From: Marinomonas posidonica IVIA-Po-181
GTDB taxonomy: Bacteria > Pseudomonadota > Gammaproteobacteria > Pseudomonadales > Marinomonadaceae
Assembly (NCBI RefSeq): GCF_000214215.1
Contig: NC_015559.1
Coordinates: forward strand, 2,715,001 to 2,779,000
Reading direction: 5' to 3'
DNA length: 64,000 nucleotides
Notes under the pieces: generated by a model
Database searches by the model: none
The model's input: only the letters and a program-made list of their open reading frames with translations
Told to the model about the DNA's origin: nothing
In this document: piece by piece, positions 1 to 64,000 of the stretch
Layout of the letters: the number at the start of each line of letters is the position of its first letter
How positions within the stretch are numbered: the first letter of the stretch is position 1
Position numbers and translations under genes: made by a program

Positions 1-1
1 T

Positions 2-73
2 GAATTGAATGATTTACGACGCTTGTATCACAAAGGTAAGACAAAGATGTTGTCAGGAACAATCAAAAAATAG
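2..73 (+). pseudogene. 5' scrap of an lldD-like gene
   Basis: Read from base 2, the frame gives ELNDLRRLYHKGKTKM and stops at 71-73. This matches residues 6-21 of the intact lactate dehydrogenase that starts at 1246 (ELNDLRHLYHKRVPKM), and the DNA is also nearly identical over the first 30 bases. The homology fades after about 50. It is therefore a truncated duplicate of the lldD start, and its own ATG lies left of the window. It could also be the break point of a cargo insertion that duplicated the start of lldD. The extent to the left is not visible. Confidence 0.7.
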
Positions 74-128
74 ATCTACTGTACAAAAAATGCCCAGATA
101 TCATCCAACTTGCTATAAGGAGACTGCA

Positions 129-1058
129 ATGATGATACGCGATACAAACCTCAGGAAAACAAAACTATGGCTGACTTCTGCACTGCTTTTTGTCTGTTGC
201 ATTTGCTATGCTGCAGATGGTCAAAATAATCAGTTTACCTTGGTGATCAATGGGCAAAAGACGGAAGCACTGCCTATTGGATACAAATACATTGAGCATA
301 ATGAAATATTACTGGATAGCACGACTGGAAAACCGGTCGGTAAAGCCAGCGAACTCCTTAACCCCATGCCTATGGTAGAGAAAAGAAAGAATGGAGCTCT
401 TTATTTAGTTGATGCAATAGATGACAAGGGTTATCACCTGCAAAACTATACACAGACTAAAGCAAGACATAATTGGGTACATAGATGGGACAAGCTTGGC
501 ATAGGATACCTATCAATTGATGACGTCACTTTATGGAGTTTAGGTGAAAATGAAGGTTCTGAGATTGAACTACTTGTTTACAACAATCAGAAAAACAAAA
601 TAAAAGGCCGGCTGCGAGATTTTGCAACCCTTTCACATACCGGTACTAAATATTCCATCGATTTTTTAATATATGAGATTGATGGTGACTGGCTTAAGGT
701 CGGTGATGATGCTTGGTTTAAATATGATAAGCGTTTCACTAGCATCAGCTATTGGCAGGACAGTTTAGTCGGAACACCTGAAGATGAAGGTTGGCCTGGT
801 TACTCCATTCTTAATCAACCACTACTGACCAAGGATGCATCCGGTCAATATAGCCAATCCAAAACGCGAGTAACCACCGAAGGTAAATTCATCTACTTAC
901 TGGAAAATGACGGCAACTATGGTTATGTAATGGCAACAGACAAACCTATCCCAACATGTGGTGATAAAAAAATCCCCCTGAAAGTGGACAAAGGCTGGAT
1001 CCGAACTTTCGATGACAATAAGACACCGATATTACATATTGAAGGGATGATCTGCTAA
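129..1058 (+). CDS. exported protein of unknown function
   Basis: I do not recognise a family. The start at 129 is chosen because AAGGAG lies at 118-122 and because it gives a clean signal peptide (MMIRDTNLRKTKLWLTSALL, then a Cys-rich hydrophobic stretch ending CYAADG); the open frame extends further upstream without a better site. The mature protein of about 280 residues is polar, rich in Trp, Tyr and Lys, with no membrane segment or obvious catalytic motif. A pair of Cys near the C-terminus (IPTCGDKK and the final MIC) could form a disulphide. It sits between a broken lldD start and the intact lldD, so it looks like inserted cargo. A periplasmic immunity-type role is possible given the nearby T6SS but has no direct support. 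Confidence 0.6.
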   Translation: MMIRDTNLRKTKLWLTSALLFVCCICYAADGQNNQFTLVINGQKTEALPIGYKYIEHNEILLDSTTGKPVGKASELLNPMPMVEKRKNGALYLVDAIDDKGYHLQNYTQTKARHNWVHRWDKLGIGYLSIDDVTLWSLGENEGSEIELLVYNNQKNKIKGRLRDFATLSHTGTKYSIDFLIYEIDGDWLKVGDDAWFKYDKRFTSISYWQDSLVGTPEDEGWPGYSILNQPLLTKDASGQYSQSKTRVTTEGKFIYLLENDGNYGYVMATDKPIPTCGDKKIPLKVDKGWIRTFDDNKTPILHIEGMIC

Positions 1059-1245
1059 ACAAAGAATGCCTTGCTAGGCCATTCACTTTAATCTCAGTAT
1101 CAAGCTAAAGTGGATGTTCAGATATCATGATATTCGACGGCTTTTTCTTCACCTTGTTTGAACTGCATTACACTCTGGATCTGACCTTACTCACCAAGAG
1201 CGACTAACATAAAGACAAAAAAATCGACCAAAATAAGGAAAACAT

Positions 1246-2406
1246 ATGAGTCTGATTTGCGAATTGAATGATTTACGACACTTGTACCATAAACGCGTTC
1301 CTAAGATGTTTCAGGGGTATTGCGAATCTGGCTCTTGGACACAACACACCTTAGGGTTAAACCAATCGGATTTTAATCAAATCTTATTTCGACAACGTGT
1401 CGCACGAGATTTAGAGCCTCGCACATTACAGAGCAAATTAGTGGGCCACGATGCAAGCATGCCGTTGGCCTTAGCACCGGTTGGCTTATTGGGTATGCAA
1501 CATGCGGACGGTGAGATCTTAGCCGCACAAGCGGCAGAAGAGTTTGGCGTCCCCTTTACCTTATCCACCATGAGCATCTGCTCCATTGAAGCCGTGGCCG
1601 CCAAAACCCAATCGCCTTTCTGGTTCCAACTTTATGTGCAAAAAGATCGTGAATTTACGAAAAAACTCATTGATCGAGCCAAAGCTGCTGGCTGTTCTGC
1701 ATTGGTGGTGACTTTAGATTTGCAAATGATTGGACGTCGCCATGCGGATCATAGAAACGGTATGACAGCGCCGCCGAAATTAACCATACCAAACCTATTC
1801 GACATCGCCCGCCGCCCTCGTTGGGCAATGAAGATGCTAACAACCAGCAATCGAGAATTTGGTAACATTCAAGGCTGTGCCACCGGTGTGGACGACATGA
1901 ACGACCTAATGAAATGGACCGCAGGCTCATTTGATACCAAGCTTAGTTGGGAAGACATCCGCTACTTCCGCGACCTATGGCAAGGTCCACTCATCATCAA
2001 AGGCATCATGGAAGTGGAAGATGCCAAAGAATGCGTCAAATTGGGCGCCGATGCCATCGTCGTTTCCAACCACGGTGGTCGACAGCTGGACAGCGCTCGC
2101 TCTTCTATAAGCACTCTGCCTGAAATTGTTGCGGCGGTTGGCGATCAACTTGAAGTTTGGCTCGACAGCGGCATTCGCAGCGGTCAAGACATCATACGAG
2201 CGAAAGCACTCGGCGCGAAAGGCGTCATGGTGGGCCGACCTATGGTGTACGGTTTAGGGGCTATGGGCAAAGCCGGTGTTACTCGTATGTTGGAAATCTT
2301 CCACGAAGAAGCCGAACTCACCATGGCCTTCATCGGCCACCGAGACATCAAGGACATCAGCCGAAGCGATGTGGTGTTTCAACATGAAAAATTTAGAGAT
2401 GTTTGA
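1246..2406 (+). CDS. lldD: FMN-dependent L-lactate dehydrogenase (LldD family)
   Basis: A 386-residue alpha-hydroxy-acid dehydrogenase, about the usual length for LldD (E. coli 396). Visible signatures are the FMN-barrel strand APVGLLGMQHADGE near residue 77, FQLYVQKD, the ALVVTLD strand, and the catalytic-His motif IVVSNHGGRQLD near residue 275, followed by GIRSGQDIIRAKALGAKGVMVGRP, which binds the flavin phosphate. The family oxidises L-lactate (or a related 2-hydroxy acid such as mandelate or glycolate) to the keto acid at the inner membrane and passes electrons to quinone. AAGGAA lies nine bases before the ATG. It stands alone between the inserted gene on the left and T6SS debris on the right, without lactate permease or lldR here. 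The exact hydroxy-acid is inferred. Confidence 0.85.
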   Translation: MSLICELNDLRHLYHKRVPKMFQGYCESGSWTQHTLGLNQSDFNQILFRQRVARDLEPRTLQSKLVGHDASMPLALAPVGLLGMQHADGEILAAQAAEEFGVPFTLSTMSICSIEAVAAKTQSPFWFQLYVQKDREFTKKLIDRAKAAGCSALVVTLDLQMIGRRHADHRNGMTAPPKLTIPNLFDIARRPRWAMKMLTTSNREFGNIQGCATGVDDMNDLMKWTAGSFDTKLSWEDIRYFRDLWQGPLIIKGIMEVEDAKECVKLGADAIVVSNHGGRQLDSARSSISTLPEIVAAVGDQLEVWLDSGIRSGQDIIRAKALGAKGVMVGRPMVYGLGAMGKAGVTRMLEIFHEEAELTMAFIGHRDIKDISRSDVVFQHEKFRDV

Positions 2407-2441
2407 GACCAGATAATACATCTGAAATTCGTCAAGCCTTT

Positions 2442-2633
2442 TTACAGCACTTCACCAAAGAATCGCTTTAAAAAGGCTTCTGGTGGTTCTTCTGTGGAAA
2501 AGAGTTCGAAGTGAATCTGATAGCGAGGATCAACAATCGGTGTATCCGCTTCAATTTTAGTGGGTATATGGAACTGGCCTATTTTATGAAAAAAGTCACC
2601 CAGATAAAAAACCTTATTTATAATTGAAAGTTT
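2442..2633 (-). pseudogene. remnant of a T6SS effector N-terminal region
   Basis: The minus strand has an open stretch of about 60 codons reading ...VFYLGDFFHKIGQFHIP, then an almost exact match to residues about 256-304 of the intact effector at 4915-6969 (TPIVDPRYQIHFELFS followed by PPEAFLKRFFGE), ending at a stop at 2442-2444. No start or upstream domain remains. The DNA identity to 6055-6200 is high. It is a leftover of a further effector copy, marking the old left edge of the effector array. The rest of the gap 2407-2743 shows nothing else I can support. Confidence 0.8.
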
Positions 2634-2743
2634 TCATCATTTCATTTACCGCATAAAAAATAGGTCTATGATAATCACGTTATCGAAGATAGAAGCCAAT
2701 CATTTAATATGAATGGCTTTGATAGACTGGAGACTAAATAAAT

Positions 2744-3115
2744 TTATTTACCTGTAGGTTCGCAAGTTAATCTATTTTTAGGTAAATATATTTCACACCT
2801 TTGTTCTGCCCAAGGTGCAGCAACTGTGTAATAAAACCTACTAGAGCTTAGGTTAAAGTTGGTTGCATAAATTGTAGGAAAATTTTTATAGAGATTTAAA
2901 TTCTCATTACCCGTTTCACAAAATCTTTTATTTATATTTTTTTTAATATTATTAACATGGATACAAGGGTCTCCTTTTTTCAAATAAACTACATATGAAT
3001 ATTTTTCATCAACAGCTCCCATTTTATCCACTTGATAATAATAATAGTCATCAATCGATTCAGCTTTAATATTGAAGACCTGTAATAATAGTAATATTAA
3101 AAGTAATTTTTTCAC
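2744..3115 (-). CDS. small exported protein, probable immunity to the orphan lysozyme-like toxin
   Basis: A 123-residue protein with a classic signal peptide (MKKLLLILLLLQVFNIKA-ES). The start is GTG at 3115 and overlaps the stop of the preceding toxin gene by four bases (GTGA), so the two are translationally coupled. The mature part is small, basic and has four Cys (positions in DPCIHV, RFCETG, RCEIYL and LTCEPT) that could form disulphides in the periplasm. Position directly after a peptidoglycan hydrolase and export to the periplasm are what is expected of a T6SS immunity protein; I do not recognise its family. The gene is AT-rich compared with vgrG. Confidence 0.65.
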   Translation of the reverse strand: MKKLLLILLLLQVFNIKAESIDDYYYYQVDKMGAVDEKYSYVVYLKKGDPCIHVNNIKKNINKRFCETGNENLNLYKNFPTIYATNFNLSSSRFYYTVAAPWAEQRCEIYLPKNRLTCEPTGK

Positions 3116-3942
3116 TTTAAGTTTATTCCTCGTGCATCAAATCTATTTTCATCAACGTTAAATTTAGTTAACCACATTACCTTATTAGTCATTATTTCAT
3201 AGAGATTAGACGAATCACCACTAAGACTTTCTTTCAAATCCTTATAAATCGCTGGCACAATCTTCTTCCTCGTATTCCCTCGCTTATCGCCTGAACCGGT
3301 ATAATGTCCTACATAACGAAGATCGGTAATCACTTCCCTAACTTTCTCACTCAACTCATCCCAATTAAGCTCTGCCCCATCTATGTAGGCATTTCTGACA
3401 TCAAGTTTAGTGGTTAATCGTTTCGCATCATTTTCATAAAACGCATATGATTCAAGGAACAGGTAATGCTGCATTTTACGCGTAATTTCTTGCTCTTCTT
3501 TAGGCACTTTAGCGTCTAGGGTTAACCAATAATCATAAGCCGCCTGTTTTGTTTTACCTGCTCCTTTTTTAAGCCAATCTAATAATTTAGGACTGATTGG
3601 CTTGCAACTTACGGCGGCGGCATTAAAGTACTGCTCAACCTCAGAGGCTGGTTTATTACCTATGTCAAAACCTCGACCAATCGTAATACCCGAATCCTCA
3701 ATTACATTACCTGAATTATTCGGCACATGAGGCTTTCGTGTAAACATAAAGCTGGACTCAACATCCGTACCTTCTGAATCAAAAGTAAGTTGCCCCTTAG
3801 GCACCGTGAGCCACTTCTCATCCATTTCATCATCAAATGAGTGTATCGGCCACCAATTCCATACTTCTTTTGGCAGACCCAAACTGCTGGCGTCCTGCAT
3901 CCAAACTAACTCATCCACCCGCTCTTTTTCATGCTCGATCAA
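3112..3942 (-). CDS. orphan T6SS toxin tail, pesticin/T4-lysozyme-like muramidase
   Basis: This frame lacks the N-terminal delivery domain. Residues 2-33 copy the linker of the intact effector at 4915-6969 (EHEKERVDELVWMQDASSLG, then WNWWPI), then the sequence switches to a different toxin. Within it, DSEG (E57) and SGITIGRGFDIG (T87, D93) reproduce the Glu...Thr-x5-Asp pattern of pesticin-type phage-lysozyme folds, whose targets are peptidoglycan glycan strands. The frame stays open upstream through a terminator at 3981-4012. The only nearby start is a TTG at 3942 without a ribosome site, so it may not be expressed by itself. It looks like a stored cassette: toxin tail plus immunity gene displaced by the GH19 cassette. 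The muramidase call rests on the motif spacing only. Confidence 0.65.
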   Translation of the reverse strand: MIEHEKERVDELVWMQDASSLGLPKEVWNWWPIHSFDDEMDEKWLTVPKGQLTFDSEGTDVESSFMFTRKPHVPNNSGNVIEDSGITIGRGFDIGNKPASEVEQYFNAAAVSCKPISPKLLDWLKKGAGKTKQAAYDYWLTLDAKVPKEEQEITRKMQHYLFLESYAFYENDAKRLTTKLDVRNAYIDGAELNWDELSEKVREVITDLRYVGHYTGSGDKRGNTRKKIVPAIYKDLKESLSGDSSNLYEIMTNKVMWLTKFNVDENRFDARGINLK

Positions 3943-3980
3943 TTCAGCAATGTAAAGCGCGGCTGGTATATTCTCACCAC

Positions 3981-4012
3981 AAAAAAGCCAGTTACGCTTG
4001 AAGTAACTGGCT
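3981..4012 (-). terminator. intrinsic terminator after the GH19 effector-immunity pair
   Basis: On the minus strand AGCCAGTTAC, a 7-base loop and GTAACTGGCT form a perfect 10-bp stem followed by six U. It closes the vgrG-effector-immunity transcript just before the orphan toxin cassette, cutting that cassette off from the upstream promoter. Confidence 0.85.
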
Positions 4013-4043
4013 CTGTAATAAAGATTTATGTTCTCTGATCTAT

Positions 4044-4928
4044 TTAATATTCATCAAACGCATGATCTTGTAGGCATTGCTCACGACGTACCACCTGCCC
4101 CCCTTCGCTAATACTAAATTCACCGTGGAAGCGGAGGCTTTCTGAGTCTGAAGTCGTTCTATGATTTTCAAAAGCAAAGGTTTTATCATCACCATTAAAT
4201 TTAATGCCATTCACAACATACTTTTTCCCATCTTTTTTATAAGGTCGATCTCCATCTTTAAACTCGCTACTCGCTACACTAAAACGATATTGATCATTAC
4301 CTTGTTTATCCAATCTAAAATCTGCTGACTTCAATTTTCTGAAAGTAAACATAGAAAAAAAACGACGAGGCGATGCACAAATTGTGGCAATTTCTCCGCT
4401 TTCAAAAGTACATTTGGCAAGCAGTAACTTTCCACTCTCACAAGGAGGTCGTATTTGATCGCAAGCATAATCTTCAACATTTTTTAGCGTAAATATATGC
4501 TGTTTCGATATGGTGTAATAATCATCCGTTTTTTCACTCGTAAACACACTTTCAAACTTCTTCAACGGATTAAGATTAGAATCAAATATATACAAATAAT
4601 TATAATCGGATATATCAATCCTACTACCCTGCTCATCTCTTCCCGAAGTATTCAGCATTACCACTGGATAAGAATCATTACCACAGGTTAATACTTTATT
4701 ATATTGAGTGGTAGTAGGCATGCTATCATGAATAAAAAAATGAGTTTTTTTACTCTCAAATCTAATATAAACACTCTGAAAGTTATCTGGCATAGCTCCA
4801 CCAGGGAAAGACTTATCCAACTCTGAAAACTCATCTTTCTTTACTTTTTCAACCCGAATATCCCAATCGTTTGCCCATACAATATTTATTGAAAAAAGAC
4901 TAATTAACAACCATTTAAAATGCTTCAT
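4044..4928 (-). CDS. exported protein, probable immunity to the GH19 effector
   Basis: A protein of about 294 residues starting at the ATG at 4928, chosen because it opens a signal peptide (MKHFKWLLISLFSINIVWA-ND) and overlaps the effector stop by 14 bases. A longer in-frame start at 4991 would put 21 extra residues inside the effector gene and spoil the signal peptide. The mature protein has several Cys (VLTCGND, DYACDQIRPPCESG, LAKCTF, TICAS, REQCLQD), fitting a periplasmic fold with disulphides. Its position directly after a peptidoglycan-cleaving effector and its export suggest that it blocks that enzyme in the periplasm. No known family recognised. Confidence 0.7.
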   Translation of the reverse strand: MKHFKWLLISLFSINIVWANDWDIRVEKVKKDEFSELDKSFPGGAMPDNFQSVYIRFESKKTHFFIHDSMPTTTQYNKVLTCGNDSYPVVMLNTSGRDEQGSRIDISDYNYLYIFDSNLNPLKKFESVFTSEKTDDYYTISKQHIFTLKNVEDYACDQIRPPCESGKLLLAKCTFESGEIATICASPRRFFSMFTFRKLKSADFRLDKQGNDQYRFSVASSEFKDGDRPYKKDGKKYVVNGIKFNGDDKTFAFENHRTTSDSESLRFHGEFSISEGGQVVRREQCLQDHAFDEY

Positions 4929-6969
4929 TAAATATCCCATCATTATAATAAGAAGAAAAATTATCTCTCCTTTCCTTTTTAGATTTTTCACTAGTTCCTG
5001 AGTTTATAATTTTTGTAACATTATCTACTATGGTGCCACTACTACCTTTATCAGCCTTTTCCCATATCGCATTATCCAACCAAAATATACCAGCACTTCG
5101 TACAGCATATTTGATTTGAAGAAGCAGATCTGGATTGGCTTCAAAGTCGATATTCTCTTCAGGCCATAGAATATTATATACTCGACTTGCATTACGATAA
5201 TTTTTCTTACCAGTTAACTGAAAAATACCACGCCCACGATATCTCCATCCGTCACCAGAGGCTATGTTGCCATTACCATTTCTATTTGCATAAGCACGAT
5301 TCGCTATTTGTTCTGGGTTTGATGAATGTCCACCTTCTCCATCAACTCTTCCATATAAATCAGCCTCTCTTGGGTTATCCCTAAAATATTTGAATGGGCC
5401 CCTTCCCTTATCCTTATCCTTCTGCTTTAACTTCTTTGCGCTATAGTGTAAGTTTTCTTCTAAGCTAAAGCCCTTACCCGCTTCCTTTTTAGCCTGAGCC
5501 AAAAAGTGATTTAACCTTAAAAGAGTATCTAATTTTAACGTGGCGGATATTTCATTAATCTCATCTGCCACCGCTTCCAAGTCCTCAATATCGACAAGAA
5601 ATACAAAGTCATCGTCTTTTTCGTTCCACACTAACCTCAACATCTCTTTAGTAATATAACAACCCGGTTTAAATGCCATACCAGTACCTATCGGCCACCA
5701 ATTCCAAACTACTTTTGGCAAACCCAAACTACTGGCTTCCTGCATCCAGATCAGTTTATCCACTCGCTCTTTTTCATGATCAATCAGTTTTTCAAAATTA
5801 GAACTGTCAACTATTCCTAATATGGTTTGCCAAACAGTCTTGTCTGCTGCTTTGTCATACCATTCGCTAGCGTGTTTATGGTACATATATTGTGCACTGT
5901 CCCACTTGGATAAATTTTTAGCTATCTCTGTGCCAGGGACATCACTTTCATCCAAAGTCACAATTTGGTGGAAGTTTTTAAAAAAGCCATTTGGTTTATT
6001 CCGGTCTAAATAGCCGTCCGAGTCATCATCACCTTCCACTTTTTTAACTTTATCTAGGTTGGCTTCACCAAAGAATCGCTTTAAAAAGGCTTCTGGTGGT
6101 TCTTCAGTGGAAAAGAGTTCGAAGTGAATCTGATAGCGAGGGTCAACCACCGGCGTATCCGCTTCAATTTGAGTAGGTATGTGGAACTGACCAAGGTAGC
6201 CAATGGCGTCACCGCCCTTTATATCAATTTGTTCAGCGCCGCTCAACTCGATAAGAGCACCTTGTTTTACCGTCGTTGCATCGATGGTTTTGACTAAGTC
6301 CTCGTCCACACACAACCAGGTTTCAGCAATACTACTGCCTCCAGAGTTTAATGGAGGCTCCAAAGTACAACGAGCAAAGTGCCGAACCTTCATACCAAAC
6401 GCTTTGGGTTTAAGCTGTCTTGGATCATATTTGAACTTCTGTCCTTTACTAACAGCGTAATTAGCTTTCTCCATGCTGTCGGTACGGCAAGATAGCCCGT
6501 CCTCATCAGTAACTTCAGCGGTTATTTCAGTATAAAGCCAATTCGGCAATTTAAAACCGTTAACCTGTTCAAAAATCTGCTCTTCTGCTAAAGGAGCCAG
6601 ATGCATGTATAGGGAAAAAAAGGTAAAAGTTTTTGTTTGATCATCTTCTGTATAGGAAAATTTATGTTGTAATAAACAAAAGTCTCTAGAATACGGCAAT
6701 TCAATACCGCGATATACCGATGTTGAATACACATTATTAACACGGTAAGCCACCACCTTTCCATCCGCAATTGCCATAATCGGATGGTCTTTCTGACAAT
6801 GAGGCGCGTTTTTTAACGAGAGATGCATTCCTCCGTGCCAAGAAGAATTACCTGGATTAAAGCCATATTGACCGGCCACTTCTTTCTGAAGCTGGGTCTG
6901 CAATTCATTACCATCTTCATAAACATGGCCATTAGGCTTAGGCACAGGGTAAACAAACTTCATCGTCAT
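4915..6969 (-). CDS. T6SS peptidoglycan-hydrolase effector, M23-like N-terminus and GH19 C-terminus
   Basis: 684 residues in three parts. Residues about 1-150 resemble an M23/LytM fold (WHGGMHL, IMAIADGKVVAYRV, LYMHLAP), but the zinc motifs look degenerate, so this may be a delivery or binding domain. Residues about 150-330 are SH3-like and end in a conserved IHFELFSTEEPPEAFL segment. Residues about 391-424 are the linker shared with the orphan cassette. Residues about 480-680 are a glycoside hydrolase family 19 domain: the glutamates of AKKEAGKGFSLEENL, then GNGNIASGDGWRYRGRG and FQLTGKKNYRNAS. GH19 enzymes of this type act as muramidases or chitinases; a T6SS setting implies attack on the rival's cell wall. 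It lies 20 bases after vgrG1 and overlaps its immunity gene. Confidence 0.85.
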   Translation of the reverse strand: MTMKFVYPVPKPNGHVYEDGNELQTQLQKEVAGQYGFNPGNSSWHGGMHLSLKNAPHCQKDHPIMAIADGKVVAYRVNNVYSTSVYRGIELPYSRDFCLLQHKFSYTEDDQTKTFTFFSLYMHLAPLAEEQIFEQVNGFKLPNWLYTEITAEVTDEDGLSCRTDSMEKANYAVSKGQKFKYDPRQLKPKAFGMKVRHFARCTLEPPLNSGGSSIAETWLCVDEDLVKTIDATTVKQGALIELSGAEQIDIKGGDAIGYLGQFHIPTQIEADTPVVDPRYQIHFELFSTEEPPEAFLKRFFGEANLDKVKKVEGDDDSDGYLDRNKPNGFFKNFHQIVTLDESDVPGTEIAKNLSKWDSAQYMYHKHASEWYDKAADKTVWQTILGIVDSSNFEKLIDHEKERVDKLIWMQEASSLGLPKVVWNWWPIGTGMAFKPGCYITKEMLRLVWNEKDDDFVFLVDIEDLEAVADEINEISATLKLDTLLRLNHFLAQAKKEAGKGFSLEENLHYSAKKLKQKDKDKGRGPFKYFRDNPREADLYGRVDGEGGHSSNPEQIANRAYANRNGNGNIASGDGWRYRGRGIFQLTGKKNYRNASRVYNILWPEENIDFEANPDLLLQIKYAVRSAGIFWLDNAIWEKADKGSSGTIVDNVTKIINSGTSEKSKKERRDNFSSYYNDGIFNEAF

Positions 6970-6989
6970 TATTGCTTTTCCTTTTTGTA

Positions 6990-8954
6990 CTAACCTGAGA
7001 AACTAAAATCACTGCTTGTGATCATATCTTCAAGTTCATCCGCTTCATAAGTTTCCGATCCAATATTCACCTCAGGCCCCACTAAATACACGCCATCGGC
7101 ATTAATGGTAATGAAGCTTCCCCCGACTTTCACGGTTAATTCAGCTCCAGCTTCCACGACGGTAAGATCCCCACTTTGTAGCTGTATATCTTCCCCTGCT
7201 TCGGTCACGGCGATCTCACCGACTTGCTGCTGCAAGCTGCCTTCGACTATGTGGGTTTGGTCTAAGGTGACCTTGCTACGACGTTCCCCTTTGACCGTGA
7301 TGTGCTGGTTGTTTTTCACTTCACTGAAGCTGTCGTTAACCACACTCAGGTGTTGGTCGTTACCGATGCTTGTGGTCTGGTCATGTAACACGTCGGTTTG
7401 CAGGTCTTTTTGGGCGTGCAGGTAGACTTGTTCTTGACCTACTTGATCTTCGAAGCTGATTTCGTTAAATCCGGCCCCTTGGTGGGTTTGGCTGCGCCAC
7501 ACGGTTTTGGTTTTGTTCGCCGGTAAGGCGTAAGGCGGTAAGTTGTCAGCGTTGTAGGTTCGACCGGTAATAATGGGTTGGTCTGGGTCGCCGTTGAGGA
7601 AGCTGACGATGACGTCGGTGCCAATACGTGGCAGCGCGATGGTGCCGTATTGGCTGCCCGCCCAGCTTTGGGAGACTTGGACCCAGCAGGAGCTGAAGTC
7701 GTCTTTTTGTCCGTAACGGTCCCAAGCAAATTGGATTTTCACTCGACCGTGTTCGTCACAGTAGATTTCTTCTGGGGTGTCACCATCGTTGGCCGCAGGC
7801 CCCACCACGGTGGCCATCATGGGGCCATCAACACTGGGTTGCGGTTGTGGCGTTGCCTGCCAGTTCACTTGGCCCGGGATCAGGGTAAAGTGGTTTTGGT
7901 AGCTGGTCTGGCCTTCGCCCCCTTCTTCTTCGAGGACTTGTGGTTGGGTGCCATGGTGTTCGACTTGAACAGGGATCCAGCTGTTGTCTTGGATGCTGGC
8001 GTCGAAGTGACCGGCAATGCGTATTTTGCGGCCAACGAGGATCGCTGAGGCGTCGCTGTCACCGGTCAGTAGGTGAGCTCGACGGCGCAAGTATTCTAAA
8101 CGGATGCGGGCAAAACGTTGGCCAGTGGCGTTGTCTTTAAAACGGCCTGGGGCATCAAAGTGTTCGTAGAGGCTCAGTTGATGTTCTAGGTTGGTCCCTG
8201 TGTGCTGATTCAAGGCCGCGTAGCCGGGTTGCTTGAAGCTGTAGTCTTTTAGGGTCGACTGACTGGGTAGGGATTGTTTGTGTTCACTGAGCGCGTTGAT
8301 GTAAGGGGTTTCGGAGACGCCCGCGGTGAGTAAGTTGTAGGCAATGGCGTCGTTTTGTACGGCTAAAGCTTGGCTCTTGTCGATGAAGTGTAAGGTGTGT
8401 TTGCCTGCTTCGTGGCTAAAGTAGTAGACCCAGCCTTCTTCGGCGGCCAATCGATGTAGGAAGTCGGCGTCAGTTTCACGGTATTGAACGCAGAACTCCC
8501 GTTCTTTTGGTTCTTCGTTTTCCAAGGTGAACACAGGGGCCGGCATGTCCATGTCGGTGATCAATTGGGTGAGGATGTCTTTGGCGCTTTGTTTTTGGAA
8601 GATGCGGCTGTTATGGCGTAACGACAGTCGCTCTAACGCGGGCACTAGGGTCAAGCCGTAAAAGGTGTAGTTGTGGCCGGTGTCGCCTTTTTCAAAGTGG
8701 CGGACGATACCATGCACTCGGTGAACCAGTTCACCATCACGCCAGACGGTTAATTCTGCTTGCTTGTCGACGATGGTGTCCGCAGACAAGTCCATACGAC
8801 GACTGGCTAAGCTCAGCTGATAACGGAACCCATAGCAAGTGGTCCCATCGTCTAATGTGGAATCCGAGAGAGAGTCTTGGCCTCGGTACTCTCGTACCAG
8901 CAAGGTGTTCTCATCGAGGCCGTCAACGGCCAGCTTAAACATTAACGTCGCCAT
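6990..8954 (-). CDS. vgrG: VgrG spike protein 1 (TssI)
   Basis: 654 residues. The trimeric T6SS spike: the first 360 or so residues are the gp27-like base (VEHHGTQPQVLEEEGGEGQT near its end), then the gp5 OB-fold with YCDEHGRVKIQFAWDR and CWVQVSQSWAG, then the beta-helix. Residues 1-588 are almost identical to the other two VgrGs here, and only the last 66 differ (from EDIQLQSGDLTVVEAG on). That tail should seat the next gene, the GH19 effector, 20 bases downstream. AAGGAG precedes the ATG. No hcp lies directly in front: the gene sits 107 bases after vgrG2 in a tandem copy, so it probably depends on the hcp promoter at 11703. Confidence 0.95.
   Translation of the reverse strand: MATLMFKLAVDGLDENTLLVREYRGQDSLSDSTLDDGTTCYGFRYQLSLASRRMDLSADTIVDKQAELTVWRDGELVHRVHGIVRHFEKGDTGHNYTFYGLTLVPALERLSLRHNSRIFQKQSAKDILTQLITDMDMPAPVFTLENEEPKEREFCVQYRETDADFLHRLAAEEGWVYYFSHEAGKHTLHFIDKSQALAVQNDAIAYNLLTAGVSETPYINALSEHKQSLPSQSTLKDYSFKQPGYAALNQHTGTNLEHQLSLYEHFDAPGRFKDNATGQRFARIRLEYLRRRAHLLTGDSDASAILVGRKIRIAGHFDASIQDNSWIPVQVEHHGTQPQVLEEEGGEGQTSYQNHFTLIPGQVNWQATPQPQPSVDGPMMATVVGPAANDGDTPEEIYCDEHGRVKIQFAWDRYGQKDDFSSCWVQVSQSWAGSQYGTIALPRIGTDVIVSFLNGDPDQPIITGRTYNADNLPPYALPANKTKTVWRSQTHQGAGFNEISFEDQVGQEQVYLHAQKDLQTDVLHDQTTSIGNDQHLSVVNDSFSEVKNNQHITVKGERRSKVTLDQTHIVEGSLQQQVGEIAVTEAGEDIQLQSGDLTVVEAGAELTVKVGGSFITINADGVYLVGPEVNIGSETYEADELEDMITSSDFSFSG
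7293..8954. repeat. direct repeat, copy 1 (vgrG1 body)
   Basis: About 1.66 kb of vgrG1 is nearly identical, in the same orientation, to 9356-11017 in vgrG2. Differences are scattered single bases, and identity ends at the tail switch near HITV(K/N)GE. Recombination between the copies would delete about 2.06 kb and fuse the hcp-linked start directly to the GH19-carrying tail. Confidence 0.85.
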
Positions 8955-9061
8955 ATTAGGCTCCTTACTCCATCCCGTTTAAGTAACACCTTTACTTGTT
9001 CTTCCATAAATTTCATTGCCGTTAACTCAGTCAATATACTTCAATAAAACACGCATGCGGT

Positions 9062-11017
9062 TTAGTCAGACGCAATGGTACTGTCGGTAAAACCAGACCC
9101 TACCGCCGCCTCACCACCTTCATTAAAGGTCACGTTAGCACTCATTAACTGAATGCCGTTTTGATCTATGGTGATGTAATTCCCGCCAGCTTTAATAGTA
9201 ATGGCTTGCTTGGCTTCTAGAATGGCCTTTGCGCCACTTTTTAAATGAATTTCTTGTGCGGCTTCTAGGCGATTAACTTGAGTTACCTTGCGATAAAAGT
9301 TTGCCTCTGAAATCGAAGTATCCTGTTTCAGTACTTTTAACTGACATTCGCCATTCACTGTGATGTGCTGGTTGTTTTTCACTTCACTGAAGCTGTCGTT
9401 AACCACACTCAGGTGTTGGTCGTTACCGATGCTTGTGGTCTGGTCATTTAACACGTCGGTTTGCAGGTCTTTTTGGGCGTGCAGGTAGACTTGTTCTTGA
9501 CCTACTTGATCTTCGAAGCTGATTTCGTTAAATCCGGCCCCTTGGTGGGTTTGGCTGCGCCACACGGTTTTGGTTTTGTTCGCCGGTAAGGCGTAAGGCG
9601 GTAAGTTGTCAGCGTTGTAGGTTCGACCGGTAATAATGGGTTGGTCTGGGTCGCCGTTGAGGAAGCTGACGATGACGTCGGTGCCAATACGTGGCAGCGC
9701 GATGGTGCCGTATTGGCTGCCCGCCCAGCTTTGGGAGACTTGGACCCAGCAGGAGCTGAAGTCGTCTTTCTGGCCGTAACGGTCCCAAGCAAATTGGATT
9801 TTCACTCGACCGTGTTCGTCACAGTAGATTTCTTCTGGGGTGTCACCATCGTTGGCCGCAGGCCCCACCACGGTGGCCATCATGGGACCATCGACACTGG
9901 GTTGCGGTTGTGGGGTTGCCTGCCAGTTCACTTGGCCCGGTATCAGGGTAAAGTGGTTTTGGTAGCTGGTCTGGCCTTCGCCCCCTTCTTCTTCGAGGAC
10001 TTGTGGTTGGGTACCATGGTGTTCGACTTGGACAGGGATCCAGCTGTTGTCTTGGATGCTGGCGTCGAAGTGACCGGCAATGCGTATTTTGCGACCAACG
10101 AGGATCGCTGAGGCGTCGCTATCACCGGTCAACAGGTGAGCACGACGGCGCAAGTATTCTAAACGGATGCGGGCAAAACGTTGGCCAGTGGCGTTGTCTT
10201 TAAAACGGCCTGGGGCATCAAAGTGTTCGTAGAGGCTCAGTTGATGTTCTAGGTTGGTCCCTGTGTGCTGATTCAAGGCCGCGTAGCCGGGTTGCTTGAA
10301 GCTGTAGTCTTTTAGGGTCGACTGACTGGGTAGGGATTGTTTGTGTTCACTGAGCGCGTTGATGTAAGGGGTTTCGGAGACGCCCGCGGTGAGTAAGTTG
10401 TAGGCAATGGCGTCGTTTTGTACGGCTAAAGCTTGGCTCTTGTCGATGAAGTGTAAGGTGTGTTTGCCTGCTTCGTGGCTAAAGTAGTAGACCCAGCCTT
10501 CTTCGGCGGCCAATCGATGTAGGAAGTCGGCGTCAGTTTCACGGTATTGAACGCAGAACTCCCGTTCTTTTGGTTCTTCGTTTTCCAAGGTGAACACAGG
10601 GGCCGGCATGTCCATGTCGGTGATCAATTGGGTGAGGATGTCTTTGGCGCTTTGTTTTTGGAAGATGCGGCTGTTATGGCGTAACGACAGTCGCTCTAAC
10701 GCGGGCACTAGGGTCAAGCCGTAAAAGGTGTAGTTGTGGCCGGTGTCGCCTTTTTCAAAGTGGCGGACGATACCATGCACTCGGTGAACCAGTTCACCAT
10801 CACGCCAGACGGTTAATTCTGCTTGCTTGTCGACGATGGTGTCCGCAGACAAGTCCATACGACGACTGGCTAAGCTCAGCTGATAACGGAACCCATAGCA
10901 AGTGGTCCCATCGTCTAATGTGGAATCCGAGAGAGAGTCTTGGCCTCGGTACTCTCGTACCAGCAAGGTGTTCTCATCGAGGCCGTCAACGGCCAGCTTA
11001 AACATTAACGTCGCCAT
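9062..11017 (-). CDS. vgrG: VgrG spike protein 2 (TssI), no cargo of its own
   Basis: 651 residues, the same base and OB-fold regions as the neighbouring VgrGs, but the last 95 residues (from about 557, NGECQLKVLKQDT) are unlike either. No adaptor or effector gene follows; the next gene is vgrG1. Its own cargo was probably lost or replaced when vgrG1 plus effector arrived. It could still form hetero-trimers with the other two, since their bases are the same. It lies 106 bases after hcp, with a hairpin between. Confidence 0.95.
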   Translation of the reverse strand: MATLMFKLAVDGLDENTLLVREYRGQDSLSDSTLDDGTTCYGFRYQLSLASRRMDLSADTIVDKQAELTVWRDGELVHRVHGIVRHFEKGDTGHNYTFYGLTLVPALERLSLRHNSRIFQKQSAKDILTQLITDMDMPAPVFTLENEEPKEREFCVQYRETDADFLHRLAAEEGWVYYFSHEAGKHTLHFIDKSQALAVQNDAIAYNLLTAGVSETPYINALSEHKQSLPSQSTLKDYSFKQPGYAALNQHTGTNLEHQLSLYEHFDAPGRFKDNATGQRFARIRLEYLRRRAHLLTGDSDASAILVGRKIRIAGHFDASIQDNSWIPVQVEHHGTQPQVLEEEGGEGQTSYQNHFTLIPGQVNWQATPQPQPSVDGPMMATVVGPAANDGDTPEEIYCDEHGRVKIQFAWDRYGQKDDFSSCWVQVSQSWAGSQYGTIALPRIGTDVIVSFLNGDPDQPIITGRTYNADNLPPYALPANKTKTVWRSQTHQGAGFNEISFEDQVGQEQVYLHAQKDLQTDVLNDQTTSIGNDQHLSVVNDSFSEVKNNQHITVNGECQLKVLKQDTSISEANFYRKVTQVNRLEAAQEIHLKSGAKAILEAKQAITIKAGGNYITIDQNGIQLMSANVTFNEGGEAAVGSGFTDSTIASD

Positions 11018-11051
11018 ATTACGTTCCTTGTGTTACTGCTATTCCATAGAA

Positions 11052-11077
11052 AAGTCGCCAAGCTCAGTTGGCGACTT
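11052..11077 (-). terminator. hcp-vgrG intergenic hairpin (attenuator-like)
   Basis: AAGTCGCCAA, a 6-base loop and TTGGCGACTT form a 10-bp stem. On the transcribed strand it is followed by TTTTCT, so it is a weak intrinsic terminator between hcp and vgrG2. Partial read-through would give many Hcp per VgrG, as tube assembly needs. The same hairpin is at 36170-36195. Confidence 0.7.
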
Positions 11078-11123
11078 CATTTCGTTCATATTAACGATGT
11101 GTCATCGAAAATAATACGAAGCG

Positions 11124-11642
11124 TTAGGCTTCGATTGGTTGAGTCCAATCATCCGCACCAGATGTTCCAGAAGAAACATGATCCCAAGTGATTTTACGAT
11201 ACGCAAGGGATACTGTTAAGTTCTGTGTGAAAGACTCATTAGATGGGTCTAGGCAGTGTGGCATTTCGCATTCGATGTCCACAATCACAGCACCTTCTAA
11301 TGAGGTTGTGAAGAAGTTTTCTTGCTTGCCTTCAGAAGACGTGCGGTACCATTTCAATTCCACATTTGACAGTTTTTCACCGGCAGACAAGGCGTTGTAA
11401 AGTAATGGTACGGCTTTGTTTAGAGCCACGGTGAATTTAAACGGTTTGTGAACACGTTTACCAGATGGGCTACCTGATTGTGGGTTCGTTGGTACGGTGA
11501 CATTATGCAAGAACTGTTGTACTAGCATTTCATCTTCGTGACCTTCCAAACCGATTTCACCAGTAGAATCCACTGTCATGGCACCAGCAGTAATCAGTCC
11601 CTGTGTTTCCCCTTGAATCGAAATATAACACGGCGTTGGCAT
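11124..11642 (-). CDS. hcp: Hcp tube protein, left copy (TssD)
   Basis: 172 residues with the Hcp opening MPTPCYISIQGETQGLITAG, the extended loop HNVTVPTNPQSGSPSGKRVHKPF and the closing strand YRKITWDH. Hcp rings stack into the tube that is shot by the sheath and can also carry small effectors. The protein is identical to the copy at 35605-36123. AAGGAA lies ahead of the ATG, and a sigma-54 promoter is 60 bases upstream. First gene of the left hcp-vgrG2-vgrG1-effector unit. Confidence 0.97.
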   Translation of the reverse strand: MPTPCYISIQGETQGLITAGAMTVDSTGEIGLEGHEDEMLVQQFLHNVTVPTNPQSGSPSGKRVHKPFKFTVALNKAVPLLYNALSAGEKLSNVELKWYRTSSEGKQENFFTTSLEGAVIVDIECEMPHCLDPSNESFTQNLTVSLAYRKITWDHVSSGTSGADDWTQPIEA

Positions 11643-11702
11643 AATCTAATTCCTTATAAGTAATAAAAGATTGAAAAGTGTCATAAACACTTATCTTTCT
11701 AT

Positions 11703-11718
11703 AGCAAATCCAATGCCA
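11703..11718 (-). promoter_or_regulatory. sigma-54 promoter of the left hcp
   Basis: On the minus strand TGGCATTGGATTTGCT fits the -24/-12 consensus (TGGCAC-N5-TTGCW) with the correct GG-GC spacing. Transcription should start near 11691, giving a leader of about 50 bases. It matches the known control of hcp by the sigma-54 activator VasH, which is encoded in this cluster. Confidence 0.85.
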
Positions 11719-11777
11719 GAAAAAATATCCATATAAATCAGTATGTTAAAAATCAGCAAGTCGATTAAGCAATTTAT

Positions 11778-11801
11778 CGCCTTGATCTTAGGCGGTTTTT
11801 T
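11778..11801 (+). terminator. hairpin with U-run facing the core operon, left arm
   Basis: CGCCT-TGATCTT-AGGCG followed by GTTTTTT. It would stop rightward transcription coming out of the hcp region. The mirrored copy is at 35446-35469. It might equally act as DNA structure behind the sigma-54 promoter. Confidence 0.5.
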
Positions 11802-11811
11802 GCTTGCTGGG

Positions 11812-11900
11812 CAAAGGATTGCTTAACTGTCCCGCCATCATAAGATGCCGGACAGTTAAGACGCTTCCCACACGAATCATCTCGTTAGAAAGATCCTTTG
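11812..11900. repeat. nested palindrome between hcp and tssM
   Basis: An outer pair CAAAGGAT (11812-11819) / ATCCTTTG (11893-11900) encloses a strong inner stem CTTAACTGTCC (11822-11832) / GGACAGTTAAG (11850-11860), whose arms nearly continue towards the loop. It begins exactly where the inverted-repeat arm ends. It could end the tssM transcript, although no clear U-run follows, or be a small palindromic element. The other arm has no counterpart. Confidence 0.6.
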
Positions 11901-11954
11901 TCAGAGCAGATTCTCTCCATTCCGCTCGATTCAGAAGACTTATTCGCTCCTTCC

Positions 11955-14900
11955 CTAGTACAAAGTGTCCGATAAACTGAAAGATTTGAATAAATCGCGT
12001 GTAAACGGGTTTACTTCTTTCTCTGTGTTCACTCGTATTTCCATTAAACCCTCATCAATACTAAACTGATAGGTCACATTTGAAACACTCGAACTCACCA
12101 CATTTGCCATACCCAGTAAGCGGAAAAAAGCCCAAGGTCCTGAGGAGTCGATACTCCTTGGAGAAAAGTTAAGCTGTGTTGGTACCAGCGTCATCTTAGA
12201 AAGAGCAGTATCTCCTAAGGTATTTGGCCATACCATTTCGACGTTATTCCTAGGTCCATGACTGTATGAAAGATTTTGGCCATCAACATTTAACAAACCT
12301 CTTCGTTTATTGGCCGTCAAGTTAACAGGCTCAATTCCGAAGGATACGTCTAAAACGCCTTTCCTATTAAAGAATGCATCTTGAATCAATTTAGCTTGAT
12401 CCAGCTGAGCCAATACATCATCACGAATAAGAGACTTGCCTTGCAATTCGCCGCTTAGCTCTAAGTTTTCTTCAATAAACATTTTAAGCTGATTGCTGTA
12501 GAACTGATCTAACGTACCATTTGGCGCAAAGAATTTTTCAAAGTCTTGCAGTGACACATCGCTATTAGCATCGGCACGGAAAGGGTATTTACTCGCGAAT
12601 TTTTGTTCATAGACTTTATAAATATCATTATGCCACCTTACTTCCAGATAACGGATGGCTTCCTGTTTAATGACATACCAACTTTGATTTGCCAATTTAG
12701 TTAACATGGAGTCAAGCGGTTTCGGCAAGCCTGCTGAAATCCTGTTCAATGTATAAATCGGATCAACACTGTTCAAAGACGTTCTAGCTTTTGTTGTCTC
12801 AAGTGCCGCTCTACCAACATCAGGTGCATCCTGAATGGCTTTCAGATAGGCTTTTAACTGATCAATCGCGACGACCACTTCATCTATGTTAGCAGGCTTA
12901 TCGTCACTGGCTTTGATCATGCCGTTCAAATCAGAAAAAGGAGCATTGATTTTAAGGGCGATATTGTACTTAGTGCTTTTCTGTAGCTCTTCTAACGCTA
13001 CTCTATCCTCTGGCAATTCAGGGAAAATATTCGTGTTATCGTCTAAAGCAGATAAAAACCGTATGATTGGCTGCGAGTTACCGGTTAGGTTCTCTAACAC
13101 GTTTACGGCTTCATTAATGTCTTTAAAATCTTTAATTTCAAAACCATTAACCGCTGAACGCCATGAATTAGTGTAATCCGCAACATAAGACGCTCGGATT
13201 TTCTCCTTCAATGCTTGCTTATCAGCCTCACTAAACCGAGCTGTCTCGGTTTGGCCAAGTACCCAACTATCAATCAAAGCCAGATCAGAAACAGATTCCG
13301 AGCTCGGTAAGAAGTAATTCTCAAAGCCCTTTTTAGATAACATGGCAGGAATTCGTAACTTACTTGAGTTGCCCCTTTGATCAAACACCAATGGAAAAAC
13401 TGGCCCAATTAAGTTACTCATATCTTGGTCTGTACCAAGTTTGGTTTGCGCGGTTAATTTAAGGTTTCTGTAGACACGCTCATCAATAGAAAGGGCACCT
13501 AATTCAGCCTGAGTAGAGGCAATCAGCTTTTCATAAGGCTTAAGAACCGCTATGGCATTATTGTCTCCTCTCCCCCTTAGCGTCTCAAGGTCAGTATGTT
13601 GTAAGGCGTATTCAAGATGTTGCAATAATTTATCTTGAACCTCTTTCATTCCAGAAAACCGAACCTGCCACTTTCGCGAAAAGTAATTGAGAACAAAGTC
13701 GTCATATCGACCACTTTTATCAACAAGCATTCGATATACCCTAAGGACAGCAAGCTTATCTTCATCACTTTTGGCTTTCTTTAGATCAACGACAAGATCA
13801 GCCATGAGAGAAGGAAGGTATTTAAACTCCAATAAATTCAAGTAAGTAATTTCAACCTGGGGACCGATCAGATGACCTTGATATAGTCCTAAATCGGAGA
13901 TATAACGTGGCTTATCGCGGAAAAAACCGAATTCTAACGTCGCATCTCGAATGGTATTAAGTGGTGGAAGTATCTCTTCTTGAGAAGTAAGAGATGCCCC
14001 TACAGGGAAATCTTTTAAATAGTTATTTACTTTACTAATAACAGCATCAGACTGATGAATATTCTTTTCATAAAATCTATGCCATGAAGCCGCTAGTAAT
14101 ACGGTAACCATACTGCAAACTAAGATACTGGTTAACATGATGCGGCGTTTTTGCTTTGCCACACGAAAGTTATCCGATGCAAGACCAGCTTCAGGGTAAA
14201 TAATTTTATTAAATAGGCTCTTTGTAAAATAGGTCGTTGAATTTTTAGCGTTCTGGGCTTTATTAATGGCATGGGTGAGTCCATACCTTCTTGAAGCCGC
14301 ATCATCAAAAGCATTGGTTGGAACACCCTGTTGATAAACAGACGCAAAATAGACCCCCCTCACCAAGGGTGAAGTTGAAAAACGATCACTGCTTAACGCA
14401 TCTTCAAAAAAGTTGGATAATACTTCTTTAAGACCACTAATTTGGCGAGTAAAGCTGTATATCGCATTTCGGTCTTCATCCTCAATACTTTCAGAAGCCA
14501 ACTGTGGGAAAATAGCATTCACATAATCAATGAAAGCGTTATATTCTTTATCAAATTCACTTAACCAGGAATCATGGCTTTCAACTGAATCAAGGCTGAA
14601 AGTAAAGCCAAGTACATCATCTCTTTGGTCTTTTTTATAGTTACTAAAAAAGGCTTCAAAACCATATAACAAATCAAGCTTGGTGAGAGCGACATAGACA
14701 GGAAGACGGGTAGATAATGTTTCCATTAGCTCCCTGATTCGAGATCTTAAAATGGTTGCGTAAGCTTTTCTTTCATAAACTGTCGAGGTGGCTAGCTTAG
14801 AAATATCAATCGCTAATACGATACCATTCAAAGGGCGTTGACTGCGTGTTTTCTCAAGCCATGTGAGAAAGTGTAGCCATAAGCCCTTCTCAACTTCCCC

Positions 14901-15503
14901 ATCAGAGTCACTTCCCGTTAAATTTAGTCCTTGCGTTAAAATCTCACCGTCCGGATCGATTAACACCGACTTATCACCCACCCACCAATCAAAAGAGTAA
15001 GTATTCTTGCTTTTTATGCCTGAAGATTTAAGAACAGTCGAAAAAGTATAATTCTGACCTGAGCGGTTTATAAGGCTTGTTTTACCTGCATTCTCAAGCC
15101 CCATAACAAGATACCAAGGTAGGCTATACAGATAGTTACGCTTATTAAGACTGTCCTTTAAACTAAAAATTACTTTATTTAAATCGTCTTCTTGATTCTC
15201 TACAGCAGCTTGAACAGGGTCCTCTTTTAATACCTCTTGATGTTCAACTTCGGCTTTGAATTTTGAAAATTTTCGCCACTGATAAACGCCCCATAATGCA
15301 CAGCATGAGAGGGAGAACAGACCCATACAAACTAAACGATTAGAAACACTAACGAATGGAAATTCATTATTAATCTCTAACCAAGGTCCCATCCACCAAA
15401 TAGCAATATTGACTAGAACAATGATTAAAAATACGAGAAAAGGTAAGGCCACCTTAAAACTTGAACCTAACTTACCAAATAAAGCCTTAATAAACTTAAA
15501 CAT
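11955..15503 (-). CDS. tssM: TssM (IcmF/VasK), inner-membrane T6SS channel
   Basis: 1182 residues, the usual size. Two N-terminal membrane helices (residues about 19-41 and 58-80), a cytoplasmic NTPase-like domain with the P-loop GLENAGKTS near 130, a third helix near 452 (ILVCSMVTVLLAASW), then a long periplasmic part ending in the beta-rich C-terminal domain that meets TssJ. With TssL and TssJ it makes the envelope-spanning membrane complex. Last gene of the core operon, 14 bases after tssA. AT-rich compared with the vgrG units. Confidence 0.96.
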   Translation of the reverse strand: MFKFIKALFGKLGSSFKVALPFLVFLIIVLVNIAIWWMGPWLEINNEFPFVSVSNRLVCMGLFSLSCCALWGVYQWRKFSKFKAEVEHQEVLKEDPVQAAVENQEDDLNKVIFSLKDSLNKRNYLYSLPWYLVMGLENAGKTSLINRSGQNYTFSTVLKSSGIKSKNTYSFDWWVGDKSVLIDPDGEILTQGLNLTGSDSDGEVEKGLWLHFLTWLEKTRSQRPLNGIVLAIDISKLATSTVYERKAYATILRSRIRELMETLSTRLPVYVALTKLDLLYGFEAFFSNYKKDQRDDVLGFTFSLDSVESHDSWLSEFDKEYNAFIDYVNAIFPQLASESIEDEDRNAIYSFTRQISGLKEVLSNFFEDALSSDRFSTSPLVRGVYFASVYQQGVPTNAFDDAASRRYGLTHAINKAQNAKNSTTYFTKSLFNKIIYPEAGLASDNFRVAKQKRRIMLTSILVCSMVTVLLAASWHRFYEKNIHQSDAVISKVNNYLKDFPVGASLTSQEEILPPLNTIRDATLEFGFFRDKPRYISDLGLYQGHLIGPQVEITYLNLLEFKYLPSLMADLVVDLKKAKSDEDKLAVLRVYRMLVDKSGRYDDFVLNYFSRKWQVRFSGMKEVQDKLLQHLEYALQHTDLETLRGRGDNNAIAVLKPYEKLIASTQAELGALSIDERVYRNLKLTAQTKLGTDQDMSNLIGPVFPLVFDQRGNSSKLRIPAMLSKKGFENYFLPSSESVSDLALIDSWVLGQTETARFSEADKQALKEKIRASYVADYTNSWRSAVNGFEIKDFKDINEAVNVLENLTGNSQPIIRFLSALDDNTNIFPELPEDRVALEELQKSTKYNIALKINAPFSDLNGMIKASDDKPANIDEVVVAIDQLKAYLKAIQDAPDVGRAALETTKARTSLNSVDPIYTLNRISAGLPKPLDSMLTKLANQSWYVIKQEAIRYLEVRWHNDIYKVYEQKFASKYPFRADANSDVSLQDFEKFFAPNGTLDQFYSNQLKMFIEENLELSGELQGKSLIRDDVLAQLDQAKLIQDAFFNRKGVLDVSFGIEPVNLTANKRRGLLNVDGQNLSYSHGPRNNVEMVWPNTLGDTALSKMTLVPTQLNFSPRSIDSSGPWAFFRLLGMANVVSSSVSNVTYQFSIDEGLMEIRVNTEKEVNPFTRDLFKSFSLSDTLY

Positions 15504-15517
15504 ACTACGTCCCTACA

Positions 15518-16927
15518 CTAATCAAAAGAAATACTATTCTTTAGACGCTTTAAAAAAATTGGATCCCATTCAGAAACACGCATTTCTGAAACTTGCTTAA
15601 ACATAAATTCGAACTGTTGCGAAGCAATATCTTCTGCACCACTTTCCTTAAGCATCTCCGAAGAAATGAGCCTAAGTTGATAAATGTCTTTTTGACAACT
15701 TGCTTCAGAAATTTTCACATCAAGATATTTCAGCGCCTCCTGAAGCCCCCTTTCTAAAAACACCTCATTAGCTTCCACTTTTATAGAATCCAACTCTTCA
15801 GAATTTGATATTAAAGAGGAACTTACGTCATTACTTTTAGCAGTTAACCAATCAGCACAATCCTCAGAAACAAAAGGCGTCCCATCTTTAAAAGTCAGAT
15901 CATATATCTGAGGGAATTTTCCGATGAATCTCTTTGTTTCAGAAAATACCGTTTCAGAAATTTCATGCAGACCTAGGGAATCTGAAATCAAGAAACTTAG
16001 ATACTGCCCATCAATCCAAAATGGCGCCATAACAATAGTGGACTCAACACGTTCCCATAATTCATACGTTGGATTTTCAAGCAAAGAAAAGTATTCTGCT
16101 ATACGCTCTTTTGGGAGAGCCTGAATAAGTGTTTTATTCTTATTAGAATCAGGCAAGGACTTAATAGAAGACCACAAGTTAAAGCGTTTCAAACGTAATG
16201 CTAGTGACGCATATTCATCGCCATGTTTAACGATATCAATCACTTCTGAAATTTTTTTACGACTTTCTTTTTCTGAGGAAGCTGAATTATTATATTTAAT
16301 GACATCATCTTTTTTCTCTTGTGAAACTTCCTTAACATCACTTTTTGCGTCTAACTCAGCTCTGCTTTTTTCATCACTAAACTTGGATTTAATTCTTTTA
16401 TACAGAAGGTCAGCTTGTTCGGAGAAAATTTCATTTAGAGACAGTGAATCTTTTAGTTCATCATTAACTTTAAAAATTTCATCAAAAAAAGACAATTCAC
16501 AATCAAGATCCATTTTTGAATCGATGAACAAATCTATTTTTTTAAATATTTTATCCAGAACTCGAATCTTATACCTTTTTCCAGCAGCCCCTTCTTTCTT
16601 GGGGTAACAAAGCGACCAATAAAAAGAAACAAAATCTGAAATTACGGATAAAGCCAAATAAAATGAAACGATATTATTCCTTCTTTTACAGCACTCTATA
16701 AAATAATCAATTAAGATAATATCTTTTGTCTTTTCATTTAAAAGTATGATCAGGTTCTCTTCAACTTTATCCCATTTAACAGAGCCATGGGAAAGCGAAC
16801 CAACTTTCATCATCTCTTCTTCTATGAACTCATAGAGAGAGTCAGACGAAAAATCATCTCCTTCCAATATATCATCAGATATAGGCCGCTTTATTTTTGA
16901 CCTTATCTCTTCGGCATCAAAAATCAT
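15518..16927 (-). CDS. tssA: TssA (VasJ type), sheath/baseplate cap protein
   Basis: 469 residues. The N-terminus has the ImpA-type opening (IKRPISDDILEGDDFSSDSLYEFIEEEM), and the C-terminal part has the VasJ-type WERVESTIVMAPFWIDGQYL and NPTYELW segments. The middle (about 190-225) is charged and probably flexible. TssA proteins help baseplate assembly and guide sheath polymerisation. It lies between vasI and tssM as VCA0119 does in V. cholerae. Strongly AT-rich. Confidence 0.85.
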   Translation of the reverse strand: MIFDAEEIRSKIKRPISDDILEGDDFSSDSLYEFIEEEMMKVGSLSHGSVKWDKVEENLIILLNEKTKDIILIDYFIECCKRRNNIVSFYLALSVISDFVSFYWSLCYPKKEGAAGKRYKIRVLDKIFKKIDLFIDSKMDLDCELSFFDEIFKVNDELKDSLSLNEIFSEQADLLYKRIKSKFSDEKSRAELDAKSDVKEVSQEKKDDVIKYNNSASSEKESRKKISEVIDIVKHGDEYASLALRLKRFNLWSSIKSLPDSNKNKTLIQALPKERIAEYFSLLENPTYELWERVESTIVMAPFWIDGQYLSFLISDSLGLHEISETVFSETKRFIGKFPQIYDLTFKDGTPFVSEDCADWLTAKSNDVSSSLISNSEELDSIKVEANEVFLERGLQEALKYLDVKISEASCQKDIYQLRLISSEMLKESGAEDIASQQFEFMFKQVSEMRVSEWDPIFLKRLKNSISFD

Positions 16928-16930
16928 AAA

Positions 16931-17560
16931 TTACCAACCACACCTATTATAATCAGGCCCCATACTTCCCTTTAGATTTGATGCTAAAAAAACAAGATTA
17001 TTAACTCCAACATCACTCGAATTTAAAATAACCTCTTCATTAGAAAGAATATATTTAATGTAATTAGAGGCAACCTTACCTCTTGATGAAGAAAGGACAA
17101 ATCCCGTATCGTCACTCCTCCACATGGTATTTTGATAGCCATGGAGTGACACCTTAACCCGCCCCTCTTTAATGGCCTTCTTCGTTATTAAATCGAGTCT
17201 ACTGATACTATCAACACAGCTAATCATGAGGATTGGATAATCATCTTTAACATCATAATTAATAGAGGGTAAAGTAATGTATAAATCCAAAGAATTATCT
17301 TTAAATTCAATTATTGGCAAATGGTCATCGTTTCTTTTCTTCTCTATTTTTTTAGCCATTAACCACGACTTTGGTTTTTTATAAAATTCATTTAGATTTT
17401 CCTCTTGTGGGGGGAAAACCTCGTCATAACACTTAAGCCGATTGAGATTGCTCACAATATTCTTACAGGACTTTATTTTCAAACTGTCATCAGCGGCATA
17501 GAGTTCAGAATTAAAATTAATCAGAAAAATAAAACACACAATAAAATAGCTATTTTTCAT
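16931..17560 (-). CDS. vasI: VasI/TagO-like exported T6SS accessory protein
   Basis: 209 residues with a signal peptide (MKNSYFIVCFIFLINFNSELYA-AD). The family signs are the N-terminal pair of Cys in IKSCKNIV and RLKCYDE and the C-terminal YNRCGW, with VSLHGYQNTMWRSDDTGFVL in the middle. Its place between vasH and tssA matches vasI (VCA0118). Its start overlaps the vasH stop by one base (TAATG). The precise role of VasI in secretion is not settled. Confidence 0.8.
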   Translation of the reverse strand: MKNSYFIVCFIFLINFNSELYAADDSLKIKSCKNIVSNLNRLKCYDEVFPPQEENLNEFYKKPKSWLMAKKIEKKRNDDHLPIIEFKDNSLDLYITLPSINYDVKDDYPILMISCVDSISRLDLITKKAIKEGRVKVSLHGYQNTMWRSDDTGFVLSSSRGKVASNYIKYILSNEEVILNSSDVGVNNLVFLASNLKGSMGPDYNRCGW

Positions 17561-19107
17561 TACAAAGAGATCTCCAACTTAAGGCATTTATCAGCTAATG
17601 TTCTTTTCGGAATCCCTAAACTCTTGGCGGCCATGGACCGGTTTCCGTTATATTTTTTAAGTGTTCGATATAATATTTTACTCTCAAACTCCTTAACGGC
17701 TTCTTTCAAATCAGTCACATCAAGGTCGGAAGCCTCAATATTAAATGAGTTGATCTCTTCCCCGACTTCCTCTTCATTCATAAAGCTCATTTCGTCTAGC
17801 CTAGAAACGATCATTTCTTTATTAATGTAACCTCGATTATCCGCTTGCTCACAACCATATTGAATCAGGTGCTTCAGTTCTCTTACGTTCCCAGGAAAAT
17901 CGTAATTAGAAAGAGCATCACAGGCCTCAACTTCAATGCCTTTGACGTCTTTATCATGGTGGGAGTTAAATTGCCTTACAAAGTATTCTGATAGATATTT
18001 GATATCACCAGTCCTTTCTCGAAGAGGTGGTATTTTTATGGGGTATTGATATAACCTATAAAAGAGGTCTTTTCTAAAGTCATTAGAATTCACCTTATCT
18101 CTAAGGTTGACATGGGTCGCAACCACCAACCTGAAGTCGGATTCATATTCTTTTTTCGATCCTACCGGTCTATATTTCTTAGTCTCAATTACCCTTAAGA
18201 CTTTTGCCTGTAAGTTATGGGGCATATCCCCAATTTCATCTAGAAAAAGCGTTCCCTGATGAGCATTTTCAATCAAGCCTTTTTTATCCTGATTCGCGCC
18301 AGAAAATGCCCCTTTTACATAACCAAAGAGCTCACTCTCTAATAATGAATCAGGTATTGCGGCACAGTTAATCGCAACGAATGGATTGTTTTTCCTTTCA
18401 GAAAGATCATGTACAGCCCTTGAAACAAGCTCCTTTCCTACACCTGTCTCACCTAGCACCATCACTGTTAAATTTGAGAAAGCCGCTCTTGAAATTTGCT
18501 CTCTTAATTTTTTCATAACTGATGAATGACCAGCAATGACGTTCGAAAGGTCATCTAGACCTTTCTTTAACGTTAATTTCTTTTTGTCTTCATTGGCTTT
18601 ATCACTCAAACTAATTCTTAATAAATCTTTCCTCTCACTTTCAACAATGGCCGTTAAGTAAGCGTTACAGACCTTCATAAACTCCTGAAAGTCATCTTTA
18701 TCAATCATTTCAAAGCAAGCTATATCACCATGTAAAACATAGAAATACTCAGTTTTATTGCCGGACATTTTAAGCGGGTAAAATATGATTCTTTCTTTAT
18801 CACAAGGTTTAAGAAGTTCAAATAAACTACCGTCTGAAACCCAAAAATTTAAGTCTTCACCTTCAATTGATAAGGTATCATTTTTCTGAATTGCATGAGC
18901 CAAAACACAGTCAAAGTCAGAAACATCCCAAACTGTTTCTTGATTTCCATTTTTATATTTGAAAAAACGGCCGTCGCTTGATATTTCTAATAAATACACA
19001 CCACGCAAACTGTTTTTTTTCAAAATCAGCTGACTAAGACTGTGAAAAAACTCTCTCGAATTCTTATACGTTAATAAAGTTGAAGCATCTTCTAACCAGC
19101 CAGCCAT
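17560..19107 (-). CDS. vasH: VasH, sigma-54-dependent transcription activator
   Basis: 515 residues. A GAF-like sensor region (about 20-165), an AAA+ domain (about 190-425) with Walker A GETGVGKE, the sigma-54 contact loop GAFSGA (consensus GAFTGA, a conservative Thr to Ser change) and Walker B GTLFLDEIGD, then a Fis-type helix-turn-helix at the C-terminus (NRSMAAKSLGIPKRTLADKC). It should open the sigma-54 promoters in front of both hcp genes. It lies within the core operon directly after clpV, as in V. cholerae. Confidence 0.95.
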   Translation of the reverse strand: MAGWLEDASTLLTYKNSREFFHSLSQLILKKNSLRGVYLLEISSDGRFFKYKNGNQETVWDVSDFDCVLAHAIQKNDTLSIEGEDLNFWVSDGSLFELLKPCDKERIIFYPLKMSGNKTEYFYVLHGDIACFEMIDKDDFQEFMKVCNAYLTAIVESERKDLLRISLSDKANEDKKKLTLKKGLDDLSNVIAGHSSVMKKLREQISRAAFSNLTVMVLGETGVGKELVSRAVHDLSERKNNPFVAINCAAIPDSLLESELFGYVKGAFSGANQDKKGLIENAHQGTLFLDEIGDMPHNLQAKVLRVIETKKYRPVGSKKEYESDFRLVVATHVNLRDKVNSNDFRKDLFYRLYQYPIKIPPLRERTGDIKYLSEYFVRQFNSHHDKDVKGIEVEACDALSNYDFPGNVRELKHLIQYGCEQADNRGYINKEMIVSRLDEMSFMNEEEVGEEINSFNIEASDLDVTDLKEAVKEFESKILYRTLKKYNGNRSMAAKSLGIPKRTLADKCLKLEISL

Positions 19108-19109
19108 GA

Positions 19110-21704
19110 TTATCGAACCTCTCCAACGAAATCCCCATCGGTGACTGTCATATAAATGCTTAAGATGTCTTTTTCTTCAGCTAAATAGCTCAGTATTGGA
19201 AGAGAGATATTCGGTAACAGCTCTCCTTCGATAATGGCTTCAAGCAACCTAGCCCCATTCTCGGATCGATTAGCTCTTTTTAATATTTCAGAATAAACAG
19301 TGTCATCAATAATAACTTCAGCTGAATAACGCTTTGTTAACAATTCTTTTATATACGAAATTTTCGATTTCACTATTTCTTCAAGAGCAGAATTATCTAG
19401 TGGTAGATAAGGCACAACTTCCATTCTTGCTAAAAGTGCTGGCTTGAAATATTCAGCAAGCTCTGGGTAAAGCTTATCTTTTAGTAATTCAGGCTCATTG
19501 TGAGAATCCACTATTGTTTGATAGCCTAGATTCGATGTTAAGAAGAATAAGACATTCTGACAGTCAATACTTCTACCCTCACCATCAGATAACTCACCTT
19601 TATCAAAGGTTTGATAAAACAGGTTCAGCACTTCTGGATGAGCTTTCTCTACTTCATCCAGTAACACAACGGAATAGGGTTTCTTTCTAATTGCCTCGGT
19701 CAGAATCCCCCCTTCTCCATACCCAACATAGCCAGGAGGTGAACCAATCAATCTAGATACCGTGTGCTTCTCTTGATATTCAGACATATTGATCGTGGTT
19801 AAAAACTGTTTCCCACCGTACAGCTCTTCCGTTAGTTTGATCACAGTTTCAGTCTTACCCACACCACTAGGGCCAACTAATAAGAAGGAACCTTTAGGTC
19901 TACCGGCTCTTCTTAGATCCGCACGGGACGTTAACAAATGTCGGTGAATACTCTTGATGGCAATATCCTGACCTCTGATTTTCTCACCAAGAATGGAGGG
20001 TAAATGCGTGATCTTATAGAGTTCATCTGAGTTCATCTGGGATATCGGAATCCCGGTCCAATCAGAAATCACTTCAGCAATCTGCTGTTTGTTTACTTCA
20101 GGGTAGACAAGATGCTGATCAAGCGGGATTGAGTCGAACATCTGGTAACTGTCGGTAAGATCTTCTTTTAATTTGGTTAACTCACTGGTTTCCGTCGTAG
20201 TGCTTAGGGCTTTATCACGAAGAGCGACTATCTCATCAACAATTCCTTTCTGCGTCTGCCAATCTGTCAATAATGCCGTGGTGTCCGCTTCCGAAACTTT
20301 TTCTTCTTCGTTTAATAACGCAAGGTACTCTTCATCAATACTTTTGCCCACCAGAGTTTGACGCTCTAATAAATCAATTTCTCGTTGTCGAGCAATTTTT
20401 TGACTCTCTAACACCGTCAGTTTTTTAGGTGGTATGCTTCTATTAATGCTTAATCGTGCACACGCCGTATCCAACACATCAATTGCTTTATCTGGAAGCT
20501 GCCTACCTGAAAGATAACGGGCCGATAATTCTGATGCGGCTTTTAAAGCGCAATCACTAATAAATACACCATGTGCTTCTTCATACACCTGATGTAAGCC
20601 TCGAAGAATATCAACGGATTGCTCAATGGAAGGCTCTTCAATTTTGACTAACTGAAAACGTCTCGTTAGGGCAGGGTCTTTTTCAAAATACTTTTTATAT
20701 TCTTTCCAAGTTGTGGCTGCGATAGTAGACAGCTCACCACGAGCAAGCGCAGGCTTTAATAGATTGGCCGCATCACTTCCCCCCTCTTGGTTACCGGAAC
20801 CAATCAGAGTGTGTGCTTCATCGATGAAAAGAATAATTTGTTTAGAAGAAGATTTTACTTCATCAATAACCCCCTTCAAGCGCTTTTCAAACTCGCCTTT
20901 AACGGAAGCGCCAGCTTGAAGCAATCCAAGGTCGAGTGAACACAGGCTAACTTCTTTTAATTTATCTGGTACCTGACCTGAAATAATTCGAAGTGCCAAA
21001 CCTTCAATAACGGCACTTTTACCAACCCCAGCTTCACCTACCACTATTGGATTATTCTTTCTTCGACTACATAGAATATCAACGATAAGGTTTAATTCTT
21101 CATCCCGGCACAAGACCGGATCAAGCTGACCATCCTGTGCTTGCTGTGTTATGTTTGTACAGTATTTTTCAAGATAGAGTTGTGTCGGTTCAATCTTAGA
21201 CACATTTCCATTGCCTTCAGACTGGCTCACACTCTCAGAACTTTCTTTCAGAATATCATCAAAGTGCTTACGCAACCTTTCAGTATTGATCTGATCTAAA
21301 AGGCTCACCAGCTCAAACGAAAAGTACCTTTCCTTTCTAAGAAGAGTAGAAAGTAGAATGGCACCCGATCTCAGCTCATTCTGCTGAAGCTCAGTTGAAG
21401 ACAGTAACCAAGCTTCTTGGAGAGCTTCGACTAATAATGGAGAAAAAGGTGGGTAGGTATCTAAGTCAGCCGATACAGGGTAACTTTTGGCAATGGCATT
21501 CGTTACACTCTCTGTAGAAATATTTTCAATGTCTAAAATACATCTCACATCTGAAAGTGGATTCTCTAACATAGCGCTAATAAAATGAGCCAAACTTACT
21601 TCACTATGTTTATTATCAATACATAATGAAGCCGCATTTTCCAAAGCTATTTTACATTGAGAATTTAATTTTGAAATTAGTACAGGTAATTCAATTCTAA
21701 TCAC
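19110..21704 (-). CDS. clpV: ClpV (TssH), sheath-recycling AAA+ ATPase
   Basis: 864 residues with the ClpB/ClpV layout: an N-terminal helical domain that recognises contracted sheath, AAA module 1 (Walker A GEAGVGKS, Walker B ILFIDEAHTLIG), a middle coiled region (about 410-520), and AAA module 2 (GPSGVGKTE, VVLLDEVEKAHPEVL). It unfolds contracted TssB-TssC sheath so that subunits can be reused. It lies between tssL and vasH. Confidence 0.97.
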   Translation of the reverse strand: MIRIELPVLISKLNSQCKIALENAASLCIDNKHSEVSLAHFISAMLENPLSDVRCILDIENISTESVTNAIAKSYPVSADLDTYPPFSPLLVEALQEAWLLSSTELQQNELRSGAILLSTLLRKERYFSFELVSLLDQINTERLRKHFDDILKESSESVSQSEGNGNVSKIEPTQLYLEKYCTNITQQAQDGQLDPVLCRDEELNLIVDILCSRRKNNPIVVGEAGVGKSAVIEGLALRIISGQVPDKLKEVSLCSLDLGLLQAGASVKGEFEKRLKGVIDEVKSSSKQIILFIDEAHTLIGSGNQEGGSDAANLLKPALARGELSTIAATTWKEYKKYFEKDPALTRRFQLVKIEEPSIEQSVDILRGLHQVYEEAHGVFISDCALKAASELSARYLSGRQLPDKAIDVLDTACARLSINRSIPPKKLTVLESQKIARQREIDLLERQTLVGKSIDEEYLALLNEEEKVSEADTTALLTDWQTQKGIVDEIVALRDKALSTTTETSELTKLKEDLTDSYQMFDSIPLDQHLVYPEVNKQQIAEVISDWTGIPISQMNSDELYKITHLPSILGEKIRGQDIAIKSIHRHLLTSRADLRRAGRPKGSFLLVGPSGVGKTETVIKLTEELYGGKQFLTTINMSEYQEKHTVSRLIGSPPGYVGYGEGGILTEAIRKKPYSVVLLDEVEKAHPEVLNLFYQTFDKGELSDGEGRSIDCQNVLFFLTSNLGYQTIVDSHNEPELLKDKLYPELAEYFKPALLARMEVVPYLPLDNSALEEIVKSKISYIKELLTKRYSAEVIIDDTVYSEILKRANRSENGARLLEAIIEGELLPNISLPILSYLAEEKDILSIYMTVTDGDFVGEVR

Positions 21705-21734
21705 GATATATCCCTTTTCCTTGTGATTTTAAAA

Positions 21735-22538
21735 CTACAATCTTAAAATTTGACTTAGTTGATCAAGTACATCTTGCGATTTGGTGTTCAATAAAAAATA
21801 GTAAAATAAATATATTGCGACCCAACCAATCGAAAATACCATAAAGATTAACCACACTGGTATTTGACGTCTTAACTTATATCTTTTGTTTACGACAGCT
21901 TGCGTTGGCGAACTTAATGACACATTTTTATCATTAATATTTTCTAGCAAACTGTGCAGTTTGTTTATTATTTTTTCCCTTTCCTCTTTGCCATTTTTCA
22001 TAACCTTAAACTTACCTTGAAAACCCAGTATCAAACACTGATAAAGGAATTCTAATAATTCCTTATATCGAGTCGGATCTTTTTCAAGCCGAGTCATGAT
22101 CTCAAAAACCTTTTCACCACCCCAGGTTTCGTTATGGAACCGAGAAAGCATTGAGTACTGAGCCCAAATAGAATCACCACCCCAATTGGTTCCCATTACG
22201 GCTTCGTCTAAAAAAACACATAGAATATATCTATATGCCATTAGCACTGTATGGTCATAACCTTTTTCAGTAAGCTCAATTTCAGTGATGTTGATTTCTT
22301 CTATTGTTTGTTTATAGATTTCATCAATATTAGGACAATCACTTAATGTTTTAACTCGAAGTGAAAGAGCAAAAAAGTTAGTTGCTGAATCAATAAAAGG
22401 ATTATCGGTATGCCCTCTTATTTGAAACCAATAATCTTTATCCTTATTTATATTTTCGGCATCATCAAATAATAAATCATCGTATAATCCAGATTTCTTA
22501 TCAGAATTCTCATCATAGTCCATCATTTCTTCACTCAT
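21735..22538 (-). CDS. tssL: TssL (DotU/VasF), membrane-complex subunit
   Basis: 267 residues from the ATG at 22538, preferred because AAGGGA lies eight bases ahead; an earlier in-frame ATG at 22559 falls inside tssK. The cytoplasmic hook domain (NPFIDSATNFFALSLRVK, then LCVFLDEAVMGTNWGG) is followed by a single C-terminal membrane helix (WLIFMVFSIGWVAIYLFYYF). There is no peptidoglycan-binding OmpA extension. It partners TssM and TssJ. Confidence 0.95.
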   Translation of the reverse strand: MSEEMMDYDENSDKKSGLYDDLLFDDAENINKDKDYWFQIRGHTDNPFIDSATNFFALSLRVKTLSDCPNIDEIYKQTIEEINITEIELTEKGYDHTVLMAYRYILCVFLDEAVMGTNWGGDSIWAQYSMLSRFHNETWGGEKVFEIMTRLEKDPTRYKELLEFLYQCLILGFQGKFKVMKNGKEEREKIINKLHSLLENINDKNVSLSSPTQAVVNKRYKLRRQIPVWLIFMVFSIGWVAIYLFYYFLLNTKSQDVLDQLSQILRL

Positions 22539-22540
22539 GA

Positions 22541-23887
22541 CTAATCCCTTATTGCCCAAAATTGTAGATCTAGACCTTCAAACGCCCCAGCGACATGGAA
22601 TGCAAAACCGGATGAATTCTCCAGCATTTTCCAAGCGGCACTGGTTTTATCTAATTGGTAATAGGTATAACCAGAGTGGTAAGGTAATTGTCTTGGGGCA
22701 ACAGGCAGAGGTATCACCGGAATGCCCGGTAATTGGTGAGAAATAAGATCACGTATTTTCTCAACAGAAGACACTTTCGTCTGTTGACTAAACAAGCTTC
22801 TCAGCTCGTCGAGAGGCATGTCGGCTTTCACCGATAGAACAAACTCTGCGCTTTCAATCAGTTTTTCATCATGAATAGGCGCAACCATTAAGCCATATTT
22901 TCTCTTCTGTAATTGTAGAGAGAGTGCTCGTGGCTCAACCACAACACTTAAACTCTGACGTAGATATCGTATAACCTGCCAAAAAGAGTCGCTGGGCATA
23001 TCATGGTTATAACCAGAAAGCTCTGGTGGCAATCGGCTTTCATCAATAAAAGTGGCTAACTCACCACACATAGACGATAACAATTCATATAATCGTTCTG
23101 GGTGCAGACTTCGCAAATTCACAAGATGCTGTAATACAGGTTGCAGTCTGTTTAACACTTGTAGCAGCATGAAATCAGAGACATCCGCTACCGCGCCTTG
23201 TCCTGACGAGCCTAAACGTCTTGATATGCCCTTTGCTCTCTCTTTCATTAACCCTGAAATTTCATTAATGCATCTATGCAGCAAGGCACTACAATAAACA
23301 TCAAAGTGACACGGAATAAACTCATCATCTAACACAACACTGCCATCCGGTCGCTTTTCACGTATTCTTGCAATAGCAATTGAGGCATAGCTGCTTCGAT
23401 CATCTTTTTCTAACATAAGCTTTAGTCGTACAGAGGCAAGGTCAAGCTTTGCAACATCACCGTCGATTGAATGCGTATCCTTTACCTCATGTTGACGGCT
23501 TGCAAATCGCCCCGTTCCTTTTTCATGAGGCCAATCCACTTCCATTAGTGAATCGTTTTTTAATGGCAAAGCAAGGTATACAACTTGACCCGATAAATTT
23601 GCGTCACCTATCTCTAATGGATCAGGTTGCATGTCCTCTTGTGGAATCCTAAAGACAGTCCCATCAGGAATAACGCCAGTCGCTTGATCAATAGCAATTC
23701 GACCAAAGGAAAGATACTCTGGATTAATCGATAGTGATGAAAGACCATATAAATAACTACTTACCGAAAGCAATCGTTCATTTAAAATATTTTCTTCATA
23801 TCTACTTTGCTGTTGAAAGTGCTGCGGTTTTATAAATAAACCTTCACTCCAAATAACTCTATTACGAGGAATCATACTATCATTCAA
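22541..23887 (-). CDS. tssK: TssK, baseplate adaptor
   Basis: 448 residues with the typical opening (VIWSEGLFIKPQHFQQQ) and closing strand region (FAFHVAGAFEGLDLQFWAIRD). TssK trimers link the baseplate (TssF-TssG wedges) to the TssL/TssM membrane complex. The start overlaps the tssJ stop by eight bases. Confidence 0.96.
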   Translation of the reverse strand: MNDSMIPRNRVIWSEGLFIKPQHFQQQSRYEENILNERLLSVSSYLYGLSSLSINPEYLSFGRIAIDQATGVIPDGTVFRIPQEDMQPDPLEIGDANLSGQVVYLALPLKNDSLMEVDWPHEKGTGRFASRQHEVKDTHSIDGDVAKLDLASVRLKLMLEKDDRSSYASIAIARIREKRPDGSVVLDDEFIPCHFDVYCSALLHRCINEISGLMKERAKGISRRLGSSGQGAVADVSDFMLLQVLNRLQPVLQHLVNLRSLHPERLYELLSSMCGELATFIDESRLPPELSGYNHDMPSDSFWQVIRYLRQSLSVVVEPRALSLQLQKRKYGLMVAPIHDEKLIESAEFVLSVKADMPLDELRSLFSQQTKVSSVEKIRDLISHQLPGIPVIPLPVAPRQLPYHSGYTYYQLDKTSAAWKMLENSSGFAFHVAGAFEGLDLQFWAIRD

Positions 23888-24383
23888 CCCTATCTAACTT
23901 AACCTCATAATCATTGAAGAACATCAATAAATGATACACTCTCCCCCGATTAATAATCTTTACGGCTTTTTTCCATTCACTGAGATTAGGTTCAGAAAAT
24001 TTAGCCACCACACCTATATAATTTGTATCACTCTGTATTTCAAAACTGTCTATAAACTTAAATTGTCCCGGCAGAATGAAATAATCATAACTTTTGACAA
24101 AGTTTGTTTTTAAAACTTCCTCATAGTCATTATTAATTTCCTCAAAATCCGCAGACATGAACATAGAATCATCAACCAGCTCAAATACTTGAACCTCAAT
24201 AGGAGACGCTCCCCCTAAAAAATTCGGATTCACTTCATCATCAGCAACCAAACTAAACGTTAGTTTAGTTAATTGATCCGCTGGTGTTGTTGGCTTAAAT
24301 ATCTGCTGGGCAGAACCACAACCAGATAATGAAACCACAGCCACCAAAACTAGCAGGAATGAGACGACCTTATTGTTCAGCAT
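23880..24383 (-). CDS. tssJ: TssJ, outer-membrane lipoprotein
   Basis: 167 residues from the ATG at 24383, which gives a lipoprotein signal MLNNKVVSFLLVLVAVVSLSGC with the Cys of LSGC as lipidation site. Longer in-frame starts would place charged residues in front and lie within tagH. The mature beta-sandwich shows TKLTFSLVADDEVNPN and the LLMFFNDYEVKL end. It anchors TssM to the outer membrane. Confidence 0.92.
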   Translation of the reverse strand: MLNNKVVSFLLVLVAVVSLSGCGSAQQIFKPTTPADQLTKLTFSLVADDEVNPNFLGGASPIEVQVFELVDDSMFMSADFEEINNDYEEVLKTNFVKSYDYFILPGQFKFIDSFEIQSDTNYIGVVAKFSEPNLSEWKKAVKIINRGRVYHLLMFFNDYEVKLDRVE

Positions 24384-25863
24384 GCTTTTCACGTACTTTT
24401 CTATCATAAGACTGTTCAAAAATTTCCCAGAAAAGCTTATCAAATCCTTGTTGACGATTAGAGGTTAACTCACTGTAGTAACGCTCATACATGTCCCATG
24501 CCCACGCCCCCTCTTCTGAATGATGATGGGTGTTATTTCTCGCATATCGTTTAAAGCGTTTAATCAAAATTTCAGGTGAGAGAGATTGTAAAATCTGACT
24601 TAAAGCAGAGGTAATTGCATGCTGTACCGCTTCATTATGTACTTTAATCATCTCCATACTTTCTTGAACAGAAGAAGCGGCAGATAAATGCATCAAGCTC
24701 TTATCTTCATCAAACATTACCCTAATAGTTTCTTCATAACTTAAACCTAGGTTTAAAGGGTTATCTTCGATTGGCTGTAGACTTCTTTGAATAAGACCAT
24801 AACGTGAGTTTTTAACTTGAGCGTTTAAATCTAATAGCCCCTGGACACAAGATTTTAAAGTGGTTGCAACTTCTGATGATAATGATTGCATCTCACCTAA
24901 ACTAAGATTTTTTCCAATATCAACACCAAGTCCATCAATAATAGGGCCACCCAAGACGTGATTATTGCTTACTGGATTGACACGTTCTAACTCTTTTTCA
25001 AACAACTCATCCCGACTATCAAATAGTTTGGAATCTAGGTCATCTTTCTCTTGAAGATCAATTCCAACTTCATTGTCTAAATAATCTAAAATTTTGTTAT
25101 CCATTTTTTCAAGATCCTTATTTTCAAAATCAGAAATGAAATTGACATTTTCTGTCTTTCTAGTCGTTTTATTTTTACTAAACTTGATGGCAGATGAAAC
25201 ATCATCTTCGCCATCTGCCTGCATAGTAAAACCCAATTTAACATCTGAAGGAATTCTATTGATCACATCCAGTAACAAGTCAGGCTCAACGTCTTCTTCC
25301 TCATCTTCAAATAGGCTATGCGTCTTTACGACAACAATCTCGTCATCAAGCGCGGCCAAAGGATCTAAAAGAGGTTTAGACTTATCCTGTTCTTCATCTT
25401 CTAATAATTCAGCATCATCTATTTCTAGATCAGCATCGTCTTCACTATAATCATTATCTTCTAATAACTTTGAATCTTGGCTCGGAAATAGCTGATCAAG
25501 TGAATAATCACTATTTTTTAAATCAGCATCACGGTTAACAAATACCCTTAACTCGTAATCTCCGATTTTGATCACATCCCCATCAGACAATCGAGCTAAA
25601 TTTCCATAACCTAATGGCATTTCCGAATAGTTAACATATGTCTTTCCAGATATGTCTTTTAAACAGAATGCATTATCTATATAAACAATTTCACAATGGA
25701 TAGGAGCGATGGATTTACTCTTATCAATCAAATACCAATCTATATTCGTATTAGAGCCAATCATTCCACCAGTTTCAGTGAAAGTAGACTTCGCCAAAAG
25801 TCCGACTTCTAATGAACTCACATTGACAACAATCAGATTTAAGACTCTTGGCACATCATCCAT
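24370..25863 (-). CDS. tagH: FHA-domain T6SS protein (TagH/VasC)
   Basis: 497 residues: an N-terminal FHA fold (about 25-95), a long acidic middle (Asp/Glu-rich, about 120-260), and a C-terminal TagH domain (YEETIRVMFDEDKSLMHLSA, then WDMYERYYSELTSNRQQGFDKL shortened here). The FHA phosphopeptide residues look degenerate: the Gly-Arg pair reads IGSN and the Ser-Arg-x-x-His motif reads SIAPIH. No PpkA kinase or PppA phosphatase gene is in the window, so phospho-threonine signalling here is doubtful. Confidence 0.88.
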   Translation of the reverse strand: MDDVPRVLNLIVVNVSSLEVGLLAKSTFTETGGMIGSNTNIDWYLIDKSKSIAPIHCEIVYIDNAFCLKDISGKTYVNYSEMPLGYGNLARLSDGDVIKIGDYELRVFVNRDADLKNSDYSLDQLFPSQDSKLLEDNDYSEDDADLEIDDAELLEDEEQDKSKPLLDPLAALDDEIVVVKTHSLFEDEEEDVEPDLLLDVINRIPSDVKLGFTMQADGEDDVSSAIKFSKNKTTRKTENVNFISDFENKDLEKMDNKILDYLDNEVGIDLQEKDDLDSKLFDSRDELFEKELERVNPVSNNHVLGGPIIDGLGVDIGKNLSLGEMQSLSSEVATTLKSCVQGLLDLNAQVKNSRYGLIQRSLQPIEDNPLNLGLSYEETIRVMFDEDKSLMHLSAASSVQESMEMIKVHNEAVQHAITSALSQILQSLSPEILIKRFKRYARNNTHHHSEEGAWAWDMYERYYSELTSNRQQGFDKLFWEIFEQSYDRKVREKHAEQ

Positions 25864-25865
25864 AA

Positions 25866-26840
25866 TTAATTCCTTACCTGAATCAGCACTTTTCTTTCAC
25901 TTTTTGAATCGCCTAAAAATGATGACCAACCTAAAGAAAAATCACCATTTCCAAGAGATGTTTTAGGTGTTTGGCTTTCATTTAAAACGAGCTCAAGATC
26001 ATATGCCATCTGCTCTCTAAGAATAAATTCCACCAACTTACAAAGAGGCAAAAACTCTTTCCCGGAAGGTAAGAAATCTAAAAACTGATCTCGACTAAGA
26101 CCTTTCAATTGCAATATGAACTTGCCTTTAATGTCATTGACATAGTTTCCAACGACCACATCCTGACCAATGGTTGAGTTTTTCATGCCCAACCGTACTT
26201 GTTGGTTTTCTTTAATTAAAACTTTTCTTTTTACCCATTGTTTAATAGAAACCTCTTCTAAATCAAAACAATGAGATATTATTCCAGAGACAACTTGTGG
26301 CGATCGACTTTTACCGGCTAGGGTTCCTGAATAGGCCAGCATTTTACACCAATTAATTGGCGTATCCCCTCTCAAGTCATCATCAGCAAGACCCACAAGT
26401 GAGAAGAGTTGATTCGAAAACTTGTCTTTTGCCTCTTCTTGAAACCTGACGTAATACCGATACTTACGCCATGACTGATACACCAAAGAAATCAATCTAT
26501 TATTAAAAAAATCTAAAAACTTTCTTTTGACTTCAGCATCGTCGCTAACCAGCTGCTCCAATATATAACTTGGTAATGGAGATTGAGCTCCCGTAATACC
26601 AAAAAAATTGGTTTGAACTTCAGCCTTTCCATCACCAATCAATGTCATTTTTGCGACATCACTGGCTGAAAATCCTAGACTAGGGTTCGCACTAAACGTG
26701 AGTCGACAGTCAGTGTCCAAACTCTTCAATTCTGGATCAATGTCAAATTCTTTATGAAGTACTTCTACTAGCTGATAAAAATTGTATTTCTTAATATCTC
26801 TAACAAGCATTTCATTATTAGGCAAAGAGGTATTATTCAT
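25866..26840 (-). CDS. tssG: TssG, baseplate wedge
   Basis: 324 residues from the ATG at 26840, which overlaps the tssF stop as TAATG; a longer frame to 26876 would run into tssF. Typical motifs are YNFYQLVEVLHKEFD, FFGITGAQSPLPSYILEQL and GNYVNDIKGKF. TssG clasps two TssF to form the T6SS wedge. Confidence 0.93.
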   Translation of the reverse strand: MNNTSLPNNEMLVRDIKKYNFYQLVEVLHKEFDIDPELKSLDTDCRLTFSANPSLGFSASDVAKMTLIGDGKAEVQTNFFGITGAQSPLPSYILEQLVSDDAEVKRKFLDFFNNRLISLVYQSWRKYRYYVRFQEEAKDKFSNQLFSLVGLADDDLRGDTPINWCKMLAYSGTLAGKSRSPQVVSGIISHCFDLEEVSIKQWVKRKVLIKENQQVRLGMKNSTIGQDVVVGNYVNDIKGKFILQLKGLSRDQFLDFLPSGKEFLPLCKLVEFILREQMAYDLELVLNESQTPKTSLGNGDFSLGWSSFLGDSKSERKVLIQVRN

Positions 26841-28615
26841 TATATTAGTGGTTGTATCCCATCCTGAATTCCCCACGTATAAACTTCTCTATTCTTTGAA
26901 TTAATAACGACAAGTTCATGAAATGAGTTAATACTGGCATAAAGAGAAAAAAATCGACTTAGTATTGTTCCAAATTGATACAGACTACCCTCGGAAGAAA
27001 AATAGTCTAAATCGAGCTCAATGGTAGATCGTAAACCTCTTACCGCCATACCATAGATAATACGGTCTGTTGGTTCCGTCTCAACGCTCAAAATACCATT
27101 TAATCTTTGTTTGGATATCTTTTCAGCCTGACGATTTACAAGCGCCTTAAAATCATACGCTCGAAGAATTGAGCTAAGTGCATCTTTTGAAAGCAAAGAC
27201 AAATAATTAAGTGAAAGATTCGATATCAAGGTCCATAACAAACTACCGTCAAGCACTGGTCTTAATGGCGCGGTAGGTATTACAATGTTTTCAAACGTTG
27301 CAAAGGTAGGAGAAGAATCTGTTGTAATACAAATATCTTTAAGGCCAAGTTCTACTGGCAATTGACGATTTGTACACGTTAATTTAATGGATACAGCCTC
27401 ATCAAAATTATATGCATTAGATTCGTCCCCTCTTATAAATGAAATGTGTCGATCAAAGCCATCTTTCTTTATACTTTCCTTTACTCTGGCACGATAATAA
27501 AGCGCTTCGCGATTTCTCACTCTTTCAACTTCATGCTGAAAACTTTCAAATTCAGAGTAAACCCTTTTTCCGCTTTTTACTCTTGACTCACTATTTTTAC
27601 TATGCTGCCAACCTGCGACTTCATTTATACTAAATATTTCATAATGATTAGGAGACACGCTAGAGGGAATGATTTTGTATTCGGTCTTTAATCCAGTCAG
27701 ATCAATTGGATCTGCATCGTGATCAAACAAATTAATAATAGGTGTGCAGTATAGCTGAAACAGTTCTTCTGAAACTTTAACACCAGTATCGATGGTTTTA
27801 TTAAAATGTAACTTGATAGAGAATCGACCAGAAGCACTTCTTGGTATGGCCTCACCAATTCCCTCTATGTCAAAAAAGTTAAAAGCTTCTGAAAATGTTA
27901 AGTATTCTTGAATGATACGATATCCATCATAAACATTCTTAGGATAGGGTAAGAGCGCTTCTTTTTTATCAAAACCGACAAGAGAAAGCGCCTCTTTTTT
28001 CAAAGAGTAATTAGTATCATCATAATTAACGGTAATCTTGTCTAAATAGTGGTTAATCCATAAGTACATCATTTCAGCACTGTACTGATCACCACCGATA
28101 TAAAACCTTAATGCATCTAAATCAATTTCCTTCGCGGTCAAATCACCATCAATTTCGAAAAAAAGCTCTACAACACTCGCCTCTCTGGTGTGCTGAGCTG
28201 TGATTTTTTCACATTCAATCGGGTACAAATCAACGTCTCTACAAGTTCGAAACTGACACGTTGTCCCACGGATTTGCTTGCTATTTAAACTGACCCCTGC
28301 ATTGATTTTGTGCTTAACACTGACCCCCTCTTTTGGTTTGAATTTAATAACACTCAAACTTGGAACAGGTCTAAGGTAATTTGGCCAAAGCATGTTAATC
28401 ATAGAGTGGGTTAACTCAGGGAACTCATCCTCTATTTTCTCCCTTAATCGTCCTGTCAGAAAGGCAAAACCCTCCAACAAGCGTTCAACATCAGGGTCAA
28501 CATTGCGACCATGTAGATATCGTGACAACTGAGGATGAATTTCAGAAAACTCTTTTCCTTGTTCTCTCAGAAACTCTAATTCCTCTCTAAAATACTTTTC
28601 ATGTGACACGATCAA
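26840..28615 (-). CDS. tssF: TssF, baseplate wedge
   Basis: 591 residues with the family opening (YFREELEFLREQGKEFSEIHPQLSRYL, shortened here) and the conserved DPDVERLLEGFAFLTGRLR and LWPNYLRPVPS segments. Four-base overlap with tssE upstream. Part of the TssE-TssF-TssG-TssK baseplate. Confidence 0.95.
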   Translation of the reverse strand: MIVSHEKYFREELEFLREQGKEFSEIHPQLSRYLHGRNVDPDVERLLEGFAFLTGRLREKIEDEFPELTHSMINMLWPNYLRPVPSLSVIKFKPKEGVSVKHKINAGVSLNSKQIRGTTCQFRTCRDVDLYPIECEKITAQHTREASVVELFFEIDGDLTAKEIDLDALRFYIGGDQYSAEMMYLWINHYLDKITVNYDDTNYSLKKEALSLVGFDKKEALLPYPKNVYDGYRIIQEYLTFSEAFNFFDIEGIGEAIPRSASGRFSIKLHFNKTIDTGVKVSEELFQLYCTPIINLFDHDADPIDLTGLKTEYKIIPSSVSPNHYEIFSINEVAGWQHSKNSESRVKSGKRVYSEFESFQHEVERVRNREALYYRARVKESIKKDGFDRHISFIRGDESNAYNFDEAVSIKLTCTNRQLPVELGLKDICITTDSSPTFATFENIVIPTAPLRPVLDGSLLWTLISNLSLNYLSLLSKDALSSILRAYDFKALVNRQAEKISKQRLNGILSVETEPTDRIIYGMAVRGLRSTIELDLDYFSSEGSLYQFGTILSRFFSLYASINSFHELVVINSKNREVYTWGIQDGIQPLI

Positions 28616-29037
28616 TACACCCTATACTTACGATCACCACCAAGTAGCAAACTGATTTTCACTTTTTCATGAAGCGCATTGCTATTTACATCGGCTTGAA
28701 TTTGAAAACATAACTCTAGAGGGCTGCTTGAGTTGGTAACATTCTGAATTTGAATATTGCACAACCTAGGCTCATATTTATCCAGACACCCTTTAATCGC
28801 CAGTTTCACCCTTAATGAAAGGTCCATGGTTTCCAATAAAGCATCATTAAAATCAATCAAGCCAAGATCAGGTGAAGACAAAGCTTCACCTGATCTTGCA
28901 TTCAAAATATTAGAAACATTTGATTTGATTGAATTCAGCACATCCATTGTATTTGGCCCTTCGGTCAAGGAGATCGGCTCTGCCTCACTCCCTAACCTAT
29001 CTAAAAAGCCAATGCCAAATGCATTTTCTTCATCCAT
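28612..29037 (-). CDS. tssE: TssE, gp25-like baseplate protein
   Basis: 141 residues. A short gp25/lysozyme-like fold with LLDRL-like start (GFLDRLGSE), LNARSGEALSSPDLGLIDF and the EPRLCNIQI strand. It starts sheath assembly by pairing with the first TssB-TssC strands. It overlaps tssF (ATGA). Confidence 0.92.
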   Translation of the reverse strand: MDEENAFGIGFLDRLGSEAEPISLTEGPNTMDVLNSIKSNVSNILNARSGEALSSPDLGLIDFNDALLETMDLSLRVKLAIKGCLDKYEPRLCNIQIQNVTNSSSPLELCFQIQADVNSNALHEKVKISLLLGGDRKYRVY

Positions 29038-29059
29038 GAAACATCTCCATTATCAGATT

Positions 29060-30538
29060 TTACTGATCCAAACGACCGACAAGAGACAATTCGAAATTAG
29101 CACCCATGTATTTAAAGTGTGGTCGAACCGATAAAGAGACCTGATACCAACCTGGGTTCCCTTCAACATCAGACACTTCAATCTTAGCGCCACGAAGTGG
29201 GCGACGACTGCGAACATCCGCTGGCGGGTTTTCCTGGTCAGCAACATACTGCTTAATCCATGAATTTAGCTCACGCTCAAGATCTTGACGCTCTTTCCAA
29301 GCGCCAATTTGCTCTCTCTGCAACACTTTAACGTAGTGTGCCAAGCGATTGATAATCATCATGTAAGGTAACTGAGTACTTAAGCGGTAGTTCGTTTCAG
29401 CTTCTTTCCCTTCTTTGGTATTAGGAAAAATCTTAGGCTTTTGAACAGAGTTAGCAGAGAAAAAAGCGGCATTATCACTGCCTTTTCTCATAGTAAGAGC
29501 AATGAAACCTTCTTCCGCTAATTCAAACTCTTTTCTGTCAGTGACCAGTACCTCTGTTGGTATCTTGGTTTGCAATTCACCCATAGACTCGAAAACATGC
29601 ACAGGTAAATCTTCAACCGCACCACCACTTTGCGGGCCAATAATGTTTGGACACCAACGGTATTTTGAAAAGCTGTCGGTTAATTTTGATGCAAATGCAT
29701 ACGCCGTATTACCCCACAAATAATGACTATGAGACTGACTAACATTCTCTTCATAGTTGAAAGATTTAATCGGGTTTTCAATAGGGTCATATGGAACACG
29801 CAGCAAGAAGCGTGGCGCAGTCAAACCAAGATAGCGAGCATCTTCTGACTCTCGCAATGAGCGCCATTTGGTGTATTTTGGACCGGCAAAGATAGAGCTC
29901 AAGTCTTTTAGGTTTGACATTTCTTCGAATGAATCCACGCCGAAGAACTCTGGACCAACACTTGAGATAAACGGAGCATGTGACATAGCACCCAACGACG
30001 CCATATATTGCAACAGTTTCATATCAGGGGAAGAAGGCGTAAAGGCATAGTTACCAATGATAGCGCCTGTTGGCTCACCACCGAATTGGCCATAACCTGA
30101 AGAATATACATGCTTATACAGACCACTTTGCGTTGTTTCAGGTGCAAATTCAAAGTCTTCAAGCAACTCGTCTTTTGTCACATGAATCAACTCAATTTTG
30201 TTGTTCTCTCTGAAATCCGTGCGATCAACCAGTAACTTAAGGCCTCGCCATGCAGATTCCATTTGCTGGATGGATTCATCATGTAAAATCTCATCCATCT
30301 GAGCACTGATTTTTCGATCCAATTCGATCAACATTTGATCGACAAGATTTTTATTAACAGGCTCATCAGTCTGATTAGAACTCAAAAGATTACTAATAAA
30401 AGCGGCCACGCCTTTTTTAGCAACATCGTAGCCTTCTTCATTCGGCGCAATCTTAGTTTGCGCCATAATCTCATCTAATAAATTGCCATTGATTTGTTCA
30501 CTGGCAATACCTTCCATAGCTGTATTATTTGTAGACAT
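29060..30538 (-). CDS. tssC: TssC (VipB), large sheath subunit
   Basis: 492 residues from the ATG at 30538, preceded by AGAGAAG; an upstream in-frame ATG at 30607 would overlap tssB and add 23 untypical residues. Conserved segments include WRGLKLLVDRTDF, GNYAFTPSSPDMKLLQYM, APFISSVGPEFFGVDSF and the closing RPHFKYMGANFELSLVGRL. With TssB it makes the contractile sheath. Confidence 0.96.
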   Translation of the reverse strand: MSTNNTAMEGIASEQINGNLLDEIMAQTKIAPNEEGYDVAKKGVAAFISNLLSSNQTDEPVNKNLVDQMLIELDRKISAQMDEILHDESIQQMESAWRGLKLLVDRTDFRENNKIELIHVTKDELLEDFEFAPETTQSGLYKHVYSSGYGQFGGEPTGAIIGNYAFTPSSPDMKLLQYMASLGAMSHAPFISSVGPEFFGVDSFEEMSNLKDLSSIFAGPKYTKWRSLRESEDARYLGLTAPRFLLRVPYDPIENPIKSFNYEENVSQSHSHYLWGNTAYAFASKLTDSFSKYRWCPNIIGPQSGGAVEDLPVHVFESMGELQTKIPTEVLVTDRKEFELAEEGFIALTMRKGSDNAAFFSANSVQKPKIFPNTKEGKEAETNYRLSTQLPYMMIINRLAHYVKVLQREQIGAWKERQDLERELNSWIKQYVADQENPPADVRSRRPLRGAKIEVSDVEGNPGWYQVSLSVRPHFKYMGANFELSLVGRLDQ

Positions 30539-30569
30539 GTTTCTTCTCTGTAAGCAAGTTATAAAATAG

Positions 30570-31085
30570 TTACTCAGACGGCTGATCTTGGTCAGCATTT
30601 TCTTCATTCACAAGATTGAGTTCTGCAAGCAGCTGTTCTCTGCTTGAATCAGATGACAACATTGATTGAAGGCTATTACGAAATGCAGCGACATTCCCTA
30701 AAGGCCCTTTTAATGCAACCAAAGCTTCTCTTAATTCAATCAGTTTTTTCAGCTCTGGCACTTGAGCAGCGATGGAATCTGGAGAAAAATCAGCAAGACT
30801 TGAAAATTCAAGATCTACCGCAATATCGCCACCTTTATCATCCAACTCGTTGCTAACAGAGGTTTTAAGATTCAAATTACTTTCGCGCATTACCGCTTCG
30901 AAGTTATCTTTATCAATGGAAATACTTTTCCGTTCTTCTAAAGGCGTTTCTTCTGGATGGCCTTTAAAATCACCGACAACCAAAGTTTTCAATGGCAATT
31001 CAACTTCAGCTTGAGCATCACCCGTTGCTGGTATGTATTTAATATTAATTCGCTCTTTAGGAGCGACGCTTCCTTCTTTTGACAT
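30570..31085 (-). CDS. tssB: TssB (VipA), small sheath subunit
   Basis: 171 residues from the ATG at 31085 (MSKEGSVAPKERINIKY); the in-frame ATG 18 bases earlier is less typical. Family sign: LPLKTLVVGDFKGHPEETPLEER and the FSSLADFSPDSIAAQVPEL segment. First sheath gene of the operon, 31 bases before tssC. Confidence 0.96.
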   Translation of the reverse strand: MSKEGSVAPKERINIKYIPATGDAQAEVELPLKTLVVGDFKGHPEETPLEERKSISIDKDNFEAVMRESNLNLKTSVSNELDDKGGDIAVDLEFSSLADFSPDSIAAQVPELKKLIELREALVALKGPLGNVAAFRNSLQSMLSSDSSREQLLAELNLVNEENADQDQPSE

Positions 31086-31159
31086 TTTCAATCTCCATTT
31101 CAATTCATTTCAAAAGATAAAAATAACTAAATAGTTATATCTGCTTTCCACTAGGGGCA

Positions 31160-32203
31160 TCAATTTAGGCTATAGACATAACCATCATCAAACCAATAAT
31201 AATCTGAGGATACGGGTTTCTTAATTCCATCTTTTAACGCATGAAATTTTTCATCCGAATTCGCCAACTGCTTTTCATCTAAGCGCCCTACAACTTCTTC
31301 TAACTCAACTAACATAGTTTCATATAACGAAGAAAATCTGTCCGTACCTGCATAGGTAAAATAAAGGTCATAATACGACTTTGACTCAACTAAATTTAAT
31401 GCGATCCCTTTATAGGTTTCACTGTTACCCGATAAAACCCTCGCAACTGTTGCGATTGAAGCTAACTCGCCTTTATTGGCCGACTTTACAAGCCACTCAA
31501 AAGATTCATCCTCTCTTTTCAAGCTCTCAAGTACATCCACAAGCCTCTTTATAGCGGGTAAATAGCCCGTATTGGCGCCCTTAATATAAAACTCTAATGC
31601 GGAGTTCAGCCTACTGTAATCAAAGAAATAGAAACCTTCTCCATTTCGAATATGATCGGCTTTAATCATTAAAGCGACAGGGTTCAATTGCTCAATGGCT
31701 TTTTCTAGATAGAGGTTTGCTTTTTCAGCATCAAGCTTTTGAAAATATAGGAAGTAACCTAGATAGGCTGAAGATGCATTTTCAGCCTCAAGGTTTTCTA
31801 GTAAATTGAAGTATTTTTTAGACCAAAATGTTTGCTTACCTTGGTCGCTTCTATAAGCTAAATATTGTACGGCACCAAGATCATTATGCTTTGCCGCCGA
31901 TTCTATATAGTCATTTACAGTATGACTTGTGCGGATAGTCTTTTGATAACCTTGTAGTTCTAATGCATATAAAAACGCAGCAGAGGAATCACCTTGATCA
32001 GCGGCAAATTTCAAATACTCTCTTGCCAATCGGTTTTTATACTGAGCACGCAATGTTCTGCCGCGCTCATAGGCATCAGCCACACTAATGCCATCATCAA
32101 AAAAAGAAGTTGAAGCAAGAACCGCCTCACTGGAAGCTAAAATAGCAAGGAGCAATACACACTTAATAACATAGCAACAACGGAGACAAAAAATATTAAA
32201 CAC
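31160..32203 (-). CDS. exported Sel1-like repeat protein heading the T6SS operon
   Basis: 347 residues with a signal peptide (core VIKCVLLLAILASSEAVLA) and helical Sel1/TPR-like repeats throughout (AREYLKFAADQGDSSAAFLYALE, EFYIKGANTGYLPAIKRLVDVL shortened, SFEWLVKSANKGELASIATV). Such repeats act as protein-binding scaffolds. It is 74 bases ahead of tssB and is probably the first gene of the core operon. Its role in secretion is unknown; it is not one of the 13 core components. Confidence 0.75.
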   Translation of the reverse strand: MFNIFCLRCCYVIKCVLLLAILASSEAVLASTSFFDDGISVADAYERGRTLRAQYKNRLAREYLKFAADQGDSSAAFLYALELQGYQKTIRTSHTVNDYIESAAKHNDLGAVQYLAYRSDQGKQTFWSKKYFNLLENLEAENASSAYLGYFLYFQKLDAEKANLYLEKAIEQLNPVALMIKADHIRNGEGFYFFDYSRLNSALEFYIKGANTGYLPAIKRLVDVLESLKREDESFEWLVKSANKGELASIATVARVLSGNSETYKGIALNLVESKSYYDLYFTYAGTDRFSSLYETMLVELEEVVGRLDEKQLANSDEKFHALKDGIKKPVSSDYYWFDDGYVYSLN

Positions 32204-32307
32204 AAAAAAGCCTCTACAACGAAACGCGTAAAAATGAAGTACAAACGTTCCGGAGATTAAAGTGGCTTAAAGGCCTATAACATAATGAGGGAAAAAGTGA
32301 CTAGATC

Positions 32308-32335
32308 AGGATAGAGAGCAAAACAGTAAAATCAA
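32308..32335 (-). promoter_or_regulatory. possible sigma-70 promoter of the core T6SS operon
   Basis: On the minus strand TTGATT, 16 bases, then TATCCT, about 105 bases ahead of the Sel1-repeat gene. The match is moderate. No well-spaced sigma-54 site was found in this gap, in line with V. cholerae, where the main cluster is not driven by sigma-54. Confidence 0.3.
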
Positions 32336-32575
32336 ATTACTGCTCTAATATACCGAAAACCTTTTACAGGCTTGAAACCTTCCATGTTATAAACATTTTG
32401 CACCACACAAAACATTACAATCCATACAAAATCCTTTTTTGCTGCTACAGCATCGTAAAACAACGCAATGCCGCACTCCATTCCTTAGATGCTTGGATTC
32501 TGACACAAGCTTTCTGAGAAAAAAACCCTAAAATGTAATTTTTTGTAGTCGGGCTGGAAATCTATTACAAATATG

Positions 32576-32845
32576 CTAGGGAAGGTACGAATAAGTTTAC
32601 TAAGCCTCAGTCTTTCAGAGAAATTGTCAAATAAGGCGCGACTCTGAAGGCATGTAGGTACCCTTCAAAGAGTCGCAACGCAGTAGGACGTTTTCTCTGA
32701 AAGACCCGTAGGGCAAGGTCTAAAAGCCTGTATTCTTTGTTGAGCACCTCGCCAATAGGCCAACTATTCACATTCGGCACTCGCCTCGAATAACAGGTTT
32801 TTATCCACATGCTGAGGCAAGAGGACTTGTTCGCACCTTCCCTAG
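32576..32845. mobile_element. MITE 1, IS5-type ends, CTAG target duplication
   Basis: Imperfect terminal inverted repeats GGAAGGTACGAATAAGT and (reversed) GGAAGGTGCGAACAAGT, 15 of 17 alike, flanked by CTAG on both sides. Inside are nested palindromes: TCTTTCAGAGAAA (32611-32623) with TTTCTCTGAAAGA (32692-32704), enclosing GCGACTCT (32638-32645) with AGAGTCGC (32669-32676). There is no transposase frame. The ends and the YTAR-type duplication point to mobilisation by an IS5-like transposase, which is inference. It sits between the core operon and the ankyrin gene. The rest of 32204-32575 is AT-rich leader sequence. Confidence 0.75.
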
Positions 32846-32961
32846 CCACTTTTAAATAAAGCGTCATCCAAGACAGTTTCACCATTCCCATTTTGTTTAT
32901 TTTAATTTATATTCGCACCCGTTCTCGATAATCAAAAGTGACGTCATTCAGGATGAAGTTA

Positions 32962-35397
32962 ATGAAAGCACAGACAAAATGGACAATACCTGCAGTAATA
33001 TTATGCTCTCTGGCTTTACAAGCCTGCTCGATTTTCTCCCCCTATACGTCTCATTTTCAAGGCATAAAAGAGCGACTTCAAGAAGGTCAGGAAATTAATG
33101 CCCCTATCAACGAAAATCTAGACACTTACCTACACCAATCCGTACAAAACAACTCTTTTAAAGAAGTTAAATACCTACTTAATAACGGAGCAAATCCAAA
33201 CCTAGCAAACAAGCAAGGACGACTCCCAATTCATTTATTAAACACCAAGAAAACACTCACATCAGATGAACAACAAGCCAATATTCTTTCCATTCTGGCT
33301 AAATTTGGCGCCGACATAAACACCAAAGGCATCGATCAAAAAACACCTATTATTGAAGCCATTATTAACAACAAACCACTCAGTGTTGAAACATTATTAG
33401 AATACCAAGCTGACATTGAAAAAACCTATCAATCTAACACCCCACTAATGCTTGCCGTTCAAACAGGCAATATAACCATAGTCAACGACCTACTCTCAAA
33501 ACATCAGAAATTTAACAGGCAAAATAACGCCAATCATACAGCCATGCATTTTACGGCTCTTGCAGAAACAAAAGGGACAGATAAAGAGCTTGCAAAAATA
33601 GCCAAAAAACTCCTTAAATCTGGCGTTAAAATTCAAGAATCCTATCAAAAAGACATCATTAACGAGGCCATTAAAAACCACAGACCGCTCGTTGCCAGAG
33701 TGTTAATGGAAGCAAGCGAAACACGCTTTACGCCTAATCGAGACCTTTTCTCTCCACTCATGGATGCCGTGTACACAGGCGACTTAAGCCTTGTAAAAAG
33801 CATTTTAAAACAAGACGTCGATGTGAATTTCAAAGACTCGAAAGGCTGGACTGCACTGCTTCTTTCCAGCCACAAAAGCAGTGAAAATGAAGACGACCAA
33901 CAAACCAGCATCATAAAACGTCTGATTAAGTCTGGCGCAACATTAGACACCTTAAACAAAGAAAATAACTCGGCCCTCAATATGGCAATTGAAAGCGGTC
34001 GATATGACATTGCCGACATGCTCATCGAGGAACACATTAATACCAATTTAAAAAATATTGACGGCGAAACAGCCTTAATTAAAGCCATTCAAGTCAACAA
34101 TATCGAACTCGTCGAGCAACTTATATCAGCAGAGAGCATACATACAACAGACGCACACCTTTGGACCCCACTGCATTTTTCAGTTGCTCACCCTGACACT
34201 CAGGAAAAGACAGAAGAAACCTCCATTACCGAGTTCCTCTTATCGCTGAACGCAAACCTAAATGCTCAAAATGATCAAGGCGAAACCCCTCTCCACACCG
34301 CGATAAAACATAGCGCAACAAATGATGCCATTTTACTACTAGAACAGGGTGCAGACACATCCATTCAAGATAACAATGGTGTCACACCACTCATGCTGGC
34401 CGCCCAAGCAAACAACCTAGTGCTTATCAAAAGGCTCATCACAACCAAACAAGACATCAACACACAAGACTCCTACGGCAAAACAGCATTGCATTATGCA
34501 ACCCTGAAAAAATCCGCTCGCAATGATTACACCCAAGCACAGATAGTGAAACTGCTAATCAATGCTGGTGCCAACCCAAACCTGCAAGACAAAAACCTAT
34601 CAACGCCGCTACACTTGTCGGTAAAATACAACTTACTTCACACCACCAACGCGCTTACCAAAGCAGACACCATTCCCGACATCAAAGACAATCAAGGCAA
34701 TACAGCACTCATTACTGCGGTACAAAATGGTAACTACCCCATTGTGAAGATCTTAGCCCAGCAAGTATCAGGGCTTGATTTCAAACAAAATAATGGCTGG
34801 GCCGCCATCCACTTCACTGCTCACCCTGACAGCAAAGGCAACAAAGCCACCCAAGCTAAAATTGCCCAAGCCCTGATAAAAGCCGGCGCCAACATTAATA
34901 TTCAAATACCAACAGGAGAAACCCCACTTAGCATTGCCATTGGTAACGATCAAGGGCTAGTCACCCAAGCCCTCATAGAAGCTGGGGCCAGAATGGACAT
35001 TGTCGATAACAATGGTTGGACCCCACTCATGTTCGCCGTTTACCTAGGCAAACTGGACTCGCTAAAACAAGCGCTCAAGGTGGCAAAAAATTTAAACATC
35101 AAAAACAAAGATGGCATGACCGCCCTACACCTTACAACCAACCCAAGCAGCTTTGGCGGAACCCAAGTACAAGCACAAATAGCAAAGCTGCTCATTAGCA
35201 AAGGCGCTGACGTAAACGCCAGAGCTTCAGACGGCTCCACCCCCCTTCACTTTGCGGCCAGCAACAACATGCCTGAAATCATCAAGATTCTTCTATCCGC
35301 AAATGCCTCTCAGACCATCAAAAATTTCAAAGGCTGGACAGCAAAAGACGAAGCGCTAAAAACAAACAGCACTCAAGCCCTTAACCTTCTTAACTAA
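32962..35397 (+). CDS. large ankyrin-repeat lipoprotein
   Basis: About 811 residues. The ATG at 32962 is preferred because AGGA lies nine bases before it and it opens a lipoprotein signal (MKAQTKWTIPAVILCSLALQ, then the lipobox AC). In-frame starts at 32938 (GTG) and 32953 are possible. The rest is some 20 ankyrin repeats (typical units: NNGWTPLMFAVYLGKLDSLK, SDGSTPLHFAASNNMPEIIK). There is no catalytic domain, so it is a periplasmic or surface binding scaffold. It is divergent from the T6SS core and stands just before the right hcp. Ankyrin proteins are known as immunity factors of some T6SS effectors, but no partner toxin is adjacent, so that role is only a guess. Confidence 0.8.
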   Translation: MKAQTKWTIPAVILCSLALQACSIFSPYTSHFQGIKERLQEGQEINAPINENLDTYLHQSVQNNSFKEVKYLLNNGANPNLANKQGRLPIHLLNTKKTLTSDEQQANILSILAKFGADINTKGIDQKTPIIEAIINNKPLSVETLLEYQADIEKTYQSNTPLMLAVQTGNITIVNDLLSKHQKFNRQNNANHTAMHFTALAETKGTDKELAKIAKKLLKSGVKIQESYQKDIINEAIKNHRPLVARVLMEASETRFTPNRDLFSPLMDAVYTGDLSLVKSILKQDVDVNFKDSKGWTALLLSSHKSSENEDDQQTSIIKRLIKSGATLDTLNKENNSALNMAIESGRYDIADMLIEEHINTNLKNIDGETALIKAIQVNNIELVEQLISAESIHTTDAHLWTPLHFSVAHPDTQEKTEETSITEFLLSLNANLNAQNDQGETPLHTAIKHSATNDAILLLEQGADTSIQDNNGVTPLMLAAQANNLVLIKRLITTKQDINTQDSYGKTALHYATLKKSARNDYTQAQIVKLLINAGANPNLQDKNLSTPLHLSVKYNLLHTTNALTKADTIPDIKDNQGNTALITAVQNGNYPIVKILAQQVSGLDFKQNNGWAAIHFTAHPDSKGNKATQAKIAQALIKAGANINIQIPTGETPLSIAIGNDQGLVTQALIEAGARMDIVDNNGWTPLMFAVYLGKLDSLKQALKVAKNLNIKNKDGMTALHLTTNPSSFGGTQVQAQIAKLLISKGADVNARASDGSTPLHFAASNNMPEIIKILLSANASQTIKNFKGWTAKDEALKTNSTQALNLLN

Positions 35398-35445
35398 CTT
35401 CCTCCCCCCACCCAATCAGCACGAGCAAAACTCCGCCCAGCAAGC

Positions 35446-35469
35446 AAAAAACCGCCTAAGATTAAGGCG
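35446..35469 (-). terminator. hairpin with U-run, right arm
   Basis: Mirror copy of 11778-11801: on the minus strand CGCCT-loop-AGGCG followed by GGTTTTTT. It would stop leftward transcription running from the hcp region into the 3' end of the ankyrin gene. Confidence 0.5.
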
Positions 35470-35528
35470 ATAAATTGCTTAATCGACTTGTTGATTTTTA
35501 ACATACTGATTTATATAGATATTTTTTC

Positions 35529-35544
35529 TGGCATTGGATTTGCT
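35529..35544 (+). promoter_or_regulatory. sigma-54 promoter of the right hcp
   Basis: TGGCATTGGATTTGCT, the same -24/-12 element as at 11703-11718. The start should lie near 35556, about 50 bases ahead of hcp. Confidence 0.85.
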
Positions 35545-35604
35545 ATAGAAAGATAAGTGTTTATGACACTTTTCAATCTTTTATTACTTATAAGGAATTA
35601 GATT

Positions 35605-36123
35605 ATGCCAACGCCGTGTTATATTTCGATTCAAGGGGAAACACAGGGACTGATTACTGCTGGTGCCATGACAGTGGATTCTACTGGTGAAATCGGTTTG
35701 GAAGGTCACGAAGATGAAATGCTAGTACAACAGTTCTTGCATAATGTCACCGTACCAACGAACCCACAATCAGGTAGCCCATCTGGTAAACGTGTTCACA
35801 AACCGTTTAAATTCACCGTGGCTCTAAACAAAGCCGTACCATTACTTTACAACGCCTTGTCTGCCGGTGAAAAACTGTCAAATGTGGAATTGAAATGGTA
35901 CCGCACGTCTTCTGAAGGCAAGCAAGAAAACTTCTTCACAACCTCATTAGAAGGTGCTGTGATTGTGGACATCGAATGCGAAATGCCACACTGCCTAGAC
36001 CCATCTAATGAGTCTTTCACACAGAACTTAACAGTATCCCTTGCGTATCGTAAAATCACTTGGGATCATGTTTCTTCTGGAACATCTGGTGCGGATGATT
36101 GGACTCAACCAATCGAAGCCTAA
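35605..36123 (+). CDS. hcp: Hcp tube protein, right copy (TssD)
   Basis: 172 residues, identical in protein sequence to the left copy at 11124-11642. First gene of the right unit hcp-vgrG3-adaptor-effector. Two identical hcp genes under the same promoter would double the Hcp dose and couple both effector units to VasH. Confidence 0.97.
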   Translation: MPTPCYISIQGETQGLITAGAMTVDSTGEIGLEGHEDEMLVQQFLHNVTVPTNPQSGSPSGKRVHKPFKFTVALNKAVPLLYNALSAGEKLSNVELKWYRTSSEGKQENFFTTSLEGAVIVDIECEMPHCLDPSNESFTQNLTVSLAYRKITWDHVSSGTSGADDWTQPIEA

Positions 36124-36169
36124 CGCTTCGTATTATTTTCGATGACACATCGTTAATATGAACGAAATG

Positions 36170-36195
36170 AAGTCGCCAACTGAGCTTGGCGACTT
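36170..36195 (+). terminator. hcp-vgrG3 intergenic hairpin (attenuator-like)
   Basis: AAGTCGCCAA-CTGAGC-TTGGCGACTT followed by TTCT. Same element as 11052-11077, in the 106-base gap between hcp and vgrG3. Confidence 0.7.
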
Positions 36196-36229
36196 TTCTA
36201 TGGAATAGCAGTAACACAAGGAACGTAAT

Positions 36230-38359
36230 ATGGCGACGTTAATGTTTAAGCTGGCCGTTGACGGCCTCGATGAGAACACCTTGCTGGTACGAGAGTACCG
36301 AGGCCAAGACTCTCTCTCGGATTCCACATTAGACGATGGAACCACTTGCTATGGGTTCCGTTATCAACTGAACTTAGCCAGTCGTCGTATGGACTTGTCT
36401 GCGGACAACATCGTCGACAAGCAAGCGGAATTAACCGTCTGGCGTGATGGTGAACTGGTTCACCGAGTGCATGGTATCGTCCGCCACTTTGAAAAAGGCG
36501 ACACCGGCCACAACTACACCTTTTACGGCTTGACCCTAGTGCCCGCGTTAGAGCGACTGTCGTTACGCCATAACAGCCGCATCTTCCAAAAACAAAGCGC
36601 CAAAGACATCCTCACCCAATTGATCACCGACATGGACATGCCGGCCCCCGTGTTCACCTTGGAAAACGAAGAACCAAAAGAACGGGAGTTCTGCGTTCAA
36701 TACCGTGAAACCGATGCCGACTTCCTACATCGATTGGCCGCCGAAGAAGGCTGGGTCTATTACTTTAGCCACGAAGCAGGCAAACACACCTTACACTTCA
36801 TCGACAAGAGCCAAGCTTTAGCCGTACAAGACGACGCCATTGCCTACCATTTACTCACCGCTGGGGTCTCCGAAACCCCTTACATCAAAGCGCTCAGTGA
36901 ACACAAACAATCCCTACCCAGTCAGTCGACCTTAAAAGACTACAGCTTCAAGCAACCGGGTTACGCCGCCTTGAATCAGCACACAGGGACCAACCTAGAA
37001 CATCAACTGAGCCTCTACGAACACTTTGATGCCCCAGGCCGTTTTAAAGACAACGCCACTGGCCAACGTTTTGCCCGCATCCGTTTAGAATACTTGCGCC
37101 GTCGTGCTCACCTGTTGACCGGTGATAGCGACGCCTCAGCGATCCTCGTTGGCCGCAAAATACGCATTGCCGGTCACTTCGACGCCAGCATCCAAGACAA
37201 CAGCTGGATCCCAGTTCAAGTCGAACACCATGGCACCCAACCACAAGTCCTCGAAGAAGAAGGGGGCGAAGGTCAGACCAGCTACCAAAACCACTTTACC
37301 CTGATCCCGGGCCAAGTGAACTGGCAGGCAACCCCACAACCGCAACCCAGTGTCGATGGCCCCATGATGGCCACCGTCGTCGGTCCAGCGGCCAACGATG
37401 GCGATACCCCAGAAGAAATCTACTGTGACGAACACGGTCGAGTGAAAATCCAATTTGCTTGGGACCGTTACGGACAAAAAGACGACTTCAGCTCCTGCTG
37501 GGTCCAAGTCTCCCAAAGCTGGGCGGGCAGCCAATACGGCACCATCGCCCTGCCTCGCATTGGTACCGACGTCATCGTCAGCTTCCTTAACGGTGACCCA
37601 GACCAACCCATTATTACCGGTCGAACCTACAACGCTGACAACTTACCGCCTTACGCCTTACCGGCGAACAAAACCAAAACCGTGTGGCGCAGCCAAACCC
37701 ACCAAGGGGAGGGGTTTAACGAAATCAGCTTCGAAGACCAAGTGGGCCAAGAACAAGTCTACCTGCACGCCCAAAAAGACCTGCAAACCGACGTCTTAAA
37801 TGACCAGACCACCAGCATAGGTAACGACCAACACCTGAGTGTGGTCAATGACAGCTTCAGTGAAGTGAAAAACAACCAGCACATCACGGTCAAAGGGGAA
37901 CGTCGAAGCAAGGTCACCTTAGACCAAACCCACATAGTCGAAGGCAGCTTACAGCAGCAGGTCGGTGAGATCGCCGTGACCGAAGCTGGAACAGAATTGC
38001 ACCTCAAAACGGACGGTAATGTGGTACTGGATGCTGGCCCCCTATTCACCCTGAAATCCGGCGATAACTTCATCACCATCGACGAAAACGGCATCAATGT
38101 CGTAGGCGCCATTATCAAGGTCAACACTGGCGGTGCTGCATTAGAAGGCAGCGGTTTTGCAGGGGTGTTGCCCGAATTACCAATCGGCGCTGAATTAGCG
38201 GAGCCGTCAGAAGCCTCCACAGTAGAACCAACGCCAGCGTTAAAACAAAAATTGCTAGAAGACCAGCTGCAAGATCAACCCGTAACCGAACTGTGTCAGA
38301 AGCAGCTTGATAACACCTGCCCTCTTAGCGATTGTCCTTGTGGGAACTACCGAGCATGA
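36230..38359 (+). CDS. vgrG: VgrG spike protein 3 (TssI) with extended tail
   Basis: 709 residues. It is identical in build to VgrG1 up to residue about 588 (GEIAVTEAG), then has its own beta-helix end (TELHLKTDGNVVLDAGPLFT) and an extra tail of about 55 residues rich in Glu, Pro and Gln ending in a Cys-rich tip (CPLSDCPCGNYRA). The extension should bind the DUF4123 adaptor, whose gene overlaps the stop as ATGA. Only the tail and cargo separate this unit from the left one. Confidence 0.95.
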   Translation: MATLMFKLAVDGLDENTLLVREYRGQDSLSDSTLDDGTTCYGFRYQLNLASRRMDLSADNIVDKQAELTVWRDGELVHRVHGIVRHFEKGDTGHNYTFYGLTLVPALERLSLRHNSRIFQKQSAKDILTQLITDMDMPAPVFTLENEEPKEREFCVQYRETDADFLHRLAAEEGWVYYFSHEAGKHTLHFIDKSQALAVQDDAIAYHLLTAGVSETPYIKALSEHKQSLPSQSTLKDYSFKQPGYAALNQHTGTNLEHQLSLYEHFDAPGRFKDNATGQRFARIRLEYLRRRAHLLTGDSDASAILVGRKIRIAGHFDASIQDNSWIPVQVEHHGTQPQVLEEEGGEGQTSYQNHFTLIPGQVNWQATPQPQPSVDGPMMATVVGPAANDGDTPEEIYCDEHGRVKIQFAWDRYGQKDDFSSCWVQVSQSWAGSQYGTIALPRIGTDVIVSFLNGDPDQPIITGRTYNADNLPPYALPANKTKTVWRSQTHQGEGFNEISFEDQVGQEQVYLHAQKDLQTDVLNDQTTSIGNDQHLSVVNDSFSEVKNNQHITVKGERRSKVTLDQTHIVEGSLQQQVGEIAVTEAGTELHLKTDGNVVLDAGPLFTLKSGDNFITIDENGINVVGAIIKVNTGGAALEGSGFAGVLPELPIGAELAEPSEASTVEPTPALKQKLLEDQLQDQPVTELCQKQLDNTCPLSDCPCGNYRA

Positions 38360-39303
38360 TAGCGTCAGAGACCTTTAGCTTAACGTCTGAACCATTCGAA
38401 GTAGATGTAGAGCATTACCTAATAGTAAATAGTGTTCCCGTTAGTACGCCTCCTTTACTCGCAGACATTCAACGGCACAGTGATACAAGTGACTATGTTG
38501 CTCTCTACCATAAGAGTGAATTATCTACCTTAATGGACATGAGCCCTTATGTGGTAAAGGTACATCAGGATCACCCACTTCTACATCAGTATGTAGGCAA
38601 CGCCGAAGCACATAATAGCTGGTCAGGTATTTTATTGACCGTCTCTAAAGACGTCCCCTTTGAAAGTTTACTAAGCCATTTGAGACAACGCTTATTGGTG
38701 TCTTTTTCTGAGGGAAGGAAAGGCATTTTGCATTTTTCTAATCCTGCCGTCGCGAATTATTTTTTCTCAGAAACCACGGAGCAAACAGATACAGATTCGT
38801 GGTTGGGGCCCATTAAGCAAGTATGTTGGTATGGGCCAAACCACTCTCCGAACCAAGGTCTATGGTGCAAAATACAAAACAGCCAAGCGATATCAGAAAC
38901 GCCATCGTCAGACCAAGATCAAGCACCGTCTTCAATGTGGCTTATGACCGCATCGCAAGCGCTTGCCTTCAAACAACAAAATATAGACAAAGCGTTAGCG
39001 GACTATTTCACTCAGATGTCTCTCAGTGTCACGGATCCTCAACAATGGCTCACTTATCGAGCACATTTCCACGATGCTGAAAAGCTCGGATTCACCGAGT
39101 TCGAAAACATTTACCAATATCTTTCTCTATGTGAAAAACAACACACAGTAGACCAACAAGACGACAACTACCGAATAGAAACGGAAACAAAGCGCCTGAT
39201 TGAGCAACTCGATATTCAGACGGTTCAAACCCTTCAGGAAGATCAAAAGTTACCTCATATTGCGCTGCTTTTAGAAAAGGACCCATCGTATGTCAACGGA
39301 TAA
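38356..39303 (+). CDS. DUF4123 effector-loading adaptor (Tap/TEC type)
   Basis: 315 residues from the ATG at 38356, which overlaps the vgrG3 stop by four bases. Family marks in order: VEHYLIVNSV start strand, HPLLHQYVGN, SWSGILLTVSKDVPFESLLS, HLRQRLLVSF and GILHFSNPAVANYFF. DUF4123 proteins hold an effector and hand it to the matching VgrG tail without being secreted themselves. The order vgrG-adaptor-effector, with overlaps at both ends, supports this job for the 1200-residue effector next to it. Confidence 0.85.
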   Translation: MIASETFSLTSEPFEVDVEHYLIVNSVPVSTPPLLADIQRHSDTSDYVALYHKSELSTLMDMSPYVVKVHQDHPLLHQYVGNAEAHNSWSGILLTVSKDVPFESLLSHLRQRLLVSFSEGRKGILHFSNPAVANYFFSETTEQTDTDSWLGPIKQVCWYGPNHSPNQGLWCKIQNSQAISETPSSDQDQAPSSMWLMTASQALAFKQQNIDKALADYFTQMSLSVTDPQQWLTYRAHFHDAEKLGFTEFENIYQYLSLCEKQHTVDQQDDNYRIETETKRLIEQLDIQTVQTLQEDQKLPHIALLLEKDPSYVNG

Positions 39304-42300
39304 AATCGGCTCAGGTGTCGCTTGTGACGGCCCTAAAGTATTTATTGAAGTGACTGGGATACAGCATGATTCTAGCTACAATATTCAATTTTACGATGTA
39401 AAAGACAACAGCCAAAAAACCGACCTAGAAGGCAAAAAAGTCTGCCAAGAGTTGGTCGACACCAGTGTCTACAGTTGGGCCTGTGAAGACACGAGCGAAA
39501 CCGTAAACGCCTTTCTGTCGATTCCCTCAGACAGTGGTGAAATCAAATTGCCCTTGTTTGAAAACGCCAAACCAAAAAAACGTGTGGATGGCGAACAAGA
39601 CTACCTACTGCACGCCGTTGTACCACTGACGTTATTGCCGACCTACAAAGAAAACCTCGCCGACAAAGACCGCTACGCCCCATCGCGTAATGGCTATTTT
39701 TACGTCTTCTACAACCACAAAGCATGGCGAGAAATTGAAATGCGCACCCCAGAGGGTGGCCCAGTGGTCTTTAAAGATGTGGATCTCGCCGCTTACCGTA
39801 CTGGTGAAAACGACGCGTTTGCCAGCGAACAACGAGATACCACAGGCAAGCCACTGACCGAAATCTGGTTGCCAGTAAAAGACAACAACAAAAACGCTGT
39901 GGTGCATCTCGCCTATTCAGACGTGCCTTGGAGCGGTGAACGCTTAAACTACCTTGAAGCGAATGTTTCAGAACTAAAAGAACGCGCTCAATCCTTGCAT
40001 AAGCTTAATGGTGCAGAAAACGCACCTAAAAACAGAAAAAACGAACGCCACGTGTTACTGGCCAGTGAACTCCCCGAAATGCGTGCTCGTGAGCCCGAAC
40101 TCGAATGGTTTGTCGCCGAGCCTTTGAAGCTAAACCGTGATGTCTCAGGAAGCTGGTTAAGCAAAACCTATACCGAAATCAAAGACAAAATAAAAAAGGC
40201 CAACGCGGATGGCGATAAGCAATTTGAAGCATTAATGACTCGTAGCGCTTTTCAATACGAATACGGCATGAAACAAGCGGCGCTAAAATCCCTAATAGAC
40301 AAAGACGACGAGATAGACAAAGACTGGGAAGCCGATGCCGGCAGTGATTTCCTAGCCGACGCCAAAGCCCGTCAGCTAAGAACCCTAGTACTGGACGACC
40401 CCATATTTGATTTAAAACACAGCACCTATCTGAGCCTGTCTAGTGTTGGCTACATACAGCAAGTGTATGTGGACATGGGCAATCAGGAGTACTACCAAAC
40501 GGCTGAACTGACGCAGCAAATGATCATGACGGAGAAATTTGGTAAGAAAGACAACCCACTTAACAAGTACGATGGGGATGTCAGTCGTGACTTAAGAGGA
40601 CGCTTTCACCGAACCTTACGCACACGGGAACGTTTGGTCGCCAACCGTGATGTCAAAGAGCTCCAGTACTATGTAGAGCAAGCGCTCAACGATAAACGTA
40701 CAGCGAATGTATTACGTGATTACGCTTCATTAAATGGTATCAATGCAGCAGGGGCTCACGCCATTGCTGGCCGCGCCCTCAGTACGCTGAGTATCGATAT
40801 TGATAAAATTGATGCCTTTGCAAAGTACAAATACATTTCTAATTATCTGCCAGCCGACATGCCGTTAAACAAACAGAAAACGGCGACCCTAGCAAGCAGC
40901 CATAGTGCGATCCGCAAAATCTTATCATCGGAGAACCACCCACTCAGCAAGGTGCTATTCCCACCAAAAGACAGTGTGCCGCTAGAAGCTGAATACAAAG
41001 CGCCAGAAGCCCATAACGATGGCTCAGGCTTTGCGACCCCAGAATTATTAGCGCAATGGGCGAAAGAAAACTTTGAACTGGAAGATGAGAAGCTTCTGGT
41101 GATTGATTTGGCCTTTATCACTAAAACCAATGTGGCCGCCACCAGCACGGACAAGATGAAAGATGCCTTCGCTCAAGCTCGGCGTATTAGCCATATTATG
41201 GGAAGCATTTTAAACGGCTTTTACGAAGCCCTAACCAACATAAAAGACGTCGCCTCAGACGCCAAGGTCATACAGTTTAATCAAGCCTATGCTTCGGTGC
41301 TGGCGTTAAGCAAAGCCGCGAACTCAAATGACCTGGGTAAAATGCTGTTTGTTTCCGCGCAAGGAGCAGAAACCAAGGGCTATGTGGTCGGGGTACATGG
41401 TCAAGGGTTAACATTTGGTCTAAGTGCCGATGATCAAGAACACATTAAAAATAAAAAGCGCAAAGGCTTGCAAGGTCGTTTGTATGACAAAGACGGTCGC
41501 TTAGTCGTTTCTTCTAACAAAAAGCCCTTTGCCAATGGGGACAAAGCTAGCTTAGGCGCGCGCAGCAAGCTAAAAGTGGTAGTCTTGCCAGAAGACAGTG
41601 AAGTGGCGCAAGCCTATAACCAAGCCAATACCCAGCGGGCTATCCGCAACATGGAAGACCCCAATATTAACAGCAGCAATCTGTACGAGCGCATTCGCAT
41701 CCCGTATTGGATTGTGGCCATTGAGACCATCAATTTAGTCTTAAACTTTAAACACTTTGAAAACCTTTATAATCGAAAAGACAGGCTTTATTCAGGTTTA
41801 AGTGCATTTAGTGTTGCTTTGGACTTAGGTGTGGCGGTGACCCATGCGGCCAATTTGCATGGCCATAATGCCTCTCTACTAACCCGTACTGCCAATAAAG
41901 AGGCATTTAAAATAACAGGTAAAGTAGCGTCTTTTATAAACTCGATTTCTGGTAATGCGAAATTGGTTGCTAGTATGAGTCGTTTGGCGGTAGCAGGGCT
42001 TATTGGTGGCTTATTAACCGCAGGCCTAGCCGGCTGGGAGGCCATTCGGTTAGGGGCTAAAAACGACGACGATGCGGCCATGGCCATGGCCATGGTGGCC
42101 GTAGGCACGGCGATGTCGACGGTGGCAACAAGCCTGTTTACCACCAGTGCGCCCATCCTGTTCGGCATGGGGCCCATTGCCTTGTTGGGCATTGGTATCG
42201 CCGTGGCAGGAGCATTGTTATACATGCTGTTCTTGGACACACCAGTAGAAGAGTGGCTAAAAAACGGCCCCTTTGCAGACGCTCCGGGGGAAAAATATGC

Positions 42301-42892
42301 TCACTTACAAAAAAATGAAGTGGCCTTTGACCGTTTTGTGAATTGCCTGTTCTCCGTCGAGGTAAAAGCCTACCAGCTCGGTCGCCAAACCAAGTTTTCT
42401 GAGAAATTCAATAAAGCCATGCTGGCCAAAGGCGTCACCCATGTCATACAGGTCAGCAGTAACCTTGCGGCCCTTATGGGGCAGGGCAATGCCAAAATAG
42501 AGTGTTATACCCGCGCCGCCGCACAAGAAAAAGTCGAAACGCGGTCACGAACCGGCATTCATAACGCAGACTCCGTGACCCCATTGGGGCAAAAAACATT
42601 GCCGATAATTGCCGCATCCGAGGGCTCAGACAGCACGGTGTATTTTGTAAAACACGATGCCAAGTTGCCCAAAAATTATAACGACACCCCTTGGCTTGGC
42701 GGGAAGGTCAGCCTGTACTCTTATGCTCCCGCTTTCATGGCACGGGTCAGATTGCACATAGGCGATAAGGTGTTTCCGATGCCCAAGTTAGATCAAGCCA
42801 GCTTTGAAGACGAGGTGTTTGATCCCCCGCATTTTACCGAGAATGAAACCTCATGGATAAATAAAGCGGTTACTGTTACATATAAGCAATAA
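39290..42892 (+). CDS. large T6SS membrane-targeting effector (VasX/MIX-like)
   Basis: 1200 residues, start overlapping the adaptor stop by 14 bases. The N-terminal region has RNGYFYVFYNHKAWREI near 133-149, which resembles the MIX/VasX N-terminal signature. The centre (about 200-780) is long, charged and helical. Near 897-982 are three hydrophobic segments (LAVAGLIGGLLTAGLAGW; AMAMVAVGTAMSTVATSLF; PILFGMGPIALLGIGIAVAG) as in colicin-like pore formers. A soluble C-terminal part of about 210 residues follows. VasX acts by permeabilising the inner membrane; the same action is inferred here. The gene is richer in GC than the core operon. Confidence 0.75.
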   Translation: MSTDKIGSGVACDGPKVFIEVTGIQHDSSYNIQFYDVKDNSQKTDLEGKKVCQELVDTSVYSWACEDTSETVNAFLSIPSDSGEIKLPLFENAKPKKRVDGEQDYLLHAVVPLTLLPTYKENLADKDRYAPSRNGYFYVFYNHKAWREIEMRTPEGGPVVFKDVDLAAYRTGENDAFASEQRDTTGKPLTEIWLPVKDNNKNAVVHLAYSDVPWSGERLNYLEANVSELKERAQSLHKLNGAENAPKNRKNERHVLLASELPEMRAREPELEWFVAEPLKLNRDVSGSWLSKTYTEIKDKIKKANADGDKQFEALMTRSAFQYEYGMKQAALKSLIDKDDEIDKDWEADAGSDFLADAKARQLRTLVLDDPIFDLKHSTYLSLSSVGYIQQVYVDMGNQEYYQTAELTQQMIMTEKFGKKDNPLNKYDGDVSRDLRGRFHRTLRTRERLVANRDVKELQYYVEQALNDKRTANVLRDYASLNGINAAGAHAIAGRALSTLSIDIDKIDAFAKYKYISNYLPADMPLNKQKTATLASSHSAIRKILSSENHPLSKVLFPPKDSVPLEAEYKAPEAHNDGSGFATPELLAQWAKENFELEDEKLLVIDLAFITKTNVAATSTDKMKDAFAQARRISHIMGSILNGFYEALTNIKDVASDAKVIQFNQAYASVLALSKAANSNDLGKMLFVSAQGAETKGYVVGVHGQGLTFGLSADDQEHIKNKKRKGLQGRLYDKDGRLVVSSNKKPFANGDKASLGARSKLKVVVLPEDSEVAQAYNQANTQRAIRNMEDPNINSSNLYERIRIPYWIVAIETINLVLNFKHFENLYNRKDRLYSGLSAFSVALDLGVAVTHAANLHGHNASLLTRTANKEAFKITGKVASFINSISGNAKLVASMSRLAVAGLIGGLLTAGLAGWEAIRLGAKNDDDAAMAMAMVAVGTAMSTVATSLFTTSAPILFGMGPIALLGIGIAVAGALLYMLFLDTPVEEWLKNGPFADAPGEKYAHLQKNEVAFDRFVNCLFSVEVKAYQLGRQTKFSEKFNKAMLAKGVTHVIQVSSNLAALMGQGNAKIECYTRAAAQEKVETRSRTGIHNADSVTPLGQKTLPIIAASEGSDSTVYFVKHDAKLPKNYNDTPWLGGKVSLYSYAPAFMARVRLHIGDKVFPMPKLDQASFEDEVFDPPHFTENETSWINKAVTVTYKQ

Positions 42893-42957
42893 CCCTTATA
42901 AAAACAAAGCCATACCCAGTAGAATATAAGCAACAATCGATGAAAGAAAAAGGACAG

Positions 42958-44034
42958 ATGAACATGGACGCTTCTCAAGCGCCTGAAAGTGCGCAAACGA
43001 ATCAGCAAACCATAGGCCGTTATGAAGACACGGCCTATCACTCAAAAACCTTTGCGCCTCAACCGCCCCGTCGGGAGCAAGGCTTTTTACGCCGCATGAT
43101 CACCAGTGGTACGCACTTTTCGTTCAGTGAGACCACGGACAGCATAACGATACAGGGATTGGACGATATGACGCCAACGGGCATGGCGGAAGAAGAAAAA
43201 AGTCCAAAACCTATGTATTGGAACGAAGAAAAGCTGATAGGAGAGTCTTTAAGTGGTTGGTCTCAACTTTATGTATTAATGGTTGGTATCGCTAATGTTT
43301 GCTTAATGTTTATGTTGCCTTTGCTGTATGGCATTTTTTTACTCGGGCTATTTATTGATAAAGGGGGAGTAGTCGACGCTTGGAGTGACGGATACGCGGA
43401 TATATTTTTGGGGATTACTCTGTACGCCACCCTTCCTTGTCTATTACTTCACCTTCATTCCAGATTACTAAATGCGGGCTATTTTTTTGTTGCCCCTTTT
43501 TTACGTGCAAAAAGAGTATTTGAATTAAATCGCTCCACAGGCATGGTAACCTTGTTTAAAAAGAACAAACCGTTTTTTACTCATCCTTTTATTGAGTTTG
43601 ACTGTGTGCTCATGTCGTCACCCACTCAGCAAGGTTTTTTAAATTACTCCTTAACCCTAATTCATCGCTACCAAAATTATTCGGTGGGTGTTCCAATTAG
43701 CGGCTCTATGGGCGCTAACCATAAGGTGATTGAATACCACAGATTCTGGAACATGGTGCAGCGTTACATGGACATTAGCCAACCCTTGCCAGACATCTTG
43801 GTGCTAGAGCCAGCCCGTCAGCGCGACCCCACCACCATCGCCTACGACAAAGAGCACAACCGTGACCCAAGGTACTGGCGTGACATGACAGACGATGAGT
43901 TTGCGAAAAGAATGAAAGCCATTCAAACAGAACAAAAGAATACCCCAGCAACAGGCAAGCCGATTGATATTGTTAAAGGCCCAAACAACAATGCCTCGGC
44001 TCGAAAAAAACCAACGAATAAAAAGAAGAAGTAG
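42958..44034 (+). CDS. membrane protein, probable immunity to the 1200-residue effector
   Basis: About 358 residues from the ATG at 42958, which has AAGGAC just ahead; an in-frame ATG at 42940 is possible. Two hydrophobic segments (LYVLMVGIANVCLMFMLPLL and DIFLGITLYATLPCLLLHL) are followed by a cytoplasmic-looking domain (RVFELNRSTGMVTLF, FDCVLMSS) and a Lys-rich end (KKPTNKKKK). An inner-membrane protein right after a pore-type effector is what an immunity protein for it should be. The family is not recognised with certainty. Confidence 0.65.
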   Translation: MNMDASQAPESAQTNQQTIGRYEDTAYHSKTFAPQPPRREQGFLRRMITSGTHFSFSETTDSITIQGLDDMTPTGMAEEEKSPKPMYWNEEKLIGESLSGWSQLYVLMVGIANVCLMFMLPLLYGIFLLGLFIDKGGVVDAWSDGYADIFLGITLYATLPCLLLHLHSRLLNAGYFFVAPFLRAKRVFELNRSTGMVTLFKKNKPFFTHPFIEFDCVLMSSPTQQGFLNYSLTLIHRYQNYSVGVPISGSMGANHKVIEYHRFWNMVQRYMDISQPLPDILVLEPARQRDPTTIAYDKEHNRDPRYWRDMTDDEFAKRMKAIQTEQKNTPATGKPIDIVKGPNNNASARKKPTNKKKK

Positions 44035-44097
44035 CGCAAAATAGACCCTGCAATGACATAAACGTCATATCGAGTACTTGTAAAAAGGATTAATAAC

Positions 44098-44514
44098 ATG
44101 CCCCTAGTTTGTATCGACGGCACGACAGTGGCCATCAGCGTAGATGGCCCACAGGTATTAGCGAAAACTTCTGATACCGTCCCCTCTTCTACCCAAAACA
44201 CCTTAAAGGTTGGCGGGAAGTCAGCCCTGTTACAAGCCGATGTGGCCGATTGGCTGGCAGGCTATGAAACCGACTATGACAACTCACCTTACTCCGGTGG
44301 CAAAGCACAAGGAGATGCGATTTCTGAGGCGTCAGCCTTAACCGCCAATTCAGTCTCCGACGCAGAAATCGTAAAAAGCGATACTGTGTTCAAAGGCACT
44401 TTAAAGGTCACCAAACCCGGCGATGGCCCAAATGGCTCGAAAGACCCTGTTTCCACCATCAACATCATAGTGGAAATCACCGATCCCGCGCAGACGCAAC
44501 TAAAGGCCACTTAA
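44098..44514 (+). CDS. PAAR-like spike-tip candidate
   Basis: 138 residues, AAAGGA ahead of the ATG. The sequence is beta-rich with short repeated turns (KVGGKSALLQADVADWLAGY, then NSPYSGGKAQGDAI) and resembles the small PAAR-like proteins of T6SS clusters that sharpen the VgrG spike, but the classic PAAR His/Cys metal residues are not evident. It closes the right effector operon. It could instead be a second small immunity or chaperone protein. Confidence 0.5.
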   Translation: MPLVCIDGTTVAISVDGPQVLAKTSDTVPSSTQNTLKVGGKSALLQADVADWLAGYETDYDNSPYSGGKAQGDAISEASALTANSVSDAEIVKSDTVFKGTLKVTKPGDGPNGSKDPVSTINIIVEITDPAQTQLKAT

Positions 44515-44608
44515 GTTCGATTAGAGAAATAATCTAGTGATGTGAAGTAAGCGCAAAGGTTTAAATGATTGATACGATCTAATGCCGCTTAAAACCATCG
44601 ATATGAAC

Positions 44609-44640
44609 AAAAAAAGCAGTAGACACCCTACTGCTTTTTT
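44609..44640. terminator. bidirectional terminator between T6SS and methylamine clusters
   Basis: AGCAGTAG (44615-44622) and CTACTGCT (44628-44635) form an 8-bp stem flanked by A-run and T-run, so it works in both directions: for the T6SS effector operon from the left and the mgd operon from the right. Confidence 0.85.
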
Positions 44641-44693
44641 CACATCTCATAGTATTAGATCAAAAGAAGCACTAAGCCAAAAGCAGAGCTGGA

Positions 44694-45284
44694 TCAAACA
44701 AATTCTGACCCTGCGTCTAACAAGGCTTCCCATAAATATTGAGAACTGGCTAAGTCAGACAGCAAGAGATAATACTCTTTACCCTTTCCGTCCTGTCTGG
44801 CCACGATGGCATTAACACGAGCCACAGACGTTTGAGCAATGCTCCCCACTGGGAACCCATCACGCCTTAAATCTACACCGCACACTTTGGAAAACATACT
44901 TGCGGTTTGCTCGCCACTAAACAAAAAACAAGCATGGCTATGTTGGCAAAATAAGCGATGCACATCCTCTAGTCGTTCCGAGCTAAGCTCTAGCTTTTCA
45001 ATCAATTCATGGTAGCTATTCTCAATATCCACCAGCCAGAATTCAGTTTTGCTGAGGCGCAATACCACCAGACTGTCTTCGAAAAGCAGGGATTGGTTTG
45101 GTTGACTGGGAATAGGCAAACCTTGTGATGTCAAAAAGCTTGCTGCGCCCTGTCCTCTAAACCCGACTCTCGAATTGACGGTACCATCCTGATAACGAAT
45201 GCTGGAAGTCGATGACCCTGTGTCACTTAAATCAATCCTACTTTTACGTAAATTAGGCACCGCACTTAAGCTAAAAGATTCCAT
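44694..45284 (-). CDS. mgdD: N-methylglutamate dehydrogenase gamma subunit (SoxG-like)
   Basis: 196 residues of the sarcosine-oxidase gamma family: a T-protein/GcvT-like small fold with a typical AVPNLRKSRIDLSDTG start and SSQYLWEALLDAG end. Last gene of the purU-folD-mgdABCD operon; its start abuts the mgdC stop. The gamma subunit helps to shape the tunnel between the oxidation site and the folate site. The assignment to N-methylglutamate rather than sarcosine rests on the gmaS-mgsABC neighbours. Confidence 0.8.
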   Translation of the reverse strand: MESFSLSAVPNLRKSRIDLSDTGSSTSSIRYQDGTVNSRVGFRGQGAASFLTSQGLPIPSQPNQSLLFEDSLVVLRLSKTEFWLVDIENSYHELIEKLELSSERLEDVHRLFCQHSHACFLFSGEQTASMFSKVCGVDLRRDGFPVGSIAQTSVARVNAIVARQDGKGKEYYLLLSDLASSQYLWEALLDAGSEFV

Positions 45285-48202
45285 TACAACACCTCCTGAC
45301 GAGCATTGTTTTCATCATAAAAAGGCAATTTAACGACTTCGGCCATGACAATTTCCCCATTATCCACACGAATCGGAAATCTTGTACCAAGCTCCTGTTG
45401 ATCCACCCCGACAAAAGCCATGCCGATGTTTGCCCCAACCGTACTGGAATACTCTGACGAGGTAATGTTGCCCGTAATGGCACAATCAACTTGACTGGCA
45501 TTGGCCAATACCAAATGCCCTTCTTTTGGTCGAGTGGCCTGTGCATCAAGTTTAAAACCAACCAGTTTTCGAGTCTGTTTTCGCGCCATAACAATGTCGA
45601 CAGATCGACAGCCAATGAAGAAAGGCTTCTTACGATTAACCGCCCAATTTAAAGAAAGTTCACCTGGATGCGACATGCCATCTGTGTCTTGGCTAACAAT
45701 AATATGGCCCTTTTCCAAACGCAGTAATCGTTGGGTTTCGACACCGAATGGTCGCATATTAAACTCGCTACCCGCGTCCATTAAGCGATCCCAAATGCCC
45801 TCGCCAAACAAGCTCGGCATATGAATTTCGTAACCTAATTCACCAACAAATCCGACCCTCATCAAGCGCACCGGGACGCCGTCTATGGTGCCTTCTTTAT
45901 AGGCGAGATAAGGAAAAGCTTGGTTTGAAAAGTCCACATCAAAACACACCTTACTCAGCACTTTTCTAGCGAGTGGGCCAGCCACGTTAACCGCCGAAAA
46001 AGCCGATGTCACATTCGCAATGTCCACCTCTAAACGCCATTGCGCGTTCCATTTAGTCATTTCTCGATAAACCGCATCCACGCCACTGGTCGTGGCAGTA
46101 ATGTAGAAATGGTTTTCCGCAATTCGGCACGCCACACCATCGTCCACCACCACGCCTTGCTCATTGGTTAACACTGCGTAGCGTGTTTTACCAACCGGCT
46201 GCTTTAGAAAGCCAAAGGTATAAATGCGATTCACAAATTCCGCTGCATCTGGGCCTCGCACCTCAAGCCCCCCCAAGGTACTCACATCAATCATACCCAC
46301 CGCATTGCGCACCATTTGAGCTTCTTTTTGAATCAACTCATCACGATCAGCAGGGTCTCCATAATAAGCAGGACGACGCCAAATACCTGCTGGAATCATA
46401 TGAGCGCCAAGCTCAAGATGACGCTGATGCATTGGTGTGTATTTATGAGGGCTAAAAATACGCCCCGCAATGTGCGCTAATTTCTCAGGGACAAAAGGTG
46501 GTCTGGCGGTTGTGACACCGGTTTCCGTCACGGTTCTATTCGTCGCCTCAGCCACCAAACGAGCCGTTGGCAAGGCCGAATGGCGACCTTGAGATGGCCC
46601 CATCCCGACCGTGGAAAATCGTTTCACTAGCTGAACATCACGATAGCCCAGACGTGTCGCATTGACTATGTCTTTGGCTTGTAGATCTTCATCAAAATCG
46701 ACAAAGTCCTTACCTTTAGGATGTTTGAAAATGGGCCAAGGAAAGTTCGTCTGCTGATCACAAGCAACGACCTCAGGTTCACTGCTCGTAAGACCTAATG
46801 AGATCACACTCTTGTATGCGGCTAACTGACCATCACGAATCACCGCATCCAGTTCATGCACACCATTGGCAGACCCAGCCACATGCAGGTTGTTCGGCAA
46901 ACTGGTCAGTGAAAAACGCGCATTGTCATCGTTATAGCTGAGTTTTGCCCCCGCCTGACAAAGCAATTGGTAAACCGGCATATAGCCTGCGGACATGCAC
47001 AACATGTCGCAAGGAATCGTCACGCCACCCGATGAGACTTGTCCTTTGCCTGTGATGTCATGCACTTGCACGGCCGACAAACGTTTCTTATCCGAACTAG
47101 GCAAAGCCTCATACACAGTGGCATTTAAGCGAACCTTGATGCCTTGTTGCGCCACGGCGTGTTGCAACGTCTCATCAGCACCCTTGGCACGCATATCAAC
47201 AATAAGAGGGACTTGTACGCCATTGCTGACCAATTCAAGTGCACACAAATAGCCATCATCATTGCCGGTCAGCACCACGGCGGTGTTGGCTGGTTTGATA
47301 GCATATTGAGACATCAGTCGCATCGCTGCGCTCGACATCACCACCCCCGGCACATCGTTATTGCGAAACACAACGTGCTGCTCAAACGCCCCTGATGCGA
47401 CAATGCATTGTTTCGCTCGGGCTTTGTACATGCGATTGCCTTGAATAATCGGCAAGTAGTTGTCGGTAAACCAACCGTTACAAGTTGCGTTATTTAATAC
47501 CGTGATTTTTGGGTGATTTAACACACTTTTTTCGAGTTGAGTTCTTAACGCGTTAGCACGCACGCCTTCGACATCAAAGCGATGATAGGTCAGCGCGCCG
47601 CCTAACATAGGGTTTTCATCAACCAGTAACACACTGGCGCCCTCTTCTGCGGCTTTCAAGGCGGCCGCGAGACCAGCAGGGCCAGCACCAATCACCGCCA
47701 CATCATGAAACAGATAGGCTTTGTCGTGGTAAACCGGTTTGAAGCTCAGATCGGCAAAGCCTAAACCGGCTTTTTTACGTATGAAGGGTTCCCATTTATC
47801 CCAGATACCCATTGGCTTATAAAATGCTCGGTAATAAAAACCCACTGGCATAAATCGACCCGCCAAGCTCAATTTCGCGTCTTTATCCTGTTCGAGAGAG
47901 CCATTGTAGTTTTGCCCCAACACTTCCAAATCTGCCGAAATACGCTGCTTATCAGCCAAAACATTTGGTTCACTGTTAAGCTGCACCAAGGTATTCGCAT
48001 CTTGACCGGCCATGGTTAAAGGCCCACGTGGTCGATGATATTTAAAGGAGCGCGACATAAGCCACTGATCGTTTGCGATCAAAGCACTTGCAATGGTGTC
48101 GCCCTCAAAACCTTGATAGTGTTGTCCTTCGAAGGTGAAATTAAGCGTTTTTTGTCGATTAACGAATAAGCCTAACGGGGCTGGTAGTCGGTTCATGCTC
48201 AT
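45284..48202 (-). CDS. mgdC: N-methylglutamate dehydrogenase alpha subunit (SoxA-like)
   Basis: 972 residues. N-terminal 2Fe-2S-like small domain (about 15-100, TFEGQHYQGFEGDTIASALI) as in SoxA, a NAD(P)-binding Rossmann domain (DVAVIGAGPAGLAAALKAAE near 167), and the C-terminal GcvT aminomethyltransferase half (about 590-970; GMIDVSTLGGLEVRGPDAAEF), which passes the methyl carbon to tetrahydrofolate. In the heterotetramer it oxidises the N-methyl group together with the beta subunit and yields methylene-tetrahydrofolate. The start overlaps mgdB by four bases. Confidence 0.85.
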   Translation of the reverse strand: MSMNRLPAPLGLFVNRQKTLNFTFEGQHYQGFEGDTIASALIANDQWLMSRSFKYHRPRGPLTMAGQDANTLVQLNSEPNVLADKQRISADLEVLGQNYNGSLEQDKDAKLSLAGRFMPVGFYYRAFYKPMGIWDKWEPFIRKKAGLGFADLSFKPVYHDKAYLFHDVAVIGAGPAGLAAALKAAEEGASVLLVDENPMLGGALTYHRFDVEGVRANALRTQLEKSVLNHPKITVLNNATCNGWFTDNYLPIIQGNRMYKARAKQCIVASGAFEQHVVFRNNDVPGVVMSSAAMRLMSQYAIKPANTAVVLTGNDDGYLCALELVSNGVQVPLIVDMRAKGADETLQHAVAQQGIKVRLNATVYEALPSSDKKRLSAVQVHDITGKGQVSSGGVTIPCDMLCMSAGYMPVYQLLCQAGAKLSYNDDNARFSLTSLPNNLHVAGSANGVHELDAVIRDGQLAAYKSVISLGLTSSEPEVVACDQQTNFPWPIFKHPKGKDFVDFDEDLQAKDIVNATRLGYRDVQLVKRFSTVGMGPSQGRHSALPTARLVAEATNRTVTETGVTTARPPFVPEKLAHIAGRIFSPHKYTPMHQRHLELGAHMIPAGIWRRPAYYGDPADRDELIQKEAQMVRNAVGMIDVSTLGGLEVRGPDAAEFVNRIYTFGFLKQPVGKTRYAVLTNEQGVVVDDGVACRIAENHFYITATTSGVDAVYREMTKWNAQWRLEVDIANVTSAFSAVNVAGPLARKVLSKVCFDVDFSNQAFPYLAYKEGTIDGVPVRLMRVGFVGELGYEIHMPSLFGEGIWDRLMDAGSEFNMRPFGVETQRLLRLEKGHIIVSQDTDGMSHPGELSLNWAVNRKKPFFIGCRSVDIVMARKQTRKLVGFKLDAQATRPKEGHLVLANASQVDCAITGNITSSEYSSTVGANIGMAFVGVDQQELGTRFPIRVDNGEIVMAEVVKLPFYDENNARQEVL

Positions 48203-48510
48203 GCCCTTTTCTCCTCAGTGACGGCGGCTGCGCTGTCAAACTCAACACGTTCATTAAAGCGTTCAGATGGATCATAGGTGTTCAGAATCTCATCGCTGGC
48301 CGTATGACGTTCTGCAATAAACCAATAGCCAGAAGGGGAATGAAACCACCACTCCATCACGACTCGAATGGTATTTTCAGAATAAAACACATAGTCAGCC
48401 CATTCTTTGTCAGAGCAGGTCACATGATCAGGCATCGACTTTACTTCGCCGCCATACACAAATTCACTGATATTTCTGAGCCCATTTAACGGGCAATTCA
48501 TCATTTTCAT
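48199..48510 (-). CDS. mgdB: N-methylglutamate dehydrogenase delta subunit (SoxD-like)
   Basis: 103 residues from the ATG at 48510 (GGAG ahead; an earlier in-frame start at 48552 lies in mgdA). Delta subunits of true sarcosine oxidases bind zinc with a CxxC at the start and a His-x3-Cys later. Here C6 remains (NCPLNGLR), the second Cys is Asn, and of the later pair only His (WWFHSPSGYW) remains. This pattern fits the Mgd branch rather than SoxD, from family memory. It keeps the ISEFVYGGEVK and DEILNTY segments. Confidence 0.8.
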   Translation of the reverse strand: MKMMNCPLNGLRNISEFVYGGEVKSMPDHVTCSDKEWADYVFYSENTIRVVMEWWFHSPSGYWFIAERHTASDEILNTYDPSERFNERVEFDSAAAVTEEKRA

Positions 48511-48520
48511 CTTGGGTCTC

Positions 48521-49768
48521 CTAATGGCTAGCGGCAGTAGCGCCCATTTCATTTACTTGACGAAACTCATCAAAACGATCCATAGCAAATGGTGCAATGA
48601 GCTCAGGAACCTTGCCGCCACTCGCCACCAACTCCGCCATGGATTTGCCACAAATCGGGGTTGATTTGAATCCCCATGTGCCCCAACCCGCATCCAGGTA
48701 ATAGTTCTCTACTGGGCTTAATCCCATGATTGGACTGTAATCAGAGGTCATGTCTGTGATCCCTGCCCATTGGCGCATCAATTTCAAGTTCGCCATAAAT
48801 GGGAACATTTCAACGGCGCTCGCTAGCAGGCTTTCTTTTAGATCCAGGGTTGAACGGGTGTTATAAAGTGGGTAAGGATCTGAACCACCACCAAACACCA
48901 TTTCACCTCGGCCAGTTTGTTGCACATAACAATGCAGTGCGGATGAACTGACCAATGGATCCAGAAACGGTTTTACTGGCTGGGTTACCATGGCTTGCAG
49001 AGGGTAAGTGGTAATCGGCATTTTGATGCCTGCCATGGCCGCAACAATTGAGCTATGACCTGCAACCGCTTGAACAATGCAGCCACAAGAAACCTCACCT
49101 CGGTTAGTCTTTACGCCTTTCGCCTTGCCATTTTCGACAATCACATCCGTCACTTCGGTTAATTGGTGCAGCTCAACGCCTCGCTGAGTGGCTCCTTTGG
49201 CATAACCCCAAGCGACGGCATCATGGCGAGCAGTAGCACCATCAATGTGCCACAAGCCAGCTAATATCGGCATGTCCGCTGGATTCATGTTGAGGGTCGG
49301 CACCAATTCTTGAATCTGTTGAGGGTCAATTAGCTCCGTTTTACCACCAAAATGCGTATTCACTTCGGTACGTTGACGGAAGGATCGAACCGTCGCATCT
49401 GTGTGCGCCAAGGTCAATTGTCCACGGGAGGAATACATGATGTTGAAGTCAAATTCATTGGACAGTCCTTGAAACATATCAACGGACTCTTTATAAAATT
49501 TAACCCCTTCCGAGGTCAGGTAATTAGAACGTATCACCGCTGTGTTCCGCGCCGTATTGCCACCGCCTAGATAACCTTTTTCTAAAATAGCGATATTGTT
49601 AATGCCGTGGTACTTGGCAAGATAGTAAGCCGTGGCGACACCGTGACCGCCACCACCAATAATGATCACGTCGTAGTGCTTTTTAAGTTCTGTCGGGGAA
49701 GGTAAATCCGCATCCTTTTCAAATGGGTAGTCGTTTTTTAAACCGTATTTCAATAGGGAAAAAGGCAT
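48521..49768 (-). CDS. mgdA: N-methylglutamate dehydrogenase beta subunit (SoxB-like)
   Basis: 415 residues with an FAD-binding fold (DVIIIGGGGHGVATAYYLAK near 33) and the family stretch GGGNTARNTAVIRSNYLT, ending in the second nucleotide-binding strand (LDAGWGTWGFKSTPICGKSM). It is the catalytic flavoprotein for N-methyl amine oxidation in the MgdABCD complex. It lies 36 bases after folD and 10 before mgdB. Confidence 0.85.
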   Translation of the reverse strand: MPFSLLKYGLKNDYPFEKDADLPSPTELKKHYDVIIIGGGGHGVATAYYLAKYHGINNIAILEKGYLGGGNTARNTAVIRSNYLTSEGVKFYKESVDMFQGLSNEFDFNIMYSSRGQLTLAHTDATVRSFRQRTEVNTHFGGKTELIDPQQIQELVPTLNMNPADMPILAGLWHIDGATARHDAVAWGYAKGATQRGVELHQLTEVTDVIVENGKAKGVKTNRGEVSCGCIVQAVAGHSSIVAAMAGIKMPITTYPLQAMVTQPVKPFLDPLVSSSALHCYVQQTGRGEMVFGGGSDPYPLYNTRSTLDLKESLLASAVEMFPFMANLKLMRQWAGITDMTSDYSPIMGLSPVENYYLDAGWGTWGFKSTPICGKSMAELVASGGKVPELIAPFAMDRFDEFRQVNEMGATAASH

Positions 49769-49804
49769 TTTTCAGCTCCTTAAAAAATCTGATTTGGCAT
49801 TAAG

Positions 49805-50668
49805 CTAACAACCCAATTGATGTTGAGCGGCGGTTAACGTGTTCTGCATCAGGCAAGCAATGGTCATGGGGCCAACACCACCCGGAACAGGTGTGATTGC
49901 AGCCGTTTTGGACAATACGCCGTTAAAATCCACATCCCCCACGAGCTTCCTTTTGCCATCCAATGAGATTTGATTAATGCCAACATCAATGACGACGACA
50001 CCAGGTTTCAACCAGTGTTCTTTCACCATCAGAGGTTGGCCCACAGCCGCCACGAGAATGTCTGCACTGCGGCATATCTCTTCAATGTTTTGTGTACGAG
50101 AATGCACTAAGGTCACAGTACAATCCGCTTGAAGCAGCAAATTCGCAATGGGCTTTCCGACTATGTTAGAACGACCAATCACCACCGCGTGCTTACCCGA
50201 CAAGTCATCCATCTGCCGCTTCAGCATGATCATGCAACCCAGTGGCGTACAGGGCACAAGAACTGGCTGTCCGGTGACCAACTTGCCGACGTTTTCCGGA
50301 TGAAAACCATCAACGTCTTTTGCTGGTGTGATGGCTTCAATCACTCGAGGTTCCGACAAGTGTGCCGGCAAAGGAAGTTGCACCAAGATGCCATGAACAG
50401 ACTCATCTCGATTGAGCTGATCAATTAATTCATCTAACTCGGACTGAGTTGTGTTTTCTGGCAAGTAATGGGCAATGGATTGAAGACCTGACTGCTCAGT
50501 ACGTTTAATTTTATTGCGCACGTATACACCGCTCGCAGGGTCTTCACCCACTAAAACAACCGCCAATGCGGGTGTCACCTTGTGTTTCAGTTTGAACGCC
50601 AACACGTCATGCGCCACGTGTTGAACTATCTCATCAGCAAGCGCTTTACCATCAATCATGACCGTCAT
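49805..50668 (-). CDS. folD: FolD, methylene-THF dehydrogenase/cyclohydrolase
   Basis: 287 residues with the family signatures [13 protein letters not shown], the active-site Lys region ([13 protein letters not shown]), [25 protein letters not shown] and [13 protein letters not shown]. It converts methylene-THF to formyl-THF with NADP. Lying between purU and mgdA, it is a pathway copy that handles the methyl carbon released by MgdABCD; a housekeeping folD may exist elsewhere. Confidence 0.95.
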
Positions 50669-50686
50669 GATGTTCTCCCTGTTGGC

Positions 50687-51541
50687 CTACTTAAACACAA
50701 CCGTTTTATTGCCATACATGAACACACGGTGCTCAAGATGCATCCTCACCGCCGTCGCCAATGCCACTGTCTCAGTGTCTCGACCAACGGCGACCAAACG
50801 CTCAGGCGAATAAGTATGATCCACAGGCTGAACGGACTGTTTTATAATGGGCCCTTCATCCAGATCAGAGGTGACATAGTGCGCTGTCGCCCCAATGAGT
50901 TTAACACCGCGCTGATGCGCCTGATGATAAGGCTTGGCACCTTTAAATCCGGGTAAAAAGGAATGATGAATGTTAATCGCACGGCCATGCAGTTTTTTAC
51001 ACATTGCATCCGATAAGATCTGCATGTAACGAGCTAACACGACGAGATCCGTATGGGTTTCATTGATAATGTCCAGCAACGCGGCTTCTTGCTCAAGTTT
51101 GTTGTCTTTATTGACGGGCAGGTGCACAAAGCGAATGCCTTCACGCTCCACCATCGGCCTTAAGTCCCTATGATTTGACACCACAGCGGTAATCTCCATA
51201 GGTAGCTCGCCTTTGCGATGACGGTATAGAAGATCATCCAGACAGTGGTCAAACTTGCTCACCATCAGCAGCACTTTTACCGGTTCGCTTTTGTCAAAAA
51301 TCTCCCAGTCCATATTGAATCGAGCCACTTGTTCCTCAAAGCCATCTCGAATGGAAGTGATCGTCTGAGAGTGACCTTCTATGCGACATTCAGCTCGCAT
51401 AAAAAAGCGGCGGTTTTCTTCGTCATCAAATTGGTGCATTTCAGAGATATAGCAATCATGCTCAGCAAGATAAGACGACACGGCCGCTACAATGCCGCTC
51501 GTCGCATCGCAAGAAGCCTTTAAAACAAACTCGTTAGACAT
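50687..51541 (-). CDS. purU: PurU, formyl-THF deformylase
   Basis: 284 residues from the ATG at 51541; an ACT-type regulatory domain (about 1-80), then the formyltransferase fold with the Asn-His-Asp set (AINIHHSFLPGFKGAKPYHQ and SDLDEGPIIKQ). It hydrolyses formyl-THF to formate and THF, closing the C1 branch of methylamine oxidation. First gene of the leftward operon; divergent from the IclR regulator. Confidence 0.93.
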   Translation of the reverse strand: MSNEFVLKASCDATSGIVAAVSSYLAEHDCYISEMHQFDDEENRRFFMRAECRIEGHSQTITSIRDGFEEQVARFNMDWEIFDKSEPVKVLLMVSKFDHCLDDLLYRHRKGELPMEITAVVSNHRDLRPMVEREGIRFVHLPVNKDNKLEQEAALLDIINETHTDLVVLARYMQILSDAMCKKLHGRAINIHHSFLPGFKGAKPYHQAHQRGVKLIGATAHYVTSDLDEGPIIKQSVQPVDHTYSPERLVAVGRDTETVALATAVRMHLEHRVFMYGNKTVVFK

Positions 51542-51560
51542 ACCACCAAACCTCAAATAT

Positions 51561-51718
51561 AAAAAAATTATTCATATATAAATTAAGAAAGTTGATTTTC
51601 ATGCTTTAAAAATCAGTTACATTCAAATATATTAAATTCAATTATTTTTGAAAGTTAAAAACTAAAAAACCTTCAAATAAAACAAAACTAGTACATATAT
51701 AAAAAAATTAATCATATA
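51561..51718. promoter_or_regulatory. direct-repeat operators in the purU-iclR gap
   Basis: AAAAAAATTATTCATATAT at 51561-51579 and AAAAAAATTAATCATATAT at 51701-51719 differ by one base and lie one near each divergent start. They are good candidates for the operator of the IclR protein next to them, each able to serve one promoter. The rest of the gap is AT-rich. Confidence 0.55.
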
Positions 51719-51729
51719 TGGAATAAATC

Positions 51730-52485
51730 ATGACAAAAACCACTGAATATCAGGTTCCGGCGTTATCTCGAGGTCTGCAAATAATCGAGATGTTTGATAG
51801 CCAAAAAAGAGTCTTAAACACACAAGATTTTGCTGACAATTTGGGGGTCAGTGCCTCTTCCACCTATCGGATTGTGCAAACCTTGCTGGATATGGGTTAC
51901 CTAAAGAAAGTCACCAGAAATGCCTACGAGCTCGGCCCTCAAGTCGTTTCCCGTGGCTTTGCCTTTTTGGCTGGCAAAGATTTGGTCGACATTGCCGCAC
52001 CTTATCTGAACGACCTAAGAGACAGAACGTCGATTTCCTGTCATTTAGGCATACGCGACGGCTTAGAAACCGTTTATATTTATCGCTCTCAAGCCTCTCA
52101 ACGCTTATCAGTGAATATTCCACTGGGCTCTCGCTTGCCTTGCCATACCAATGCGATGGGGCGCGTGTTACTTCAACAACTCAGTGACATTGAACTCAAT
52201 GCCATGTATCAAACTCAACAGTTAGACTCTTACCCAGGCCCCTACCCGCAATCTTTTCCTGAGTTAAAAGCCCTGTTAAAAAAAGAATGGGAGCAAGGCT
52301 ATTCAAGCAATCGATCGGATAATGCCACCGCCATTGCCGTCCCCATCACCAACTATTTAGGCAAAACAATAGCCGCCATTAACATCTCGGGGGCCGACCA
52401 AGTCATGAATCACCAAGCACAATTTGAAGCGGCGAAAGAGGAATTACTCAATACAGCAAGCGCCATTTCACAGCTCGTGCCTTAA
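51730..52485 (+). CDS. IclR-family transcription regulator
   Basis: 251 residues: an N-terminal winged helix (SRGLQIIEMFDSQKRVLNTQ, then LGVSASSTYRIVQTLLDMGYL) and a C-terminal ligand domain (HLGIRDGLETVYIYRSQAS, GSRLPCHTNAMGRVLL, IAVPITNYLGKTIAAINISG). It is divergent from purU-folD-mgdABCD and probably controls that operon; the ligand may be an intermediate such as N-methylglutamate or gamma-glutamylmethylamide (inference). Confidence 0.88.
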   Translation: MTKTTEYQVPALSRGLQIIEMFDSQKRVLNTQDFADNLGVSASSTYRIVQTLLDMGYLKKVTRNAYELGPQVVSRGFAFLAGKDLVDIAAPYLNDLRDRTSISCHLGIRDGLETVYIYRSQASQRLSVNIPLGSRLPCHTNAMGRVLLQQLSDIELNAMYQTQQLDSYPGPYPQSFPELKALLKKEWEQGYSSNRSDNATAIAVPITNYLGKTIAAINISGADQVMNHQAQFEAAKEELLNTASAISQLVP

Positions 52486-52531
52486 CGCTGTCTCGGCCTA
52501 AATAATGTGCTAAAAAAGCCCTAAATAATGT

Positions 52532-52575
52532 CCAAAAAAATGGGCGTCTCTGACACTCAATTCAGCGACGCCCAT
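52532..52575 (-). terminator. terminator for leftward transcription after amt
   Basis: On the minus strand ATGGGCGTC and GACGCCCAT (9-bp stem, 18-base loop) are followed by TTTTTTT. It would stop amt read-through from entering the iclR gene on the opposite strand. Confidence 0.7.
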
Positions 52576-52631
52576 CTCATTCAGAAGTGATTAAAAGCGT
52601 TAACCATCACCTTAACCAACATAGTGTGAAG

Positions 52632-52750
52632 CTAGGGAAGGTAGGAATAGCAGGCTTTTATCCACATGCTGATACCTATATGGAGGTAGGTTATTAGAGC
52701 AATGCTGGAGCAATTGCCGAGGCAAGGGGACTTGTTCGCACCTTCCCTAG
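52632..52750. mobile_element. MITE 2, same ends as MITE 1
   Basis: 119 bases between CTAG duplications, with GGAAGGTAGGAATAGCAGG on the left and (reversed) GGAAGGTGCGAACAAGTCC on the right. The inner TTTTATCCACATGCTGA and GAGGCAAG parts match the right end of MITE 1, with a short insert between them. No coding frame. It lies between the iclR and amt 3' ends. Confidence 0.75.
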
Positions 52751-52783
52751 GAGAGTGAGAGTAGCGCCACTAAAATAGAAAAT

Positions 52784-52807
52784 AAAAGGCCCCTTTCGGG
52801 GCCTTTT
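52784..52807 (-). terminator. intrinsic terminator of amt
   Basis: AAAAGGCCCC-GAAA-GGGGCCTTTT, a 10-bp stem with U-rich tail on the minus strand, 43 bases beyond the amt stop. Confidence 0.9.
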
Positions 52808-52849
52808 AGGTCACGCTAGTGGGGGGCGCGACATACAGTAGTGTAAACA

Positions 52850-54109
52850 CTACTTATTGGCTTCTACACCAAACTCTGGGTAGGCATGCATACCGCATTC
52901 ATGCATGTCCATCCCCTCTAATTCTTCCTCTTCACTCGCACGCAGTCCCATAATTTTCTTAATGATCCATAACGTAATCAGGCTCATTACAAACATCCAA
53001 ATAAAGGTACAAATCATGCCGGTAAATTGACCGAAAAAAGTCGCGTCGTCATTTGATATCAGAACGGCAAAGATGCCCCAAATACCAGCCGAACCGTGAA
53101 CAGAAATCGCACCGACTGGATCATCAATTTTCAATTTATCCATTGCCAAAACAGACAGCACAACAACAATGCCACCAATAGCACCAATCAATGACGACAT
53201 AGCCGCTGATGGCGCAAGCGGTTCGGCTGTAATCGCCACCAAACCGGCTAAAGCTCCATTAATTGTCATGGTTAAATCGGTTTTACCAAATAAGAAACGT
53301 GCAAAAAGGGCCGCTGTTATCATGCCTGTTGCGGCGGCGGCATTGGTATTAACAAAAATTTTGGCCACCGCATTGGCCTCTTCAACATTGGCTATTTTCA
53401 GCTCAGAACCGCCATTGAAACCAAACCAGCCCATCCAAAGAATAAACATACCTAATGTAGCAAGTGGCAAGTTAGCACCTGGAATGGCACGAATTTCTCC
53501 GTTCTTTCCATAACGACCTTTACGAGGACCCACCATAATCACAGCCGCTAATGCCGCTGAAGCACCAGCCATATGCACAACAACCGATCCAGCAAAATCC
53601 TGAAAGCCCAATTGATCCAAAAAGCCACCGCCCCATTTCCAATACCCTTCAACTGGATAAATAACGGCAACCATGACCACGGCAAACACTAGGAAAGGCC
53701 ATAAACGCATTCTTTCTGCAACGGCACCGGACACAATCGACATTGTTGCGGCAGCAAAGACGGCTTGAAAAATAAAGTCCGCCATAGACGAATAATAAGG
53801 GGCATCATCAGCCCCCCCTATAACCGCATCGACAGCATTATCTTCTCCCAAGAAAAATTGAATACCCGGAATATAAGCACTCATAGGATCAGCCGGATAC
53901 ATTATGTTGTAACCAACGCATAGATAAACAAAGCACGCTATCCCATAAAGCAATGCGTTTTTATTTAATATCTCCACTGTATTTTTGCCACGAACAAGCC
54001 CGGCTTCTAACATTGCAAAACCCGCGGCCATCCACATTACGAGCGCAGCACACATTAGGAAATAAAATGTATCTAACGCATAGCTAACTTCCATTACCAT
54101 ATTACCCAT
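52850..54109 (-). CDS. amt: Amt ammonium transporter
   Basis: About 419 residues starting near 54109 (MGNMVMEVSYALDTFYFLM); a GTG start at 54289 would add 60 residues unlike any Amt. About 11 membrane helices, with family marks MWMAAGFAMLEAGLVRGKNT, GWFGFNGGSEL and the pore His region VVVHMAGASAALAA and GSAGIWGIFAV. It takes up ammonium, and methylammonium is a well-known Amt substrate, which fits its place between the two methylamine operons. A short hydrophilic C-tail ends it. Transcribed separately from mgsC. Confidence 0.93.
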   Translation of the reverse strand: MGNMVMEVSYALDTFYFLMCAALVMWMAAGFAMLEAGLVRGKNTVEILNKNALLYGIACFVYLCVGYNIMYPADPMSAYIPGIQFFLGEDNAVDAVIGGADDAPYYSSMADFIFQAVFAAATMSIVSGAVAERMRLWPFLVFAVVMVAVIYPVEGYWKWGGGFLDQLGFQDFAGSVVVHMAGASAALAAVIMVGPRKGRYGKNGEIRAIPGANLPLATLGMFILWMGWFGFNGGSELKIANVEEANAVAKIFVNTNAAAATGMITAALFARFLFGKTDLTMTINGALAGLVAITAEPLAPSAAMSSLIGAIGGIVVVLSVLAMDKLKIDDPVGAISVHGSAGIWGIFAVLISNDDATFFGQFTGMICTFIWMFVMSLITLWIIKKIMGLRASEEEELEGMDMHECGMHAYPEFGVEANK

Positions 54110-54262
54110 AGATATAAGCTCCAAGTTGAGAAAGTAGAATTCACTAACAAGAAAAAGATTTCTTTCTGAGATAACTTCAAGATTTAGGCCAGCATTATTT
54201 AAGACTCTGAAAAATAAAGAGTAATTTAATGATGTTTGATATATGAAATGAAAATTTATATG

Positions 54263-54278
54263 AGCAAATAAACAGCCG
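54263..54278 (-). promoter_or_regulatory. possible sigma-54 promoter of amt
   Basis: On the minus strand CGGCTGTTTATTTGCT has the GG-N10-GC spacing and a strong TTTGCT -12 part; the -24 part deviates (CGGCTG against TGGCAC). It lies about 150 bases before the amt start. Sigma-54/NtrC control of amt genes is common, which adds weight. Confidence 0.5.
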
Positions 54279-54320
54279 CAATAAGGCACAATAAAGAGTC
54301 AAAAAAATGCATTTTGCACA

Positions 54321-54346
54321 AAAAAAAGCCACGTTAAAAACGTGGC
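54321..54346 (-). terminator. intrinsic terminator of gmaS-mgsABC
   Basis: GCCACGTT-TTT-AACGTGGC followed by seven or more U on the minus strand, 25 bases after the mgsC stop. It separates this operon from amt. Confidence 0.9.
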
Positions 54347-54371
54347 CCCAAATAGATGTCATGCCATTAAT

Positions 54372-55700
54372 TTAAAACTTCTGACCTGGGATCCAACTTG
54401 TACCCGCTAAAGGCACTCGCGCCATGGCCGCCGATTCCACTGTTAAAGCCACAAGGTCTTCTGGCTCTAAATTGCGTAAATCATTCTTACCACAAGCACG
54501 TGCCAAAGTTTGCGCTTCAAGCGTTAATACACGTAGGTAATTGGCCAAACGGCGTCCAGCATCGACAGGGTCTAATCGCTTCATTAGCTCAGGGTCTTGA
54601 GTCGAAATACCCGCTGGGTCTTTCCCCTCTTGGTAATCGTCATAGTAGCCTGCTGCGGAACCAATTTTCTTAAATTCATCGTCCCATTTAGGATCATTAC
54701 AACCCAGAGCGACTAAGGCGGCCGTACCGATGGCGACGGCATCCGCTCCTAGAGCCATACATTTAGCCACATCGGCACCATTGCGAATGCCACCAGAAAC
54801 AATAAGCTGCACTTTACGATGCATGCCCATTTCCTGTAACGCTTGAACCGCTTGAGGAATCGCTGCCATGGTTGGGATACCAACATGTTCAATAAACACG
54901 TCTTGCGTCGCCGCAGTACCACCTTGCATGCCATCCACAACAATCACATCAGCACCCGCTTTAACGGCTAACTTCACATCATAATAGGTACGTGTTGCCC
55001 CCACTTTAATGTAAATAGGCACTTCCCAGTCCGTAATTTCTCGTAATTCTTGGATCTTAATCGCCAGGTCATCCGGCCCAGTCCAATCAGGGTGACGACA
55101 TGCTGAACGCTGATCAATGCCTTTTGGTAAGTTACGCATTTGAGCAACTCGGTCGGTAATTTTCTGACCTAATAGCATACCGCCGCCGCCAGGTTTCGCA
55201 CCTTGACCAAGTACCACCTCAATCGCATCGGCTTTACGCAAATCGTCTGGGTTCATGCCGTAACGAGAAGGCAGGTATTGATACACCAATTTACTCGATT
55301 GACCACGCTCTTCCGGCGTCATACCGCCATCGCCTGTGGTGGTTGATGTTCCAACCATCGACGCACCACGACCTAAAGCCTCTTTGGCATTCGCCGATAA
55401 CGCCCCGAAACTCATCCCAGCAATGGTCACAGGAATGTCTAACTTAATGGGCTTCTTAGCAAAGCGATCGCCCAAAACCACCGAGGTGTTACAGGTTTCG
55501 CGATAGCCTTCTAAAGGGTAGCGAGACATACTCGCCCCTAAGAACAAAAGGTCATCAAAATGAGGCACCTTACGTTTTGCGCCAAAACCACGAATATCAT
55601 AGATGCCCGTATTGGCCGCACGGCGAATTTCAGCCATAGTGGCGCGATCAAACGTGGCGGACTCTTTTAAGCTAGGGTTATTGTTTGTGTCATTGCTCAT
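54372..55700 (-). CDS. mgsC: N-methylglutamate synthase large subunit (GltB FMN domain)
   Basis: 442 residues equal to the FMN/synthase domain of glutamate synthase: KLDIPVTIAGMSFGALSANA, GDGGMTPEERGQ, GQGAKPGGGGMLLGQK, GMQGGTAATQDVF and SGGIRNGADVAKCMALGADA. The 3Fe-4S Cys cluster of GltB is replaced after ALGCN by DPKWDDEFKK, as expected for this branch from family memory. With MgsA and MgsB it makes N-methylglutamate from glutamate and methylamine or its glutamyl amide. Confidence 0.85.
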   Translation of the reverse strand: MSNDTNNNPSLKESATFDRATMAEIRRAANTGIYDIRGFGAKRKVPHFDDLLFLGASMSRYPLEGYRETCNTSVVLGDRFAKKPIKLDIPVTIAGMSFGALSANAKEALGRGASMVGTSTTTGDGGMTPEERGQSSKLVYQYLPSRYGMNPDDLRKADAIEVVLGQGAKPGGGGMLLGQKITDRVAQMRNLPKGIDQRSACRHPDWTGPDDLAIKIQELREITDWEVPIYIKVGATRTYYDVKLAVKAGADVIVVDGMQGGTAATQDVFIEHVGIPTMAAIPQAVQALQEMGMHRKVQLIVSGGIRNGADVAKCMALGADAVAIGTAALVALGCNDPKWDDEFKKIGSAAGYYDDYQEGKDPAGISTQDPELMKRLDPVDAGRRLANYLRVLTLEAQTLARACGKNDLRNLEPEDLVALTVESAAMARVPLAGTSWIPGQKF

Positions 55701-55719
55701 GGTAAAAACCTCTCAAAAA

Positions 55720-56403
55720 TTAGTAAGCCGATGCATTGTCAACTTTAAAGGTGTAAAGCTGACGAGCCGATCCATAGCGTTTAAAATCAAGCGGATTTTC
55801 ATCCACTCCGGCTTTTTCTAATAAGCCCTTCAATTCCGCAATATGCTCGCTACGCATGTCTTTTTCGATGCAATCTGCGCCAAGAGATTTAACGCTTCCT
55901 TTCACATAAATGTGCACTTCATACAAGGAATCACCCAGTGCTTCACCGGCATCGCCACACACCACCAGCGACCCTGACTGCCCCATGAAACAACTCATGT
56001 GACCAATGCTGCCTTTAACAACTATGTCGACGCCTTTCATCGAGATACCACAACGAGCGCCCGCATTGCCTTCGATCACCAACAATCCACCTTGAGCCGT
56101 CGCACCAGCCGCTTGAGAGGCATCGCCTTTGACACGAACCACACCTGACATCATATTCTCAGCAACGCCTTGGCCAACATTGCCATGAACCGTAACATTG
56201 GCGGTTTTATTCATGCCGGCGCAGAAGTAGCCTGCATGACCATGAATATCCACAGAAATCTCTGCATCTAGCCCAACCGCAATATTGTGGTTGCCTTTCG
56301 GGTTGGTCACGACCCATTCTTTTTCCGTTATATTCTCTTTGCACTCATGTAAGGCTTTATTTAAATCTCGTACAGATTGAGCCGCTAAATCAACAGTCAT
56401 CAT
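55720..56403 (-). CDS. mgsB: N-methylglutamate synthase GXGXG subunit
   Basis: 227 residues from the ATG at 56403, which has AGGAG nine bases ahead (a GTG at 56409 is an alternative). The right-handed beta-helix of the GltB C-terminus is clear: repeats such as GVVRVKGDASQAAGATAQGG, VIEGNAGARCGISMKGVDIV and GSLVVCGDAGEALGDSLYEV. It is the structural third of the split glutamate-synthase-like enzyme. Confidence 0.85.
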   Translation of the reverse strand: MMTVDLAAQSVRDLNKALHECKENITEKEWVVTNPKGNHNIAVGLDAEISVDIHGHAGYFCAGMNKTANVTVHGNVGQGVAENMMSGVVRVKGDASQAAGATAQGGLLVIEGNAGARCGISMKGVDIVVKGSIGHMSCFMGQSGSLVVCGDAGEALGDSLYEVHIYVKGSVKSLGADCIEKDMRSEHIAELKGLLEKAGVDENPLDFKRYGSARQLYTFKVDNASAY

Positions 56404-56421
56404 TTTCACATTCTCCTAAAA

Positions 56422-57321
56422 CTATTTACGTTCCCAAACATAGAAGGTCGCTGGCTCAGGTTCCCAAACTTTGGCATTTTCGATACCCGGTAAACTAACC
56501 AAAGCCTGATATTCAGAGGCCATTGCAACGTAATCATCTGTTTCAGCAAGAACCGCAGGTTTACACGCAATTGGATCACGCATCACCGCAAAACCGTCTT
56601 TCGTACCAATCGTAAAAGTGAAAAAACCATCTAGATCTTTCAGCGCATTTTCCAAGGCCACTTTCAAGCTATCGCCTTGGTTAAGTCGCCAAGTTAAATA
56701 ACCAGCCGCCACTTCTGAATCGTTTTCCGTTTCAAAGGTAATGCCCTCACGCTTTAACGTATCGCGCAAACGATTGTGGTTTGATAACGACCCATTATGC
56801 ACAAGACACAAATCCGAACCGGTCGAAAAAGGATGACTGCCTTCCATGGTGACAGCGGACTCAGTGGCCATACGAGTATGACCAATGATGTGACTGCCCT
56901 TCATGCCACTTAGGTTAAACTTGGAGGCAATATTTTCAGGCAAGCCAACTTCTTTGAGAATTTCGATGGAGGATCCGGCACTCAAGATCAATACATCAGA
57001 ATCAAGCTCAGCCAAAGCACGGCGAGCAGAACTTTCATTCGTGTTAATTTTCAGCACAACGACATTGGCGTTTTGCATCCATTTGATTTCACAGCCTAAT
57101 GACGCCGATAAATTGTCACTCAACTCTTCCCAGCGATAGTCTTCGTCAGGATGTCTTAAGGTTAACTTGACCCAACCTTCGCCTACTTCATCGCCATAAA
57201 TGGCAAATCCCGCACTATCTGGGCCACGATCTGTCATTGAAATAAGCATTGGCTCAAACAGTTCACCTAAACTGTTTTCAAACTTATCATTTTTTAAATA
57301 AAGCCCAACAATTCCACACAT
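56422..57321 (-). CDS. mgsA: N-methylglutamate synthase glutaminase-type subunit
   Basis: 299 residues of the class II (Ntn) amidotransferase family. The nucleophile Cys2 (MCGIVGLYLKN), MTDRGPDSAGFAIYG, GHTRMATESAVTMEGSHPF and LVHNGSLSNHNRLRD are all in place. In the pathway it would release methylamine from gamma-glutamylmethylamide and channel it to MgsC. 42 bases after gmaS. Confidence 0.85.
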   Translation of the reverse strand: MCGIVGLYLKNDKFENSLGELFEPMLISMTDRGPDSAGFAIYGDEVGEGWVKLTLRHPDEDYRWEELSDNLSASLGCEIKWMQNANVVVLKINTNESSARRALAELDSDVLILSAGSSIEILKEVGLPENIASKFNLSGMKGSHIIGHTRMATESAVTMEGSHPFSTGSDLCLVHNGSLSNHNRLRDTLKREGITFETENDSEVAAGYLTWRLNQGDSLKVALENALKDLDGFFTFTIGTKDGFAVMRDPIACKPAVLAETDDYVAMASEYQALVSLPGIENAKVWEPEPATFYVWERK

Positions 57322-57363
57322 AGAAGAAACCTCAATATATTTTTAAAACGTCACAGTGGATAA

Positions 57364-58698
57364 TCAAAAGAACTCAGCGTATTTTTCTATTTCCCAAGCG
57401 GACACTTGGCGCGAATACTCATTCCACTCAGCTCGCTTCACTTTAATGAATTCGGAGACTAGGTTTTCCCCCATGGATTCAACAAACACAGAATCCTTTT
57501 CCAATTCATCAAGTGCATCGCCAAGGGATTGAGGAAGAATAGAGATGTTCTTGGCTAGAATGTCTTCTAGAGAAAGGTCATAAAGGTTGATGTTCATCGG
57601 CTCACCTGGATCAAGCTCGCGCTCAATGCCATCCAGACCTGCTGCAATTAAAGCGGCATGAACAAGATAAGGATTACAACCAGAATCCGGTAAGCGAAAC
57701 TCCAAACGACCATATGGCACACGAACCAATGCCGAACGGTTATTGTCGCCGTAGCATACATAGGCTGGTGCCCAAGTCGCGCCGGAGCTGTTCCCGCCAA
57801 CCACTAAGCGCTTGTAGGAATTCACTGTCGGCGCCGCAAAAGCACAAATCGCTTTAGCGTGTGCCAAAATCCCAGCTGTAAAGTGATATGCCAATTTTGA
57901 AAGGCCCATGCCATTTTTATCACTATCATCATTGAATAAGTTTTTACCTGATTCATCTGTGATGGATAAATGGAAATGCATGCCATTACCAGTTTTATCA
58001 GGCGCTGGTTTCGGCATGAAAGAACAAATCATCCCCATGTCATTTGCAATTTCACCAGCGGCCATACGAACAAAGGTAAAGCGATCTGCGGATTCAAGGG
58101 CATCGCCATAGGTATAGTTAATTTCGAACTGACCATTCGCATCTTCGTGATCAATTTGGTAGACATCAAAATCGACCGCTTGCAATGACTCAACCAAACG
58201 CTCTAGGAACTCTCGAGAACGAGACAGCCCTTTATAGTCATAACAAGGCTTAGCAAGCGTATCGGAGTCATCCACTGGAAGTAGCTCGCCATACTCGCCT
58301 TTTTTGAACAAATAAAATTCCGGCTCAAGACCCGTGTTTAATGTCCAACCTTTCGCTTCTAAGCGTTTGATTTGATTTTTTAACACCACACGAGAACAGT
58401 ATGGATGAGGTTCATCATTCACATAACCATCACAAGCCAATCTTGCGTAACCTGGCTGCCAAGGGACAATGCTTAAGGTCGACAGATCACCACGAGCCAA
58501 AAAGTCAGGTCCATGAGGCTCCATTGCTAAACCACTCACAGCGAAACCAGCAAAACCAGCCCCCTTTTCCACCACATCAAAAATATTTTTGGCGGGCACA
58601 GATTTGGTTTTTGCAACGCCATGAATATCCACAAACTGCGCTAAAACATATTTGATGTGATGTTCGTTAAGAAAGCCTTCTACTGCATCAGATTGCAT
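57364..58698 (-). CDS. gmaS: gamma-glutamylmethylamide synthetase (GS-like)
   Basis: 444 residues of the glutamine synthetase type III/GlnT family: [61 protein letters not shown] and the [20 protein letters not shown] metal/ATP segment. GmaS joins methylamine to glutamate with ATP. A plain glutamine synthetase role is less likely because mgsABC follow directly and mgdABCD is nearby. AAGGAG precedes the ATG. Confidence 0.88.
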
Positions 58699-58854
58699 TG
58701 CTGATCTCCTTACTCATAGTGAACTTAATGAATATTCCAATCGATCAGGGTTAAAAATGAGAAAGGCATCAAGCATTGTTGCTAACAGTATGAGTGACTG
58801 CCCTAGATACCCTTTCCTAAATTCAAACTCATCGACTATGATAGAAATAAAATA

Positions 58855-58934
58855 TTCCTTAAGGGAAAATTTATTTCCCAATAGGAAAGCAACAAGTTTG
58901 CCAAAAATTGATTTTTAGGAATTTTTTTTTCCTA
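58855..58934. promoter_or_regulatory. palindromic operator cluster in the gmaS-regulator gap
   Basis: Perfect palindrome-like sites TTCCTTAAGGGAA (58855-58867) and TTTCCCAATAGGAAA (58874-58888), with centres 20 bases apart (two helix turns), plus TAGGAA...TTCCTA at 58916-58934. They lie between two divergent genes, one of which is a DNA-binding XRE-cupin protein. Likely its operator; the first two cover the transcription start expected for gmaS. Confidence 0.6.
58888..58903 (-). promoter_or_regulatory. sigma-54 promoter match ahead of gmaS
   Basis: On the minus strand TGGCAAACTTGTTGCT fits TGGCAC-N5-TTGCW with exact spacing. It predicts a start near 58878 and a leader of about 180 bases. Methylamine is a nitrogen source, so sigma-54/NtrC control would make sense; no classical NtrC site was found. 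Confidence 0.65.
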
Positions 58935-59018
58935 ATAGTGTAAGATTTTGATTTTTATGATCTAAAATCATCCTGTTAAAATGATATCCATGAAATGCAG
59001 GTAGGAAATTCAAGGGCA

Positions 59019-59675
59019 ATGAAGAAAAACGCACCATCCAGGCACGCAATCGCTCTAAATGAGGGCGAAATAGTGATTACAAGAGACTCATCGCCTAAAT
59101 TAAAGCTTGAGGAATACATTGCGATGCACGTAAGACGTCGACGTGTCGCCCAAGATTTAAAAATCACGGACGTCGCACGCATCGCAAAATTAAGCCAAGG
59201 CATGGTCAGTAAAATCGAAAATGCCCAAGTTTCCACAAGCCTTGATACCCTTAGCCGTCTTTGCGACGCCATTGGTTTATCCATTTCACAATTATTTGCC
59301 GACTATGATCGACCTGAAGGTGGCGCTCTTCTCACCAAATCCGGCCAAGGCATGGAAGTGGTTCGCAGAGGAACCGAAAAAGGCCATACCTATCAGCTGC
59401 TCAGTTACAGTCGCGGCAAAAAGCAACTCTATGAACCTTTCTTAATTACCATGGATGATGCCAGTGAAGTGTTTCCTACCTTCTCGCACCCAGGACAAGA
59501 ATTCATTTACCTGCTGGAAGGTCAAATACTCTACCGTCACGGCAACCACCTATATAACATGCAAGCTGGCGACTCTTTATCATTTGATGCAGAAGTCCCC
59601 CATGGCCCAGAGGTACTGGAACAAGTCCCAATCAAACTCTTGTCCTTTATCATGCATGACAATAAAAATGAGTAA
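59019..59675 (+). CDS. XRE-cupin transcription regulator
   Basis: About 218 residues from the ATG at 59019, which has AAGG close ahead (an in-frame ATG at 58995 is possible). The helix-turn-helix is at about 45-100 (DVARIAKLSQGMVSKIENAQ, then LDTLSRLCDAIGLSISQLF) and the cupin barrel at about 140-215 (SHPGQEFIYLLEGQILYRHG, GDSLSFDAEVPHGPEVLE). Such regulators sense a small molecule in the cupin. Divergent from gmaS, it probably controls gmaS-mgsABC and itself. Confidence 0.85.
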   Translation: MKKNAPSRHAIALNEGEIVITRDSSPKLKLEEYIAMHVRRRRVAQDLKITDVARIAKLSQGMVSKIENAQVSTSLDTLSRLCDAIGLSISQLFADYDRPEGGALLTKSGQGMEVVRRGTEKGHTYQLLSYSRGKKQLYEPFLITMDDASEVFPTFSHPGQEFIYLLEGQILYRHGNHLYNMQAGDSLSFDAEVPHGPEVLEQVPIKLLSFIMHDNKNE

Positions 59676-59724
59676 TCTGCCTGCTCTACAATGTGCAGCC
59701 CTTTAGAAGCTCTTTTCAAACACA

Positions 59725-59754
59725 AAAGCCCCGCCTATAAAAGATCGGGGCTTT
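59725..59754 (+). terminator. terminator of the XRE-cupin gene
   Basis: AAAGCCCCG and CGGGGCTTT form a 9-bp stem with a 12-base loop, followed by AATATTT. Confidence 0.8.
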
Positions 59755-59817
59755 AATATTTCGTATAACAAGCGATTCGAACGGCTGATCTCTGCTATCC
59801 CGAGATGACTTTTATAA

Positions 59818-59940
59818 CCTTTTGATGTGATTAATAGTAAACCAACCGCAACACGCCATCTTGCGGCTTTAGTTGAACAAGGTTGTTTGATTCGATCCGA
59901 ATCTGGCGGACGCAGTACGCGGTATTTACTGGCTCGGTAG
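59818..59940 (+). pseudogene. C-terminal winged-helix fragment (Fic-type)
   Basis: Between stops, this frame reads SKPTATRHLAALVEQGCLIR, then GGRSTRYLLAR and a stop. This is the winged-helix end found in many Fic-domain proteins and similar regulators (TatRDLaeLvekGvL...GGRSTRY). The rest of the gene is absent, so it is a remnant of a deleted gene. Confidence 0.65.
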
Positions 59941-59988
59941 AAAATGAGCCTATGAGCCTGAGTTGGTTCATGGTTGATTGAGAATCTT

Positions 59989-60028
59989 AGTTGGCATAAG
60001 TTGGTGAGATTGTCTCATGTTGCCAACT
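59989..60028. repeat. stem-loop sequence
   Basis: AGTTGGCA (59989-59996) pairs with TGCCAACT (60021-60028), and inside TGAGA (60005-60009) pairs with TCTCA (60013-60017). No U-run follows. It may be a degraded palindromic repeat. The remaining 60030-60474 is AT-rich and shows no gene; it should hold the promoter of the ABC operon, but I see no clear -35/-10 or sigma-54 site. Confidence 0.4.
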
Positions 60029-60474
60029 GATTCGCAGCTTCCCTATCCGACAAGCGCCCTCGCGAATAGTACTTTTACTTTATGAGCAAGCCGCCTTTTA
60101 AACAATTTAATATAATTTTTTTTGAGGGCAAGTAACCAATTTAATCCCCTCTCCAATCAAAATTAAAATATATGCCATATTTATAAAAATCTATCTAAAT
60201 AGTTTAAATGCTTTTCTAACGATCTGTATTTTAAATACTTTTCAAACTAAAAAGTTCAAAAAAATCCGATATAGAAAAAATCACAACCGCTTTAATAAAG
60301 GATAAAAAGCGCCAATATTGGGCATTTAAAAAGCACTAAGCACCAATAAGAAACACCTCTCATATTGCTTCAAAAAAAATTATTTAAAGCTACAAAAAAA
60401 GATAATTGTTTAGGTCAATAGAACACGATTAACTGTAAAAAAACGCAATAATCAATCATCGAGAGGAACAAACA

Positions 60475-61467
60475 ATGCGATTACTAGAAACAGTGTCGAA
60501 AAAGCTCGTTAAAGGTACTGCCGTTACCATTTCAGCATTAGCCCTCACAGCAGGTGCCGCAAACGCAGGTACTATTTCATTAGGCCATACGACTTGGGTG
60601 GGCTACGGCACGCTCTATTTAGCGAAAGATTTAGGCTACTTTGAAGAAAAAGGCTTAAATTTAGAACTCACGACTATCGAAGAATCTTCCATGTATATGG
60701 CTGCTGCTGCGTCAGGCCGTCTAGATGGTTCTGCGTCAACGATCGACGAAATCCTTAAATACCGCCCGAAATTTTGTTTTAAATCGGTTGCCGTTCTGGA
60801 CGACAGCTTTGGAGGCGATGGCATCTTAGTGGAAGACGGCATTAATTCCATTGCAGATCTAAAAGGGAAAACCGTTGCCGTAAACGAAGGCTCTGTTTCT
60901 CAGTTTTGGTTATCAGACTTGCTAAAAAGCGAAGGCATGAGCATGTCTGACATTACGGTTCAAAACATGACAGCCGACGACGCTGCAAGCGCTTTCATTG
61001 CGGGCAGAGTTCCAGTTGCAGTCACTTGGGAACCGAACTTGTCTTACGTACGATCTCATAATGTAGGCAAAGTGCTGGTCGACAGTAGCGCCACTCCGGG
61101 CGTGATTGTTGATGTTGTTGCACTGAACTGTGATGTGATTGAAAACCAACCTGAAGACGTGAAAGCGCTGGTTGATGGTTTGTACCGTGCTGTTGAGTTC
61201 ACTAAAACGAACCCAGACGAAGCCAATAAGATTATGGCAAAAGGCATCGGCGGATACCTTTCTGACCCAGCTGAACTTGCTGCTGCTGCGTCAACAGTTC
61301 GCTTCTACGATAAAGAAATGAACATCGAATTATTAGGCGCTAATGGCAATGAAGGCAAAATATCTGAAGTGATTGACCTTGCAAATAAAACTTGGAGTGA
61401 ATTACAAAACGTAAACTACAACGTGACATATGACGAACTTGTAGACAATTCGTTCATCACACAGTAG
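60475..61467 (+). CDS. ABC importer substrate-binding protein (NitT/TauT type)
   Basis: 330 residues with a signal peptide (through ALTAGAANA-G) and the NMT1/SsuA-like fold: GYGTLYLAKDLGYFEEKGLN, SADGSAS-like LDGSASTIDEIL, DLKGKTVAVNEGSVSQFWLS and FIAGRVPVAVTWEPNLSY. Periplasmic. GAGAGGAAC precedes the ATG. The substrate (sulfonate, pyrimidine, amine or other) cannot be deduced. Confidence 0.88.
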   Translation: MRLLETVSKKLVKGTAVTISALALTAGAANAGTISLGHTTWVGYGTLYLAKDLGYFEEKGLNLELTTIEESSMYMAAAASGRLDGSASTIDEILKYRPKFCFKSVAVLDDSFGGDGILVEDGINSIADLKGKTVAVNEGSVSQFWLSDLLKSEGMSMSDITVQNMTADDAASAFIAGRVPVAVTWEPNLSYVRSHNVGKVLVDSSATPGVIVDVVALNCDVIENQPEDVKALVDGLYRAVEFTKTNPDEANKIMAKGIGGYLSDPAELAAAASTVRFYDKEMNIELLGANGNEGKISEVIDLANKTWSELQNVNYNVTYDELVDNSFITQ

Positions 61468-61478
61468 AGGGTTTCGAT

Positions 61479-62282
61479 ATGTCTTCTAAGCAAGTAAGTT
61501 TTAAGCAGCTGACTTCCCCACAGGAAGAGTTGCCCAAAAAAGTTGTGCTTGGGGCAGGAACGTTAAGCTGGATAGTACTCCTATCCAGCTGGTTTTTACT
61601 CTCTGCCAGTAACCTTGTTCCTACTATGTTTCTTCCTTCTCCGATGGATGTTCTAAGTACTGGCGTACGTCTTGCGGAAGACGGCACCCTGTTCGAACAT
61701 ATGTGGGCCAGTGTTCAGGTTGTTTTAATTGGTTTCATTGTCTCTTCAATGCTTTCCATTCCTCTTGGGATGTTAATGGGCAGCTTCAAAATAGTACAAG
61801 CCATATTAGAGCCCCTTGTAAACTTCATCCGCTATCTGCCTGTCACGTCTTTTGTGCCGCTTTTTATCTTGTGGATCGGCATTGGGATAGAACAACGCGT
61901 AACCGTTATTTTCTTCGGCGTATTTTTTCAACAATTGGTGATGATATCCGACGTCTCTCGTGGGGTTTCGAAAGACTTACTGCATGCAGCCTACACACTG
62001 GGTACAAGTCGTTCGAAGGTTGTCACTCAGGTCATCGCACCCGCATCATTACCCGGCATATTGGATACATTACGCGTCACCATTGGCTGGGCATGGACAT
62101 ATCTAGTGGTGGCCGAATTAGTCGCAGCAACCAGCGGCCTCGGATACATAAGCCTCAAAGCCATGCGAGGTTTTCAGGTCGACGTTATTTTCTTGGCAAT
62201 TGTCATCATTGGCCTATTGGGACTTTTGACGGATCAGTTTTTTAGAGTTTTAAGAGCGAGGTTAAGCGCATGGGCCAACTAG
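61479..62282 (+). CDS. ABC importer permease (NitT/TauT type)
   Basis: 267 residues, about six membrane helices, with the EAA loop near the C-terminal half (LLHAAYTLGTSRSKVVTQVI, then PASLPGILDTLRVTIGWAW). Follows the binding protein after 11 bases and overlaps the ATPase gene by 13. Confidence 0.9.
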   Translation: MSSKQVSFKQLTSPQEELPKKVVLGAGTLSWIVLLSSWFLLSASNLVPTMFLPSPMDVLSTGVRLAEDGTLFEHMWASVQVVLIGFIVSSMLSIPLGMLMGSFKIVQAILEPLVNFIRYLPVTSFVPLFILWIGIGIEQRVTVIFFGVFFQQLVMISDVSRGVSKDLLHAAYTLGTSRSKVVTQVIAPASLPGILDTLRVTIGWAWTYLVVAELVAATSGLGYISLKAMRGFQVDVIFLAIVIIGLLGLLTDQFFRVLRARLSAWAN

Positions 62283-63139
62283 CAGAGCCACTGCCGTCTA
62301 CTGTAAGCGACGAGCAACAAAAACAGGACAATACGACGCCGACTAAAGAGGCGACAACTTCGGAAAAGATCCAACTGCACATTGACGAGGTAACACTCAA
62401 GTTTCCAACATCGACGGGGACCGATTTTACTGCGCTGGATAAAGTCTCAATGGAAGTACGAGAAAATGAATTCGCCGTCATTGTTGGGCCATCAGGGTGC
62501 GGTAAATCCAGCCTACTTTATCTAACAGCGGGTCTCAACAGTCCAACTGACGGTGAAATCAAAGTCGCAGGAAAAGTGGTCGACGGCCCTGGAGCTGAGC
62601 GAGGCATGGTCTTTCAGAGCTACACCTTGTTCCCTTGGCTCACCGTCTCCGAAAACATTGAGTTTGGTTTAAAGCAAAAGAAAATGCCTGCGCCAGAACG
62701 AAAGAAAATCGTTCAAAAATACCTCAAAGAAGTCGGCTTAGAGAGCTTTGCAGATCGTAACCCAAAGCAACTTTCTGGTGGTATGAAACAACGCGTAGCA
62801 ATCGCACGTTCGCTAGCGAATGACCCAGAAATTTTACTTATGGACGAACCGTTTGGTGCTTTGGACAGCCAGACTAGAATGCAAATGCAGCAGTTATTAC
62901 TGCAAGTATGGGAACACAGTAAAAAGACAGTTGTGTTCGTCACACACGATATCGATGAAGCCATCATGCTCGGAGACAGAGTGTTTGTGATGGGCGCAAG
63001 ACCCGGACGCATCCAGAAAGTTCTCGACGTAAATATCCCACATCCCAGAACACTGGATATGGTAATGGAACCGGATTTCATCTCGTTGAAAAGAGAAATA
63101 CTGTCTCTTCTTCACGATGATCTTACAGAAATGCATTAA
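62270..63139 (+). CDS. ABC importer ATPase (NitT/TauT type)
   Basis: 289 residues: Walker A GPSGCGKSS, Q-loop FQSYTLFPWLTVSENI, signature LSGGMKQR, Walker B ILLMDEPFGALD and switch THDIDEAIMLGDRV. About 40 extra hydrophilic residues stand at the N-terminus compared with TauB/SsuB. Powers the adjacent permease. Confidence 0.92.
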   Translation: MGQLAEPLPSTVSDEQQKQDNTTPTKEATTSEKIQLHIDEVTLKFPTSTGTDFTALDKVSMEVRENEFAVIVGPSGCGKSSLLYLTAGLNSPTDGEIKVAGKVVDGPGAERGMVFQSYTLFPWLTVSENIEFGLKQKKMPAPERKKIVQKYLKEVGLESFADRNPKQLSGGMKQRVAIARSLANDPEILLMDEPFGALDSQTRMQMQQLLLQVWEHSKKTVVFVTHDIDEAIMLGDRVFVMGARPGRIQKVLDVNIPHPRTLDMVMEPDFISLKREILSLLHDDLTEMH

Positions 63140-63159
63140 GTGCTTTAAGAGGCAAACCC

Positions 63160-64000
63160 ATGACTCACAAAACGTTTGATTATATTGTCGTTGGAGCTGG
63201 TTCAGCAGGTAGCGTGATTGCTAGCAGATTATCTGAAGACCCTGCGATTAGGGTTTGCCTTATTGAAGCTGGAGACAAAGACAACTCGCCTAGAATTCAA
63301 ATCCCAGCGGGCACCATATCTCTGTATAAAAGTAAGAAGTACAGCTGGAACTATTATTCTGCGCCACAAAAAAACATGAATCATCGAGTACTCCACTGCC
63401 CTCGAGGAAAAGCACTTGGAGGCTCTTCCTCAATGAACAGCATGATTTATATTCGAGGTGATGCAAAGGATTATGAACAATGGCAAACATCTGGCGCAAC
63501 TGGCTGGGGCTGGAACGACGTACTCCCTTACTTCCAAAAATCTGAAAAGAACCTGTTGGGTCAATCAGAACAATTCCATGGCACGCAAGGCGAGTTGCAT
63601 GTCGACAAACCCAATAGCCCAAACCCGTTTTCTCTAAAGTTTGTTAAAGCCGCCTCACAGGCATTGGGCTTAAGTCAAAACTCCGACTTCAACAGTGATA
63701 CTCAAATGGGTGTCGGCCTCTATAATGTGACTCAAAAAGATGGTTTTCGCCAATCCAGTTTTAAAGCGTTTGTTCAACCTATCGTTAAACAGCGTACAAA
63801 CCTCACTGTGATTCCCAATGTTCAGGTTGAAAAAGTTCTCATAGAGAATAAAAAAGCCATAGGTGTGATCGTCTGGCAGGAAGACGAAAAAACAACACTG
63901 ATTGCCAAGCAAGAGATTGTCTTGAGCGCTGGCGCGTTGGGTAGCCCATTCATTTTGATGAAATCAGGCATCGGTCCAAAACAAACGCTCGAACAAGCTG
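63160..64000 (+). CDS. GMC-family FAD oxidoreductase, 3' end outside the window
   Basis: The first 280 codons are open to the window edge. FAD-binding start DYIVVGAGSAGSVIASRLSE, the GMC signature HCPRGKALGGSSSMNSMIYI and the second signature IVLSAGALGSPFILMKSGIG are present. The family includes choline, alcohol and sugar dehydrogenases; resemblance is to the BetA/AlkJ group. The missing C-terminus holds the catalytic His pair. It lies 20 bases after the ATPase gene, so its substrate is probably what the ABC importer brings in. Confidence 0.88.
   Translation, partial: MTHKTFDYIVVGAGSAGSVIASRLSEDPAIRVCLIEAGDKDNSPRIQIPAGTISLYKSKKYSWNYYSAPQKNMNHRVLHCPRGKALGGSSSMNSMIYIRGDAKDYEQWQTSGATGWGWNDVLPYFQKSEKNLLGQSEQFHGTQGELHVDKPNSPNPFSLKFVKAASQALGLSQNSDFNSDTQMGVGLYNVTQKDGFRQSSFKAFVQPIVKQRTNLTVIPNVQVEKVLIENKKAIGVIVWQEDEKTTLIAKQEIVLSAGALGSPFILMKSGIGPKQTLEQA

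What the first reader, a model, noticed from the sequence alone, without database searches (positions are those of the whole stretch)
3112..4928. Stored toxin-immunity cassette behind a terminator, joined by a shared linker
The intact effector ends in a GH19 enzyme. After its immunity gene and a strong terminator comes a second toxin tail of a different lysozyme class that begins with the same linker (about 30 residues, high DNA identity: 3845-3942 against about 5690-5793), plus its own immunity gene. Recombination at the linker would replace the GH19 toxin by the pesticin-like toxin while the old immunity gene remains. This is the orphan-cassette layout known from polymorphic toxins, here for two cell-wall enzymes.
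Basis: partly seen in the sequence, partly recalled or inferred. Interest (0 to 1): 0.75.

Follow-up and report, generated by a model that had tools for sequence, protein, structure and literature searches.

The report
Displaced toxin cassette behind T6SS effector
Behind a working cell-wall-cutting weapon gene, this marine Marinomonas bacterium keeps the broken-off toxin end and the antidote gene of a different, apparently earlier weapon; the arrangement is known from other bacterial toxin systems but seems not to have been described for this effector class, and we find it in several unrelated bacteria.

Summary
3112-3942(-) is a headless pesticin-type lysozyme tail. It begins in frame with 33 residues that also end the delivery domain of the intact effector 4915-6969 (101 nt, 85%). 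It is followed by its own immunity-type gene and lies behind a strong terminator.

(2) The array is longer: a third WHIX fragment (2450-2579, 93% to 6063-6192) lies behind the orphan. (3) A simple crossover at the linker would delete the GH19 immunity gene, not keep it. (4) The linker is a poor recombination substrate (longest exact run 18 nt).

The predicted alternative fusion exists: WHIX-pesticin genes occur in Marinobacter, Stutzerimonas, Citrobacter and others. Headless WHIX-tail cassettes behind complete or near-complete WHIX effectors recur in a second Marinomonas, Ewingella and Aeromonas simiae; Hafnia has a row of them. Two E. coli plasmids share WHIX DNA at 97% but carry different toxin-immunity pairs, with homology breaking at the WHIX/toxin joint.

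Best reading: an orphan left by C-terminal displacement, as in Rhs, CDI and Vibrio T6SS arrays. Known kind, apparently new for WHIX. Expression and toxicity untested.

The parts
4915..6969 (-). Intact T6SS effector, 684 aa: WHIX delivery domain (about aa 1-430, WHGGMH at aa 44-49) plus GH19/endolysin-like peptidoglycan hydrolase tail (about aa 435-684)
   Evidence: WHxxxH motif and profile match over the WHIX region; tail to PDB 8xcl E 3e-25
5689..5789 (-). 3' end of the WHIX coding region in the intact effector; direct repeat shared with the orphan
   Evidence: repeat D2, 85% over 101 nt; covered by the WHIX profile
4044..4928 (-). Putative immunity gene of the GH19 tail, 294 aa, starting inside the end of the effector gene; N-terminus reads like a signal peptide (by eye)
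   Evidence: relatives directly behind both GH19 WHIX modules in G042
3984..4014 (-). Intrinsic terminator between the intact pair and the orphan cassette
   Evidence: 12-pair stem and T-run; about -18 kcal/mol
3844..3944 (-). WHIX 3'-end remnant opening the orphan cassette, in frame with the toxin tail
   Evidence: 85% to 5689-5789; WHIX profile positions 506-540 of 548, E 2e-8
3112..3843 (-). Orphan pesticin-like muramidase tail, without stops, family-invariant residues kept
   Evidence: PF16754 E 1.4e-8; alignment A4; model pLDDT 94.6 and best PDB fold match pesticin
3898..3900 (-). In-frame start codon of the orphan with ordinary Shine-Dalgarno strength (ATG, would give 262 aa)
   Evidence: anti-SD duplex -5.4 kcal/mol, against about -4 to -9 for most genes of the window
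2744..3115 (-). Orphan immunity gene for the pesticin-like tail, 123 aa, GTGA overlap with the toxin stop
   Evidence: family found behind the same toxin in G009, G028, G036, G037
2450..2579 (-). Second WHIX relic (headless and tailless), 43 codons, behind the orphan immunity gene
   Evidence: 93% to 6063-6192, E 8e-52; WHIX profile E 6e-8
6990..8954 (-). VgrG directly upstream of the WHIX effector, likely carrier
   Evidence: Phage_GPD E 9e-77, Gp5_trimer_C
9062..11017 (-). Second, closely similar VgrG
11124..30607 (-). T6SS cluster: Hcp, TssM, TssA-like, sigma-54 activator, ClpV-type ATPase, FHA protein, TssG, TssF, TssC
   Evidence: Pfam hits

Best explanation
The segment 2744-3944 is a displaced (orphan) toxin-immunity cassette. 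An earlier effector at this T6SS locus was a WHIX delivery domain fused to a pesticin-like muramidase, followed by its immunity gene. Incoming WHIX-GH19 DNA with its own immunity gene and terminator recombined within the WHIX coding sequence and was inserted in front, so the last WHIX codons, the old toxin tail and the old immunity gene were pushed downstream without start or delivery domain. The WHIX fragment at 2450-2579 is a trace of another such event. Shown by sequence: the shared in-frame WHIX end, the exact domain joint, different tails, separate immunity genes, the terminator, WHIX-pesticin fusions elsewhere, recurrence of the layout, and a cassette exchange at the same joint between E. 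coli plasmids. Inferred: the order of events, that the toxin tail is normally silent, and that the retained immunity gene, if expressed, protects against kin that still fire the pesticin tail.
For: Joint: all carriers of this toxin family enter homology at the same DDEMDxKWLTVPKG boundary, and in the window it follows the WHIX end WNWWPI, in frame. WHIX-pesticin genes in other genera. Same layout elsewhere: Ewingella L067, full WHIX-GH19-like gene and immunity gene, then headless WHIX-tail-pesticin and immunity gene (94.7% over 476 nt, exact run 140); Aeromonas simiae L056, WHIX copies 98% identical over 1617 nt with GH19-like and then pesticin tails, the second copy lacking the WHIX start; Hafnia L058, a row of three WHIX-tail remnants with different tails; second Marinomonas G042/L019, full effector, 386-aa orphan, then a 129-aa relic. 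Direct exchange: E. coli plasmids L086/L087 share 2,046 nt at 97% up to ...WHMHPLVFLDAI, then unrelated toxin and immunity genes, then 99% identity again; Citrobacter L065 and an E. coli plasmid share 88% WHIX DNA that stops 18 nt before the toxin. Published displacement model for T6SS immunity arrays: PMC5361080.
Against: No relative carries the pesticin tail on this exact Marinomonas WHIX subtype (2 of 50 family genomes have the subtype, both with GH19), so the ancestral fusion is inferred from other genera. The two WHIX ends are old relative to each other (dS about 1), so the event cannot be dated and a duplication followed by 5' loss is not excluded. No expression data; a plausible ATG with Shine-Dalgarno signal exists at 3900. 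The orphan search started from the pesticin tail, which biases which orphans were seen.
Confidence: 0.77

Rival explanations
1. Stored cassette: the orphan is a reserve toxin that is switched on by recombination at the linker, replacing GH19 by the pesticin tail.
For: The fusion would be in frame; such switching is shown for Salmonella rhs (PMC3967940); Ewingella has a repeat long enough for it (476 nt, 94.7%, exact run 140).
Against: In the window the repeat is 101 nt at 85% with a longest exact run of 18 nt. The crossover would delete the GH19 immunity gene, so cells would become sensitive to their siblings.
Confidence: 0.12
2. Stand-alone second effector: the headless gene is expressed from ATG 3900 or an internal start and its product is delivered on its own.
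For: Frame without stops, family-invariant residues kept, ordinary Shine-Dalgarno energy at ATG 3900, 4-nt coupling to the immunity gene; [quoted passage not shown]
Against: Terminator directly upstream; no promoter above chance; the reading frame carries an in-frame WHIX remnant with no evident use; G042 modules 2 and 3 carry an extra stretch that takes their N-terminal remnant out of frame.
Confidence: 0.12
3. Tandem duplication of one operon followed by 5' loss and later tail replacement, without import of a foreign cassette.
For: G042 modules are 88-90% identical to each other and carry the same GH19-type tail, so duplication probably does occur in this lineage.
Against: In the window the tails belong to different enzyme classes and the immunity genes are unrelated; the WHIX ends have dS about 1. 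Duplication alone does not create a new tail.
Confidence: 0.1

Closest known systems
Orphan rhs-CT/rhsI cassettes (Salmonella LT2, PMC3967940; C-terminal displacement of rhs, Jackson 2009 as cited in PMC5361080)
   Same: Headless toxin tail with a stretch of the main gene's conserved region, own immunity gene, located downstream of the main pair
   Different: Carrier is WHIX, not Rhs; toxin is a cell-wall enzyme; shared region far shorter and more diverged here (101 nt at 85% against 522 bp at 95%)
T6SS orphan immunity arrays by sequential effector displacement (Vibrio cholerae, PMC5361080)
   Same: T6SS locus, new effector-immunity pair in front, old immunity gene retained behind
   Different: Here a complete old toxin tail is also retained, with an in-frame remnant of the delivery domain
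WHIX effectors (PMC12135965)
   Same: WHxxxH delivery domain; tails include chitinase/GH19-like and pesticin-like enzymes; neighbouring genes encode immunity-type proteins
   Different: By word search that paper does not mention recombination, and its 'orphan' passages are about effectors encoded away from T6SS genes
Pesticin-like evolved VgrG3cp/TsiV3cp of Vibrio cholerae (PMC9927483) and VgrG-pesticin of M. balearica (G009)
   Same: Pesticin-like muramidase with an immunity gene directly behind; VgrG plus PG-binding carrier in G009 and G028
   Different: Carrier differs; the window's copy has lost its carrier
TseP of Aeromonas dhakensis (PMC11893102; PDB 8xcl by my identification)
   Same: C-domain homologous to the tail of the intact effector (E 3e-25); the glutamate region aligns
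   Different: Amidase activity of the N-domain was not tested here

Membership tests
WHIX class of T6SS effectors (for 4915-6969) | WHxxxH motif in the first region | tested here: met
   WHGGMH at aa 44-49; conserved among full-length relatives
WHIX class of T6SS effectors (for 4915-6969) | Bipartite conserved domain with C-terminal extension | tested here: met
   Own profile from ten such proteins matches both regions, E 1e-136 (the window protein is one of the ten); a published WHIX profile was not available
WHIX class of T6SS effectors (for 4915-6969) | Encoded in a genome with a T6SS | tested here: met
   Hcp, two VgrG, TssM, ClpV-type, TssF, TssG, TssC in the window
WHIX class of T6SS effectors (for 4915-6969) | WHIX-dependent secretion | not testable with these tools
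   needs a secretion assay
Orphan toxin-immunity cassette (Rhs/CDI/T6SS kind) | Toxin tail downstream of the main pair with a remnant of the main gene's conserved region | tested here: met
Orphan toxin-immunity cassette (Rhs/CDI/T6SS kind) | Own cognate immunity gene | tested here: met
   Same gene family behind the same toxin in four other genomes; neutralisation not tested
Orphan toxin-immunity cassette (Rhs/CDI/T6SS kind) | Same tail on a full-length carrier elsewhere | tested here: met
   WHIX-pesticin in at least seven full-length genes; not on this WHIX subtype
Orphan toxin-immunity cassette (Rhs/CDI/T6SS kind) | No translation start of its own | tested here: inconclusive
   TTG 3942 has no Shine-Dalgarno signal, ATG 3900 has one of ordinary strength
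Orphan toxin-immunity cassette (Rhs/CDI/T6SS kind) | Recombination with the main gene yields an active fusion | not testable with these tools
   18-nt longest exact run makes it unlikely to be frequent
Pesticin-like muramidase (PF16754) | Profile above gathering score | tested here: met
   35.3 bits against 25.8
Pesticin-like muramidase (PF16754) | Catalytic T201 and D207 of pesticin kept | tested here: met
   Both align to the invariant T and D of the SG-T-GRG-D stretch in the family profile and in the orphan; the E178 equivalent was not assigned
GH19-like hydrolase (tail of 4915-6969) | Homology to solved GH19/endolysin/TseP-C enzymes | tested here: met
   no Pfam model reached E 0.1

The most novel reading that the evidence does not exclude
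WHIX effectors form a cassette system of their own: toxin-immunity cassettes are swapped at the 3' end of the WHIX coding region, displaced cassettes accumulate behind the gene as arrays, and mobile plasmids carry and spread WHIX genes that differ only in the cassette.
Probability: 0.5. Interest if true: 0.55.

Novelty: new member of a known kind. Interest (0 to 1): 0.42.

Why it matters
WHIX was named in 2025 as a polymorphic T6SS effector class, but how its tails change was not addressed in the passages I could search. The window, with Ewingella, Aeromonas simiae, Hafnia and a second Marinomonas, shows headless cassettes left behind, and the E. coli plasmid pair shows a clean exchange at the same joint. 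This puts WHIX beside Rhs and CDI as a carrier with a fixed exchange point, makes the displacement model testable on cell-wall enzymes, and warns annotators that short 'pesticin' genes behind WHIX effectors may be remnants.

Tried and rejected
Search for the pesticin tail on the same Marinomonas WHIX subtype: none. Class-wide survey with a WHIX-tail profile (370 genomes): only four genomes with matches, too few for a frequency of orphans. Plasmid DNA search with the A. simiae gene: no match. Rfam on 2400-7100: nothing. AlphaFold of the whole effector: mean pLDDT 48, not usable for the WHIX end or the GH19 tail. The similar AT-rich stretches at the start of the G042 orphans and beside the window relic were considered as a shared insertion signal; AT-rich and only two cases, not pursued. 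Frame splits in WHIX genes of Stutzerimonas RM2 and Enterobacter ENT03 were checked as a possible programmed frameshift: small indels at different sites, so mutation or sequencing error.

Full report
Setting. From 30607 down to 11124 on the minus strand runs a T6SS cluster with Hcp, followed by two similar VgrG genes and the effector 4915-6969.

The intact effector. Its N-terminus carries WHGGMH, the WHxxxH signature of the WHIX delivery domain (PMC12135965). A profile built here from ten proteins with this motif matches the window protein in two blocks, up to position 446 of its open frame. Its tail matches PDB 8xcl at E 3e-25, and phage endolysins; I take 8xcl to be the TseP C-domain. The next gene, 4044-4928, is the immunity candidate; relatives of it lie behind both GH19-type modules of G042.

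The orphan. Behind a 12-pair terminator comes a frame that opens with 33 codons shared with the WHIX end (28 identical residues; 85% over 101 nt) and continues into a pesticin-like domain (PF16754). The domain joint is exact: toxin homology in all carriers begins at DDEMDxKWLTVPKG, and here this follows WNWWPIHSF. The tail is intact: no stops, residues invariant in 26 relatives kept, a confident model (pLDDT 94.6) whose best PDB fold match is pesticin. Its immunity gene overlaps the stop by four bases, as in four other genomes.

A third layer. 2450-2579 is a further WHIX piece, 93% identical to 6063-6192, with neither head nor tail. It has dS 0.28 to the intact gene, against about 1.0 for the orphan's WHIX end, so the pieces probably have different histories.

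Relatives. In the genus the same toxin family rides on VgrG with a PG-binding-like stretch (G009, G028) and on another N-terminus (G036, G037); G037 also has a headless toxin half plus immunity gene behind its full copy. G042 is the only other of 50 genomes with this WHIX subtype; it shows full effector and immunity gene, then a 386-aa WHIX-tail-GH19 orphan and immunity gene, then a 129-aa relic. In the collection of 84,980 species genomes the toxin is found on full-length WHIX in Marinobacter, Stutzerimonas, Atopomonas, Citrobacter, P. chengduensis and Aeromonas sobria. Headless WHIX-tail cassettes occur in Ewingella (behind a full WHIX-GH19-like gene, the same order as in the window), Aeromonas simiae (copy 98% identical over 1617 nt but without the WHIX start) and Hafnia (three remnants).

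Exchange seen directly. Two E. coli plasmids (L086, L087) share 2,046 nt at 97% up to ...WHMHPLVFLDAI, then carry unrelated toxin tails and immunity genes, and then share 495 nt at 99%. A Citrobacter gene and an E. coli plasmid gene share 88% WHIX DNA that stops 18 nt before the toxin. So tail plus immunity gene is exchanged as a unit at the WHIX end. When both flanks recombine, the old cassette is replaced; when only the WHIX side does, the old cassette is expected to stay behind as an orphan, which is the two-mode model proposed for Vibrio (PMC5361080).

Between direct repeats it would not: 4044-4928 lies between them and would be lost, as was noted for Salmonella rhs (PMC3967940). The repeat here is also short and diverged (longest exact run 18 nt). 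I therefore read the segment as the product of a past replacement, with retained immunity as the likely benefit, and give reuse as a reserve toxin a low probability. Expression is open: no promoter exceeds chance, but ATG 3900 has an ordinary Shine-Dalgarno energy.

Novelty. Orphan cassettes are known for Rhs, CDI and Vibrio T6SS. For WHIX I found no description: three library papers hold the word, and the founding paper has no mention of recombination, its 'orphan' passages being about effectors encoded away from T6SS genes. The library is incomplete, so this is a limited check.

Noticed in passing
L084 (6.2 kb Enterobacter plasmid), L086 (6.7 kb E. coli plasmid): WHIX effector-immunity pairs sit as the main cargo of small plasmids (Rop or Mob genes) with no annotated T6SS genes, reminiscent of colicin plasmids.
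   Followed up: partly
L087 6411-7244 (E. coli IncF plasmid): The record's gene call covers only the pesticin end ('calcium sensor EFh'), whereas frame translation shows one open frame running from the WHIX start.
   Followed up: partly
window 1-51 and 1261-1310: The start of the lldD-type gene (1246-2406) is partly repeated (80% over 50 nt) ahead of a 349-aa unknown ORF 9-1058, as if that ORF had been inserted with a repeat of the gene start.
   Followed up: partly
L020 about 7000-9000 (Marinomonas MED121): Dense array of about 28-nt repeats at about 60-nt spacing next to the pesticin effector, CRISPR-like, with the repeats read as ORFs.
   Followed up: no
L059 about 3660-3720, L064 about 3670-3690: WHIX genes of Stutzerimonas RM2 and Enterobacter ENT03 are split by small indels at nearby but different sites.
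   Followed up: yes
L088 (Photobacterium damselae conjugative plasmid): Hcp, VgrG and a 960-aa WHIX-type protein (37% identity to the window effector) with small genes behind it travel on a conjugative plasmid.
   Followed up: no
L019 9478-14765 (G042): Four tandem copies of a 320-aa protein gene with very similar C-terminal parts and variable N-termini, each preceded by a small variable gene, next to the VgrG fragment.
   Followed up: no
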